Shown: piece after piece, positions 1-64,000 of the stretch | Numbering within the stretch: the first letter of the stretch is position 1 | Layout of the letters: the number at the start of each line of letters is the position of its first letter | From: Ariolimax columbianus | Lineage: Eukaryota > Mollusca > Gastropoda > Stylommatophora > Arionidae | Length of the DNA stretch: 64,000 nt | Direction of reading: 5' to 3' | NCBI GenBank assembly: GCA_036924085.1 | Contig: JAVGWX010000018.1 | Location: 22,983,964 to 23,047,963 of the forward strand | The notes under the pieces: model-generated | Seen by the model: only the letters and a program-made list of their open reading frames with translations | Database searches by the model: none | Told to the model about the DNA's origin: nothing | Made by a program: the position numbers and the translations under genes

Positions 1-84
1 CACACTGGAGGTTGTTGACATGTATGCCCTACTGCGTTCAGCAACGACCTCTCCTCTCACTCTAGTCGAGAAACTCCAGCCTAA

Positions 85-215
85 TGTCCGACTCCGCACG
101 ACTGATCGGTCGGTGTATATTACAGTGTCACTCTTCTGGGTGTTCTCAGTTATCAGCTTAATTTACCTCGTGCTCTGCTCTCTCGCTGCTCCGTTCTCCG
201 CATTTCTTCCCTAAG
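85..215. repeat. Family C dispersed repeat, copy 1
   Basis: This stretch is clearly similar to 59283-59410. Both share the order GACTGATC, GTCGGTGTATAT, then ACCTCG followed by GCTCTGCTCT and a region ending near GCATT. It is an interspersed repeat of unknown class. No coding potential is convincing. The bases on either side (1-84, 216-300) show nothing recognisable. Confidence 0.5.
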
Positions 216-300
216 GTTATGATGACTCTCTGGTACTCTATCATTCTATCACCAGTGTTGACCCATTCTTCCCCTTTGGCCCATAACCTGACCATAATCT

Positions 301-603
301 TTGAAAGTATGCCGAAGTATGGTCGGCCATACGTCTTGTGTCGAAAACATTTTCAGGCAGAAAATAAGTTGGTTCGGGCATCTCATGAGAATGCACCCTC
401 ATCAACTTCAACTGATGGCTTACAATGCTGGTAGATCTCGCTACAGAGCAAGAGGACGACTGCGAGGCAGGTGGATAGATGACAATAGAGTGATTGTGCA
501 GCGACTAGGGCTAACATTGACCAACGCAACGTACTTGGTGCAGGATACACAACTTAAGCTCCCCACGTCGCTTAACGGTGCAAGTGGAAATAAAACTAAC
601 TAA
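301..603 (+). pseudogene. LINE reverse transcriptase C-terminal fragment
   Basis: The reading frame encodes the tail found after the reverse transcriptase domain in APE-type LINEs: a WFGHLMRM segment, then a basic stretch RARGRLRGRWIDD. There is no palm domain, so this is a 5'-truncated relic. Its last 40 residues resemble the fragment at 44690-44995, which points to one family. The frame is open for 100 codons but has no independent function that I can see. Clade is uncertain (RTE/BovB-like tail). Confidence 0.65.
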
Positions 604-607
604 CTTA

Positions 608-860
608 TATTTCTTTTTCTTCTTCTGCTTCTTCTTCTTCTTTTTCTTCTTCTTCATCGTCTTCTTCTTCTTTTTCTTCTTCTTCATCGTCTTCTTCTTC
701 TTCTCCTGCGCGCGTTCTCAATCTCCCACTACCAAGCCCTGAACATGGCTTTGCAAGTTGCAGGATGTAGTTTGGAGAACATAATGCGTTGTGTCGCTAG
801 TTTACAGCTTGACTGCTATATTTGCACCTTTCAGTCCGACATCCGTCTTCGGCAGTTTAT
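608..860 (-). mobile_element. SINE-A partial copy with long GAA tail
   Basis: On the minus strand this is the 3' part of SINE-A. The unique part (711-860) matches the 35515, 43879 and 61108 copies from the CGGATGTGTTGGACCGAAAG-type segment through the GGGAGATTGAGAACG-type end. The (TTC)n run at 608-705 is its expanded (GAA)n 3' tail. The 5' half of the SINE is missing. It abuts a LINE fragment at 861. Confidence 0.7.
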
Positions 861-1035
861 CTTTTTTATTACCAATGTTCTTCCTTTGTACTATCCAAGG
901 TATATAGAGAACTTTCCTGTGACATTTTAGATCACAAGAATCAATTTTCTTAACAAGTGCTTTTGTGATTGTCCATGCTTCGGATCCATACGTTACCTCA
1001 GGGAAGATGATGTCCTCTCAATTGTGTATTTTGCT
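861..1035 (-). pseudogene. LINE reverse transcriptase C-terminal fragment
   Basis: Minus-strand translation gives TYGSEAWTITKALVKKID followed by LKCHRKVLYIPW. This is the YGSE.W...K segment and Cys-rich block that follow the palm domain in BovB-like LINEs. It resembles the block at 52945-53280. The frame decays beyond 1035. SINE-A lies immediately downstream. Confidence 0.55.
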
Positions 1036-1443
1036 TTAATTGTGTTCACGTATGCCCTACGTTTTCAGGATATTAAACCTCTGCACTGCTGTTCTTTTCA
1101 GGATTTACTAATCAGATAAAATGTACTTACGAAGGTAATGTTAGTGGAATTAGTTATACAAATATTCTATATCCAGTGTTACACAATGAAGGAGAACGCG
1201 CGCCAATCACAGGCTGGTGCGTGCACACAGTGCTGTGAATATGTTAGTTTGTTTAATTCTTTTGTATGCAAGCAGTTTACATAAACGCATGAACAGAGTT
1301 TTAAAAAAGGACAGATCACGTTAACATACCACTGTGACATACTGAGAATTAGAAGTTAAGCTCATATTGCTCTTGAGCAACGGCTTACGACATGACGGAT
1401 CAAAGAAACTCGGAGTCGGTCGGGTGTTTCTGAGTTTGGGTTC
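1036..1443. other. Stretch without recognised features
   Basis: I see no gene, tandem repeat or known element here. Short open frames lack any family resemblance. Confidence 0.4.
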
Positions 1444-1454
1444 AGGCCTGTTTT

Positions 1455-1809
1455 GGCTTGACTTTATTCATTTTCAATCTGTTACTACCAAACCCTGAAA
1501 GGGCTTAAGTAGCAGAATGTACTCCAGAGAACGGAATGCATTGTGTCGTAGTTTACAGCTTGACTGCGATATTTGCACCTTTTGGTCTAACACATCCTGC
1601 TTCAGCAATCATTTTTTGAATACCAGGTTAGCATTCCCTCTTCGATCCCTTCTCCTTAGCCAGTCTGTCCTGCTGCAGCCTATTATCCAGGATCACCGCG
1701 TGGAGGTGTAGAAGGCTTTTGGAAGCTCTGGTTCGCTGGCCTTGACGCTAGCAGTCAGCTATGGGTCGCTGACCACTGCAGCTCATGCGCTGCTCAGCAT
1801 CTTCATCCC
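1455..1809 (-). mobile_element. SINE-A, near full length
   Basis: About 355 bp, matching the copies at 35515, 39685, 43879 and 61108 along its whole length, minus strand. It is flanked by a near-perfect duplication, AGGCCTGTTTT (1444-1454) and AGGTCTGTTTT (1810-1820), with one mismatch. This is what target-primed insertion leaves. SINE-A carries no protein; a LINE must supply its enzyme. Confidence 0.8.
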
Positions 1810-1820
1810 AGGTCTGTTTT

Positions 1821-2151
1821 AATAGAGACTTCCACGTTGCGGATATAGTCATGCCATTGGATGACCAAGATATGCCGCTGGTTGTGCATGTGGAAGGCCT
1901 CCAGTCATGTCCTACGACTGGACCAGGAAACTCCGGCAGCACACTCAAAAGTTCGTTCCAGAGCGTCAAAAGTCTTTCTCCGAGCGGCAAGAGGAGCAGA
2001 AGGACCGTCACCATACAGCCTGTCTCCGTCAGATAGGAACCTCCACCTCCGCTCTGGACAAAGCCTCGAACCACGCCGCAGCAGTGGGTCATGGATGTGG
2101 CTGAACGACGGAACGGGCCTCAGCCGCCTAAGCAAAATTATTATTATTAGC
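1821..2151 (+). pseudogene. LINE 3' end with ATT tail
   Basis: The end of this segment (ACGGGCCTCAG, then CTAAGCAAAATTATTATT) matches the end of the minus-strand LINE at 24218-24690 (ACGGGCCTCAG, then ATAAGGAAAC and ATT repeats). It is therefore the 3' terminus of the same LINE family. An open frame at 1907-2101 may preserve part of the C-terminus but has no clear motif. Truncated and non-functional. Confidence 0.5.
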
Positions 2152-2245
2152 GGCACACTATGGGTGATGGGATCAACATCCCGCCGACCACCTTTACTTT
2201 CCCAGACTATTATGCTACCCAATTTGTTACGATCAGAAAAATCTC

Positions 2246-2650
<405 letters not shown>

Positions 2651-2654
2651 GGAT

Positions 2655-5047
2655 GGATGACATTGATGTCCGTGCAGATAGGCATACAGACATTAGTGAA
2701 GAGCAAAAGGGGCACGACAACATCAATATGGCACCAGAAGAGCATATGATGGCAAAATTAACAATTAATGAAATGGAAGAGGCCATGAGAACATTAAAGA
2801 AAAGGAAATCCCCCGGAAAAGACGGGATAACAAACGAAATGCTGATGGGGCTGGGCCAAACAGCAACGAGGAAACTACTATCAGTCCTGAACCAAAGCTG
2901 GAAAAGGGGTATGGTACACCAGGCATGGAAAGACGCAGTACTTCTACCAGTACCAAAGAAAGAAAAAGACAAAACAGATCCAAACGGATACAGGCCTATC
3001 AGCCTACTGAGCTGTGTCGGCAAACTGTTGGAACGTATGATAAACACCAGACTGATGTAGCATCTGGAAGAAAAACACATACTAATTCCACAGCAAGCCG
3101 GCTTTAGACAGCACAGATCCACTGAGGATCAGATCATCCTCATAGCCCAGGAAATAGAAGATGCCTACCAGGAACAAAAACACACAGTAGCGGTTTGGGT
3201 GGACCTAGAAAAGGCATTTGACAAAGTCTGGAAAGAGGGACTTAGAGTCAAGCTACGAAGAAGTGAAGTTTGTGGGAAAATGTACAAGTGGATCAACCAC
3301 TACCTCAAAAACAGAACGACCAGAGTTCAAGTACAAGGGCAGATGAGCAAAAAGGTGACACTCGAGCAGGGAGTACCCTAAGGGGGAGTACTGTCATCCA
3401 CACTCTTCCTGGTGTATATTAATAATATAACTGAGAATATACCAAGAAGAGTCCATTGCTCAATGTTCGCAGACGATCTGGCTATGTGGACCTCTGAAAA
3501 GAATCTCACCATAGCAAGAAATCGGATGCAGCAGGCCCTAACAACGCTGGAAGAGTGGGCGAACTAATGGCTCGTCAAAATAAATGAGGAAAAAACCACA
3601 TGTACAATATTCTCGCTATCAAACAAACCCCAAAACACTAAACTACGTCTTAACGGCAAATACGTGCAGCCAAACGACAACCCAAACTACCTGTGAGTCA
3701 CATTTGATTGGCGCGTGACATGGAAAAGTCAGATCGAGAGAAATCGAATGAGAGCCAGAGAAAGAATGGCAATCATGAGGAAACGTGCTGGCACAAGCTG
3801 GGGAGCAGACGAAAGTATACTAAAGAAACTGTACACTGGAAGAGTGAGACCAGTTCTCGAGTATGGCATTGCGTTATGGACAACAGCAGCTAAGGCGAAC
3901 TTCCATAAAATTAGCAAACTCCAAAACCAAGACATGAGAATTATAACAGGAGGCATGAAGACAACGCCAATTGTAGAACTCAAAGATTAAAAAACTGCAA
4001 TCCATGACCGATAGAAGAGACTGCAGAGCCGAGCAGCAAGCAGAGAAACTCAGAAGACTGACTGGCCATCCAATGCACCAGAGACTTAACAATCTCGGAA
4101 ATGGGAAACTAAAGCGGAGAAACTTTGCAGAAATAGCCAAAGCAAAGATGCACGAAAACCCCATGAACGCACTAACAACACCAACGCCCATCCCTACTGT
4201 TCGAAAACCTACCTGGAGGCAGGATATATTTCCAGAGGTGGTAGAAAATATACCAGGTATTGGAAACAAAAACTGCCAGACTGAAAAAGAAAGAAGAGAT
4301 ACTACCCTGAGCTACATAACGGAAAACTACCAAAGCATGGACTGGACCTATGCATACAACGATGGTTCTGAAACAAACTCAACACAGAACGGAGGGGCAG
4401 GAGTATTTCTGAACCTACCAAATGGCAGAAAAATAACACTGTCATTCGCTACTGGAAAATACACAAGCAATTTCAGAGCGCAGGTAGAGGCACTGAGGGT
4501 GGCAGTGGAAGAAATGGTGACAGGTAAAAGGAATGAAAGCCATATAGTCCTGCTTACCGATGCATTGGCCGTAGTCACAGCACTAAAAAGCCAGAAAAAT
4601 ACTGAACTTAATGATCTAAGAGCAGTACTCTGTCAACTATGCCAGCAGTTCGCACCAAAAAGGGTAGTGGTACAGTGGGTTCCATCCCAATGCAACATCC
4701 AAGGCAATGAGGAGGCAGACAGATTGGCAAAAGAAGGTGCAAGACTACCACAACCAGATACTAGTATGACCTACGGAGAGTCAAAACGGCTTATTAGACC
4801 TAGATACATGACCAAATGGGAAACCGAACATGCTGGATACACAAAAAACGATGCCTATTACCAGTTGAACAGAAGAGAGCAGGTCGTGGTCTTCAGACTA
4901 CGCACTGGACACAATAGACTTAGGTACCACCTATTCAACAAATTGAAGATAGGTGGCACTGACGAATGCCCGTGTGGTACCGGGAAAATGACCGCTGAGC
5001 ATTTGCTGAAAAACTGCCCGACGTACGAGGATCAGAGAGAGCAGATG
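2655..5047 (+). pseudogene. RNase H LINE copy 1 (RT plus RNase H, decayed)
   Basis: A 5'-truncated LINE copy collinear with 31660-33890. It holds the end of the pre-RT region, the reverse transcriptase (KKRKSPGKDGITNEML near 2800; VDLEKAFDKVW near 3200; FADDLAMW near 3470), a connection region, RNase H (NDGS near 4360, EALR near 4490, LLTDAL near 4550, GNEEADRLA near 4710) and a C-terminal zinc knuckle (CPCGTGKMTAEHLLKNC near 4970). Damage includes TAG at 3058-3060, TAA at 3379-3381 (GVPQGG is normal), later stops near 3567 and 3694, and a frameshift near 3985. The usual PSHC of RNase H reads PSQC. The architecture is that of Jockey/I-like LINEs with RNase H. The copy is dead. Confidence 0.9.
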
Positions 5048-5050
5048 TGG

Positions 5051-5350
<300 letters not shown>

Positions 5351-5376
5351 AAAGAACAATAAGAAGATGATAGAGA

Positions 5377-7494
5377 GTAAAACTTAACTTAACTTAACGT
5401 CTTTATACTGGTTTAGAAGACTCTGCAGAGTCTGTATACAACCAGTTCCAATTACATCATCTTGGTCTAGAAGCTGTACGCATCCAATCTATTCTTAAAT
5501 GCATTGACCGTTCCAGCCTCCACCACCTCACTTGGCAATGCATTCCAAGCATTCACAACTCTCTGGCTAAAGAAATACTTCCTAATATCTAATCTGGACC
5601 TCTCCTTAGTCAACTTGTAGCTGTGCCCTCTTGTCCTTGTTGGTGGTTGTACTTTAAAAAACTTGGTATAGTTTACTTTATCCATTCCTCTGATCATCTT
5701 ATACACCTGTATTAAGTCACCACGAATTCTTCTCTCTTCTAGACACTGTAGGCCGGTTCTTTTTAATCTGTCCTCATAACTGTAATTCTGGAATCCCACT
5801 ATCAGCTTTGTCGCTCTTTTTTGAATTCTCTCCAGCATGTCTATATCCCCTCTCTGATAAGAACTCCACACCTGTACACAGTACTCCAATATAGGTCTAA
5901 CTAATGCTTTATACAGTTTGACTATCACCTCCTTGCTCCTATGTCTAATATTTCTTTTTATCATCCGTAACATTGCATTTGCCTTTTTTACTGCTACCTG
6001 AACTTGCTCACTCACCTTTCCTGTATGATCTATTATAACCCCTAAGTCCCTTTCTTTATATATCTTTCTAATATTGTTCTCTCCCATTCTGTAATTATGT
6101 TCCATATTGGATCTACCCATGTGCATGACTGTACATTTATCTACACTAAACTCCATTTGCCAGATTACAGACCATTCTCGAATTTTATCTAAATCCGACC
6201 TTAATATATCCACTTCTGCTTTAGATGAGACACTACTGCGTAATTTTGCAAATAATGCATCCCATACCTGTGTCCAAATCATTTATATATATCAAGAATA
6301 AAATTGGTCCCAAAACCGAGCCCTGTGGCACTCCACTTTTCACTTCACACCACTCAGAGTACTCATTATTTAAACCAATGTTCAATCCATTTGACAACTT
6401 CCCCACCTATTCCATGTGATTTTAACTTTCGAAATAATCTTTGATGAGGTACTCTATCAAAGGCCTTTGCAAAATCCAGATAAATAACGTCCACTGGCTC
6501 CCCTTTATCTAACATTTTGGTATTCTAATAGATTTGTTAAGCATGATCTCCCTCTGGTAAGCCCATGCTGACTATTTCTAATTAGATTAAATTTATCTAA
6601 ATGCATTACAATGTTTTCTTTGATTATTGACTCTAACAATTTACAGACTATGCTTGTTAAGCTCACAGGTCTGTAGTTTGCTGGATCTGCTTTTTTGCCC
6701 TTTTTGAATAAGGGGATCACTCCCGCATCTTTCCAATCCCGTGGAACAATCCCTTGTGCAAGTGATTGAGAACATAATATAGCCAATGGTTATGCTAATT
6801 GGTCTCTAATTTCAAACAGCAATTTTGGATGAATACCATCTTGACCTGGACATTTATCCACTTTCAACCCCTCCAATTTTTTTTAAACCATTTCCTCTGA
6901 AACACAAATTGATCCTAATCCTGCTGTATCCATGTCTCTTTGAAAAATATCTACAGGCTCTGTGATCTTGGAGCAGTCCCCTTTTGTGTACACTGTGCCA
7001 AAGTAGTGATTGAGTAGATTTGCTGCCTCCCTATTTTCACTTATTTTTTTTCCTGTGCTGTCTATGAGAGGGCCTACTTTGTCCTTTGATCTTGGTTTAT
7101 TTCTAACATAAGAGAAGAAGCTTTTACTGTCAGTCTTGATCCTCTGAGCAAGATTCTTTTCGAAGTCTATTTTTGCTGTTTTATTCGCTTTCTGAGATAT
7201 GTATTGCTTGTCCAAATATTTTAAATATTTTTTTTTGATTTACCTGCCTCTATATATTGTTTCCATGCTTTATTTTTAGCTCTTCTACATTTAATTACAA
7301 TTTTAGTGATCCACTTTTTACGCTTGGGGTTTACCTCCCTATATGGAACACATTCCTCTTTTAGCGTTTCGAAAACTGTTTTAAAACTCTCCCACTCCTG
7401 TTCAACATCTGTTCCTCCGACAATATATTCCCAGATTATGTGGTTCACTGCCTCTTTCATCCTCTTAACATCTATCTTATAGTAGTCATAAGAC
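5377..7494 (-). pseudogene. CR1-like LINE, 5'-truncated and inactivated
   Basis: On the minus strand the order is a pre-RT region (7460-6883, with KSFFSYVRNKPRSKDKVGPL), RT fingers (PANYRPVSLTSIVCKLLE near 6680), motif A (VDVIYLDFAKAFDRVPH near 6470), motif B ([14 protein letters not shown] near 6320) and the long CR1 tail (HRSKEVIVKLYKALVRPILE, then SRLDIRKYFFSQRVVNAWN) ending at 5467. The catalytic FADD motif expected near 6226-6245 is destroyed. Several frameshifts and stops split the frame, and some codons before motif B are missing. The element ends in a pentamer tail of AACTT units at about 5378-5398 (plus strand). The endonuclease is absent because of 5' truncation. Two shorter relatives lie at 40150 and 50036. 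Confidence 0.88.
5419..5432 (-). other. Conserved 3' hairpin of the CR1-like LINE
   Basis: GACTCTGCAGAGTC is a perfect palindrome just inside the LINE 3' end. It is enclosed by a second pairing, CTGGTT with AACCAG. Equivalent stems occur at 40827-40840 and 50557-50570. Such structures can be recognised by the LINE's own enzyme; that role is inferred. Confidence 0.6.
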
Positions 7495-7499
7495 GAGAG

Positions 7500-7530
<31 letters not shown>

Positions 7531-7565
7531 GAAAGAAAGAAAGAAAGAGAAAGAAAGAAAGAAAC
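7495..7565. repeat. GAAA microsatellite
   Basis: (GAAA)n with a few interruptions, at the 5' truncation boundary of the CR1-like LINE. Confidence 0.95.
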
Positions 7566-8144
7566 AGATAAACGAAGCTACAGAAATAGGAATTCCATAT
7601 GTTCAACCTATTTGAAGGGCACTCCATGAACCCAGTCTCCACTAGATTGTGTCCCTGTATGTTGACAGAAACGACAATTTTGAGTTCAAAAAGGGAGGGT
7701 ATGAGAAGAATGCCGTTTGTGGTGCAGTGGTGTTTGAGAGGTTTTGGAAGAGAATTGACACAGCAGACCCTTCCTAGATATAAGGTAACGGCTCTGACAG
7801 CTAAGTGTGCCGAACTTTGACACAATGCTACCTGTTAACGCTAACACAGTTCTGCTGAACGACAAAACGCTGGCGTAGCAACTTAACAATCCCCATTTAT
7901 CGCGCACGATTGGTTTCTTGTAGGGCCGCATGCGTGACGGATACAGATAGGACCAGTGCAACAATATGATCGTGTCGTGTCAGACGGATATTCGAACCTC
8001 TGTAAGATAGAAGACTCTCCAACTTATGTCATTGTAAATATTGCCATTCATAAAGACAACACATACACAATTGGCCTGGGAATTACTATACCATGTAGTT
8101 TGTCCTTTGCAGAACGTCACTCTCATGGCAATCGATGGGGAGGA
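7566..8144. other. Stretch without recognised features
   Basis: No gene or repeat recognised. Short open frames on both strands (for example 7599-7820) have no family resemblance. Confidence 0.4.
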
Positions 8145-10213
8145 AGACTAACGTCTGGTCAGGCAAAATATACTGATCAGACATGTTAGTCAGGGTCAGG
8201 CAAAATATACTGATCAGACATGTTAGTCAGGGTCAGGCAAAATATACTGATCAGACATGTTAGTCAGGGTCAGGCAAAATATACTGATCAGACATGTTAG
8301 TCAGGGTCAGGCAAAATATACTGATCAGACATGTTAGTCAGGGTCAGGCAAAATATACTGATCAGACATGTTAGTCAGGGTCAGGCAAAATATACTGATC
8401 AGACATGTTAGTCAGGGTCAGGCAAAATATACTGATCAGACATGTTAGTCAGGGTCAGGCAAAATATACTGATCAGACATGTTAGTCAGGGTCAGGCAAA
8501 ATATACTGATCAGACATGTTAGTCAGGGTCAGGCAAAATATACTGATCAGACATGTTAGTCAGGGTCAGGCAAAATATACTGATCAGACATGTTAGTCAG
8601 GGTCAGGCAAAATATACTGATCAGACATGTTAGTCAGGGTCAGGCAAAATATATTGATCAGACATGTTAGTCAGGGTCAGGCAAAATATACTGATCAGAC
8701 ATGTTAGTCAGGGTCAGGCAAAATATACTGATCAGAAATGTTAGTCAGGGTCAGGCAAAATATACTGATCAGACATGTTAGTCAGGGTCAGGCAAAATAT
8801 ACTGATCAGACATGTTAGTCAGGGTCAGGCAAAATATACTGATCAGACATGTTAGTCAGGGTCAGGCAAAATATACTGATCAGACATGTTAGTCAGGGTC
8901 AGGCAAAATATACTGATCAGACATGTTAGTCAGGGTCAGGCAAAATATACTGATCAGACATGTTAGTCAGGGTCAGGCAAAATATACTGATCAGACATGT
9001 TAGTCGGACCTCTACACCTCACGGTAGATGAGGAGCGACTAAGTAAGTAAGTAAGACATGTTAGTCAGGATCAAACAAAACATACTGATCAGACATGTTA
9101 GTCAGGTTCAGGCAAAACATACTGATCAGACATGTTAGTCAGGGTCAGGCAAAACATACTGATCAGACATGTTAGTCAGGGTCAGGCAAAACATACTGAT
9201 CAGACATGTTAGTCAGGGTCAGGCAAAATATATTGATCAGAAATGTTAGTCAGGGTCAGGCAAAATATATTGCTTAGACATGTTAGTCAAGGTCAGGCAA
9301 AATATACTGATCAGACATGTTAGTCACGGTCAAGCAATATATACTGATCAGACATGTTAGTCAGACCTCTACACCTCACGGTAGATGAGGAGCGACTAAG
9401 TAAGTAAGTAAGACATGTTAGTCAGGATCAAACAAAACATACTGATCAGACATGTTAGTCAGGGTCAGGCAAAACATACTGATCAGACATGTTAGTCAGG
9501 GTCAGGCAAAACATACTGATCAGACATGTTAGTCAGGGTCAGGCAAAATATATTGATCAGAAATGTTAGTCAGGGTCAGGCAAAATATATTGATCAGAAA
9601 TGTTAGTCAGGGTCAGGCAAAATATATTGATTAGACATGTTAGTCAAGGTCAGGCAAAATATACTGATCAGACATGTTAGTCACGGTCAAGCAATATATA
9701 CTGATCAGACATGTTAGTCAGACCTCTACACCTCACGGTAGATGAGGAGCGACTAAGTAAGTAAGTAAGACATGTTAGTCAGGATCAAACAAAATATACT
9801 GATCAGACATGTTAGTCAGGTTCAGGCAAAACATACTGATCAGACATGTTAGTCAGACCTCTACACCTCACGGTAGTTGAGGAGCGACTAAGTAAGTAAG
9901 TAAGACATGTTAGTCAGGTTCAGGCAAAACATACTGATCAGACATGTTAGTCAGGGTCAGGCAAAACATACTGATCAGACATGTTAGTCAGGGTCAGGCA
10001 AAACATACTGATCAGACATGTTAGTCAGGGTCAGGCAAAATATATTGATCAGAAATGTTAGTCAGGGTCAGGCAAAATATATTGATCAGAAATGTTAGTC
10101 AGGGTCAGGCAAAATATATTGATTAGACATGTTAGTCAAGGTCAGGCAAAATATACTGATCAGACATGTTAGTCACGGTCAAGCAATATATACTGATCAG
10201 ACATGTTAGTCAG

Positions 10214-13200
10214 ACCTCTACACCTCACGGTAGATGAGGAGCGACTAAGTAAGTAAGTAAGACATGTTAGTCAGGATCAAACAAAATATACTGATCAGAC
10301 ATGTTAGTCAGGTTCAGGCAAAACATACTGATCAGACATGTTAGTCAGGGTCAGGCAAAACATACTGATCAGACATGTTAGTCAGGGTCAGGCAAAACAT
10401 ATTGATCAGACATGTTAGTCAGGGTCAGGCAAAATATACTGATCAGACATGTTAGTCACGGTCAGGCAAAATATACTGATCAGACATGTTAGTCAGACCT
10501 CTACACCTCACGGTAGATGAGGAGCGACTAAGTAAGTAAGTAAGACATGTTAGTCAGGATCAAACAAAATATACTGATCAGACATGTTAGTCAGGTTCAG
10601 GCAAAACATACTGATCAGACATGTTAGTCAGGGTCAGGCAAAACATACTGATCAGACATGTTAGTCAGGGTCAGGCAAAATATATTGATCAGACATGTTA
10701 GTCAGGGTCAGGCAAAATATACTGATCAGACATGTTAGTCACGGTCAGGCAAAATATACTGATCAGACATGTTAGTCAGACCTCTACACCTCACGGTAGA
10801 TGAGGAGCGACTAAGTAAGTAAGTAAGACATGTTAGTCAGGATCAAACAAAATATACTGATCAGACATGTTAGTCAGGTTCAGGCAAAACATACTGATCA
10901 GACATGTTAGTCAGGGTCAGGCAAAACATACTGATCAGACATGTTAGTCAGGGTCAGGCAAAATATATTGATCAGACATGTTAGTCAGGGTCAGGCAAAA
11001 TATACTGATCAGACATGTTAGTCACGGTCAGGCAAAATATACTGATCAGACATGTTAGTCAGACCTCTACACCTCACGGTAGATGAGGAGCGACTAAGTA
11101 AGTAAGTAAGACATGTTAGTCAGGATCAAACAAAATATACTGATCAGACATGTTAGTCAGGTTCAGGCAAAACATACTGATCAGACATGTTAGTCAGGGT
11201 CAGGCAAAACATACTGATCAGACATGTTAGTCAGGGTCAGGCAAAATATATTGATCAGACATGTTAGTCAGGGTCAGGCATAATATACTGATCAGACATG
11301 TTAGTCACGGTCAAGCAATATATACTGATCAGACATGTTAGTCAGACCTCTACACCTCACGGTAGATGAGGAGCAACTAAGTAAGTAAGTAAGACATGTT
11401 AGTCAGGATCAAACAAAATATACTGATCAGACATGTTAGTCAGGTTCAGGCAAAACATACTGATCAGACATGTTAGTCAGGGTCAGGCAAAACATACTGA
11501 TCAGACATGTTAGTCAGGGTCAGGCAAAATATATTGATCAGACATGTTAGTCAGGGTCAGGCAAAATATACTGATCAGACATGTTAGTCACGGTCAGGCA
11601 AAATATACTGATCAGACATGTTAGTCAGACCTCTACACCTCACGGTAGATGAGGAGCGACTAAGTAAGTAAGTAAGACATGTTAGTCAGGATCAAACAAA
11701 ATATACTGATCAGACATGTTAGTCAGGTTCAGGCAAAACATACTGATCAGACATGTTAGTCAGGGTCAGGCAAAACATACTGATCAGACATGTTAGTCAG
11801 GGTCAGGCAAAATATATTGATCAGACATGTTAGTCAGGGTCAGGCAAAATATACTGATCAGACATGTTAGTCACGGTCAGGCAAAATATACTGATCAGAC
11901 ATGTTAGTCAGACCTCTACACCTCACGGTAGATGAGGAGCGACTAAGTAAGTAAGTAAGACATGTTAGTCAGGATCAAACAAAATATACTGATCAGACAT
12001 GTTAGTCAGGTTCAGGCAAAACATACTGATCAGACATGTTAGTCAGGGTCAGGCAAAACATACTGATCAGACATGTTAGTCAGGGTCAGGCAAAATATAT
12101 TGATCAGACATGTTAGTCAGGGTCAGGCAAAATATACTGATCAGACATGTTAGTCACGGTCAAGCAATATATACTGATCAGACATGTTAGTCAGACCTCT
12201 ACACCTCACGGTAGATGAGGAGCGACTAAGTAAGTAAGTAAGACATGTTAGTCAGGATCAAACAAAACATACTGATCAGACATGTTAGTCAGGTTCAGGC
12301 AAAACATACTGATCAGACATGTTAGTCAGGGTCAGGCAAAACATACTGATCAGACATGTTAGTCAGGGTCAGGCAAAACATACTGATCAGACATGTTAGT
12401 CAGGGTCAGGCAAAATATATTGATCAGAAATGTTAGTCAGGGTCAGGCAAAATATATTGATTAGACATGTTAGTCAAGGTCAGGCAAAATATACTGATCA
12501 GACATGTTAGTCACGGTCAAGCAATATATACTGATCAGACATGTTAGTCAGACCTCTACACCTCACGGTAGATGAGGAGCGACTAAGTAAGTAAGTAAGA
12601 CATGTTAGTCAGGATCAAACAAAACATACTGATCAGACATGTTAGTCAGGTTCAGGCAAAACATACTGATCAGACATGTTAGTCACGGTCAGGCAAAATA
12701 TACTGATCAGACATGTTAGTCACGGTCAGGCAAAATATATTGATTAGACATGTTAGTCAAGGTCAGGCAAAATATACTGATCAGACATGTTAGTCACGGT
12801 CAAGCAATATATACTGATCAGACATGTTAGTCAGACCTCTACACCTCACGGTAGATGAGGAGCGACTAAGTAAGTAAGTAAGACATGTTAGTCAGGATCA
12901 AACAAAATATACTGATCAGACATGTTAGTCAGGTTCAGGCAAAACATACTGATCAGACATGTTAGTCAGGGTCAGGCAAAACATACTGATCAGACATGTT
13001 AGTCAGGGTCAGGCAAAACATATTGATCAGACATGTTAGTCAGGGTCAGGCAAAATATACTGATCAGACATGTTAGTCACGGTCAGGCAAAATATACTGA
13101 TCAGACATGTTAGTCAGACCTCTACACCTCACGGTAGATGAGGAGCGACTAAGTAAGTAAGTAAGACATGTTAGTCAGGATCAAACAAAATATACTGATC

Positions 13201-16200
13201 AGACATGTTAGTCAGGTTCAGGCAAAACATACTGATCAGACATGTTAGTCAGGGTCAGGCAAAACATACTGATCAGACATGTTAGTCAGGGTCAGGCAAA
13301 ATATATTGATCAGACATGTTAGTCAGGGTCAGGCAAAATATACTGATCAGACATGTTAGTCACGGTCAGGCAAAATATACTGATCAGACATGTTAGTCAG
13401 ACCTCTACACCTCACGGTAGATGAGGAGCGACTAAGTAAGTAAGTAAGACATGTTAGTCAGGATCAAACAAAATATACTGATCAGACATGTTAGTCAGGT
13501 TCAGGCAAAACATACTGATCAGACATGTTAGTCAGGGTCAGGCAAAACATACTGATCAGACATGTTAGTCAGGGTCAGGCAAAATATATTGATCAGACAT
13601 GTTAGTCAGGGTCAGGCAAAATATACTGATCAGACATGTTAGTCACGGTCAGGCAAAATATACTGATCAGACATGTTAGTCAGACCTCTACACCTCACGG
13701 TAGATGAGGAGCGACTAAGTAAGTAAGTAAGACATGTTAGTCAGGATCAAACAAAATATACTGATCAGACATGTTAGTCAGGTTCAGGCAAAACATACTG
13801 ATCAGACATGTTAGTCAGGGTCAGGCAAAACATACTGATCAGACATGTTAGTCAGGGTCAGGCAAAATATATTGATCAGACATGTTAGTCAGGGTCAGGC
13901 AAAATATACTGATCAGACATGTTAGTCACGGTCAAGCAATATATACTGATCAGACATGTTAGTCAGACCTCTACACCTCACGGTAGATGAGGAGCGACTA
14001 AGTAAGTAAGTAAGACATGTTAGTCAGGATCAAACAAAATATACTGATCAGACATGTTAGTCAGGTTCAGGCAAAACATACTGATCAGACATGTTAGTCA
14101 GGGTCAGGCAAAACATACTGATCAGACATGTTAGTCAGGGTCAGGCAAAATATATTGATCAGACATGTTAGTCAGGGTCAGGCAAAATATACTGATCAGA
14201 CATGTTAGTCACGGTCAGGCAAAATATACTGATCAGACATGTTAGTCAGACCTCTACACCTCACGGTAGATGAGGAGCGACTAAGTAAGTAAGTAAGACA
14301 TGTTAGTCAGGATCAAACAAAATATACTGATCAGACATGTTAGTCAGGTTCAGGCAAAACATACTGATCAGACATGTTAGTCAGGGTCAGGCAAAACATA
14401 CTGATCAGACATGTTAGTCAGGGTCAGGCAAAATATATTGATCAGACATGTTAGTCAGGGTCAGGCAAAATATACTGATCAGACATGTTAGTCACGGTCA
14501 GGCAAAATATACTGATCAGACATGTTAGTCAGACCTCTACACCTCACGGTAGATGAGGAGCGACTAAGTAAGTAAGTAAGACATGTTAGTCAGGATCAAA
14601 CAAAATATACTGATCAGACATGTTAGTCAGGTTCAGGCAAAACATACTGATCAGACATGTTAGTCAGGGTCAGGCAAAACATACTGATCAGACATGTTAG
14701 TCAGGGTCAGGCAAAATATATTGATCAGACATGTTAGTCAGGGTCAGGCAAAATATACTGATCAGACATGTTAGTCACGGTCAAGCAATATATACTGATC
14801 AGACATGTTAGTCAGACCTCTACACCTCACGGTAGATGAGGAGCGACTAAGTAAGTAAGTAAGACATGTTAGTCAGGATCAAACAAAATATACTGATCAG
14901 ACATGTTAGTCAGGTTCAGGCAAAACATACTGATCAGACATGTTAGTCAGGGTCAGGCAAAACATACTGATCAGACATGTTAGTCAGGGTCAGGCAAAAC
15001 ATACTGATCAGACATGTTAGTCAGGGTCAGGCAAAATATATTGATCAGAAATGTTAGTCAGGGTCAGGCAAAATATATTGATTAGACATGTTAGTCAAGG
15101 TCAGGCAAAATATACTGATCAGACATGTTAGTCACGGTCAGGCAAAATATACTGATCAGACATGTTAGTCAGACCTCTACACCTCATGGTAGATGAGGAG
15201 CGACTAAGTAAGTAAGTAAGACATGTTAGTCAGGATCAAACAAAACATACTGATCAGACATGTTAGTCAGGATCAAACAAAACATACTGATCAGACATGT
15301 TAGTCAGGGTCAGGCAAAATATATTGATTAGACATGTTAGTCAAGGTCAGGCAAAATATACTGATCAGACATGTTAGTCACGGTCAAGCAATATATACTG
15401 ATCAGACATGTTAGTCAGACCTCTACACCTCACGGTAGATGAGGAGCGACTAAGTAAGTAAGTAAGACATGTTAGTCAGGATCAAACAAAACATACTGAT
15501 CAGACATGTTAGTCAGGTTCAGGCAAAACATACTGATCAGACATGTTAGTCAGGGTCAGGCAAAACATACTGATCAGACATGTTAGTCAGGGTCAGGCAA
15601 AACATACTGATCAGACATGTTAGTCACGGTCAAGCAATATATACTGATCAGACATGTTAGTCACGGTCAAGCAATATATACTGATCAGACATGTTAGTCA
15701 GACCTCTACACCTCACGGTAGATGAGGAGCGACTAAGTAAGTAAGTAAGACATGTTAGTCAGGATCAAACAAAACATACTGATCAGACATGTTAGTCAGG
15801 TTCAGGCAAAACATACTGATCAGACATGTTAGTCAGGGTCAGGCAAAACATACTGATCAGACATGTTAGTCAGGGTCAGGCAAAACATACTGATCAGACA
15901 TGTTAGTCAGGGTCAAGCAATATATACTGATCAGACATGTTAGTCAGACCTCTACACCTCACGGTAGATGAGGAGCGACTAAGTAAGTAAGTAAGACATG
16001 TTAGTCAGGATCAAACAAAACATACTGATCAGACATGTTAGTCAGGTTCAGGCAAAACATACTGATCAGACATGTTAGTCAGGGTCAGGCAAAACATACT
16101 GATCAGACATGTTAGTCAGGGTCAGGCAAAACATACTGATCAGACATGTTAGTCACGGTCAAGCAATATATACTGATCAGACATGTTAGTCACGGTCAAG

Positions 16201-19200
16201 CAATATATACTGATCAGACATGTTAGTCAGACCTCTACACCTCACGGTAGATGAGGAGCGACTAAGTAAGTAAGTAAGACATGTNNNNNNNNNNNNNNNN
16301 NNNNNNNNNNNNNNNNNNNNNNNNNNNNNNNNNNNNNNNNNNNNNNNNNNNNNNNNNNNNNNNNNNNNNNNNNNNNNNNNNNNNAACATACTGATCAGAC
16401 ATGTTAGTCAGGGTCAGGCAAAATATATTGATCAGACATGTTAGTCAGGGTCAGGCAAAATATACTGATCAGACATGTTAGTCACGGTCAGGCAAAATAT
16501 ACTGATCAGACATGTTAGTCAGACCTCTACACCTCACGGTAGATGAGGAGCGACTAAGTAAGTAAGTAAGACATGTTAGTCAGGATCAAACAAAATATAC
16601 TGATCAGACATGTTAGTCAGGTTCAGGCAAAACATACTGATCAGACATGTTAGTCAGGGTCAGGCAAAACATACTGATCAGACATGTTAGTCAGGGTCAG
16701 GCAAAATATATTGATCAGACATGTTAGTCAGGGTCAGGCAAAATATACTGATCAGACATGTTAGTCACGGTCAGGCAAAATATACTGATCAGACATGTTA
16801 GTCAGACCTCTACACCTCACGGTAGATGAGGAGCGACTAAGTAAGTAAGTAAGACATGTTAGTCAGGATCAAACAAAATATACTGATCAGACATGTTAGT
16901 CAGGTTCAGGCAAAACATACTGATCAGACATGTTAGTCAGGGTCAGGCAAAACATACTGATCAGACATGTTAGTCAGGGTCAGGCAAAATATATTGATCA
17001 GACATGTTAGTCAGGGTCAGGCAAAATATACTGATCAGACATGTTAGTCACGGTCAAGCAATATATACTGATCAGACATGTTAGTCAGACCTCTACACCT
17101 CACGGTAGATGAGGAGCGACTAAGTAAGTAAGTAAGACATGTTAGTCAGGATCAAACAAAATATACTGATCAGACATGTTAGTCAGGTTCAGGCAAAACA
17201 TACTGATCAGACATGTTAGTCAGGGTCAGGCAAAACATACTGATCAGACATGTTAGTCAGGGTCAGGCAAAACATACTGATCAGACATGTTAGTCAGGGT
17301 CAGGCAAAACATATTGATCAGACATGTTAGTCAGGGTCAGGCAAAATATACTGATCAGACATGTTAGTCACGGTCAGGCAAAATATACTGATCAGACATG
17401 TTAGTCAGACCTCTACACCTCACGGTAGATGAGGAGCGACTAAGTAAGTAAGTAAGACATGTTAGTCAGGATCAAACAAAATATACTGATCAGACATGTT
17501 AGTCAGGTTCAGGCAAAACATACTGATCAGACATGTTAGTCAGGGTCAGGCAAAACATACTGATCAGACATGTTAGTCAGGGTCAGGCAAAATATATTGA
17601 TCAGACATGTTAGTCAGGGTCAGGCAAAATATACTGATCAGACATGTTAGTCACGGTCAGGCAAAATATACTGATCAGACATGTTAGTCAGACCTCTACA
17701 CCTCACGGTAGATGAGGAGCGACTAAGTAAGTAAGTAAGACATGTTAGTCAGGATCAAACAAAATATACTGATCAGACATGTTAGTCAGGTTCAGGCAAA
17801 ACATACTGATCAGACATGTTAGTCAGGGTCAGGCAAAACATACTGATCAGACATGTTAGTCAGGGTCAGGCAAAATATATTGATCAGACATGTTAGTCAG
17901 GGTCAGGCAAAATATACTGATCAGACATGTTAGTCACGGTCAGGCAAAATATACTGATCAGACATGTTAGTCAGACCTCTACACCTCACGGTAGATGAGG
18001 AGCGACTAAGTAAGTAAGTAAGACATGTTAGTCAGGATCAAACAAAATATACTGATCAGACATGTTAGTCAGGTTCAGGCAAAACATACTGATCAGACAT
18101 GTTAGTCAGGGTCAGGCAAAACATACTGATCAGACATGTTAGTCAGGGTCAGGCAAAATATATTGATCAGACATGTTAGTCAGGGTCAGGCAAAATATAC
18201 TGATCAGACATGTTAGTCACGGTCAAGCAATATATACTGATCAGACATGTTAGTCAGACCTCTACACCTCACGGTAGATGAGGAGCGACTAAGTAAGTAA
18301 GTAAGACATGTTAGTCAGGATCAAACAAAATATACTGATCAGACATGTTAGTCAGGTTCAGGCAAAACATACTGATCAGACATGTTAGTCAGGGTCAGGC
18401 AAAACATACTGATCAGACATGTTAGTCAGGGTCAGGCAAAATATATTGATCAGACATGTTAGTCAGGGTCAGGCAAAATATACTGATCAGACATGTTAGT
18501 CACGGTCAGGCAAAATATACTGATCAGACATGTTAGTCAGACCTCTACACCTCACGGTAGATGAGGAGCGACTAAGTAAGTAAGTAAGACATGTTAGTCA
18601 GGATCAAACAAAATATACTGATCAGACATGTTAGTCAGGTTCAGGCAAAACATACTGATCAGACATGTTAGTCAGGGTCAGGCAAAACATACTGATCAGA
18701 CATGTTAGTCAGGGTCAGGCAAAATATATTGATCAGACATGTTAGTCAGGGTCAGGCAAAATATACTGATCAGACATGTTAGTCACGGTCAGGCAAAATA
18801 TACTGATCAGACATGTTAGTCAGACCTCTACACCTCACGGTAGATGAGGAGCGACTAAGTAAGTAAGTAAGACATGTTAGTCAGGATCAAACAAAATATA
18901 CTGATCAGACATGTTAGTCAGGTTCAGGCAAAACATACTGATCAGACATGTTAGTCAGGGTCAGGCAAAACATACTGATCAGACATGTTAGTCAGGGTCA
19001 GGCAAAATATATTGATCAGACATGTTAGTCAGGGTCAGGCAAAATATACTGATCAGACATGTTAGTCACGGTCAAGCAATATATACTGATCAGACATGTT
19101 AGTCAGACCTCTACACCTCACGGTAGATGAGGAGCGACTAAGTAAGTAAGTAAGACATGTTAGTCAGGATCAAACAAAATATACTGATCAGACATGTTAG

Positions 19201-19464
19201 TCAGGTTCAGGCAAAACATACTGATCAGACATGTTAGTCAGGGTCAGGCAAAACATACTGATCAGACATGTTAGTCAGGGTCAGGCAAAACATACTGATC
19301 AGACATGTTAGTCAGGGTCAGGCAAAATATATTGATCAGAAATGTTAGTCAGGGTCAGGCAAAATATATTGATTAGACATGTTAGTCAAGGTCAGGCAAA
19401 ATATACTGATCAGACATGTTAGTCACGGTCAGGCAAAATATACTGATCAGACATGTTAGTCAGA
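10214..19464 (+). repeat. Second-level repeat blocks of about 2.34 kb in the satellite
   Basis: The spacer series 10214-12552 and 12835-15173 have the same interval order, seven of 283 then one of 357, total 2338 bp each. The series 17089-19464 has 320, six of 283, then 357, total 2375, exactly one monomer longer. A CAAGCAATATATA variant before the spacer recurs at equivalent places in the three blocks. Confidence 0.8.
16285..16384. other. Assembly gap of exactly 100 N
   Basis: A run of 100 N within the satellite. The spacer interval across it, 16231 to 16523, is 292 bp and does not fit 37n+61. The N run is therefore probably a placeholder and the true gap size is unknown. Confidence 0.95.
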
Positions 19465-22056
19465 CCTCTACACCTCATGGTAGATGAGGAGCGACTAAGT
19501 AAGTAAGTAAGACATGTTAGTCAGGATCAAACAAAACATACTGATCAGACATGTTAGTCAGGATCAAACAAAACATACTGATCAGACATGTTAGTCAGGG
19601 TCAGGCAAAATATATTGATTAGACATGTTAGTCAAGGTCAGGCAAAATATACTGATCAGACATGTTAGTCACGGTCAAGCAATATATACTGATCAGACAT
19701 GTTAGTCAGACCTCTACACCTCACGGTAGATGAGGAGCGACTAAGTAAGTAAGTAAGACATGTTAGTCAGGATCAAACAAAACATACTGATCAGACATGT
19801 TAGTCAGGTTCAGGCAAAACATACTGATCAGACATGTTAGTCAGGGTCAGGCAAAACATACTGATCAGACATGTTAGTCAGGGTCAGGCAAAACATACTG
19901 ATCAGACATGTTAGTCACGGTCAAGCAATATATACTGATCAGACATGTTAGTCACGGTCAAGCAATATATACTGATCAGACATGTTAGTCAGACCTCTAC
20001 ACCTCACGGTAGATGAGGAGCGACTAAGTAAGTAAGTAAGACATGTTAGTCAGGATCAAACAAAACATACTGATCAGACATGTTAGTCAGGTTCAGGCAA
20101 AACATACTGATCAGACATGTTAGTCAGGGTCAGGCAAAACATACTGATCAGACATGTTAGTCAGGGTCAGGCAAAACATACTGATCAGACATGTTAGTCA
20201 GGGTCAGGCAAAATATATTGATCAGAAATGTTAGTCAGGGTCAGGCAAAATATATTGATTAGACATGTTAGTCAAGGTCAGGCAAAATATACTGATCAGA
20301 CATGTTAGTCACGGTCAAGCAATATATACTGATCAGACATGTTAGTCAGACCTCTACACCTCACGGTAGATGAGGAGCGACTAAGTAAGTAAGTAAGACA
20401 TGTTAGTCAGGATCAAACAAAACATACTGATCAGACATGTTAGTCAGGTTCAGGCAAAACATACTGATCAGACATGTTAGTCACGGTCAGGCAAAATATA
20501 CTGATCAGACATGTTAGTCACGGTCAGGCAAAATATACTGATCAGACATGTTAGTCAGACCTCTACACCTCACGGTAGATGAGGAGCGACTAAGTAAGTA
20601 AGTAAGACATGTTAGTCAGGATCAAACAAAACATACTGATCAGACATGTTAGTCAGGATCAAACAAAACATACTGATCAGACATGTTAGTCAGGGTCAGG
20701 CAAAATATATTGATTAGACATGTTAGTCAAGGTCAGGCAAAATATACTGATCAGACATGTTAGTCAGGGTCAGGCAAAATATACTGATCAGACATGTTAG
20801 TCAGGGTCAGGCAAAATATACTGATCAGACATGTTAGTCAGACCTCTACACCTCACGGTAGATGAGGAGCGACTAAGTAAGTAAGTAAGACATGTTAGTC
20901 AGGATCAAACAAAACATACTGATCAGACATGTTAGTCAGGATCAAACAAAACATACTGATCAGACATATTAGTCAGGGTCAGGCAAAATATATTGATTAG
21001 ACATGTTAGTCAAGGTCAGGCAAAATATACTGATCAGACATGTTAGTCACGGTCAAGCAATATATACTGATCAGACATGTTAGTCAGACCTCTACACCTC
21101 ACGGTAGATGAGGAGCGACTAAGTAAGTAAGTAAGACATGTTAGTCAGGATCAAACAAAACATACTGATCAGACATGTTAGTCAGGTTCAGGCAAAACAT
21201 ACTGATCAGACATGTTAGTCAGGGTCAGGCAAAACATACTGATCAGACATGTTAGTCAGGGTCAGGCAAAACATACTGATCAGACATGTTAGTCACGGTC
21301 AAGCAATATATACTGATCAGACATGTTAGTCACGGTCAAGCAATATATACTGATCAGACATGTTAGTCAGACCTCTACACCTCACGGTAGATGAGGAGCG
21401 ACTAAGTAAGTAAGTAAGACATGTTAGTCAGGATCAAACAAAACATACTGATCAGACATGTTAGTCAGGTTCAGGCAAAACATACTGATCAGACATGTTA
21501 GTCAGTGTCAGGCAAAACATACTGATCAGACATGTTAGTCAGGGTCAGGCAAAACATACTGATCAGACATGTTAGTCAGGGTCAGGCAAAATATATTGAT
21601 CAGAAATGTTAGTCAGGGTCAGGCAAAATATATTGATTAGACATGTTAGTCAAGGTCAGGCAAAATATACTGATCAGACATGTTAGTCACGGTCAAGCAA
21701 TATATACTGATCAGACATGTTAGTCAGACCTCTACACCTCACGGTAGATGAGGAGCGACTAAGTAAGTAAGTAAGACATGTTAGTCAGGATCAAACAAAA
21801 CATACTGATCAGACATGTTAGTCAGGTTCAGGCAAAACATACTGATCAGACATGTTAGTCAGGGTCAGGCAAAACATACTGATCAGACATGTTAGTCAGG
21901 GTCAGGCAAAACATACTGATCAGACATGTTAGTCAGGGTCAGGCAAAATATATTGATCAGACATGTTAGTCAGGGTCAGGCAAAATATATTGATTAGACA
22001 TGTTAGTCAAGGTCAGGCAAAATATACTGATCAGACATGTTAGTCACGGTCAGACA

Positions 22057-22347
22057 AAAATACTCGCCAAGACCCTCACCTCGGCTTCCTAGTAGCCCTC
22101 TCTGGAAACGGACTGTGTGTCATGGCAGTCTGGCTAACGAGGTGCTGGATCGACGTGATCCCCGTAGTAGTGAGTGACACGCAGACTAAGCCAAGCATAG
22201 CACAACCGCCTAGAGGATTCCGGTCTAACTTCATCAGCATGCTCGGGATGTGAGGAAAGCTACTGCGACCCGCCACTTAACGTCCTTTTCAGGGCGCACA
22301 TAAGAGTAGCCTTCTCGTTTTGGGCATTCGCAAACAACAACAACAAC
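22057..22347 (+). mobile_element. Family B element body joined to the satellite
   Basis: A non-coding body of about 285 bp that follows the last satellite monomer without a break and ends in an (AAC)n tail (about 22327-22347). It matches 41640-41913 and 51440-51725 over the full length. The middle carries a core shared with SINE-A (GGAAACGGACTG, then GGCAGTCTGGCTAACGAGG). A 66-codon minus-strand frame here is chance. Confidence 0.8.
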
Positions 22348-22504
22348 ATACCAATCGATCTGTAGAGCTTTCAATCTTTGGTCAACTCTCTCGCCTCTGT
22401 CACCGTTTTCGTCAGAACCTCTTTAATGTTCATCTTTTCCCGGGTCTGTCTCTGCCTCGCTTCCCATGTACAATACCCACGTTGCAACGATATATCGGAT
22501 TTTT

Positions 22505-23235
22505 TTTCCAACTTGCCGAAGCAAAGGCACCGAAAACCTCACGCAAGATTGTAATCCAAGAAGAAGATGTCCATCAAGAAAACATAGTATTCCTGACTAA
22601 TGCCTCGTCAGTATTAACACCGCTAAAACAACACAAAGATGAAGATCTCTAGCAATGAATGTTTTCCCTCATACAGCTCTCAGCAGAACACACAAGGTTA
22701 GTCATTCAGTGTATCCCATCCCACTGCAATATCGAAATCAATGAAGCTGCAGACAAACTAGTAAAGTGTGGATGAGCATCCCCACCAACAGAACTGAGCA
22801 TCACGTATTATGAGTCCAAGACCTGAGTTAAAACCAAATTCAGTGGAAAATGGGCTAATCAATATCCCCACTTCCGATAAGAAGACAGCTACTTTAATTG
22901 TGGAGCCGCGTAGCGCAGTGGTTAGCGCGCTGGCTTCGCATATGAATGGTCCTGGGTTCATTCCCCAGTTGAGGCGGTAATGATTTTTTTCAGACTGCAA
23001 TGGTTCCCGGGTCGAGCCAGCCCTAAATGGGTACCGGTTCAGTCCGGGAAGTAAAAGCGGTGAGGGAGAGGAGATGGCTACCGCCCTCATTTAACCTCAC
23101 ACCCCTACGGCAGTACTTTACTTTAATTCAACTAGATACGAACTGGATATAAGAGACTCAGGGGTCATCTTTACAACAAAATGAGGATCGGGACAGATGA
23201 CAGGTGGCGGGAGCAAACCATGATTCCTATAAATC
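22505..23235 (+). pseudogene. RNase H LINE fragment split by a SINE
   Basis: Before 22890 the frames give VFLTNASSVLTPLKQHK, then VIQCIPSHCNIEINEAADKL, which is the second half of an RNase H domain (normally LTDAxSVL and PSHCNIxGNEAAD). After the inserted SINE, 23129-23235 gives LRGHLYNKMRIGTDD, the segment leading to the C-terminal zinc knuckle. The catalytic Asp of LTDA is Asn here, and there are stops. A dead relic. Confidence 0.75.
22900..23118 (+). mobile_element. tRNA-derived SINE (SINE-D) with 10-bp TSD
   Basis: The head holds an A-box-like TAGCGCAGTGG near 22910 and a B-box-like GGGTTCATTCC near 22954, the spacing of an RNA polymerase III promoter inside a tRNA-like unit. The body contains CTAAATGGGTACCGG, also seen in altered form near 51865. 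The element is flanked by TACTTTAATT at 22890-22899 and 23119-23128. It sits inside an RNase H LINE fragment. Confidence 0.85.
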
Positions 23236-23640
23236 TGCATGCTCACGCAGGAAGAGAGAGCACAATACTGGTCTTGCGAGACAGATATTAGGCACTAGCT
23301 GTACGGAGATAAAACAACTTTACATAACTGTGTTCTTTGTGAGAAAAACTGGGCGCTTGGTCTGAACGAAGAAAAGGTATCGTTTTTATTCTAAGCCGAT
23401 GTGGCGTTTGATGTGGTCTAGAGCATTTTAGTTTCCTATATGTAATATTGCTTACTTAGCTAATTGTGTTCTTTTAGAAGCTTCTTTAATATTTTATTAT
23501 GTTTTTCTTTCGCGCCATTCACGATAATTTAAGCACTTTAGCTCGAATGATTCAATCTTCTTCCTGTGTGTGTGTGTGTGTGTATGGTTGTGCATGTTTC
23601 GCATCTGCACGTTGACAGTAGGAAGATACATATTCTTAGG
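23236..23640. other. Stretch with only a short TG run
   Basis: A (TG)n run at about 23566-23583. Otherwise AT-rich sequence with nothing recognised. Confidence 0.4.
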
Positions 23641-23644
23641 ATCT

Positions 23645-24125
23645 TTGTTTTTTTTCTTCATTTTATTAGTGTTTTGCGATAAGTTTCTAACTGCAGTTGA
23701 CTCTCTGCAATGTCATGGCCAAACTTCTTCTTACTTCTTTTTGGCAATCTCCATTGCTGTTTATAATCTAGCCGAATCAAATTTTGTAACATTCCTAACT
23801 TCTTGTATCTCAAGAATATCTTTCAGTCTGGGTTTATTTTTCCTTATCACTTCTCATTATCTTGGTCTTGCTGATGGTTAGGTATAGATTTTGTTACTCC
23901 CTGTGCTGTTTATCAACCGACAGGATCATTTGTCCCTGTCCCGCAGCGCTCTTCAAAAGGACAACTATGTCATTTGCATAATTTAGTTCTGTTATTTCAT
24001 TCCCGCCATTTGTGAACGGGTCGAACTTTGCAAACTCGTTGCATTTTTATGGTTTCCATTATGTTTTCAGTAAGGGAAGAGTATGCATCCTTGTCTAACT
24101 CCCTTTGCACCTAAAAATAGTTCGA
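23645..24125 (-). pseudogene. LINE reverse transcriptase fragment
   Basis: Minus-strand frames give VRQGCILFPY (normally RQGC.LSP), then ELNYANDIVVLLKSA (normally YADD), then LTISKTKIM, then LPKRSKKKFG. This is the order of RT motifs B, C and D in RTE/L2-like LINEs. The catalytic YADD reads YAND and the frame is broken several times. Confidence 0.65.
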
Positions 24126-24215
24126 TGTGTCTCCAGCTAATCTATGAAACAAAAATACGTTTAGTGATAATTCATTTTCCTGGGGATCGGAAGGGGAACC
24201 TCCAGTCCCCTAGTC

Positions 24216-24217
<2 letters not shown>

Positions 24218-24270
<53 letters not shown>

Positions 24271-24690
24271 TTTCCTTATGCGTCTGAGGCCCGTTGCGTC
24301 GGATGAACACTACCATGTACAGTTGTAACTGCGTGCTGCCAGGCCTCCTCTAAGGCAGATGGGGAGGCTGCTACCTATTGGAGCAACGTGTTTCCAGGAC
24401 GACCTCTCCGGCGCTTCCAGCCAGCAGAGTGGAGGCCGTTAGCACTGTTGACTGTCCTTTGAAGAATCTGGTGAGCTGGGACCTCTTTGTCCGGTCGGAC
24501 AACATAACCGAACAGGGAAATGCGGCGACGTTCCAGAATAACCGAGACAGAGGGGGAGATGTGTCCTTGCAGAAACATCTACATTCCGGACGAAATCGTA
24601 CCAACGAATGCCAAGAATGTCGCTGATTTCGCTTTTTTTTTCAGGGTCCAGGTCTCGGAGCCATACACAAGGACCGGGATGACGCACGAC
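24218..24690 (-). pseudogene. LINE C-terminus with ATT tail
   Basis: Minus-strand frames give LYGSETWTLKKKSE, ILGIRWYDFVRN, then a segment with RTHLPSVSVILERRRISLFG and WKRRRGRPGN. This is the post-RT region of BovB/Cfdp2-like LINEs, including the GIRW and RRRGRP blocks. The untranslated end continues to the plus-strand (AAT)n run at about 24218-24270, which is the element's (ATT)n tail. 5'-truncated with frameshifts. Confidence 0.75.
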
Positions 24691-25755
24691 TGGGAGAGCG
24701 TACTAGTCTATGGGGACACGATTGTGAGTTAGTTGCTCGTGATGGTTGCATCATCCAACGATTTTTGACGATGTAACTTGCGCTGTATTTGATTACAGTG
24801 AGGAAGTAATTGCGTTAGTTATCAACCTCACTCTCTCGTTCCGAGCTACCTTGGACCAACGGCATGAGTATCTGTCGAAACGACTGGAAGTAACGCAGGA
24901 TGCAAATACTCTGGTCTTACCTTTCTTTAGACTTGAAACTTGCGGGATTCGATCGTCCACTGTTTATCATTTCATTGCTTTGAGAGGCGTGTCTTAGTAC
25001 AACTACAGCGACATTATGTTGTTACGGATCCAGCAGTATCCGGGCTCTCACCCATCGGCCCAATGCCATGTAATGGTGTCCTCACGGGTTTATTAGTTGT
25101 TTTCTAGTGTCATACAAAGTGTTCCATTTATCTAGCCTTGGAGAATGAAGCATTTTTCTAACATCGTTGAGGGCTGAGCTCTCAAAGAGATGATCAGAGC
25201 TTGGCAAATGTTGGGGTGGCTTACCAGTCAGTCAAACATTTCACTAGTCAGCATGGTCAGACTACAGTCATCCAATTTATGTTAACAAATTCAAACTAAG
25301 CACTAATTCGCCTTTATTTATACCCAACAATGCGTACCAAATCAAAATAAATTGTATTACTTACACAGTATTAGCCTATGTCTTCTTAAGCAAAAAATGT
25401 ACTGCTGTCAGAGACATGACGTGTGTGTCCTTGAACATTCTTGGTAGTTTTAGCACTGTAGTACCATTTATCGATGGCTTTAGTAAGTTTAAATTGTGAT
25501 AGTGGAAGTCCATTTAGATTCATCATCATAAACTAGTTTATGTACAATCTATTCTAACTGTAAAATCATTAATAGTCGTGCGAGAGTCTTTATATAGTAA
25601 CGATTAAAAACGTAATTAATGATTCAAAACGGATTTCTATTACTCGTCAAGCAACAACTTTTACTCGTCACAGACGAGCGCTTTTGTCATGTCCTGGAGA
25701 TGATGATCAGCGGTTCTGTATGGAAGTGTACACAGTTGGCACTCGGGAGTGTGTT
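24691..25755. other. Stretch without recognised features
   Basis: No gene or repeat recognised in about 1 kb. Open frames such as 24746-24997 have no family resemblance. Confidence 0.4.
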
Positions 25756-26125
25756 CTGGTTGGATACTGTTCACGTGCTTGTCAAGTGGAGTGTGTTGAG
25801 TTCTTAGCCGGAAAATGGTGCTCTAGCCCTTTCCTGTAAGTGGATTTATTACGTCATTTGTATTGGGGCTTACCATATGTCTGTAGACACCCCACCTCGT
25901 GTTTCCCATGTTTCCTCGTGTTTCTATTCAGCCAAGTTTCTTTGCTTGCTGTTCTTAGGAGCTGTTTGCCTGCTTGTGAAGTTGTTTCTGTTTGTGGCTG
26001 TTCTTGTATTGCTCCCTTCTTTGCTAGTCTGCCTGCATTGTCATTCCCAAATGTGTGAGTGTCCAGAAGGGGTATCCACAGTAGAACTACTTGTATTTTG
26101 TCGAAATGGCAAAGCAAAGACAAAG
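25756..26125 (-). pseudogene. RNase H LINE fragment
   Basis: The minus-strand frame at 26123-25854 holds VVLLWIP, then FGNDNAGRLAKKGA, matching the end of RNase H (normally WIPSHTGIxGNDxADxLAKKGA), then KETWLNRNTRKHGK. The catalytic ADRLA is AGRLA. The plus-strand text resembles 61735-62070, a second copy of the same family. Confidence 0.7.
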
Positions 26126-26326
26126 GCCGCCGTCCATCGTAGACGATGATGGCATAATTTATTTTGCTAGCGCTATTTTTAGTAAGGATTAACTGCGAAA
26201 CTTTTTATCTTCACTCTCTCGTCTCGTGCCGCCCAACCCCAGTGGCAAGTCAAGGACAACACGACTAGGGAGCGACTACGAGATGCAGGGGACTACGCAT
26301 CAAGCACCCGTGAAAAAGACGGTGGA

Positions 26327-26400
26327 GTCCGGAGTTGAACCCACACTACCTGATCACGAGGCCGACGGCTTAACCACTTCGCCACGGAATCCCAACGAAA
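26327..26400 (-). mobile_element. tRNA-like SINE head
   Basis: The minus strand reads GTGGCGAAGTGGTTAAGCC followed, after tRNA-like spacing, by GGGTTCAACTCC. These are good A-box and B-box sequences. The anticodon stem pairs poorly, so I read this as a SINE head rather than a functional tRNA gene. The body may extend to about 26225. Confidence 0.55.
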
Positions 26401-26955
26401 TGGGAAGTAAACAAATGATGAAATTGGAATTCAGATAGTGGCACACGAAAAGTGGACCATATTCTTTTAGCACGTAAGGAACCCGTAGGTGCATTTCAAG
26501 GTTCAGCGGTTAGATCAATTAATATTCAGTGCTCTGACAAAATATAAATGAAAAGGTATTTTTCTCGTAAACAGAAAATCTATGGACGAAATACAGAAAT
26601 AGATTCAATGGCGATTCTATCAATGGAAAATAGTGTAACATTTATTCTAATGATTTTCTGTTCAGTTCCATCACTGTTTATATTGGGAAACAGCTACATA
26701 GTTCAGAAAAAAACGGGTCAACTGTGAAATAACATTTTAAAGATACTAATTATGAATGGGAGAAAATAGATGCAAATAATTAATTTTTAATGTGATTTAA
26801 GAGAAGTCTGCAGAATTGGGCATTTTAACTCATTTAATGAGTAAGCCGATACACAGTTTACTGATCTGTCCCAATACGGAGCAGAGCAGATTATTGGTTT
26901 AACGATAGTTTTTACAAAAATGCTAAACTTTTCTTCTAGCCTGTTTTGTGTGAAT
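26401..26955. other. AT-rich stretch without recognised features
   Basis: No gene or element recognised. Confidence 0.4.
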
Positions 26956-26957
26956 GT

Positions 26958-27212
26958 AATGGTGATGATGACGACGACGATGATGATCTTGATGATGATG
27001 CCGATGTTGTTGATGCTGATGTTTTTGATGATGATGATGATGACGATGATGAGGATGATGATGATGATGATGACGATGATGATGATGATGATGATGACGA
27101 CCATAATGATGATGATGTTGTTGATGATGATGATCATGATGATGATGATGATGTTGTTGATGTTGTTGATGATGACGATGATGATGATGATCATGATGAT
27201 GATGCTGATGAT

Positions 27213-27243
<31 letters not shown>

Positions 27244-27402
27244 ATGATGACGACCATGATGATGATGATGATGATGATCTTTATGATGATGATGATGATA
27301 ATGATGATGATGACGACCATGATGATGATGGTTATGACGATGATGATGATGATGATGATGACGATGATGATGATGATGATGATGACGACCATGAATATGA
27401 CG
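26958..27402. repeat. GAT-type microsatellite
   Basis: Mostly (GAT)n with GAC, GTT and GCT variants. All six frames stay open for more than 100 codons (poly-Asp, poly-Met, poly-His, poly-Ile types), an artefact of the repeat. Confidence 0.95.
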
Positions 27403-27425
27403 CTGACTGTCCACAATGAGTATGA

Positions 27426-27573
27426 TTAGTCTTTTGAAGGCCCTGACAATGGCGTTAAGTGGTGGGTTGGAGTAGTTTCCCTGACATCGCGAGCGCGCTG
27501 ATGAAGGTGGACCGGGGTCCTCCAGGCGGTTGTCCTATGCTTGGCTTCCTCTGCGTGTAGCTCAGTACTACGG
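27426..27573 (-). mobile_element. Family B fragment
   Basis: Minus-strand match to the 3' half of family B (segments equivalent to GCCACTTAACG and GGTGGACCGGGGTCCTCCAG as written on the plus strand here). It stops at CTACGGGGATGTAGTA, where the AGT microsatellite takes over. Confidence 0.65.
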
Positions 27574-28008
27574 GGATGTAGTATTAGTAGTAGCAATAGT
27601 AGTAGTTGTAGTAATAGAAGTAGTGGTAGTAGTAGTGGTAATAGTAGTAGTAGTAGTTGTTGTTGTTGCAGTAGTAGCAGTGGCAGTAGTAGTAGTAGTG
27701 GTAGTAGTAGTATTGGTCGTAATAGTAGTTGTAGTATCAGCAGTGGAAATATTAGTAGTAGTGATATTAGTAGCAGCAGCAGAAGGAATAGTAATAGTAG
27801 TAGTAGTGGTAATAGTAGTACTGGTAGTCGTAGTAGTGGTAGTAGTAGTAGTAGTAGTAGTCGATGCAGCATCAGTAGTAGTAGTAATAGTAGTACTGGT
27901 AGTCGTAGTAGTGGTAGTAGTAGTAGTAGTAGTAGCAGTAATAGTAGTAATAGTACTAGCAGTAGCTGTAACAGTAGGTGTAGTAATAGTAGTAGTAGAT
28001 AGTAGTAG
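27567..28008. repeat. AGT microsatellite, 5' side
   Basis: Imperfect (AGT)n of about 440 bp. It starts at a GTAGTA motif belonging to family B. The host LINE at 28009 was inserted into it, since AGT repeats resume at 34845. Confidence 0.9.
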
Positions 28009-31000
28009 AAGATGGTCAAGATGGCGCCGGACATGGTCGCAGTCGATTTCCCTCTTGATAAAACGGTGTTTTGTTTGTGTTTTCTATGATAACTCTCGGA
28101 CTATTAACGTGATTCCTGGATCTAAATGTGCCGACTTGTGAATTAAACATACTTATGTGAAAGAAGTGATGCAACGAAGTATATAACAGTGTAGTTTTAG
28201 TCGTGAAAGGTAGACTAATGTGTACAGTTTCGATGGAACAAAGCGTGGCCGAAACTTGACCCGGTCAAAAGCTAGTGTCGCTCCGTGTTGTATCGTGACC
28301 AGGATAACGAAGCATGAAAACTGAAACGAAGGAGGTCATCCTGACCCCGTCAAACATACGGTATTTCAGAAAAGAGCTCATCGCGCTTCGATCAGCACAC
28401 TACGTCCCTTCAAACTCAGATCTACATCTGTTGCGTGTGCTGAAAATACACTTAACCGAGGAGGCATCGGAACTCACAAGTACACAATCAAGGCGGAAGA
28501 CCAGAGGAACGAGAGGTGGAAGAAGAATACACAAACAAATGCACTCAGAAACAGATACCTCAAAGCTCCACCCCAGCGATAAAAGAGAAGGGAAGGGCTA
28601 CCGAGAAAATGAGGCACACGCTGACACCATACTGTCTGCATCCGAACCCTTCACTAGAAGTCTTGACAATGTCTTGCCTCTAGAACATGTTGAGTCCGGA
28701 CGAGAGAGCGAGGAAGATCCTGCGCACATCTCCCTCACTATAAACACATTGCGCAACTCACGACATCACCCTACAGATCACACCCTGACTAGCAGCTCGC
28801 AACTGGCAGGGCCCCCAAACTGCAGCGACGGAACAGGCAGAAAACGATCACGAAAACTACCCATCACGCTTGCAACATGGAATGTCCGTACGCTACTGGA
28901 CAACACCAAAGCAAACAGACCCGAACGACGGACAGCTCTGAACGCCAGGGAACTGGCTAGATACAACATCTGCATAGCTGCCCTGAGCGAGACACGACTG
29001 GCAGAGGAAAGGCAGATCACAGAAGAAGGCGCTGGTTATACTTTCTTCTGGAGCGGCCGCAGCAAAGAAGAACGCCGTGAAGTTGGAGTTGGCTTTGCCA
29101 TCAAGACCAACATGGTCGATAAGCTCACAAGCATGCCCAGAGGAATTAATGACCGCCTGATTACACTGCGTCTCCCCCTAATAGGAGGGCGCCATGCAAC
29201 CCCCATCAGTGCATACGCACTCACAATGACAAATCCTCAGGAAACAAAATATAAGTTTTATGAGGACCTTGAGACGCTCATCGCTGCAGTCCCCAAATCT
29301 GACAAACTGGTCATCCTCGGTGATTTTAACGCTAGGGTTGGCACAGACCATACAGCCTGGGAGGGGGCCATTGGCAGACATGGTATCGGAAAATGCAATA
29401 GTAACGGACTGCTCCTTCTGAGGACATATGCCGCAAATGAACTACTCATTACAAACACAGCTTTCCGACTACCTGTCCGAAATAGAGCCACATGGATGCA
29501 CCCAAGGTCCCGCCACTGGCACCTCATTGACTACATTATCATCAGACGTAGGGATCGAGCGGATGCTATTGTAACGAAGAGCATGTGTGGTGCAGAATGT
29601 TGGACCAACCATCGACTTGTCATTGCCAAGCTAAACTTCAAGATCCAGCCCAAAATGCGCCCCCAGGGAAAGAAACCACCGAGGAGGCTAAATGTCTCTC
29701 AGCTAAAATACGAACCCACGAGAGGAGGCTTCCAGGAAGAGCTTGAGGGTAGACTGTCTGAGCTTCGTTTTGAAAAGAACGACATCGAAGAGAACTGGGC
29801 ATCATTGAGAAACACACTCTATGATACAGCTGTTAAACACATTGGCCCACTCACGCGCAAGCATAAGGACTGGTTTGATGAGAACGATCTGGAAATACAG
29901 GGCCTTCTCGATGCAAAACATGAAGCGCACAGTGAATACCAGAGGGACACACCATCTCCGGCAGCAAAAGCTGCCTTCAATACTGCTCGCAAAGCTGTCC
30001 AGACCAGGGTTAGAGAGATGCAAGACTCCTGGCTCAGCAAAAGAGCTGACGAAATTGAGATGTTCGCCGAGCGTCATGACACCAAACGGTTTTACGAGGC
30101 ACTGAAAGCTCTCTACGGCCCGCAGCCCTCTAGTAATACTCCAGTTCGCAGTGCGGATGGGGTACTACTAACAGATAAGGTTCAGATTCTTTACAGATGG
30201 GCAGATCACTTCTGCAAAATACTAAACCACCTATCGTCCATAAATGAAGAGGCCATCCGGCGAATGCCGCAGGTGGAACTGAACCTGGCGTTGGATGAAG
30301 TCAATACTGAGGAGGAAGTCGACAGGGCAATCAGTTCAATATCTATAGGAAAAGCTCCAGGAGCTGATGCAATACCAGCAGAGGTATATAAGACAGCTGA
30401 CCCATCCCTCACCAGAAGGATCACTGAACTCTTCTGTCACATGTGGGCTGAAGGTAAAATTCCGCAGGAACTAAAGGACCCCTCAATCGTTCACCTGTAC
30501 AAAAGAAAAAGCAGCCGTCAGGAATGCGACAATCATCGTGGAATATCGCTACTCTCCATAGCAAGCAAGATTCTAGCGCGCTTACTGCTAAACAGGCTCA
30601 ACAAACACCTTGAACAAAGACACCACCTCCCAGAAAGCCAATGTGGATTCGGAGCCGGAAGAGGAACAGTGGACATGATTTTTTCCGCTCGCCAAGTACA
30701 AGAGAAGTGTCGAGAACAAAATCAGGCCTTGTACACCACATTTATTGATTTGACAAAGGCATTTGATACAGTAAACAGAGGAGGGCTGTGGATGATAATG
30801 TCTAAGTTTGGCTGCCCCAACAAGTTCATAACAATGGTGAAACAGCTACACGAAGGCATGTGTGCTCGTGTACTGGACAGCGGTGCAATCTCTAAAACGT
30901 TTCTAGTATCAAACGGAGTAAAACAAGGATGTGTACTCGCCCCGACTTTGTTCAGCATTATGTTCGCGGTCACGATGACAGACACCTTAAGATCATTGGA

Positions 31001-31304
31001 GCTTGGAATACCCATAAAGTACCGCACAGATGGCAAGTTACTCAATTCCAGAAGAATGAAGGCCAAAACCAAATTGGCTGGTGACATAATCAGGGAACTT
31101 GTATTTGCTGACGACTGCGCTCTAATGAGCAGCTCAGAACTAAACATGCAGGCTGGAATGGACCAGTTCTCTGCCGCATGCAAAAATTTTGGCCTGACCA
31201 TAAATGCCAAAATAACAGAGGTCATGTACCAACCAGCACCAGGCATGCCGTACACAAAACCAGAGACTACAGTCAGCGGGCAGACGTTGAATGCCGTAGA
31301 CAAA

Positions 31305-34010
31305 AACTATAAGCCCTATTGGAATGATGAGTTGCAGAAAGCGGAAGATGCAGTAACACATGCTAGGAACATGGCAGAGCGAGAGCAATCTATGGAGGCA
31401 AACATCGCCCTCAAAGCCCCCACGGCGAAATACAAATACACTCTCAAGCAAACAGCAAGAGAGAGCTGGAAAAACAAAACGGAAAGCCTAAACCTGGACA
31501 AAGAAGGGAACAAGCTATGGAAGCTAGTCAGAGCCATGAATGACAAAACCCCGTCAAACAAACAAATTACCATCAAGCAAAGCGAAAACTTGTTCAATGG
31601 TAAAAAAGCTACAAACGCTTTTGTCGATCACTATGTCAGAGCAAACCACATCGAGGTCCCTGCAGATAGGCATACAGACATTAGTGAAGGGCAAAAGGGG
31701 CACGACAACATCAGTACGGCACCTGAAGAGCATATGATAGCAAGATTAACAATGAGCGAAATGGAAGAGGCCATGAGAACGTTAAAGAAAAGGAAATCTC
31801 CCGGAAAAGATGGGATAACAAACGAAATGCTGATGGGGCTGGGCCAAACAGCGAAGAGGAAGCTGCTATCGGTCCTGAAGCAAAGCTGGAAAAGGGGAAT
31901 TGTACCCCAGGCATGGAAAGACACAGTACTAAAAAAGGAAAGGACAAAACAGATCCAAATGGATACAGGTCTATCAGCCTACTGAGCTGTGTCGGCAAAC
32001 TGATGGAACGTATGATAAACACCAGACTGATGTAGCATCTGGAAGAAAAACGAATACTAATTCCACAGCAAGCCGGCTTTAGACAGCACAGATCCACTGA
32101 GGACCAGGTCATCCTCATAGCCCAGGAAATAGAAGATGCCTACCAGGCGCAGAAACACACAGTAGCGGTTTGGGTGGACCTGGAAAAGGCATTTTACAAA
32201 GTCTGGAAAGATGGACTTAGAGTCAAGCTAAGAAGAAGTGATGTCTGTGGGAAAATGTACAAGTGGATCAACCACTACCTCAAAAATAGAACGGCCAGAG
32301 TACAAGGGCAGATGAGCAGAAAGGTGAAACTCGAGCAGGGAGTACCCCAAGGGGGAGTACTGTCACCCACACTCTTCCTGGTGTATATAAACGACATTAC
32401 AGAGAATATACCAAGAAGAGTCCATAGCTCAATGTTTGCAGACGATCTGGCTATGTGGACCTCTGAAAAGAATCTCACAATAGCAAGAAATCGGATGCAG
32501 CAGACCCTAACATCGCTGGAAGAGTGGGCGAACTCATGGCTGGTCAAAATAAACGAGGAGAAAACCACATGCACAATATTCTCGCTTTCAATCAAACCCC
32601 AAAATACCAAGTTAAGTTTAAATGGCAAATTCCTGCAGCCAAACGACAACCCAAACTATCTGGGAGTCACATTTGATCGGCGTATGACATGGAAAAGTCA
32701 GATCGAGAGAAACCGAATGAGAGCCAGAGAAAGAATGGCAATCATGAGGAAACTTGCTGGCACAAGCTGGGGAGAAGACGAAAGCATACTAAAGAAACAG
32801 TACACTGGAAGAGTGAGACCAGTTCTCGAGTATGGCATTGCGGCATGGACAACAGCAGCAAAGGCTAACTTCGATAAAGTTAGCAAACTTCAAAATCAAG
32901 CCATGAGAATTATAACAGGAGGCATGAAGTCAACGCCAATTGTAGAACTTGAAAAGATTACAAAACTGTAATACATGACCGATAGAAGAGACTGCAGAGC
33001 CCAGTTGCAGTCAGAGAAACTCCGAAGACTGACCGACCATCCAATGCACCATAGACTAAACAATTTGGGAAATGGGAAACTAAAGCGGAGAAACTTTGCA
33101 GAAATAGCCAAAGCAAAGATGCACGAAGATCCCATAAACGCACTAACAACACCAAAACCCATCACTACTGTACGAAAACCTACCTGGAGGCAAGATATAT
33201 TTCCAGTGGTGGTAGCAAATATACCAGGTATTGGAAACAAAAACTGCCAGACTGAACAAGAAAGGTACTGGACCCATGCATACACCGACGGTTCTGTAAC
33301 AAACACTACACAGAACGGAGGGGCAGGAGCATTCCTGAACCTACCAAATGGCAGAAAAATAACACTGTCATTCGCTACTGGTAAGTACACAAGCAATTTC
33401 AGAGCGGAGGCAGAGGCACTGAGGGCGGCAGTGGAAGAAATGGTGACACATAAAGAAAATGAAAGCCATATAGTCCTGCTTACAGATGCTCTCGCCGTAG
33501 TCACAGCGCTAAAAAGCCAGAAAAACACTGAGCTTAATGACCTAAGAGCAGCACTCTGCAAACTGTGCCAGCAGTCCGCACCAAAAAGGGTAGTGGTACA
33601 GTGGGTGCCATCACACTGCAACATCCAAGGCAACGAGGAGGCAGACAGACTGGCAAAAGAAGGTGCAAGACTACCACAAACAGATACCAGTATGACGTAC
33701 GAAGAGTCAAAACGGCTTATCAAAGCCAGATACATGACCAAATGGGAAACCGAACATACTGGCTACACCAAAAACGATGCATATTACCAGTTGAACAGAA
33801 AAGAGCAGGTCGTTGTCTTCAGACTTCGCACTGGCCACAATAGACTGAGGTACCATCTATTCAACAAACTGAAGATAGGTGGAACTGCAAGACAAGCTCT
33901 ATGGCAGTGTCGACAGCCTCAGGATGACCGCCGCTTTTTTCGAAAAAATAATGGTTACTGTCTGACTGCGTACGAAGAAGAAGAAGAAGAAGAAGAAGAA
34001 GAAGAAGAAG
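31305..34010 (+). pseudogene. RNase H LINE copy 2, inserted in the host LINE
   Basis: 5'-truncated insertion of 2706 bp starting in the pre-RT region (YKPYWNDELQKAEDAV). The RT follows (KKRKSPGKDGITNEML near 31785, VDLEKAFYKVW near 32175, VPQGGVLSP near 32345, FADDLAMW at 32434), then RNase H with all four acidic positions (YTDGS near 33281, EAEALRAA near 33405, LLTDAL near 33475, GNEEADRLA near 33635) and intact PSHC. Damage: a frameshift deletion near 31930, TAG at 32033-32035, TAA at 32969-32971 (CAA in copy 1), KAFY for KAFD, and a deletion after KIGGT that removes the C-terminal zinc knuckle. It ends in a GAA tail. By chance the first 227 codons continue the host frame. Confidence 0.92.
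33974..34010 (+). repeat. GAA tail of RNase H LINE copy 2
   Basis: (GAA)n of about 12 units ending at the target duplication. It is the 3' terminal microsatellite of the inserted LINE. Confidence 0.9.
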
Positions 34011-34844
34011 AATGCCGTAGACAAATTCACATATCTGTGCAGCACGCTGTCGAGATCTGTCAGCCTAGACGATGAGGTGGCAAGCAGAATAGCAAAGGCC
34101 AGCACAGCCCTTGGTAGAATGCGCTCGATGGTCTGGGCACGTCGTGGCATCAGCGTCAAGACCAAATTCAAAGTCTACCGTGCAACCATCATTCCAACCC
34201 TACTATACGCTTGCGAAAGCTGGACTGTATACTCTGGACATGCAAGGAGGTTAAACCACTTCCACACAGGTTGCCTGAGGCGAATATTCCACATCCGATG
34301 GCAAGATCGTGTCACTGACATCGAGGTTCTCTCGAGGACTAACATGCCCAGCATCCATGCACTGCTAGAAAAAGCACGACTAGGGTGGGCCGGACACCTC
34401 GTCTGTATGTCAGACGAGCGGCTCCCAAAGAAGCTTCTCTACGGCGAGCTGAGAGAGGGATGGCGCGAGAGAGGGCGCCCAAAGAAACGTTTTAAAGACG
34501 GTCTGAAGGACTCACTAAAAAGTTGCCACATAGACATCGACAACTGGGAATATCTTGCGCAAAACAGATCTGACTGGAGAAGCGCAGTCAAATCGGGTGT
34601 AGCTGCCGGTGAAGACGACCATGTTTTGAAAGCCCAGAGCAGACGCGAGAACCGGAAATCCCGAACAGAGAGAACACAATCCCCTTCTACAAACCTCGTG
34701 TGCCCGATATGAAGCAGATGTTTTCGTGCCCGCATTGGCCTGTTCAGCCACATGCGCACCCACGCCCAACAGGGCAATCTGTGACAAGGATGATGTCGGC
34801 GGTCCTCATCGACAACGATGGACAGCTATTATTATTATTATTAT

Positions 34845-34860
34845 TAGATAGTAGTAGCAA

Positions 34861-34891
<31 letters not shown>

Positions 34892-34935
34892 AGTGGTAGT
34901 AGTAGTAGTAGCAGTAGTAGTGGTTGGAGTAATAG
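34845..34935. repeat. AGT microsatellite, 3' side
   Basis: Continuation of the AGT array on the far side of the host LINE. Confidence 0.9.
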
Positions 34936-35514
34936 TAGCATGAAAGATAATTTCATAGATGAGCCCTCTGATATATATGATAAATAAAAACAAGATAACT
35001 CCTTCACTACTCTTTCATCATTCTAAACATCGCTATAGTGTGTATTCCAACTGGATTTAAAGTGTTCAGGAATATAGGCTGTCTGTCCTGGCAGTCGTCC
35101 CGTAGTGTGTAGCTAGGTTTTTCTTTACTCTCGCCATATACAAAACACAAGCCTTACAGAATTTCGAACTCATGCCATCTGATTACAAGACCAATATTAC
35201 AAACTGCTCGGCCATCATCTCCCGAAATGTTCATTATGATTGTAGTAAACACGAATGTGATAACTTGTTTACAAGTTATAACTATGAAGATAAAAATCTG
35301 TTCTAGAAATAATTTCCACTTCTGGATTCCGAGGTTTCTTTCGAAAAAGGGAAAAATAATACCATTATTCCATGATCAATGCCTAACTGATATCAACAAC
35401 GAAAGCAAGGCAGTTCATCTAAAAATAAATAGATTAAAAACACAATAAGTATCTGTCCATGACCATCTGTAGTTTAGAAGGTCTCGCTGGAAAACCTCCT
35501 TGGAAGACTGACGA
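34936..35514. other. Stretch without recognised features
   Basis: AT-rich, no gene or element recognised. The 73-codon frame at 35227 has no family resemblance. Confidence 0.4.
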
Positions 35515-35885
35515 TTAAATGGCTTGGCTTGGCTTCGTTCGTTCTCAATCTCCTACTACCAAATCCTGAAAGGGCTTAAGCAGCAGAATGTAGTCCAGAG
35601 AATGGAATGCGTTGTGTCGTAGTTTACAGCTTGACTGCGATATTTGCACCTTTCGGTCCTACACATCCGACTTCATCAAGCATTTTTTTTAGTACCGGGT
35701 TAGCATTCCCTCTTCGATCCCTTATTCTTAGCCAGTCTGCTCTGTTGCAGCCTGTTATCCAGGATCACCGCGTAGAGGTGTAGAAGGGTCTTGACAGCTC
35801 TGGTTCGCTGGCCCTGACGCTAGCAGTCAGCTATGGGTCGGTGACCACTGCAGCGCATGCGCTGCTCAGCATCTTGATCCCTGAC
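35515..35885 (-). mobile_element. SINE-A, near full length
   Basis: Full-length match on the minus strand, ending at GGCTTGGCTTCGTTCG (plus-strand text). The flanks GACGATTAAAT and GACCACTAAAT may be a decayed target duplication. Confidence 0.8.
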
Positions 35886-36424
35886 CACTAAATAACGGAA
35901 CGTCTAACTACAGATAGCCATGATCTGACCCTGCGAGGAAATGTGGTTTGGAATTGATTCCATCAAAAACGTGAATTCGTACATCTACAGTAAATTACGA
36001 AAAGATAAAGTTAAAGTGACGTCATGGTGGCTCTACACCTATAATCGACGTCCCGAATATTCGTTCACCAATGAGATGGAGAGATGGCCTTCGACAGGAT
36101 CTTGGTCCGGTATGGTATTTAAAGGCAAAAGAAAGAGATGAGTTTAGAAGACATTTGGCTACCTATAATATGGCACATGATGTATGAATACAATGAATAC
36201 CAGAATTACGGTACTACACTATTCTTTAGTGCACTCAGTTGGATTAATTTAGTTAAGCGTTGGACATGCAAACCCACTGTGACAAACACGTTGATGTGGA
36301 AATCCTCAATTTCCGAGCAAACAAATACCTTTCCCTACGGCTTCCTGCACGAGATTCTTTGCATTGAAAAGTGGGAAATGAAAAACTAGAGAGAAAATAA
36401 GATTCTAACTACTATTAGCAATTT
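35886..36424. other. Stretch without recognised features
   Basis: No gene or repeat recognised before the 16-bp array. Confidence 0.4.
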
Positions 36425-36429
36425 TAGGT

Positions 36430-36805
36430 ATGCAGAAAATAAGATCTACAGAAAATAAGATCTACAGAAAATAAGATCTACAGAAAAAAAGATCTACAGA
36501 AAAAAAGATCTACAGAAAATAAGATCTACAGAAAATAAGATCTACAGAAAATAAGATCTACAGAAAAAAAGATCTACAGAAAATAAGATCTACAGAAAAT
36601 AAGATCTACAGAAAATAAGATCTACAGAAAATAAGATCTACAGAAAAAAAGATCTACAGAAAAAAAGATCTACAGAAAATAAGATCTACAGAAAAAAATC
36701 TACAGAAAAAAAGATCTACAGAAAAAAAGATCTACAGAAAAAAAGATCTACAGAAAATAAGATCTACAGAAAAAAAGATCTACAGAAAAAAAGATACAAA
36801 CGGAG
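36430..36805. repeat. 16-bp minisatellite
   Basis: About 23 units of AAAATAAGATCTACAG with the variant AAAAAAAGATCTACAG. Confidence 0.97.
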
Positions 36806-36889
36806 ACATGTTGCAATCGCTGAATATTACAGGGAATTTGGCTCCTAGACAAAATCGCATGACAGAAGCTGAGATATGTCTGTCAAGTA

Positions 36890-37170
36890 TAAGAACATAA
36901 CGGTCTGGAGAGAGTGATAAAGGAGGGCAGGGTTCATGGAAGGAAGAAAAGTGGTCGACGCCGACGAAGATGGCTTGAGAATATTACGAACAGTCTGGGG
37001 ATGTCTTTGAATGACCCGAGCCGACTCGCTTTAAACCGAGATGCATACAGAGTGGATGTGACGGGGACGTGGGTGGAATCGCTCTAAACCGAGATGCATA
37101 CAGAGCTGATGTGGCAGAGATCTGGGCCGAATCTTCCTAAACCGAGATGCATACAGTGTAACAGTTCCAG
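36890..37170 (+). pseudogene. LINE C-terminal fragment with 53-bp tail repeats
   Basis: Translation gives a GLERVIKEGRVHGR-type segment, then RRRRWLENITNSLGMSLND and LALNRDAYRVDV. This matches the EGRxxGxRxRGRxRRxW tail of BovB-like LINEs. The segment AAACCGAGATGCATACAG then recurs at 37033, 37086 and 37139, a 53-bp tandem triplication of the LINE end. A diverged unit lies near 38149. Confidence 0.65.
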
Positions 37171-38290
37171 CCGGAGCAAGAGAGTTTAGGGCAGGGGTGA
37201 TGTAGTTGACGACTCAGAACAAAGGTACCTGAATGCGTGCCAAGGTCACTCACCGTCTCAACAAAGGAAAACGGGGTTGGGGCAACGAATGTGGACAGGT
37301 AGGAACGGATTACTGGCGTTCCGATTTGAACAGTGGGGGGGGGGGGGGTGAGTAACAGACGGGATGGCAGCGGAGCTTGCTGTGATAGATGAGTGACAGG
37401 TGTTCAGAGTAATTCGTTTCAATAACGACTGAATAGAGCCATCCCCCTGAGATCTATTGGTCAGCTCTGATACTGCTTGAGTGTATATAAATTGAGACAA
37501 AGTTTAGCTCAACAGGCTGGATGGAGAGGGGATGAGAGCGAATGAGAGACTGTAGATAGGAGTCCGTTTAGCTCAACGATTTGATAGAGGAGCGATTGAT
37601 AGACTGTTGTACGAATGTTAGTGATAGAACAGGATCGCTCAAATGGGTGTGTGTTTTGTTTTAATAGATAATCTGAACGTATATTGTAAGCAGGAGACAT
37701 GGTAAACGAGGTATGTCCAGATCGCCCGTCTAAGGGGATTTGAGTGAGAGTGAGAAGTAGTTTCTAATAAGGTGTGTTGAGGACGCAGTTAGGGATATGT
37801 GTGTGTGATGTGTGTGCCGCAATAGAACTGGGGTTTGATAGTGGGGAATTCCATCAAGAGCTAATGCTTAAAATTTCCGCTTTAATTAATATTTATAATA
37901 ACATATATATAATATAGGAATAATTTAGTTAAGATGATATGTATTGTATTGTGTTTGTTATTTCACTACTCATTTTTCTGGTATGAGTATTATATAATAA
38001 ATATGCCATCTGCTGTGTGCTATATTATTTGCAGTGTGTGGTCAGGAATGATGTGGATGAGTGTGATAATGTTCTAAGTTAGAATAACCCTAGGGCAAAA
38101 TGTGGGATCTACTACAACAGAGCTGATGTGACGGAGACGCGGGCCAACTCGCCCTAAACCAAGATACATACAGAGCTGCGGTGGCGGAGACTACGCTTTG
38201 TAATGAATATGTCATAAAGTCATAGAAATTACAAGGACAATGACTTTAAAAAAAGCAATGTTGTTATCTCAAGCTCTCTGATGAGTTCTT
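37171..38290. other. Long stretch with little recognised
   Basis: About 1.1 kb with no gene. It contains a G run at 37336-37348 and a diverged copy of the 53-bp LINE-tail unit near 38115-38185. Confidence 0.4.
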
Positions 38291-38292
38291 AA

Positions 38293-38627
38293 ATAATAAC
38301 AATAGTAATAATAACAATAGTAATAATAACAATAGTAATAATAACAATAGTAATAATAACAATAGTAATAATAACAATAGTAATAATAACAATAGTAATA
38401 ATAACAATAGTAATAATAACAATAGTAATAATAACAATAGTAATAATAACAATAGTAATAATAACAATAGTAATAATAACAATAGTAATAATAACAATAG
38501 TAATAATAACAATAGTAATAATAACAATAGTAATAATAACAATAGTAATAATAACAATAGTAATAATAACAATAGTAATAATAACAATAGTAATAATAAC
38601 AATAGTAATAATAATAATAATAATAAT
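38293..38627. repeat. 15-bp minisatellite
   Basis: About 21 nearly perfect units of ATAATAACAATAGTA, then ATA repeats. The minus-strand poly-Leu frame is an artefact. Confidence 0.97.
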
Positions 38628-39090
38628 GCTCTCTACAATGTGCTACGGTGCTGAGACATTGACAATAGCAAAATCACTGAAAGAAAAAAATTGAGAGTGA
38701 CCCAGGGCTCTATTGAAAGAAGCTTGATCGGAATCACTCTCCGGAAATAAAGTATGCAGAAACTCCACAATTCTGACATACGACAATTGTCCCTGGTGAA
38801 TGATGTGGTAATCCATGCAGACAAGGCTAAGCATAGATGAATTGGTCACATGTTGCGACGAAACGATGGTCGATGGAGCACTGTCACAGAAATCTAGTAC
38901 CTCATAGGTAAAAAGCGATCGAGGGGAAGAACTTCAATGAGTTGGTAAGACGCCCTTGCTGTACGCAACAACATTCAAGATGCCTCTGGAGGAGTGCTTA
39001 CCTCCCACTAGACTTCCGTGGCCCAAGACAGGGTCAACTGGAAACAAAGTTTGGACCTACAGCGGTATTGAGGAATGTGTCATGAGGATG
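38622..39090 (+). pseudogene. LINE reverse transcriptase C-terminal fragment
   Basis: Frames give CYGAETLTIAKSLKEK, RVTQGSIERSLIGITLR, IGHMLRRNDGRWSTVTE and KKRSRGRTSMSW, the post-RT region of BovB-like LINEs. Several stops and frameshifts are present. Confidence 0.7.
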
Positions 39091-39124
39091 AAGATCGTGA
39101 TAATATTAATAATAATACGTTTAG

Positions 39125-39640
39125 ACGACCAGGTGCCGTCTCATCGAATGATTATGCCTGTGACCACGTCTGATCGCTGAGTTCCAGGCGGCCTGCAGTT
39201 TTGTTGGGAAGGGAACGATCGGTTTCAGCCAGGCGTTGCGCAGACAGTCCCTGGAACGTCTCCAGGATGAGCAAGGTCTCTTCTCGTCATTACGACTAGC
39301 CGGATAATCTGGTGGGCCGGAACATTCCTGGGGAATGCGAGCCCTATGGCCGAAGTGGGACGATGGTTGTCTATCGTCGACGCAATGCCCGGGAGCTGAG
39401 TATGCATGACTACCTCAGTGTTGGAAATCAGATCGTGCCATTGGATTCAGAAGATTGCGTAGGTTGAAGATCTCGAAACGCTGCCGATCCCACTGCAGTA
39501 TTTTCCAATTCACGGAACCGTACAGGAGGATTAGAAAAACACAGGATGTGTAGATACGGTCCCTGGTCTCCAGTGAAAGCCTCCGCTTGGACCAGACTCT
39601 GCAGAGCGAGCTCATGAATGAAGCCGTCCGGCCCATCCCT
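39125..39640 (-). pseudogene. LINE reverse transcriptase C-terminal fragment
   Basis: Minus-strand frames give RRLSLETRDRIYTSCV, LLYGSVNWKILQWDRQRFE, then NVPAHQIIRLVVMTRRDLA. This is another post-RT LINE segment, facing away from the fragment at 38622. Frames are broken. Confidence 0.65.
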
Positions 39641-39684
39641 AGGGTGATGTCCCGACAGCTGCGCGCGTTGGATAATTATCTGAT

Positions 39685-40035
39685 ATTCAGGTAGACGAGC
39701 GCATGAGCTGCAGAGGTCAGCGACCCATAGCTGACTGCTAGAGTCAGGGCCATCGAACCAGAGCTGCCAAGATCCTTCTGAACCTCCACGCGGTGATCCT
39801 GGATAACATTCTGCAGCAGGGCAGACTGGCTAAGGAGAAGGGATCGAAGAGGAAATGCTAACCCGGTACTCAAAAAATGCTTGTTGAAGTCGGATGTGTT
39901 GGACTGAAAGGTGCAAATATCGCAGTCAAGATGTAAACCACGACAAACGCATTCCGTTCTCTGAATTACATTTTGTTACTTAAGCCCTTTTCACGGTTTG
40001 GTAGCTGGAGATTGAAAACGAATGAAGCCAAGCCA
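39685..40035 (+). mobile_element. SINE-A, near full length
   Basis: Plus-strand copy from GCATGAGCTGCAG through AACGAATGAAGCCAAGCC. It has small substitutions only. Confidence 0.8.
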
Positions 40036-40149
40036 ACCCAAGCCATATTTAGATAGACAAATTTATTGGTGGCTGAGTTGTTCACGAGGATGCTCGACAC
40101 AGTGGCTCTGTTACTATTCGCGGGCAGAAGGAGTTAAATGTAGACCAAT

Positions 40150-40878
40150 GAACAGTCATTCACATGGGAAGATCAAATATGAAACATGATGGGAGTGAAA
40201 AATATTAGAAAGATAGAAAAGGAAAGGGACCTAGGTGTTTTAATAGATAACACATGTAAGGTGTGAGAGCAAGCCCAGGTGAAGAAGGCTACTGTAATGC
40301 TTGGTAGGATTAACAGAAACATTACACATCGAAGCAAGGAAGTGATAGTCAAACTCTATAAATCATTGGTGATACCTAAATTGGAGTACTGTATTCAGGT
40401 GTGGAGTCCTTAGCACAGAGTGGATATAGATATGATAGAAAGGATACAAAGAACAGGTGCAAAAATGATTGTGAAATTCCAGAATTGTAGCTATGAGGAG
40501 ATACTTAGAAAAACTGGTCTGCAGTGTCTATAAAAGAGAAGAATTCGAGGTGACAATACAGGATTATAAATTAATCAATGGATAGAATAAATTAGACTAT
40601 AACAAGCTCTTCAAACTTCATCCGACTACAAGAACTCGTGGGCAAAGCTTCAAATTATTTAAAGGCAGTTCCAGATTGGATATTAAGAAACATTTTCATT
40701 CAGAGAGTGCTTGGCTGCTTGTAATGCATTGCCACAGGATGTGGTGGAGGCGGGTCAGTTAATGCATACAAGAATAGATTGGATGATCACAGTCATTTTT
40801 TAAGTGGAATTAACTGGTTGTATATAGACTCGGTAGAGTCTTCTAAGCCAGTATAATGAAGTTGAGTTAAGTTAAGTT
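40150..40878 (+). pseudogene. CR1-like LINE 3' fragment
   Basis: Frames give KERDLGVLIDNTCKV, HRSKEVIVKLYKSLVIPKLE and KNHFHSE-type segments of the CR1 tail seen at 5377-7494. Several stops are present. The 3' end carries the hairpin at 40827-40840 and a (TTAAG)n tail. Confidence 0.8.
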
Positions 40879-41196
40879 ACAGACTGCCATAACATACTTT
40901 TTTACAAGCTTTATTTAACTTGACATGACCGTTGTCCTCGCGTGGATTTCTGTTTCTCCTATGTCAAACAACACTCCCATAACCTTGAAAGCAAATAATT
41001 GTACACAGACTCTACTCGTGTGACCTGTTAATCTGTCAAATCTTGAGTACAAAAACAAAACACAAATTCACCAAAGAAAAGCTACAGCACCAATTATACA
41101 CTCATGTAGTCTCAAAAACAAAACAAAAACATGTCTTAGTTTAAATAAAAGCTTGTACCGAGACAATATGTTATTAAAATGTTTACAGAGGAGGTA
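40879..41196. other. Stretch without recognised features
   Basis: No gene or element recognised. Confidence 0.4.
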
Positions 41197-41640
41197 GACT
41201 AACGTCTGGTCAGACAAATCATACTGATCAGACATGTTAGTCAAGGTCAGGTAAAACATACTGATCAGACAGACATGTTAGTCATGGTCAGGCAGAACAT
41301 AATAATCAAACCTGTTAGTCAGGGTTAATAACAATATATTTTTCAGATATATTAGTCAGGGTCAGTCAAAACATACTGATCAGACATGTTAGTCAGGGTC
41401 AGACAAACCATACTTATCAGACATGTTAGTCAAGGTCAGGTAAAACATACTGATCAGACAGACTTGTTAGTTAGTGTCATGCAAAACATACTAATCAGAC
41501 ATGTTAGTTGGGGCAGGCACAACATACTGATCAGACATGTTAGTTAGGGTCAGGCACAACATACTGATCAGATATGTTAATTAGGGTCAGGCAAAACATA
41601 CTGAACAGACATGTTAGTCAGGGTCAGGCAATATACATTG
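41197..41640 (+). repeat. Diverged 37-bp satellite, about 12 monomers
   Basis: Opens with AGACTAACGTCTGGTCA exactly as at 8145. Monomers are related to the main array but diverged, with small indels and no 61-bp spacer. It passes directly into family B. Confidence 0.9.
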
Positions 41641-41913
41641 GTCAAGATCCACAGCTCGACTTACCTGTAGCCCTCCTTGAAAACGGGCTGTCCTTGTCAG
41701 CCTGGCTAACGAGATGGGGGAATCGACGTAGTAGTGAACGTCACACAGATTAAGCCAAGCACGGCATAACCGCCCGGAGGACCCCCGTTGACTTTCCTCA
41801 GCATACATGTAACGAAAGCTACTACAACGCTACTTAACGTCCTTTTCATGATGCACAAAAGAGTGAACCTACTCATTGTTGGCGTTCACAATAACAACAA
41901 CAACAACAACAAA
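41641..41913 (+). mobile_element. Family B element body
   Basis: Full body from the GGTCAAGATCC-type start to the (AAC)n tail at about 41890-41913. Together with the array before it (41197) it forms a compact composite unit of about 717 bp. Confidence 0.85.
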
Positions 41914-42066
41914 ATATTAACTTATTTAAAAGAATGAGAACACTCGATTAGGCCTTGGTCGCTATGTTACACCAGAGTGACCTGACCTTGATGCTAGTCC
42001 CCTCTTTCAAAAATGTTACGAATTTGACGACAATCATAATTTGTCAATAAAAAAATGACAACTCAC

Positions 42067-42172
42067 CTGTTTTATTCTCGACATCATGGAAAATATGCAG
42101 GCCAATTAAAATAGCGGTAGCCATGATAGACACAATCAGCAGAACTTTTCTTTTCAACAATATCCTGATCAT
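42067..42172 (-). CDS. Candidate first coding exon, type II membrane anchor
   Basis: The minus strand has ATG at 42172-42170 in a fair context (A at -3), then 35 codons encoding MIRILLKRK, a hydrophobic stretch VLLIVSIMATAILIGLHIF and HDVENKT. It ends at a strong splice donor, ACAG followed by GTGAGT (42066-42061). An upstream in-frame stop confirms this as the first Met of the frame. A short basic tail followed by one membrane segment is typical of Golgi type II enzymes such as glycosyl- or sulfotransferases; that function is inference only, as the catalytic part is not visible. The rest would lie at lower coordinates, past the repeats. No homologous exon was recognised in this window. Confidence 0.42.
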
Positions 42173-42257
42173 GATGGAGGAAGAAGAAAGGGAGACGATG
42201 AAAATCTCTGTACTGCACACTTGTTGTGCTATGCGCGCTCCTCTGCTTCCAGTGTCG

Positions 42258-42270
42258 AGTTATTTATGAC
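42258..42270 (-). promoter_or_regulatory. Possible TATA element for the candidate exon
   Basis: The minus strand reads GTCATAAATAAC about 90 bp upstream of the candidate ATG, which would allow a start about 30 bp downstream and a 5' UTR of about 60 bp. Support is by position and sequence only. Confidence 0.3.
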
Positions 42271-42865
42271 GCTAGACAAAACGATAAATCAATAATTGTA
42301 GCACTCTCTACACTCTCTAATTCTTGCGCGTGACTTTGATGATACAGCTGTATGGATATAACAGCGGGATTCAGTATAAACTACAGTAGTATCACATCGT
42401 TAGAGCTTAAAAGTATGTGAGTTTGTCTCAGATAGGCAACGTGTCACTTTTTACTAAATGAATCATTTTTTTCACACAACAACCCCGATATAATTACATG
42501 AAGAAAACGCGTTAGCTACAAGGATAACAGCTACGTGATACTTTTATGCAGCGTTCGATATTGTTTTACAAGCTACTAAATGCTACTTTCTGATTGGCCG
42601 TCAGATTGTGTTGAAACTAATACTAGCTACCTATTAGTAGGTTTTCGTGTACATACACGCAACTCGGAGTTCTTTAAAGATATTAGTGACGGAATGACAA
42701 GACAGACATAGTGATTATCTACAGGAGATAATGAATCTGCTTCACATAACCGGTCCCAGCGCTCGACCCAACCCAGATGTAAATTGGCATTTAACTACTG
42801 CAGTTACAGTATACAATACAGCGAGGAAGGATGACTGTCATCCGACATTTTAAAATCTAAGATGT
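42271..42865. other. Stretch without recognised features
   Basis: No gene or repeat recognised. If 42067-42172 is a real first exon, this is its upstream region. Confidence 0.4.
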
Positions 42866-42869
42866 CAAA

Positions 42870-43270
42870 ATGTCTATAATGTCCAGTTCTGAGTCTGAAG
42901 ATCTTTGTCTGTCCATCATTTCTAAGTCTCCCTATGCTGTCATTCTCTGGCTGATATTTTTTCTGCTGGTCTTCTCATTCCGTACTCATTGGTCGTTTTA
43001 TGAGTGTCATTGTTTCTAGATAACACTGTGGATGATGGCTCTGTGTTGCGCCACTTCTGGCTATTGCAGGCTCATCACCCTTCTCGTTTCCCTGGATCCT
43101 ACAATGGGCCAAAACTTCTGTAAGACTAGCTCTGTTTTGTTTTTGGGGACAGCAACTTGATATTTTACCATGATCCATGTGAGAGTCCATTTTGTTTGGG
43201 GTTGAGATGGCTGGGAGTACGCCCCTTGAGTCTGTTAGATTCACAGTTTTTTCATGTTTCTGTATTGACA
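42870..43270 (-). pseudogene. RNase H LINE fragment
   Basis: Minus-strand frames hold LAHCRIQGNEKGDEPA, matching the PSHCxIxGNExADxLA end of RNase H with the catalytic Asp region altered, then TLIKRPMSTEWEDQQKK and IFRLRTGHYR. It has stops and frameshifts. Confidence 0.7.
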
Positions 43271-43375
43271 CTGATAATCATAGTAATCGTTTTGATATCA
43301 AGTTAAAATTATTACTTTGATATGAAGTATCACATTCGTAGTTACTGAAACCATAACAAACATTGAGGCGAGGGT

Positions 43376-43770
43376 AACCAAACATCACCATAGCACTCGA
43401 ACATCACAAGAATACCCGAACATCACCAGAAAATCCAAATATCACCAGAACACCAGAAATCACCAGCACATCACAAGAACACCCGAATATCATCAGAACA
43501 TCACCAGAACATCATCATAGCACAAGAACACTCGAACATCACCAGAACATCACCAGAACATCATCATAACACCAGAACATCACCAGAACATCACCAGAAC
43601 ACCCGAAGATCACTAAAACACCCGAACATCCCCACAACAACCAAACATCATCTACACACCCGAACATCACCAGAACACCCGAACATCACCAGAACACCCG
43701 AACATCACCGGAACACCCGAACATCACCACAACAACCAAACATCACCTAAACACCCGAACATCAGCGTGC
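43376..43770. repeat. Irregular minisatellite of about 19 bp
   Basis: More than 20 imperfect units of the type CACCCGAACATCACCAGAA, with variants and unequal lengths. Confidence 0.85.
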
Positions 43771-43878
43771 CTTCTAAACAACAACTGATATTGACATATG
43801 TATATCAACTCAGTGCTACCAATGTCAAGCGTTGTCATTTTGCAATAAACAGAAAACAAAAATGTCAGCGTCTGATAT

Positions 43879-44238
43879 CTTCTTCTTCTTCTGCGTTCGT
43901 TCTCAATCTCCCGCTACCAAACCCTGAAAGGGCTTAAGTAGCAGAATGTAGTCCAGAGAACGGAATGCGTTGTGTCGTAGTTTACAGCTTGACTGCGATA
44001 TTTGCACCTTTCGGTCCAACACATCCGACTTCAGCAAGCATTTTTTGAGTACCGGGTTAGCATTCCCTCTTCGATCCCTTCTCTTTAGCCAGTCTGCCCT
44101 GCTGCAGCTTGTTTTCCAGAATCACCACGTGGAGGTGTAGAAGGGTCTTGGCAGCTCTGGTTCGCTGGCCCTGACGCTAGCAGCCATCTATGGGTCGCTG
44201 ACCACTGCAACTCATACGCTGCTCAGCGTCTTGATCCC
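43879..44238 (-). mobile_element. SINE-A, full length with 13-bp TSD
   Basis: The best-defined SINE-A copy: 360 bp with its GAA tail (TTC on this strand) at 43879-43891. It is flanked by perfect CAGCGTCTGATAT at 43866-43878 and 44239-44251. This fixes both ends of the element and its orientation. Confidence 0.9.
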
Positions 44239-44299
44239 CAGCGTCTGATATGAAATTTCTTCCAACGGTCATTGCTGTCACCAGGAAAGATGGAATGTA

Positions 44300-44680
44300 G
44301 ACGAAGATGCGGCACATTGAATGAGTTGATAGCATCCACAGCTAGGGCTGGAATCAGGATCAGCGAATGAGAGCTAACCAAAACTCTATTCCGCTTCCAA
44401 ACGACGGCGCTGGAATACGGCTGCACCAGTGAAATCTGTCTAAGGGAATAGGGATCGCAATGGGAACAAACTCAGTCTCCAAAATAGCCACCTGAAATCA
44501 GATGTGTCGGACCAAAAAGTGCAGATATCGCTTCCTCTCTGTAAACTATGACACAACGTCACAACATGTTGTTCAAGAGGAACGCCGAAGAAGAAGAAGC
44601 AGAAGAAGAAGAAGAAGAAGAAGAAGAAGAAGACGAAGAAGAAGAAGAAGACGAAGAGACAGAATGAGAAATGGAACATT
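44300..44680 (+). mobile_element. Diverged SINE-A (A2) with long GAA tail
   Basis: Plus-strand copy with the core GGCTGCACCAGTG, TCTAAGGGAATAGGGATCG and the end TGTGTCGGACC through AACTATGACACAACG. A (GAA)n run at about 44585-44660 is the expanded tail. Confidence 0.7.
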
Positions 44681-44689
44681 CGAAATTTG

Positions 44690-44995
44690 ATAAGAAGGAA
44701 CTTGCCCTTATGTTGATTACACTATCATACAGAAAATAAAATGGTTTGATCATCTCACGAGAATGTTGTCTGACCAACTCCCCCTTCATCGCTTACAACA
44801 CTGAACCTTCCGGCTACAGGGCACGGCCGAGGCCATGAGTCAGATGTTAATCTGACATACGAGCAATCCTACACGGATACAGGCTCACAACAGAAGCAGA
44901 ACACATAGCACAGGAAATACTACTTAAGCACACCACGACACTGAACGGCACAAGTGCATGGAATCTGAACTTATATGAATATCTGCAATGAGACA
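44690..44995 (+). pseudogene. LINE C-terminal fragment
   Basis: Frames give IQKIKWFDHLTRMLSDQLPL, then YRARGRGHES. The end corresponds to the end of the fragment at 301-603 (CACGACACTGAACGGCACAAG against CACGTCGCTTAACGGTGCAAG, shortened here to their similar parts: CTGAACGG and CTTAACGG). Frames are broken. Confidence 0.6.
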
Positions 44996-45579
44996 ACATG
45001 CACCCTTCAACATTCAAAAGCGAAAAAAGAGCCCTAATTTGTGGGAGGGGGAGATGGGCGTCTTTAAACTGTTAAATTGTGTAAAGAGTGAAAGACCCTC
45101 AGATACGCGGGGCTACAACAACACAATATCTGATTGAGGACCTGTCTTTGTTGAACGCTACATGACGAATGAAAACGACTGACGTCACGGCTAGAGCACA
45201 TTGAACGGCAAACAACTTGGGCCAAAAAGGATTTAACACTTGGCTGACCAATTCCTTACCTCGCTGAATTACCTTCCCGAACGATAAGTTTTTTTACGCT
45301 GGATAGATTAAGTTACTTTATTATTTTGGTTCCTTTTCGCTCTATATAAATCGTCGGACCATCACTCTAGATTGCTTCCTTCCAGGAAGACTGTGTCAAA
45401 TCCCTCTTGTAGCAACTGGTCGAAGTTGTTGACCAATACACAACTTTATTTTATGAATCATTGACGACATTTTTGAAAGGTCACAGTAGAAGATTGCTAC
45501 TTCCTTCCTACAGGTCAGATATCTGTAACCGACTAATACGCACACATTTATTATACATACACTATTAAATTAAAGATAT
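44996..45579. other. Stretch without recognised features
   Basis: No gene or element recognised. Confidence 0.4.
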
Positions 45580-45735
45580 ACTGCTGAAGTCGGATGTGTC
45601 GGACCGAAACGTGCAAATATCTCAGTAAAGCTGTAAACTATGACACAAAGCATTCCTTTCTCCGGACTACATTCTGCTACTTGCAAAGCTCTTTTCTGGG
45701 CTTGGTAGCGAGAGATTGAGAACGAACGAACGACT
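45580..45735 (+). mobile_element. SINE-A 3' fragment
   Basis: The last 150 bp of SINE-A, from GCTGAAGTCGGATGTGTCGG to GAGATTGAGAACGAACGAAC. 5'-truncated. Confidence 0.75.
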
Positions 45736-45879
45736 AAGAAGGAGATATCAAAGATATAAACGATATAGTTATATCCAGTCGCAGTTAAACTGTATATGTG
45801 CTTTGCAACTAAATCAATGTTTTTGTTAAACATGTTTGTGGCTGTTATGCTGTAGGTAAACATAACAATTAAAACACAA

Positions 45880-46430
45880 AAAAACTATTAACTTGGAGGT
45901 TCATAATTCAAACACTACATCTATTAAACTGGAGAAAAACAACAATTAAAACACTAACACTGATAAACTGGATGTAAACATCAGAGCTAAATGTACTAGA
46001 ACTGTTAATCTGGAAGTAAACATCACAGAAAAATGTACAAGAGCTGCTAAACTAGAGTAAACATCACAGCTAAATCTACTAGAACTGTTAAACTGGAGGT
46101 AAACATCACAGCTAAATCTACTAGAACTGTTAATCTGGAGGTAAACATCACAGCTAAATCTACTTGAACTGATAAACTAGAGGTAAACACCACAGCTAAA
46201 TCTACTAGAACTGTTAAACTGGATGTAAACATCACAGCTATTTGTATTTGAACTGTTAAACAAGAGTTAAACATCACAGCTATATATATTTGAACTGTTT
46301 AACAAGAGGTAAACATCACAGCTAAATCTACTAGAACTGTTAAACAAGAGGTAAACAGCACATCTATATGTATTTGAACTGTTAAACAAGAGGTAAACAG
46401 CACAGCTGAATGTATTAAAACTGTTGTTGT
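45880..46430. repeat. 42-bp minisatellite
   Basis: About 13 units containing GTAAACATCACAGCTAAAT and ACTAGAACTGTTAAACTGG. The first units are most diverged. Related degenerate units occur near 47940-48060. Confidence 0.85.
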
Positions 46431-46449
46431 TGAATGCCCATAACGGAGT

Positions 46450-46940
46450 AGTTCATGACCTTTAGGTCAGCAACCCATTACTGACTGCTTGCATCGGGGT
46501 CAGAGCTATCAGGACTTTTCTCCACCTCCACTTAACGGCCCTGGAAACAGGCTGCACTAGTCACTAGTGTAGTCTGGCCAAGGGAAAGGGATCGCAGTGG
46601 GAAGGCAAACCCCAAACTAAAAAAAGCCAGCGATCCTTAATAACAAGCTACAATAGGGCAGACTTTCTATGGAGAACGGATCAAAGATGGCAGGCTAACT
46701 CGGTACCTACAAATGTAATGCTAAAGTCGGATGTGTCGGACCGAAAGGTGCAAATATCCCAGTCAAGCTGCAAGCTACGACACAACGCATTACGTTCTCC
46801 AACCAATACCCTGCTTCTTGGAAAGCTTTTTTTGGAGCTTGGAAGCGGGAGTTTGAGAACGAACGAACGAAGAAGAAGTGGAAGAAGAAAAAGAAGATGA
46901 AAAGAAAAAAAAGAAGAATAGAAGAAAAAAAAGGAAGAAT
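46450..46940 (+). mobile_element. Diverged SINE-A (A2) with GAA tail
   Basis: Contains the core CCTGGAAACAGGCTGCACTA, GTCTGGCCAAGGGAAAGGG and the SINE-A 3' part from GCTAAAGTCGGATGTGTCGG. An A- and G-rich tail (GAAGAAGTGGAAGAAG) follows from about 46862. Confidence 0.75.
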
Positions 46941-46974
46941 GCCCACGATGAATAACTTTACTCTTTTATGTGCA

Positions 46975-47885
46975 TGCAAATGGCGTAAAAGTGGCGGGTT
47001 GCAGTATCCTCCCCCACATCACGAGCGTGCTGGTGAAGGTGGACTGGGGTTCTCCAGGCGGTTTTCCTAGGCTTGACTTCAACTGCGCACCGCTCACTCT
47101 TCTTTCTTTGCGTTGAGGATCTTTTGGTCCTGCTATATCTGCAGGCCAGTCGCCATGATGAAGTCTTCACCAGGTCGGAGCAGCTGCCTCACAGCTTTTG
47201 TCTCAGCTCCGCACCCTCTGGCCAGGTCTGGCATTTAATTTCCCTATAGATTGGGCATTCCTGTAAAATATGTACAGGGTTCTGGCGTCCTGTTGCACAA
47301 GGGCACTCATCGGTATGTGAGATCTTCAGTCGGTATAGATGTTGTAGTAGTCTGCAGTGTCCAGCTCTCAGACGAAATAAGGTAGTTTGTTGATTTCTTT
47401 TGAGTTGGTGAATTGGGTCTGGTGTACTGTTTATGTTTCTGTCTTCTCTCCATTGGTGTATATTCTGATTGTATATACTGTATGGTACTCGATGATCAAA
47501 TTGTGCCTTTTTGCTGCCATCTTTTGCCAGAGCGTCAGCTCTCTCGTTTCCCGTGATTCCGCAATGGGAGGGTAGCCACTGGAGCGCTATTGTTGAGGAT
47601 CTCTGTAGTTTTCCTAGTTCTGCTCTGATCTCTGATAACAGTGGTTCGTTGTTTGTTTTTTGTATTGTCTCTAATAGTACTCTGTAGTCTGTGAATACAG
47701 CTATTTTTGTTGGAGGTTGCCATTCTGTTTGAAGTATTCTCAGTGCTCGCTCACTAATACGAGAATCACGTTGATCCCCAACCCTATTAGCCAGGCTGCC
47801 ATGAAAACAACCCGTTTTCAGAGAGACCCTACATGGAAGTGAGTTGAAGGTCTTGGCCAGTGTATTTTACATGACCCTGACTTAA
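46975..47885 (-). mobile_element. Family B element interrupted by a LINE
   Basis: The 3' part of family B lies at 46975-47098 and the 5' part at 47748-47885 on the minus strand. The 5' part continues into one or two diverged 37-bp monomers (to about 47925), as in the larger composite units. The interruption is 47099-47747. Confidence 0.75.
47099..47747 (-). pseudogene. 5'-truncated RNase H LINE inserted in family B
   Basis: Minus-strand frames give QTEWQPPTKIAVFTDYR, LQWLPSHCGITGNERADALA, LFRLRAGHCRLLQHLY and DECPCATGRQNPVHILQECP, i.e. the second half of RNase H and the zinc knuckle. It is flanked by CGCTCACT at 47091-47098 and 47748-47755. The 3' end is short and A/G-rich. It is truncated, so inactive. 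Confidence 0.85.
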
Positions 47886-48417
47886 CATGTCCAATTAGTA
47901 TACTATACAACAAAATACACTAACACTGGCAAGCTGAATAAATCCGTCACAACTACATACACTGAATTTGCTAGATTAGAGATATCCATCATAGCCACAT
48001 TCGCTAAATCTGCTAATCTAGTGATACATTAGCGTCGACGAGTTCACTCACCTTTAAACCGGAGATAAATAAAACAGTCGTTGAACTAAGTTGTGAAAAA
48101 ACAGAGCGGAGCTTATCTGCCTGAGTCAAAAGTTAAACCTTTTCCGAACTAATTGAAGCATACACTACAATAACCTTCACTTTGAGATTAGAGGTGCACT
48201 AGCGACTGTCACTGGTTATATGTGCAAGCTTTATTAGTGATAGTAATCGAGTCGGGCTCACATTCCATTATTTGCAAGGTCAAGAAATGGTAAGCATAGA
48301 AACAATATAACAGCCTCACGCCGTAGGGTTTGGTTCGGATCTCAATTTTGATAAAAAAGTCTCCAAACTTCATAAAATAATTCGCACTTTATCTGAAGAT
48401 GTAACTATTTAAATAAG
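47886..48417. other. Mostly unrecognised stretch with satellite relics
   Basis: Diverged 37-bp monomer sequence to about 47925, then weak relatives of the 42-bp minisatellite near 47940-48060. Nothing recognised after that. Confidence 0.4.
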
Positions 48418-49486
48418 AGACGCTAGTCCGGTCAGGAAAAATATACTGACCAGGACGTCGCGTCGGGGTAAGACACAATATACTGACTAGGACGCGCGTC
48501 GGGGTCAGACACAATATACTGACTAGGACGTCGCGTCGGGGTCAGACACAATATACTGACCAGGACGTCACTTCCGTGTCAGACACAATATACTGACTAG
48601 GACGTCGCGTCGGGGTCAGACACAATATACTGACTAAGACGTCGCTTTAGTGTGAGACACATTATACTTATACTGATCAGGACGTCGCTTCAGTGTCAGA
48701 CACAATATACTGACCAGGAAGTCGCATTGGGGTCAGACACAATATACTGACCAGGACGTTGCGTCAGGGTCAGACACAAGATACTGACCAGGACGTCGCG
48801 TCGGGGTCAGACACAATATACTGTCCAGGACGTCCTGTAGGGTCAGACGCAATATGCTGTCCAGGAAGTCGCGTCAGGGTCAGACACAATTTACTGTCCA
48901 GGACGTTGCGTCAGGGTCAGACACAAGATACTGACCAGGACGTCGCGTCGGGGTCAGACACAATATACTGTCCAGGACGTCCTGTAGGGTCAGACACAAT
49001 ATACTGTCCTGGACGTCGCTTCGGGGTCAGACACAATATAATGTCCACGACGTCGCGTCGGGGTCAGACACAATATAGAAGAGAAGAAGAAGACACAATA
49101 TACTGTACAGGACGTCCCGTAGGGTCAGACACAAAATGCTGGCCAGGACGTCCCGTAAAGGCCAGGCACAATGTACTGACCAGGACGTCGCTTCAGTGTC
49201 AGACACAACATCTTGACCAGGACGCCGAGTCATGGTCAAGCACAATATACTGACCACGACGTCGCATCAGGGTCAGGCACATCATACTGACCAGAACGCC
49301 GTGTCGGGGTTAGGAACAATATACTGAACAGCACGTCGCGTTAGGGTCAGGCACAACATATTGATCAGAACGTCGCGTCCGGGTCAAGCACAATATAATG
49401 AACAGCACGTCGCGTTAGGGTCAGGCCCAACATATTGATCAGAACGTCGCGTCGGGGTCAGACACAATATACTGACCCAGACCAAA
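48418..49486 (+). repeat. 37-bp satellite, GC-richer variant
   Basis: About 29 monomers of 37 bp with CAGACACAATATACTGACC and GGACGTCGCGTCGGGGT. It starts with AGACGCTAGTCCGGTCAG, the counterpart of the opening motif at 8145 and 41197. It ends at TACTGACCCAGACC, which is how family B begins, but the body is missing. A few units carry small insertions such as GAAGAGAAGAAGAAG near 49080. Confidence 0.9.
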
Positions 49487-49496
49487 TATTAAGACT

Positions 49497-51205
49497 CTTG
49501 AATTAAGAAGAACATACAAATTTCTTACTCAGTTTTGACAAACTAAAAATCCTACCTGATAATCCTCTACACCAGAAACTCCAAGAAAGAAGACAAAACA
49601 GTCTACTAAGGAAAAGCCCCAACCATCTGGCCAGAAAAAAACCACAGAAAAAACGCAGACATCGTTGAAGCTGAAACCAAAAAGTGCGAAGCACTCTTTC
49701 CAGAATATTGGACACGGAGCCAGGACAGGTCTACAATAATCTTGATGGTTCCAGGGTTAACAAAGAAAAGTTAGCAGTCAGCAACAGAAAACAAATTTCA
49801 CGTTCTGCAGGAGCTCAAGAGACAGTACCCTGGCAACTCTTGGACACACGTGTACACAGATGGATCGGCCGCGGTGAGCAATAAAAGAGGAGGCAGTGGA
49901 ATCTACATCAAACACTCCAATGGCGACAGTAGAAAATAACTCCATACCAGCAGGAGAGACCTGTACCAAATTCAGAGGTGAAGCAAGAGCTGTTCATGCA
50001 GCAACTCAAATCCTTATCAGCCAAAAAGATAACAAGAGATATTAAACATAGAAGCAAGGAAGTGATAAAGCATTAGTTAGACCTAGATTGGAGTACTGTG
50101 TACATGTGTGGAGTCCTTATCGTAGAAAGAAAATACACATGCTGGTGAGAATACAAAAAAGAGCGACAAAGCTGATAGTGAAATTCCAGAATTACAGTTA
50201 TGAAGAAAGACTCAGAAAATCCGGCCTACAGTATCTAGAAAAGAGAATAATTCGTGGCAACTTAATACATGTTTATAAGATGATCAGAGGAACGAATAAA
50301 TTAAACTATATAAGGTGTGTTTTTTTTTTTTAAATACAACCACACTCAAGAACAAGGGGGCATAGTTACCAATTAACTTAAGAAAGGTCCAGATTAGATA
50401 TTAGGAAATATTTTTTTTGTCAGAGTGGTGAATGCTTGGAATGCATTGCCACAGGAGGTAGTGGTAGTGAGGCAGGAACAAGTAATGCATTTAATAATAA
50501 ATTGGATGCCCATAGATTTTAAAGCAAGGTAATGTAAATTAAACTGGCTGTATATAGACTCTACAGAGTCTTCAAAACCAGTATAAAGACGTTAAGTTAA
50601 GTTAGGTTAAAACATAACTAAAAGGAAAACGGTCTAAAAGTCTCCATGGGTGTACTCTAAGCCATTTTAAGCCACAAACAAGATAGACTCTCACATGAAT
50701 AAAGTACAACATCTAATTGCTGTCTCCAAAAACAGATTAAGTCCTATGGTGGTTTCTGGCCCACTGTGGGATTTTTTGAAACGAGAAAGCATATGAGCTC
50801 GCAAAAGCCGGAAGTGTCGGCACACAGACTCGCCATCTACAGAGATATAAAGAATCGAAGACAGACATAAAACGATCCATGAGGACAGAATGGAGAGACC
50901 AGCGCAAAAAATACAAGCCAGAAAATGACAGCATAGACAAACTTTATAGATATGGGCAGACATAGATATTCAAACTCAGAACGAGACACTGTAGACTCGA
51001 GGCCCATTTCCACAGAATGGGTCTCAGACACAGCTACGTGCGATTATGGAGCACACGAGCAAACACCAGAACATATTCTGCAGGACTGCCCTACCTATGC
51101 AGATCAAAGAGAGGCAGTCTGGCATGGGGGATCGACCATGGTCGAAAAGCTGTGGTGGTCCGGCAAAGACCTGAAACACACAGTCTCCTTCATGAACCTC
51201 ACAGA
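49497..51205 (+). pseudogene. RNase H LINE fragment split by a CR1 fragment
   Basis: Left part (to 50035): LQELKRQYPGNSWTHVYTDG, GGSGIYIKHSNG and GEARAVHAATQILISQ, the start of RNase H with its first two acidic residues. Right part (50609-51205): counterpart of 58440-58990, with RTEWRDQRKKYKPEND and a knuckle (CDYGAHEQTPEHILQDCPTY, normally CDCG). Stops and frameshifts throughout. Confidence 0.75.
50036..50608 (+). pseudogene. CR1-like LINE 3' fragment inserted in RNase H LINE
   Basis: Begins at KHRSKEV and continues with MEYCVHVWSPYRRKKIHMLV and FQNYSYEERLRKSGLQYLEK, the CR1 tail. It ends with the hairpin at 50557-50570 and GTTAAGTTAAGTTAGG. Flanks AAAAGATAACAA (50024-50035) and AAAACATAACTA (50609-50620) may be a decayed target duplication. 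Confidence 0.75.
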
Positions 51206-51430
51206 CTAGAAGCATAGCATCAGTTGATTGTGAACATCACCGGACAAGAAGCATAGCATCAGTTGATCGTGAACCTCACCAGACTAGAAGCATGGCATCA
51301 GTTGACCATGAACCTCACCGGACTAGAAACATAGTATCAGTTGATCGTGAACTTCACCGGACTAGAAGCATAGCATCAGTTGATCAGGAACCTTACCGGA
51401 CTAGAAGCATAGCATCAGTTGATCGATGAA
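51206..51430 (+). repeat. 39-bp tandem repeat from a LINE 3' end
   Basis: About six units with AGAAGCATAGCATCAGTTGA and GTGAACCTCACCGGACT. The unit equals the terminal segment of the RNase H LINE: a single copy with matching words (GTGAACCTCACCAGACTAAA, CAGCATAAGTTGATCG) ends the copy at 58215-59030. Confidence 0.85.
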
Positions 51431-51439
51431 AATGAAGAA

Positions 51440-51725
51440 GACTGACCAAGACCACTATCTCTCTTCCATGTAACTTTCCCTGGAAACAGGTTGTTTTCAA
51501 GGCAGTCTGGCTGACGAGAAGTGAATCGACGTGATCCCCATGGTAGTGAGCGTCACGCTCATGAAAGATAAGCATAGCACAACCACCTGTAGAACTGCAG
51601 TCCACCTTCATCAGCGCGATCAGGATGCGAGAAAAGCTGCTACAGCCCTCCATTTAACGCCCTTTTCAGGGTGCACGAAAGAGCAAACTCGCCCATTGAT
51701 GGCATTAAACTACAACAATAATAAA
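51440..51725 (+). mobile_element. Family B element body without satellite
   Basis: Full body from CTGACCAAGACC to a CAACAATAATAA tail. Only the last bases of a satellite monomer remain at its 5' end, so it is truncated there. Confidence 0.8.
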
Positions 51726-51769
51726 TAAAATATGATTAACATACATATTGAAAGTATGTAACGTGCGGG

Positions 51770-51935
51770 AGATCATACTAATGGTGCAGTGGTAGACCAT
51801 TCGCTTTTCATAGCAAAGTAACAGGGTGCAAATTCCGATATCTATACGCTCCAGTCGACTCATCTGTAAATGGTTATCTGGGATTCGACTAGGCAAGTAA
51901 AAGGCCGCGAGGAGCGGGTCTGGTGATACTACCTG
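51770..51935 (+). mobile_element. tRNA-like SINE related to SINE-D
   Basis: GGTGCAGTGGTAGACC resembles an A box and GGGTGCAAATTCC a B box. The body has GTCGACTCATCTGTAAATGG and AGTAAAAGGCCGCGAGGAGC, matching the SINE-D body at 23020-23080 in order. Confidence 0.55.
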
Positions 51936-51989
51936 ATACTAGCTTTGGCAAAGCATTCTAAAGTCTCTCACTCCCTGACAGTAGTGGCT

Positions 51990-52215
51990 GAGATGCAGCA
52001 GTGAATGAGCTGCATCAGGGTCAGTGAACCATAGCAGACCAAGCCCGTATTTCGCCTCCACATTTCACCTCTGACTACGGGAATGTAATCACAGTGGTAG
52101 GCAAAACGAGGAACTAAAAAATAAGCAGAAACAGGATGTGTTGGCCCGAGTGGTGCAGATATCGCAACCTCGCTGCAAACCACAACACTACGTCATAACG
52201 TTATTTCCATGACGA
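51990..52215 (+). mobile_element. Diverged SINE-A (A2) copy
   Basis: Contains GAGCTGCATCAGGGTCAG, AGGATGTGTTGGCCCGAGTG and GTTATTTCCATGACGAACGA with a short GAA tail. The middle is shortened. Confidence 0.6.
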
Positions 52216-52364
52216 ACGAGGAAGAAGAAGAAAATAGTGTAACTAATATAGAGCAAGCCGTTACTGTAACGATCATCAAGTGTAGGCAAGGGAAAACACG
52301 AAACAGTGGGTGGACCGAACTCCCAAGTATCAAGTGATCCTTGATCTCATGGAGGTGAGATCTA

Positions 52365-52379
52365 ATCTCTCTCTCTCTT

Positions 52380-52416
<37 letters not shown>
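52365..52416. repeat. CT microsatellite
   Basis: (CT)n with a few interruptions. Confidence 0.95.
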
Positions 52417-52419
<3 letters not shown>

Positions 52420-52574
52420 GGTATGGCCTTTCAGCGCCAAAGAGGGCGCCATAAGGCAGAACTCAAAATGATCTAGTTCGATCGGTCCGCCACTACCTTC
52501 TGTAGCTCTTTTTTGTTCCCTAGCCTCATGGTTGCACCGCCCTGGCGATAGTTCTGCATAGAGTCTCTCTGTGT

Positions 52575-52925
52575 CTACCCATGACTTCCTTTATTACTAA
52601 GTAAAGGAGGTGATGGTCTATCCCGGTTTCTTTTTGCCGCTAGGTTTCCACATAATCGCCTGTAGCGGGGGTCTATTGTTCCGCAAGACGAGCCAGATGT
52701 ACGCCCAATTAGAAACATAATTTTGTTTGGTCTGACCTTGTAGTTGCTCAATGATGAATTCTGACCAGCGAATGACCAACAGACGTCTTCATCATCATCT
52801 AGACTAGTTGTAAGGTTGTCTGAGTATGTCTCTCTATTTGGCCTTATCCTCTGCTGTTTTCTTAATTTCAGGATAAGTTTGTACTTTAATGTCTCTGCAT
52901 GCCTGAGACCAAAACTTCCGGACAA
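52575..52925 (-). CDS. Unrecognised 116-codon open frame
   Basis: Basic protein with a central acidic patch (TTSLDDDEDVCW), no clear signal peptide or membrane segment, and ends NKGSHG. I do not recognise a family. It lies next to LINE remnants, so it may be a retroelement relic or a chance frame. No promoter or splice evidence is seen. Confidence 0.2.
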   Translation of the reverse strand: MSGSFGLRHAETLKYKLILKLRKQQRIRPNRETYSDNLTTSLDDDEDVCWSFAGQNSSLSNYKVRPNKIMFLIGRTSGSSCGTIDPRYRRLCGNLAAKRNRDRPSPPLLSNKGSHG

Positions 52926-52944
52926 AGAATCGAATTCTTAGAGC

Positions 52945-53280
52945 CAAAATGTTACAGAAAGATCCTCAGAATACCCTGGACAGAGAAAAAAAACAAATGT
53001 AGACATTCGACAACAGTTGAACATAGAGGAGAACTGGTTTATCAATTCCATTTTGACTAGAAAATTCAAATACTTTGGTCACATCAAGAGACACAAAGGT
53101 CTTGAGAGAACAGTGATGGAAGGTATGGTGCCAGATAAAAGAGGAAGGGGTAGACCAAGAAGACAATGGCACCAATATATCCAGGAATGCCTGGGTATGA
53201 CTGGCGGAGGCTGGTGTTTTGGCAAGAAAACGAATTTCTTTCAGACAGACTGTGATTGGAACGACGTTCTATGAAAGACA
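52945..53280 (+). pseudogene. LINE reverse transcriptase C-terminal fragment
   Basis: Frames give KCYRKILRIPWTEKKNK, then KFKYFGHIKRHKGLERTVME, DKRGRGRPRRQW and IQECLGMT, the classic BovB-like post-RT tail with Cys block, YFGH and RGRPRRQW blocks. 5'-truncated with a frameshift between the two parts. Confidence 0.8.
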
Positions 53281-53299
53281 TGCTTCATGATGAGGCGTG

Positions 53300-54265
53300 C
53301 CTGAAATGTAAGGGGGAGACTTGCTCGCCCCGGTCCTCTCTTTCCATGAATCTTTCTCTCTAGTATCTTCTGTAGAAGATGTTCATGTCTCATATAGTGA
53401 GCCAAGGAACTCAACCGACGTTTCTTGTATCATATGCAATATTTGTCCCACATCAGTAAGTACATTGTCATTGGATCTTCTTTTTGTCCAACTTCCCATG
53501 TTCTACGGTAGCACCACATTTCAAACTCTTCCAAGCTTTATTATCCTTCTTTGCTAGAGTCCATGTTTCAATCCCATGCAGTGCAATTAGCCATATATGA
53601 GTGGCGATTATTCTTTTCCTCAGTTATATCCTGAAATTCTTTGAGGTCAACAATTTCTATTTACTCTGAAGCCCCTTTTTATCATTGCAATCCTTATCTT
53701 AATTTCTGTTTCATTGCGGACATCTTATGTTATGGTTTGTTCCAAATATGTAAACTTACGTATCAGTTTCATTTTTTCAACATGGATGATCATATGTATT
53801 TGCCTATGTTGCTTGGATATTATCAAAGTCTTTGTCTACGATGTGTTTATTTTCACGCCAAACTCTTTGGCTGTGATGTTAATTTTGTCAAGCAGCATTT
53901 GTAACATTGCTACTGATCCTCACACTATCGCTTGGTCACAGGAAAATTTATGGCCTTAACTTTTCAAACCCATTAACTTTTCATACCATTTACTTTTCAT
54001 ACCATTAACTTTCATTCCATTAACTTTGACACCCCTATTACAACTCCCATAACCTAGTCCATTCTCATCTCAGAATATGCGTTATTGAGACTCGGTGAAA
54101 GCAAGCAGCCCTGTCGTACCCCTTGTCTTATGGGAACTGTAACTTATAAACGTCTAAGGCATTTATTTTTAAATGTATTCAATCTATTTTCAAGTGTCTT
54201 TGTAATTTTCCAGCTTTCACAACCATATATGAGCAGTGAGATGAGAGTTAAGTATCCAGAGTTTG
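53300..54265 (-). pseudogene. LINE reverse transcriptase remnants in permuted order
   Basis: On the minus strand from 54265: LLIYGCESWKITKTLENRLN (a C-terminal segment), then GVRQGCLLSP (RT motif B, near 54115-54085), short duplications with GTTAATGGTATGAAAAG (53955-54030), LQMLLDKINITAKEFGVKIN, RKFTYLEQTIT and finally WCYRRTWEVGQK with RKIHGKRGPGRAS. The catalytic FADD is lost. A C-terminal piece therefore precedes a second, nearly collinear copy; two insertions or a rearrangement would explain this. Confidence 0.7.
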
Positions 54266-55077
54266 ACACGTTTACTCAATGATGTAGATCTCCAAATATT
54301 CGTTAATTGGTTTATGGTATTTGAGACAAGGAGATTTGAGTGGGAATTTCCTATGCAGCATCCCCATTTTGCGCCATTTCATTGCTTAGTGAGTTGAATG
54401 CCAGATATTGAGTTATGGGTGGCAGACGACAAACTTACAGCTTCCGTGTACACGGTACGGTGTTCGCGCGAAATAACCATTTGCGGTTGAAAATGTTTTT
54501 AATGGGCAAGAAAATGGGGTAACAAAATTAAATTTCTACCAATTACGTCCCCTCGATTTTAATAAGTCACCGGAAGCAAAATTTTTCAAAGAACCTGCTA
54601 CAGAAAGCCTTTTTTCTTTTAAATACAACGATTCCGAGAATTCAAAGTTACTAACATTCCGTGAAAAAGTGTTGTTAATGATCTCGGTGTTTTTGCTTTG
54701 CGTGTTTAAATAGAGTGGACCAACCCGTTCTGTGCCGGCTACGCTGCGGCTACATGATAATGACAGAACTGATATCTTAAACGCCGAAATCATTTGTGAC
54801 GTTGATAGTTATGAAAAGGGAAACAAACTAAATAAAATAAGGAGAGCCCGTTTTTAAGAAAATATTGCAATCGATAAATCAGCGATAGCCAGACTCTTTG
54901 AGCTTAGAATTAAACGTAAGCCGAGCAGCGAAAGGAGCGCTTGGTGTGATGGAGCAGAAGTGTACAACTTTCTAGCTAAATTAGCTAAATGAATCCTCGG
55001 TATCAATGACCTTTGCATCATCATTATGTGGTCGAGATACAGTACCGTTTCATAGGCTTCTATCCGTGGTGGGTAGA

Positions 55078-55079
<2 letters not shown>
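54266..55079. other. Stretch without recognised features
   Basis: No gene or element recognised. The 85-codon minus-strand frame at 54536 has no family resemblance. Confidence 0.4.
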
Positions 55080-55126
<47 letters not shown>

Positions 55127-55142
55127 TATAAATGTATATTTA

Positions 55143-55193
<51 letters not shown>

Positions 55194-55214
55194 GTATATA
55201 TATATATATATATG

Positions 55215-55280
<66 letters not shown>
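55080..55280. repeat. TA microsatellite
   Basis: (TA)n with AAA, TTT and GTG interruptions. The open frames with Ile-Tyr repeats are artefacts. Confidence 0.95.
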
Positions 55281-55281
<1 letters not shown>

Positions 55282-55286
<5 letters not shown>

Positions 55287-55660
55287 AGAACCCCAACAGC
55301 AAAAACACACATTAGAACTCCAACAGCAAAAACACACATTAGAACCCCAACAGCAAAAAGAACACACATAAGAACATCTTAAAAATCATGCCCTCAATAT
55401 TGACGCTGGAGAAGTATATATATATATATATATATTGAGGGCATGATTTTTAAGATGTTCTTATGTGTGTTCTTTTTGCTGTTGGGGTTCTAATGTGTGT
55501 TTTTGCTGTTGGGGTTCTAATGTGTGTTTTTGCTGTTGGGGTTCTTATGTGTGTTTTTGCTTTTGGTGTTCTAATGTTTGTTTTTGCTGTTGGGGTTCTT
55601 ATGTGTGTTTTTGCTGTTGGTGTTCTTATGTGTGTCTTTGCTTTAGGTGTTCTTATTAGT
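55282..55660. repeat. Large inverted repeat built on a 27-bp minisatellite
   Basis: The left arm (55282-55400) and right arm (55432-about 55550) are reverse complements over about 119 bp with one mismatch seen, separated by 31 bp. The outermost bases next to the loop are CCCTCAATAT and ATATTGAGGG. Each arm holds units with GTTGGGGTTCTAATGTGTG; the right side goes on with further units to about 55660. Confidence 0.9.
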
Positions 55661-56045
55661 GTTGTTATTGTTTGTGATGTTGCTATTGGTATCGAGCTTG
55701 TTGTTATTGTTGTCCATGTTAGTGCTGTTATTGATGATGTTGTTATTTGCTGTTGAAGATGTTTGTTTTTGTTGGTGATGTCGTGGTTGTCTTGATGTTG
55801 TGGATATTGTTGTTACCGATGTTGATGTTGCTACTGTTGTTGTTATTGCTGTCGATGTTGTTGTTATTGATGTTGTTATTGTTAGTGATAATGTTGTTTT
55901 GATGTTTTTGTTACTTTTGTTGTTGTTGTTGTTATTGTTGCATTTATCGTTGTTGAGGTTGTTGTTATTGTCGTTGCCATTCTGGCTGTTAATAATCATG
56001 TTGTTGTTTTTGTTTAACCTGATGTTATTGTTTGTGCTGTTCTAA
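55640..56045. repeat. GTT-type imperfect microsatellite
   Basis: Irregular TGTTGTTATTG-type sequence. Open frames are artefacts. It lies 140 bp from a diverged family B copy whose tail would be GTT-like on this strand. Confidence 0.85.
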
Positions 56046-56184
56046 TAACTACACCTTCTGAGTTGTATTAACTATTATCAACATTTCTTTGGTAACTGGT
56101 TGCAGAAGCTCTTTTCACATCCGATGATTACGTCACAAAGTGGGCAGAAGACCTAATTATCACTCTATTAAAAGCTTCTTAGCA

Positions 56185-56390
56185 AGTTCAGCACTATGAT
56201 TGGTTACAGTGGTGATCCCCACCTCGTTGCCCAGACTGCTGTGCCAGAAGCTGTTTCCAGGCGAACAAACAAGGACGTGAGGTCTACAGCAATGTTTCAC
56301 TTGACCCTGATTATTGTTCGCTCAGGTACACGGCACACAGGAAAACATATTTGTCGTGAAAGGGCAAACACTCTTAAATAGCACACACAT
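56185..56390 (-). mobile_element. Diverged family B copy
   Basis: GATCCCCACCTCGTTGCCC, then AGACTGCTGTGCCAGAAGC and TGTTTCCAGG match the reverse complement of the family B core. The remainder is diverged. Confidence 0.5.
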
Positions 56391-56904
56391 TATACTACAG
56401 TTATCGGTCAGTGTTACACACTTCGAACACCACAAACTAAAAATAGAGATGTCACATTTAAATCCGTTGAATTAATTATGAAAACACAATACCAGAGTCC
56501 AGGCGCTAACATTTGACTGACACACAAGTAATTACATTACCTGTGGTTTTGTATTTTTTAAGCGCGATAGCGGGTAAGCGAGTCCACAGCGCCATATCTC
56601 AGAACACCGGCTCAGGAGCTACGACTTCGTTTGCTCGAAACCTCGTGATAGATTAGCGCGAACCAACAGTGTCTGTGTGGTATGAACGCACATAATAAGG
56701 CTGGGCTTGGCAACCTCAACGGGAAATGTTCAGAGCGTGTTACCATGGAAATCGAAATAATTGGAAGAAATCTACGCTGCTTGTGGAATCTATACCGTGT
56801 ATGGTAGTATTTACAAAGACATAATTCAATAGTTTTTCTACTTTTTACACTCTCAGATGTCAAACCTGAATGTATCTAAAAATAAAAAGCAGCGGTTAAC
56901 CTGA
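56391..56904. other. Stretch without recognised features
   Basis: No gene or element recognised. Confidence 0.4.
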
Positions 56905-57325
56905 GGCTACTGGTATCTCAAGAGAGCCTGTCCTGGAATGGTGACGACGTTGGTCACACATGATTCATCTGCTCCTCGAGTGTTGAACACCTCTGTAGCA
57001 GATACTCAGCAGTCATTTTGTCAGTGCCGCAGACACATTCATCTGTATGTCATATTCTTACTTCGTTGAACAGATAGTATCTCAGTCTGTTGCAGCCCGT
57101 GCGGAGTCTAAAGATTACCACAAGCTCACCTCTGTTGGGCTAGTAATATACGTCATCTGGTTGATGACCTGTGCGCTCGGGTTCACACGTGTACCTGTAT
57201 CTACACCTGGTAAACCTTTTGGCCTCTTCATAAGTTATTCCTATGTCAGCTTGAAGCAGCTTACCCCCTTCTATTGATAGTTTGTCAGTCTCCTCAATGC
57301 CACAGATGCTGCAATGAGAATGAAT
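56905..57325 (-). pseudogene. RNase H LINE C-terminal fragment
   Basis: Minus-strand frames give TYEEAKRFTRCRYRYTCEPE, VVIFRLRTGCNRLRYYLFNE, then DECVCGTDKMTAEYLLQRCS (knuckle, CxCG then HxxxC; His is Tyr here). This matches copy 1 at 4770-5040. Stops are present. Confidence 0.75.
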
Positions 57326-57351
57326 TCATGTATCACAACCCTCTTGAACCG

Positions 57352-57792
57352 GTTATAGAGTATCACTCTTTAGGGTATAGAGTATCACTCTTTAGGTTAT
57401 AGAGTATCACTCTTTAGGTTATAGAGTATCACTTTTTAGGTTATAGAGTTTCACTCTTTAGGTTATAGAGTATCACTTTTTAGGTTATAGAGTTTCACTC
57501 TTTAGGTTATAGAGTATCACTTTTTAGGTTATAGAGTATCACTTTTTAGGTTATAGAGTTTCACTCTTTAGGTTATAGAGTATCACTTTTTAGGTTATAG
57601 AGTATCACTCTTTAGGTTATAGAGTATCAGTTTTTAGGTTATAGAGTTTCACTCTTTAGGTTATAGAGTATCACTTTTTAGGTTATAGTGTTTCACTCTT
57701 TAGGTTATAGAGTATCACTTTTTAGGTTATAGAGTATCACTTTTTAGGTTATAGAGTATCACTCTTTAGGTTATAGAGTTTCACTCTTTAAA
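57352..57792. repeat. 22-bp minisatellite
   Basis: About 20 units of TTATAGAGTATCACTCTTTA plus GG, with C/T and A/T variants. Confidence 0.97.
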
Positions 57793-57869
57793 TTCCTTTA
57801 CGTCTGAATTTTTCTGGCTCCACAGTGCCGAATACACTGACAGGGTGTCTGTGAAGAATGGTTTAGATA

Positions 57870-57965
57870 TCTAAGGAGAGGGTCGATTGGCCGAGTGGTT
57901 TGAATACCGGTCATCTCACCAAGTGGACACATTCGGTTCATCTCCTCTGTAAGGTTTTCATTTGT
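57870..57965 (+). mobile_element. Possible tRNA-like SINE head
   Basis: GATTGGCCGAGTGGTTTGAA is a good A-box and D-loop match and CGGTTCATCTCC a weaker B box at the expected spacing. No full tRNA fold is convincing. Confidence 0.4.
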
Positions 57966-58124
57966 ATTTATTGGAGGTAAATTTTAAAAAAACCTAACTT
58001 GTAAACGACATGGCGAGTGCAGTGGCGAGCGGCATTTATTCTTCAGTACTGTAAATCCCTTTTTAATTTGACACCAAGATGTCAAAGATGATTGGGCATT
58101 ACTCTTGAGCAGACAGGAGATTTG

Positions 58125-58200
58125 TCAATCGCTCGATTTTCTTTCAGACGTACTGTGACGGGAGAGACGTTCTGCAAATAACATGCCACATGACGATGAC
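58125..58200 (+). pseudogene. LINE 3' end scrap
   Basis: TTTCTTTCAGACGTACTGTG and the bases after it resemble the end of the LINE fragment at 53230-53290 (TTTCTTTCAGACAGACTGTG). Confidence 0.45.
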
Positions 58201-58214
58201 TTTAAACCCTGCCG

Positions 58215-59030
58215 GTGAACTCAACAACTGTCAATAAACACAGTTATGAGTGTTGCTGGTATGCTGTTTACATTGAACACTCCAATGGCGACATAGAAAA
58301 TCACTCCATACCAGCAGGAGAGACTTGGACCAATTTCAGAGCTGAAGCACGAGATATTCATGCAGCAACTCAGATTCTTATCAGGAACATAATAATAAAA
58401 GACAAACAGTCCTTTTAACAGACTTCAGGAATGTACTCCAAGCCATATCAAGCTACAAACAAGAAAGACTCTCTCATGAAATAAAATAAAACACAGGATT
58501 GATGTCTCAAAAGAAAGATTTAGACATACAATGGTTTCCGGCTCACTGTGGGGTCCCTGGAAACGAGAAAGTAGATGAGCTCGCAAACGCCGGAAGTGGC
58601 GGAAAGCAGGTTCTCAAACCACAGATCTATAAAGAAGCAAAGACACTCATCAAACGATCCACGAGGACAGAATGGAGAGAACAGCACAAAGAACACAAGC
58701 CAGAAAATGACATTAGGCAAACTTGGCAGAGATGGGCAGATAAAAATGTTAAGACTCAGAACGGGACACTGTAGACTCAAGGCTCACCTCCACAGAATGG
58801 GTATCAGAGACACTGCCACGTGCGATTGTGGAGCACTCAAGCAAACACCAGAACAGATTATGCAAGAATGCCCTACCTATGCAGACCAAAGAGAGGCAAT
58901 TTGACCTGGCGGAGCGACCATGCTCGAAAAGATGTGGCGGACGGGCAAAGACCTGAATCACAGTCTCCTTCGTGAACCTCACCAGACTAAACGCACAGCA
59001 TAAGTTGATCGAATAAGAAGAAGAAGAAGC
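58215..59030 (+). pseudogene. RNase H LINE 3' fragment with GAA tail
   Basis: Frames give YIEHSNGDIENHSIPAGETW, TNFRAEARDIHAATQIL, then LDIQWFPAHCGVPGNEKVDE, RSTRTEWREQHKEHKPEND, MLRLRTGHCRLKAHLHRMG and a knuckle (CDCGALKQTPEQIMQECPTY). It covers RNase H from before its second acidic residue to the element end, followed by (GAA)n at 59009-59028. The usual ADxLA is VDELA; a stop near 58418 and a frameshift near 58765 break it. Confidence 0.8.
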
Positions 59031-59109
59031 TGTTTTTAAAAAAAAAGACGAAAAGGCATAGAAAAGGTGGACTCCAAACAAAAAGGACTGAAAATATGAT
59101 GCGGAACTA

Positions 59110-59281
59110 TAGCAGGTCAGTGGTGGGACACCAGTCTCTGGGCTGACTAACAGAGGACAGTGGTGGGACACCAGTCTCTGGGCTGACTAACAGAGGACAG
59201 TGGTGGGACACCAGTCTCTCGGCTGACTAACAGACGACAGTGGTGGGACACCAGTCTCTGGGCTGACTAACAGAGGACAGT
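59110..59281. repeat. 40-bp tandem repeat, four units
   Basis: Four units with GGTGGGACACCAGTCTCTGG and CTGACTAACAGAGGACAGT. It leads directly into family C. Confidence 0.95.
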
Positions 59282-59282
59282 G

Positions 59283-59410
59283 GCCTGACTGATCTGTCGG
59301 TGTATATGACGGCATCACTATGGTGTGTGTCCCACTTGATCAGCTGATTCACCTCGCGCTCTGCTCTACCACTACTCCAAACTCTGCATTACTTGCCGGA
59401 GATTATATGA
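59283..59410. repeat. Family C dispersed repeat, copy 2
   Basis: Similar to 85-215 near the other end of the window. Here it is preceded by the 40-bp units, which are absent from copy 1. Confidence 0.5.
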
Positions 59411-59528
59411 TATAAATAAAAGCAATTCACGTTAAACCAATAACGTCAATGAGTATGTGAGGAAGTGGCAAAAAGTATAACTGTGTAAGTGCAACAAATA
59501 CACCAGGTTAGTACACCATCTCAACATA

Positions 59529-60272
59529 CGAGGCATGTTCAAATGAAACGGGACCTAACTGCACCAAGTGAACATACTTATGATGCGCATGATGACGTTA
59601 CTTCTGATGTACACAGCACATAAAAACCGTGAAGTTTGCTCAATTTCATTACCCTCCGACACACATTTTCTTCAGCAGACTGTTGAGAACATGGCAGGTG
59701 TAAAACGGAATTCGTCCAGAGTGGATCAGCGAGCGGTGACTTGGGTCTCAACACCTGAGGGATGTCGACTAGTTGGCATTCATCGCAGAATGCAGGCAGT
59801 GTATGGTGTGAAAGGTGTGTCGAAGACAACAGTGAAGAACTGGACAACGATATTTTAAAAAGGAGGTGGGTTAACGTAAGATCTTCCGAGACCAGGTCAG
59901 GCGCATATTGTTGTGTAGAGGATGTCATCGTCAAAATTGATGCAGCAATGCGGGTGGACCGTCGCGGAAGCTTAAGTTCGACACACTTTTGTCAACATAC
60001 ACTGCCTGCATCCTGCGATGAATGTCAACTGGTCGACATCCTTCAGCTGTTAGAAACCGAATCACGGCTCGCTGATCAACTCTGGACGGATTATGTATCA
60101 CACCCGCCATGTTTTTAAAGGTCTGCTGAGAAATCTATGAGTCAGAGGATAATGAAATTTAGCAAAATTGAAGGTTGGTATGTGCTGTTTACATCAGAAG
60201 TGAAGTGATCATGTGCATCGCACGTATGTTTACTTGGTGCAGTTAGGTCCGGTTTTATTTGAACACGCCTCG
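59529..60272. mobile_element. Mariner-derived foldback element
   Basis: Two arms of about 300 bp (59529-59826 and 59970-60272) are inverted repeats at roughly 85 percent by eye, around a 143-bp centre. The ends read CGAGGCATGTTCAAATG and its counterpart, with TA on both sides (59527-59528, 60273-60274). Each arm encodes a mariner transposase N-terminus: NSSRVDQRAVTWV and IHRRMQAVYGVKGVSKTTV on the plus strand, and NPSRVDQRAVIRFLTAEG with IHRRMQAVYVDKSVS on the minus. The centre continues the plus-strand transposase (RRWVNVRSSETRSG, VIVKIDAAMRVDRRGS) with a frameshift. The DDD catalytic domain is absent, so the element cannot move itself. Confidence 0.85.
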
Positions 60273-60359
60273 TATAATGACGTGGCTCAACTAACGACGT
60301 CCCACTATTTGCGATGGATATCGTCCAGGATTGAAAAGCAGACGGTAGTGTCTTCTCCT

Positions 60360-60640
60360 TCTTTTGCGTTCGTCCTGTAATTGACGTTGAGATGTTGTGT
60401 TGTAATTTACTTTCCCGCCTTACGGGCCGACACATCCAATTTTTAATACCAGGTTTTGCCTTCCCACTATGAATCCTCAACCTTGGTCAGACTGCACCAG
60501 TGACTTATGCAGCCTGTTTCCAGGACCGCAACGTGGAGGCGAAATAGGGTCTTGGTCAGTTATTGTTCGCTGACCCTGATGCAAGCAGCCAGCTATGAGT
60601 CGTTGTCAGCCCATGCGCTGTTGCATCTTGGCCCCAGACG
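60360..60640 (-). mobile_element. Diverged SINE-A (A2) copy
   Basis: Minus-strand copy: plus-strand text TTTGCGTTCGTCC, GGGCCGACACATCCAATTTT, GCAGCCTGTTTCCAGGACCG and GCTGACCCTGATGCAAGCAG all match SINE-A in order with substitutions and indels. Confidence 0.7.
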
Positions 60641-60654
60641 TTAATGCCACAAGT

Positions 60655-60790
60655 GAGAATCTCAGTGGCAGAGTAGTAGAGCGGGCACTTTCCACGACAG
60701 GGTACTAGTTTCGATCAAATGGATTACACGCTCCTGTCGACACAGCTGTAATTGCGTACCTGTTCTACTGTTTGAGAAGAAAAACAACGA
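60655..60790 (+). mobile_element. tRNA-like SINE fragment
   Basis: AGTGGCAGAGTAGTAGAGCG is A-box-like and GGGTACTAGTTTCGATC B-box-like. The body has CTCCTGTCGACACAGCTGTA, comparable with 51848-51870. Confidence 0.45.
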
Positions 60791-60984
60791 TCAAAGAGAC
60801 TGCCTACCCCATTTCTTAAATAGAAGAGGTTTAGTAGATAAAGACTCCAACATTTCATCCACGAATGCAGTGTCTATTATGGACCTAGTCTTATTTATAC
60901 TGAGAGAGGCGAAACCTATGCATTGCCTTCACTACTCTCTTCAAACTTCCAGATGCAAATACTCAATAAATTTTGCAAAGTCAA

Positions 60985-61495
60985 TCTCATTAGTCAAGCA
61001 GATAGTACAGGCCAAGAGCGAACACAAATTACATAAGACAGTACAACTTAAGTGAGCAGATGGTGGTCTTCAAACACCACACAGACTAGAGCACACTAAG
61101 ATACCATCTGGGATCAAGATGCTGAGCAGCGCATAAGCTGCAGTGGTCAGCGACCCATAGCTGACTGCTAGCGTCAGGGCAACCGAACCAGAGCTTCCAA
61201 GACCCTTCTACACCTCCACGCGATGATCCTGGAAAACAGGCTGCAGCAGGGCAGACTGGCTAAGGAGAAGGGATCGATGGGGGAATGCTAACCCAGTACT
61301 CTAAAAATGCTTGCTGAAATCGGATGTGTTGGACCGAAAGGTGCAAACATCGCAGTCACGCTGTAAACTACGACACAACGCAATCCGTTCTCTGGACTAC
61401 ATTCTGCTACTTAAACCCTTTCAGGGTTTGGTAGTGGGAGATTGAGAACGAACGAAGCCAAGCAAAGATACCATTTATTTAACAAACTTAAAATT
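60985..61495 (+). pseudogene. RNase H LINE fragment split by SINE-A
   Basis: Left of 61108: VKQIVQAKSEHKLHKTVQL, then in another frame VVFKHHTD and STLRYH. Right of 61464: RYHLFNKLKIGW-type sequence. Together this is the VVFxLRTGHNRLRYHLFNKL block seen at 33810-33870. Confidence 0.65.
61108..61464 (+). mobile_element. SINE-A, full length with 10-bp TSD
   Basis: Plus-strand copy from GGGATCAAGATGCTGAGCAG to GAACGAACGAAGCCAAGC. It is flanked by AAGATACCAT at 61098-61107 and 61465-61474 and lies inside an RNase H LINE fragment. Confidence 0.88.
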
Positions 61496-61734
61496 GGTTG
61501 GTTGGTTGGTTATTGATCCAGCGGCCTATGAGCTCCAGTCATTTGGGCCAATGCAAAAAAAGTGGTATCTGCAAGTGTTTGTGAGCTGGTGTTTAGTTCC
61601 GAAAGAAATTTTCCATTTGTCTGACCTCGGAGGAAGAAGTTTTTTTCTTACACCGGCAAGCGCCAGAAATTCAAAAATATTGCGCTCAACAGTTTTATAG
61701 GGATGTGCGCACAGCCAGCACTCTGACATATGTT

Positions 61735-62070
61735 ATGCTTGGGTTGTGTTCAAGTGACTGTAAAGTTGCATGTGTTGAGTGCGAAGTCAGAAAATGGTGC
61801 GTTGATGTTATCTTTGGAGTTTGGGATGATCATATGTTCGTAGGTTTCTCAACTACGTTTTCCCCATTGCCCATTTATTCAGCCAGGCGTCTTTGTCCGC
61901 AGTCTTCAGTAGTTCTTTGTATGTAGCAATGTTCTTGTTTACTGTTGTTCTTGGCTTGATCCATTCTTATCCAGTCTTTCTACCTTGTCATTGCCAGGTG
62001 TATTTGAGTGACCAGGTATCCATTGCATAACTATTCTGACTTCATGGGATGTGAGAAGTTGGTTGACATT
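61735..62070 (-). pseudogene. RNase H LINE fragment
   Basis: The minus strand near 62035-61980 reads VMQWIPGHSNTPGNDKVERL, the end of RNase H (normally WIPSHxNIxGNDxADxLA). The plus-strand text resembles 25756-26125, so both belong to one family. Confidence 0.6.
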
Positions 62071-62074
62071 TGAG

Positions 62075-62200
62075 GATATTTGGTTACAAGTTATTTAATA
62101 AACGTAAGATTGGATCTACCATTTTATGTGATTGATTGGCATTTAGAGATATTTGGGTGCAAGTTATTTAACAAACTTTAGATTGAAGCTGCCAATTTGT
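62075..62200. repeat. Short tandem duplication of about 68 bp
   Basis: Two diverged units with ATATTTGG, CAAGTTATTTAA and AGATTG in the same order. Confidence 0.6.
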
Positions 62201-62750
62201 GATAAAATGACTGTTGGACGTCTGCTGTAAACAATGCCGATGCATGAGAAGCATCTATGTCACATATGGTCGTCAAGAGTTGCGAGGGTCGTCCAGAAAG
62301 TATCCTGACTGATGTAATTTCCAGACAACTGGGATCGATGAATGTAAATTACTGAGAAGACAAACAGATATTTGTTAGTGATGTCAGGCGGTTTGAATTA
62401 TAATATTTTCAGTTACTTCCAATGTTACAAAACTGGCAAAGTATAGCTTCAGATATTCCATTTCAACTTGTTATAAACTCCAAAGCCATTTGCGCACCTC
62501 AATATCTCGAATGAGAGAAACAAGAAAATGGCAATTGGCACCCGGTGTTTGGACATCAGGTACAGTGCACAAGACTCAAATCTAGAAGAATGTTATCACG
62601 GTTAACACAGACACTACGTACTAGTCCCAGAAAACGCAGCTTCGAAAAACGAAATGAGGATGACGCAGGTCGACCGTACCGAGCAGCGCCTCAGCACAAT
62701 TTGTCCTTCGCAACATGGATGTCACTAAATAGATTCTTGTTTTGTTTGAT
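62201..62750. other. Stretch without recognised features
   Basis: Nothing firm. GAGGGTCGTCCAGAAAGTAT near 62281 resembles a mariner terminal repeat, but no partner end was found. Confidence 0.35.
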
Positions 62751-62754
62751 ATTT

Positions 62755-63790
62755 TTGATGCTGCTGTGGTTATTGTTGGTGTTGTTGTTGTTATTGTAGT
62801 TGATATTGTTGATGTTGTTATTGTTGTTGTTGTTGTTATTTTTGTTGTTATTGTTGATGTTGTTGTTATTGTTGATGTTGTTGATTTTGCTGTTATTGTT
62901 GTTGCTATTGTTGATGTTGTTGTTATTGTTTTAACTGTTGGTGTTGTTTTTATTGTAGTTGTTATTGTTGATGTTGTTGATGTTGCTGTTATTGTTGTTG
63001 CTATTGTTGATGTTGCTGTTATTGTTGTTGCTATTGTTGATGTTGTTGTTATTGTTGTTGCTATTGTTGATGTTGTTGTTATTGTTGTTGCTATTGTTGA
63101 TGTTGTTGTTATTGTTGTTGCTATTGTTGATGTTGCTGTTATTGTTTTAACTGTTGGTGTTGTTTTTATTGTAGTTGCTATTTTTGATGTTGTTGATGTT
63201 GCTGTTATTGTTGTTGCTATTGTTGATGTTGTTGTTATTGTTGTTGATATTGTTATGTTGCTGTTATTGTTGTTGCTATTGTTGATGTTGTTGATGTAAT
63301 TGTTATTGTTGTTGCTATTGTTGATGTTGTTGTTATTGTGTTTGCTATTGTTGATGTTGTTGTTATTGTTGTTGATATTGTTATGTTGATGTTATTGTTG
63401 TTGCTATTGTTGATGTTGTTGATGTAATTGTTATTGTTGTTGCTATTGTTGATGTTGTTGTTATTGTGTTTGCTATTGTTGATGTTGCTGTTATTGTTGT
63501 TGTTATCGTTGATGTTGCTGTTTTTGTTTTAACTGTTGGTGTTGTTGTTATTGTAGTTGCTATTGTTGATGTTGTTGTAGTTGCTATTGTTGATGTTGTT
63601 GATGTTGCTCCTATTGTTTTAACTGTTGGTGTTGTTGTTATTGTAGTTGCTATTGTTGATGTTGTTGTAGTTGCTATTGTTGATGTTGTTGTAGTTGCTA
63701 TTGTTGATGTTGTTGTTATTGTAGTTGCTATTGTTGATGTTGCTACTATTGTTCTTACTGCTGTTGTTGTTCGAAGTTGTTTGTACTGAG
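62755..63790. repeat. GTT-type array with a 30-bp internal period
   Basis: About 1 kb of TGTTGTTATTG-like sequence. A 30-bp unit (TTGCTATTGTTGATGTTG plus variants) repeats many times, and the word TTTTAACTGTTGGTGTTG recurs at wider spacing. Long open frames with Val-Ile-Asp or Leu repeats are artefacts. Confidence 0.92.
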
Positions 63791-63844
63791 TTAACTCTTG
63801 CCGACGTTTCTTTAGTAGTAGGTTTCAGTGTCTCTTCTTCCATC

Positions 63845-64000
63845 CCAAAGCGTACTTGAGGAGGTGGCCCGTGGTTCTTCTAGGCTGTAGTGCAATACTA
63901 ATCCCCACAGCAAGTTCACACCTAAGGGATTACACTGTGGATCCCAACCTCGTTGGCCAGGCTGCCATGAATGTGTTTTCAGGAGCACGAACCAGAATGA
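63845..64000 (-). mobile_element. Diverged family B copy, cut by the window end
   Basis: Plus-strand text GATCCCAACCTCGTTGGCCA, GGCTGCCATGAATGTG and TTTTCAGG matches the reverse complement of the family B core. The GTT array just upstream is on the side where its AAC tail would lie. Confidence 0.55.

Follow-up and report, generated by a model that had tools for sequence, protein, structure and literature searches.

The higher-order period of a tandem array in the DNA analysed here very probably arose when the 3' end of a LINE was inserted into one 37-bp VNTR monomer and was then multiplied, seeding units of n x 37 + 61 bp. The DNA is a 64-kb stretch, called the window throughout (JAVGWX010000018.1, 22983964-23047963), of a 2.29-Gb genome in 401 contigs. 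Three direct observations carry the argument, namely the identity of the inserted piece, the target-site duplications at independent copies of it, and a monomer-insert junction that is found at one locus only.

Layout of the array in the window

The 37-bp tandem array, counting both its plain and its spacer-bearing parts, spans 8157 to 22064 of the window. According to the tandem-repeat and monomer maps it begins with plain, insert-free VNTR monomers, that is, empty sites (8157..9007, + strand). The core scan and the genome matches place the first 46-bp LINE 3'-end insert, consisting of a 36-bp core and a TAAG tail, at 9008..9053 (+), and from the sequence we read the right copy of AGACATGTTAGTCAG, the target-site duplication, directly after it at 9054..9068 (+). 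Between 9008 and 21773 (+), the core scan and the monomer map give 45 inserts, arranged in higher-order units that measure n x 37 + 61 bp and are most often 283 bp long. This copy number is as assembled and is uncertain near a 100-N assembly gap found by the window scan within the array (16285..16384). Each of the 45 cores has 0-1 mismatches, where 100 shuffles lead one to expect 0 copies. The 46 bp are identical in 41 of the 45 spacers and carry one substitution in the other four; GATGAGG is present in 44 and GTTGAGG in one, while the tails are alike in all 45. AGACATGTTAGTCAG closes the left context of 44/45 spacers, the first (9008) reading ...GTCGG instead, and reopens the right context of 44/45, the remaining one running into Ns.

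The 44 spacings between neighbouring spacers are 283 bp (28 times), 357 bp (eight times), 246 bp (four times), and 135, 209, 320 and 292 bp (once each). All except the last equal 37n+61, and the 292-bp spacing spans the N gap, so that the unit number at that point is uncertain. An earlier note on this DNA had described each spacer as 46 non-satellite bp with a TAAG tail plus a second copy of the 15-bp word, had derived the 37n+61 rule, and had proposed amplification at least 45 times. This description is borne out by the counts above, and a single junction type serves all 45 copies.

Identity of the 46-bp insert

The 46-bp insert derives from a dispersed LINE that encodes a reverse transcriptase; its 36-bp core corresponds to the 3' end of that element and comprises the last codons, with the stop in the (TAAG)n tail. 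A search of the genome with the 36-bp core gave 4,130 + 4,217 = 8,347 matches (<=3 mismatches, window copies included), and the reversed control gave 0/0. The earlier note had named such a search for a LINE or SINE 3' end outside the array as its main check, and had considered that the segment might be confined to this satellite; thousands of the matches lie outside the array, and they lead to a LINE. Upstream, the core runs into LINE sequence in 21 of 37 loci examined and does not in the other 16, these 37 being what was left of the first 100 core places listed after subtraction of the window loci and of 13 repeats of one array (L011). The core extended by eight upstream LINE bases has 3,724 genome matches (<=3 mismatches), from which perhaps half of the core matches are without the LINE continuation, an approximate figure because of the mismatch limits.

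The LINE copies that we compared are mostly 83-98% alike, apart from three matches to a second stretch of L050 at 67-69%. Of five copies that were translated, four close with TSTPHGRRGATK and have their stop next, within the TAAG tail; the fifth, L058, has an earlier stop and carries the A-to-T change seen in most window spacers. A piece of one LINE copy matched the reverse transcriptase domain PF00078 (RVT_1), and the best protein match of a longer piece (52%) is labelled LINE-1 ORF2 from Anabrus simplex. Nearly all core copies listed have the TAAG tail, exceptions such as L054 and L086 having a changed one, and the one-mismatch genomic core matches listed read GAAGAGG, as opposed to GATGAGG in the window. 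Scans of the window for RNA families and tRNAs returned nothing, and an 18-mer search in viral contigs gave 0 matches. The spacer has the 10-mer TCTACACCTC in common with a SINE-like family at 39800 and elsewhere, and a relic of that family was considered as its source and dropped once the LINE 3' end was found. As a separate observation, the window also holds nested or chimeric LINE ORFs at 28308-34712, where an endonuclease-RT ORF precedes a second RT and an RNase H ORF.

Other arrays of the same LINE end

Indeed, at other loci the insert together with its own target-site duplication became a tandem unit. A pattern of two cores 6-36 bp apart has 513 + 595 genome matches (control 0/0), a count that leaves out the window array because its spacers are too far apart. 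By hand count, the first 100 tandem places listed make up 26 arrays, located from C1 to C4:25.47 Mb, about 516 Mb. The junction word is the array's own in 23 of the 26, and the other three have GGTAGAAG in common, a LINE-end variant that is also present in L025. We read 21 of the 26 (20 fetched, plus L040) and L011 from another contig, 22 arrays altogether, the largest of which is L011 with up to 25 copies. Most follow the order word-insert-word-insert-word and carry that word, identical or almost so, in both flanks, and the repeat is found in both outer flanks of 18/20 arrays scored. L083, which is partial, and L085, with its right flank unfetched, are below the cut; L082 and L090 follow LINE sequence on the left and were left unscored. 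Further exceptions are L081, with one full and one broken copy, and the diverged L086. L073, L074, L075 and L087 have a left word unlike the inner ones and a right flank that agrees or nearly agrees with them, and in L080 and L084 the inner word equals the left one.

The word-insert-word-insert-word layout would also be expected if the LINE had hit the same target word again and again, instead of one insertion duplicating. Such repeated insertion is reported for Drosophila elements in PMC12628747 and PMC9659126, and it would fit the tails that differ between the two copies of L077 and are mixed among those of L011. Independent insertions should differ from one another, however, whereas copies within one array have private tail variants in common: TAAAG in all copies of L074 and CGACTAAG in both copies of L089. 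These shared private tails favour duplication of one insertion, as does the single tail length of most of the 22 arrays read. In the window, moreover, 45 alike tails and GATGAGG in 44/45 stand against GAAGAGG in the listed one-mismatch matches elsewhere, and we consider repeated insertion very improbable.

Two kinds of array differ from the common layout. At L025, L090, L075, C3:131477794 and C4:11160008 the 3' end is itself repeated with GGTAGAAG at the junctions, L025 like L090 following LINE sequence, and these copies may belong to a variant whose tail is doubled and which spreads in that form. L026 is a higher-order array that alternates inserts with two junction words, TTCCTACAGCTGT and ATTAAGGAACAT, as if two neighbouring insertions had preceded amplification.

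Target-site duplications and a single insertion

Short copies elsewhere that begin at the same base sit between short target-site duplications. The flank test covered 18 solitary short copies as well as 21 arrays, 39 loci in all, from which L082 was dropped because of the LINE on its left; L025 and L090 (LINE-left arrays), L026 (left edge beyond the stretch), L104-L106 (other starts) and L111-L113 were outside it. With a repeat score that tolerates a single mismatch and as many as 6 additional bases at the 5' junction, a flanking repeat (score >=8) was found in 33/38 flank pairs, comprising 15/18 solitary copies and the 18/20 arrays already mentioned, while only 1 of 1,406 mismatched left-right flank pairs used as a control reached the cut. 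The five pairs below it are L010, L067, L083, L085 and L099, the right flank of L085 being outside the fetched stretch. The duplications are 9 to 20 bp long and 30/33 measure 11-16 bp, the one of 20 bp sitting in an AAT run.

The duplication in the window, of 15 bp, or 13 if the AG common to the tail is counted as tail, is within the range found elsewhere. The earlier note took the 15-bp word for a target-site duplication because it stands on both sides of the insert. Although the word does stand on both sides, with the two exceptions given above, this is no proof alone, because in a period-37 array any insertion or replacement would mimic such a repeat (-15 = +22 mod 37); it is the duplications at other loci that make the repeat in the window convincing as a target-site duplication. 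The note had also counted the absence of such a repeat at other loci as grounds for abandoning the idea, and the 33/38 flank pairs point the other way.

A conceivable mimic would be a repair event that swapped 22 bp of the monomer for a 46-bp patch of LINE-derived RNA or DNA, without target-primed insertion, so that the 15-bp repeat would reflect periodicity only. We reasoned that its +22 phase jump would be indistinguishable from a -15 duplication in an array of period 37. Copies of the fragment that share this 5' end and tail nevertheless lie between short duplications at other sites, and the 15 bp are within their range, which makes replacement very unlikely.

For the insertion of the LINE end into one monomer, the junction is informative. 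At <=3 mismatches, the junction between insert and this position of the monomer has 45 matches here and three elsewhere (L111, L112 and L113, 3 mismatches each), and these three hold no 37-bp monomer when read. The junction is thus found at this locus only, from which it follows that one insertion gave all 45 copies, in agreement with the proposal that one monomer received the insert and was then amplified. At L113 the same LINE end was inserted once, with AGGTCTTAGTCAG on both sides (a 13-bp flanking repeat) and plain monomers around it. The host there is a different tandem array, with a monomer containing GGTCTTAGTCAGTATGTTTCATCTGTACC, and L113 is the unamplified counterpart, or an early stage, of the array in the window. 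L111 has ACTTGTTGATCAG on both sides of the insert, while the flanks of L112 match more poorly (ACATCACAGTCAG versus ACATCCCAGCCAG).

Preferred 5' start of the short copies

To avoid selection for the 5' end, we drew a sample with a 28-mer from the 3' half of the core, a pattern that requires the tail and has 3,986 exact genome matches. The 38 loci that the listing gives as far as C1:30.05 Mb, tabulated by hand with L094 and L108 called LINE by eye, comprise 24 longer LINE ends, 11 starts at ACCTC +-2, and three starts at other points within about 50 bp: that of L104 is about 36 bp upstream, and those of L105 and L106 fall inside the core. L069 and L099, both among the 11, have extra junction bases, and the duplication of L099 is weak. 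The start at ACCTC is therefore preferred, not exclusive. A hairpin predicted 1 nt into the 5' end of the insert is not unusually stable (z -0.99), and with this value we make no claim for it as the reason for the preferred start.

Tentatively, and with rather less than even confidence, one may regard the terminal ~36 nt of the LINE with its TAAG tail as a minimal mobile unit, a short RNA mobilised with a preferred 5' end, which starts minisatellites genome-wide and imposes a higher-order period when it enters an existing VNTR. It would act as a starter because its two target-site duplications are only ~45 bp apart.

The host element of the VNTR

The array that received the insert appears to belong to a larger element. 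An 8-bp flanking repeat, CAATCGAT, which is a candidate target-site duplication, stands at 8129..8136 and again at 22352..22359, and occurs once more in the window at 54868. Within these repeats, a 5' leader (GGGGAGGAAGACTAACGTCT..., 8137..8156, +) precedes the VNTR, and a 3' domain with an (AAC)n tail (22065..22348, +) follows it, the latter aligning to 41614-41908 and to 51435-51721 (73%). By alignment and tandem map, a second host copy (copy B, 41190..41908, +) has a VNTR of ~11 units and no insert; its array (41208-41631) shares with the first copy (copy A) both the left leader and the 3' domain with its (AAC)n end, and the two leaders are 90% alike over 42 bp (copy B, 41190-41231). Leader, monomers and 3' domain recur at four further sites (L001, L004, L006 and L007) with one to about a dozen monomers; these were fetched by a 15-mer of the monomer, the other four of the eight fetched loci overlapping them. 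The leader of L006 is itself repeated. The (AAC)n tail is seen in copies A and B and, among the four further sites, in L004 only, and the host-type flanking repeat is seen for copy A only. Partial copies of the 3' domain lie at 27577-27427 and within 47882-46959.

Genome-wide, the host 3' domain has 8,145 + 8,329 matches (<=3 mismatches; about 16,500; control 0/0) and the monomer 15-mer 43,313 + 44,127 exact matches (87,440; control 5/7), the first 100 places listed for the 15-mer sitting in short dispersed arrays. The thousands of matches, together with copy B and the further sites with the same leader and 3' domain, mean that the array is not a free satellite, as it had been called; instead, it is a 13.9-kb expanded VNTR inside what looks, from the sequence, like a dispersed VNTR-bearing retroposon-like element. 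As for the monomer array with an empty site that the note had suggested looking for, monomers free of the insert are plentiful, to judge from these exact 15-mers, the plain monomers at 8157-9007 and copy B. That the spacer is a relic of the host's own ends, leader fused to 3' domain, rather than foreign DNA would account for a weak likeness by eye of GATGAGGAGCGACTAAG to the leader sequence GAGGAGGAAGACTAACG, but is extremely improbable for a core present at thousands of places and as a LINE 3' end.

Other parts of the window show variations on the host element. At 51193-51733 the 3' domain stands behind a different 39-bp tandem repeat, so the VNTR of that copy was exchanged or newly formed. 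A diverged 37-bp array at 48440-49477 (monomer with GACCAGGACGTCGCGTCAGGGTCAGACACAATATACT) has a similar leader, and the 3' domain was not found beside it. At 46959-47891 (-) a copy of the 3' domain is split by a LINE-like ORF fragment, read by eye as RNase H, and the two pieces overlap by ~9 bp, as after insertion. There is also a dispersed SINE-like family of at least 8 copies, at 39800-40045, 43896-44118 (-), 35520-35761 (-), 61230-61466, 1445-1689 (-), 46640-46867, 45582-45730 and 713-850 (-). By eye, its 5' part has CCAAGACCC...CAGACTGGCTAA...GGGATCGA in common with the 3' domain of the VNTR element, which suggests that the two may have a common core and different tails.

Growth of the array

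Lastly, we considered how the array grew. The monomer map shows chiefly six-monomer units, ECADBH and ECADBF being the commonest, while eight-monomer units lie near both ends of the array, with a few more in its interior, and the left side has 22 plain monomers that are nearly identical. The longest exact repeat is a segment of 2,981 bp (12935..15915, +) that recurs at 17226-20206, a lag of 4,291. It is possibly a recent large duplication, or an assembly effect, since the N gap sits between its two copies. The unit map and the large exact repeat form a pattern of hierarchical growth such as unequal exchange in register would leave. The first 27 bp of the monomer type that carries the insert have 47 exact matches in the array, four of which do not follow an insert (15256, 19547, 20642 and 20925); these may represent the empty form or later rearrangements.

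Discussion

We propose the following course of events. A LINE with a (TAAG)n tail would have placed a 46-nt 3'-terminal piece of its RNA in a single 37-bp monomer, which belonged to the VNTR of a different retroposon-like element. Target-primed reverse transcription was presumably the mechanism, and 13-15 bp of that monomer were duplicated in the process. Exchange or slippage between in-register repeats would then have multiplied the altered monomer together with the plain monomers next to it, and so produced units that measure n x 37 + 61 bp and, at a later stage, duplications of several kilobases. Elsewhere, the same insertion leaves duplications only ~45 bp apart, and new minisatellites whose unit is the insert plus one duplication have repeatedly formed.

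Traces of how a tandem repeat began are usually lost. The present genome holds the same short insertion as solitary copies, alone in another array (L113), as dimers and as arrays, and in one case within an older VNTR, to which it gave a new higher-order period. With so many states of one insertion side by side, the rate at which short direct repeats start arrays, and the effects of their spacing and length, become measurable, as does the way in which one insertion can give a satellite a new period. Our literature search, conducted without most subscription journals, turned up no published case in which a single short LINE end had seeded many arrays and its target-site duplication formed part of the unit, and we make no claim of priority.

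As for the host, SVA (SINE-VNTR-Alu) is known as a retroposon of leader, VNTR and 3' domain, and the host element, with its thousands of dispersed copies, shows a comparable layout. No SVA-like element in molluscs was among the papers that the literature search listed. Satellite-like central repeats are carried by SVA and also, according to PMC7492417, by HINE/Helentron elements, which the host is like in this respect; copy A, however, has an (AAC)n end and an 8-bp flanking repeat, whereas HINEs are reported there to be without target-site duplication.

Transposable elements are recognised as seeds of tandem repeats, and minisatellites are known to be able to start from short direct repeats in the flanks of a motif (PMC9659126, PMC6947457, PMC3389668 and PMC12628747). 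In the Haber-Louis model, as outlined in PMC6947457 and PMC3389668, short direct repeats flank a unique motif and slippage or unequal exchange provides the start, the resulting unit being the motif and one direct repeat. The arrays described here have the same kind of unit and fit this model of how minisatellites are born, if target-site duplications are taken as the direct repeats that provide the start. The difference is that the direct repeats are the target-site duplications of one retroposed fragment, and the process was thus restarted at unrelated sites. Among 7,276 human tandem repeats derived from transposable elements, 300 are flanked by direct repeats of 5-20 bp (Ahmed and Liang, 2012; PMC3389668, main text). 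Those are likewise tandem repeats of transposable-element sequence, but that main text has 0 uses of 'target site' or 'TSD', whereas in the present genome the duplication itself serves as the repeat, and a single fragment has seeded many arrays. Similar in layout is the double insertion of a transposable element that McGurk and Barbash (2018) put forward as a substrate of satellite DNA, as summarised in PMC12628747. Their Drosophila case also has tandem copies of an element separated by target-site duplications; the private tails common to the copies of an array in the present genome point instead to duplication after a single insertion.
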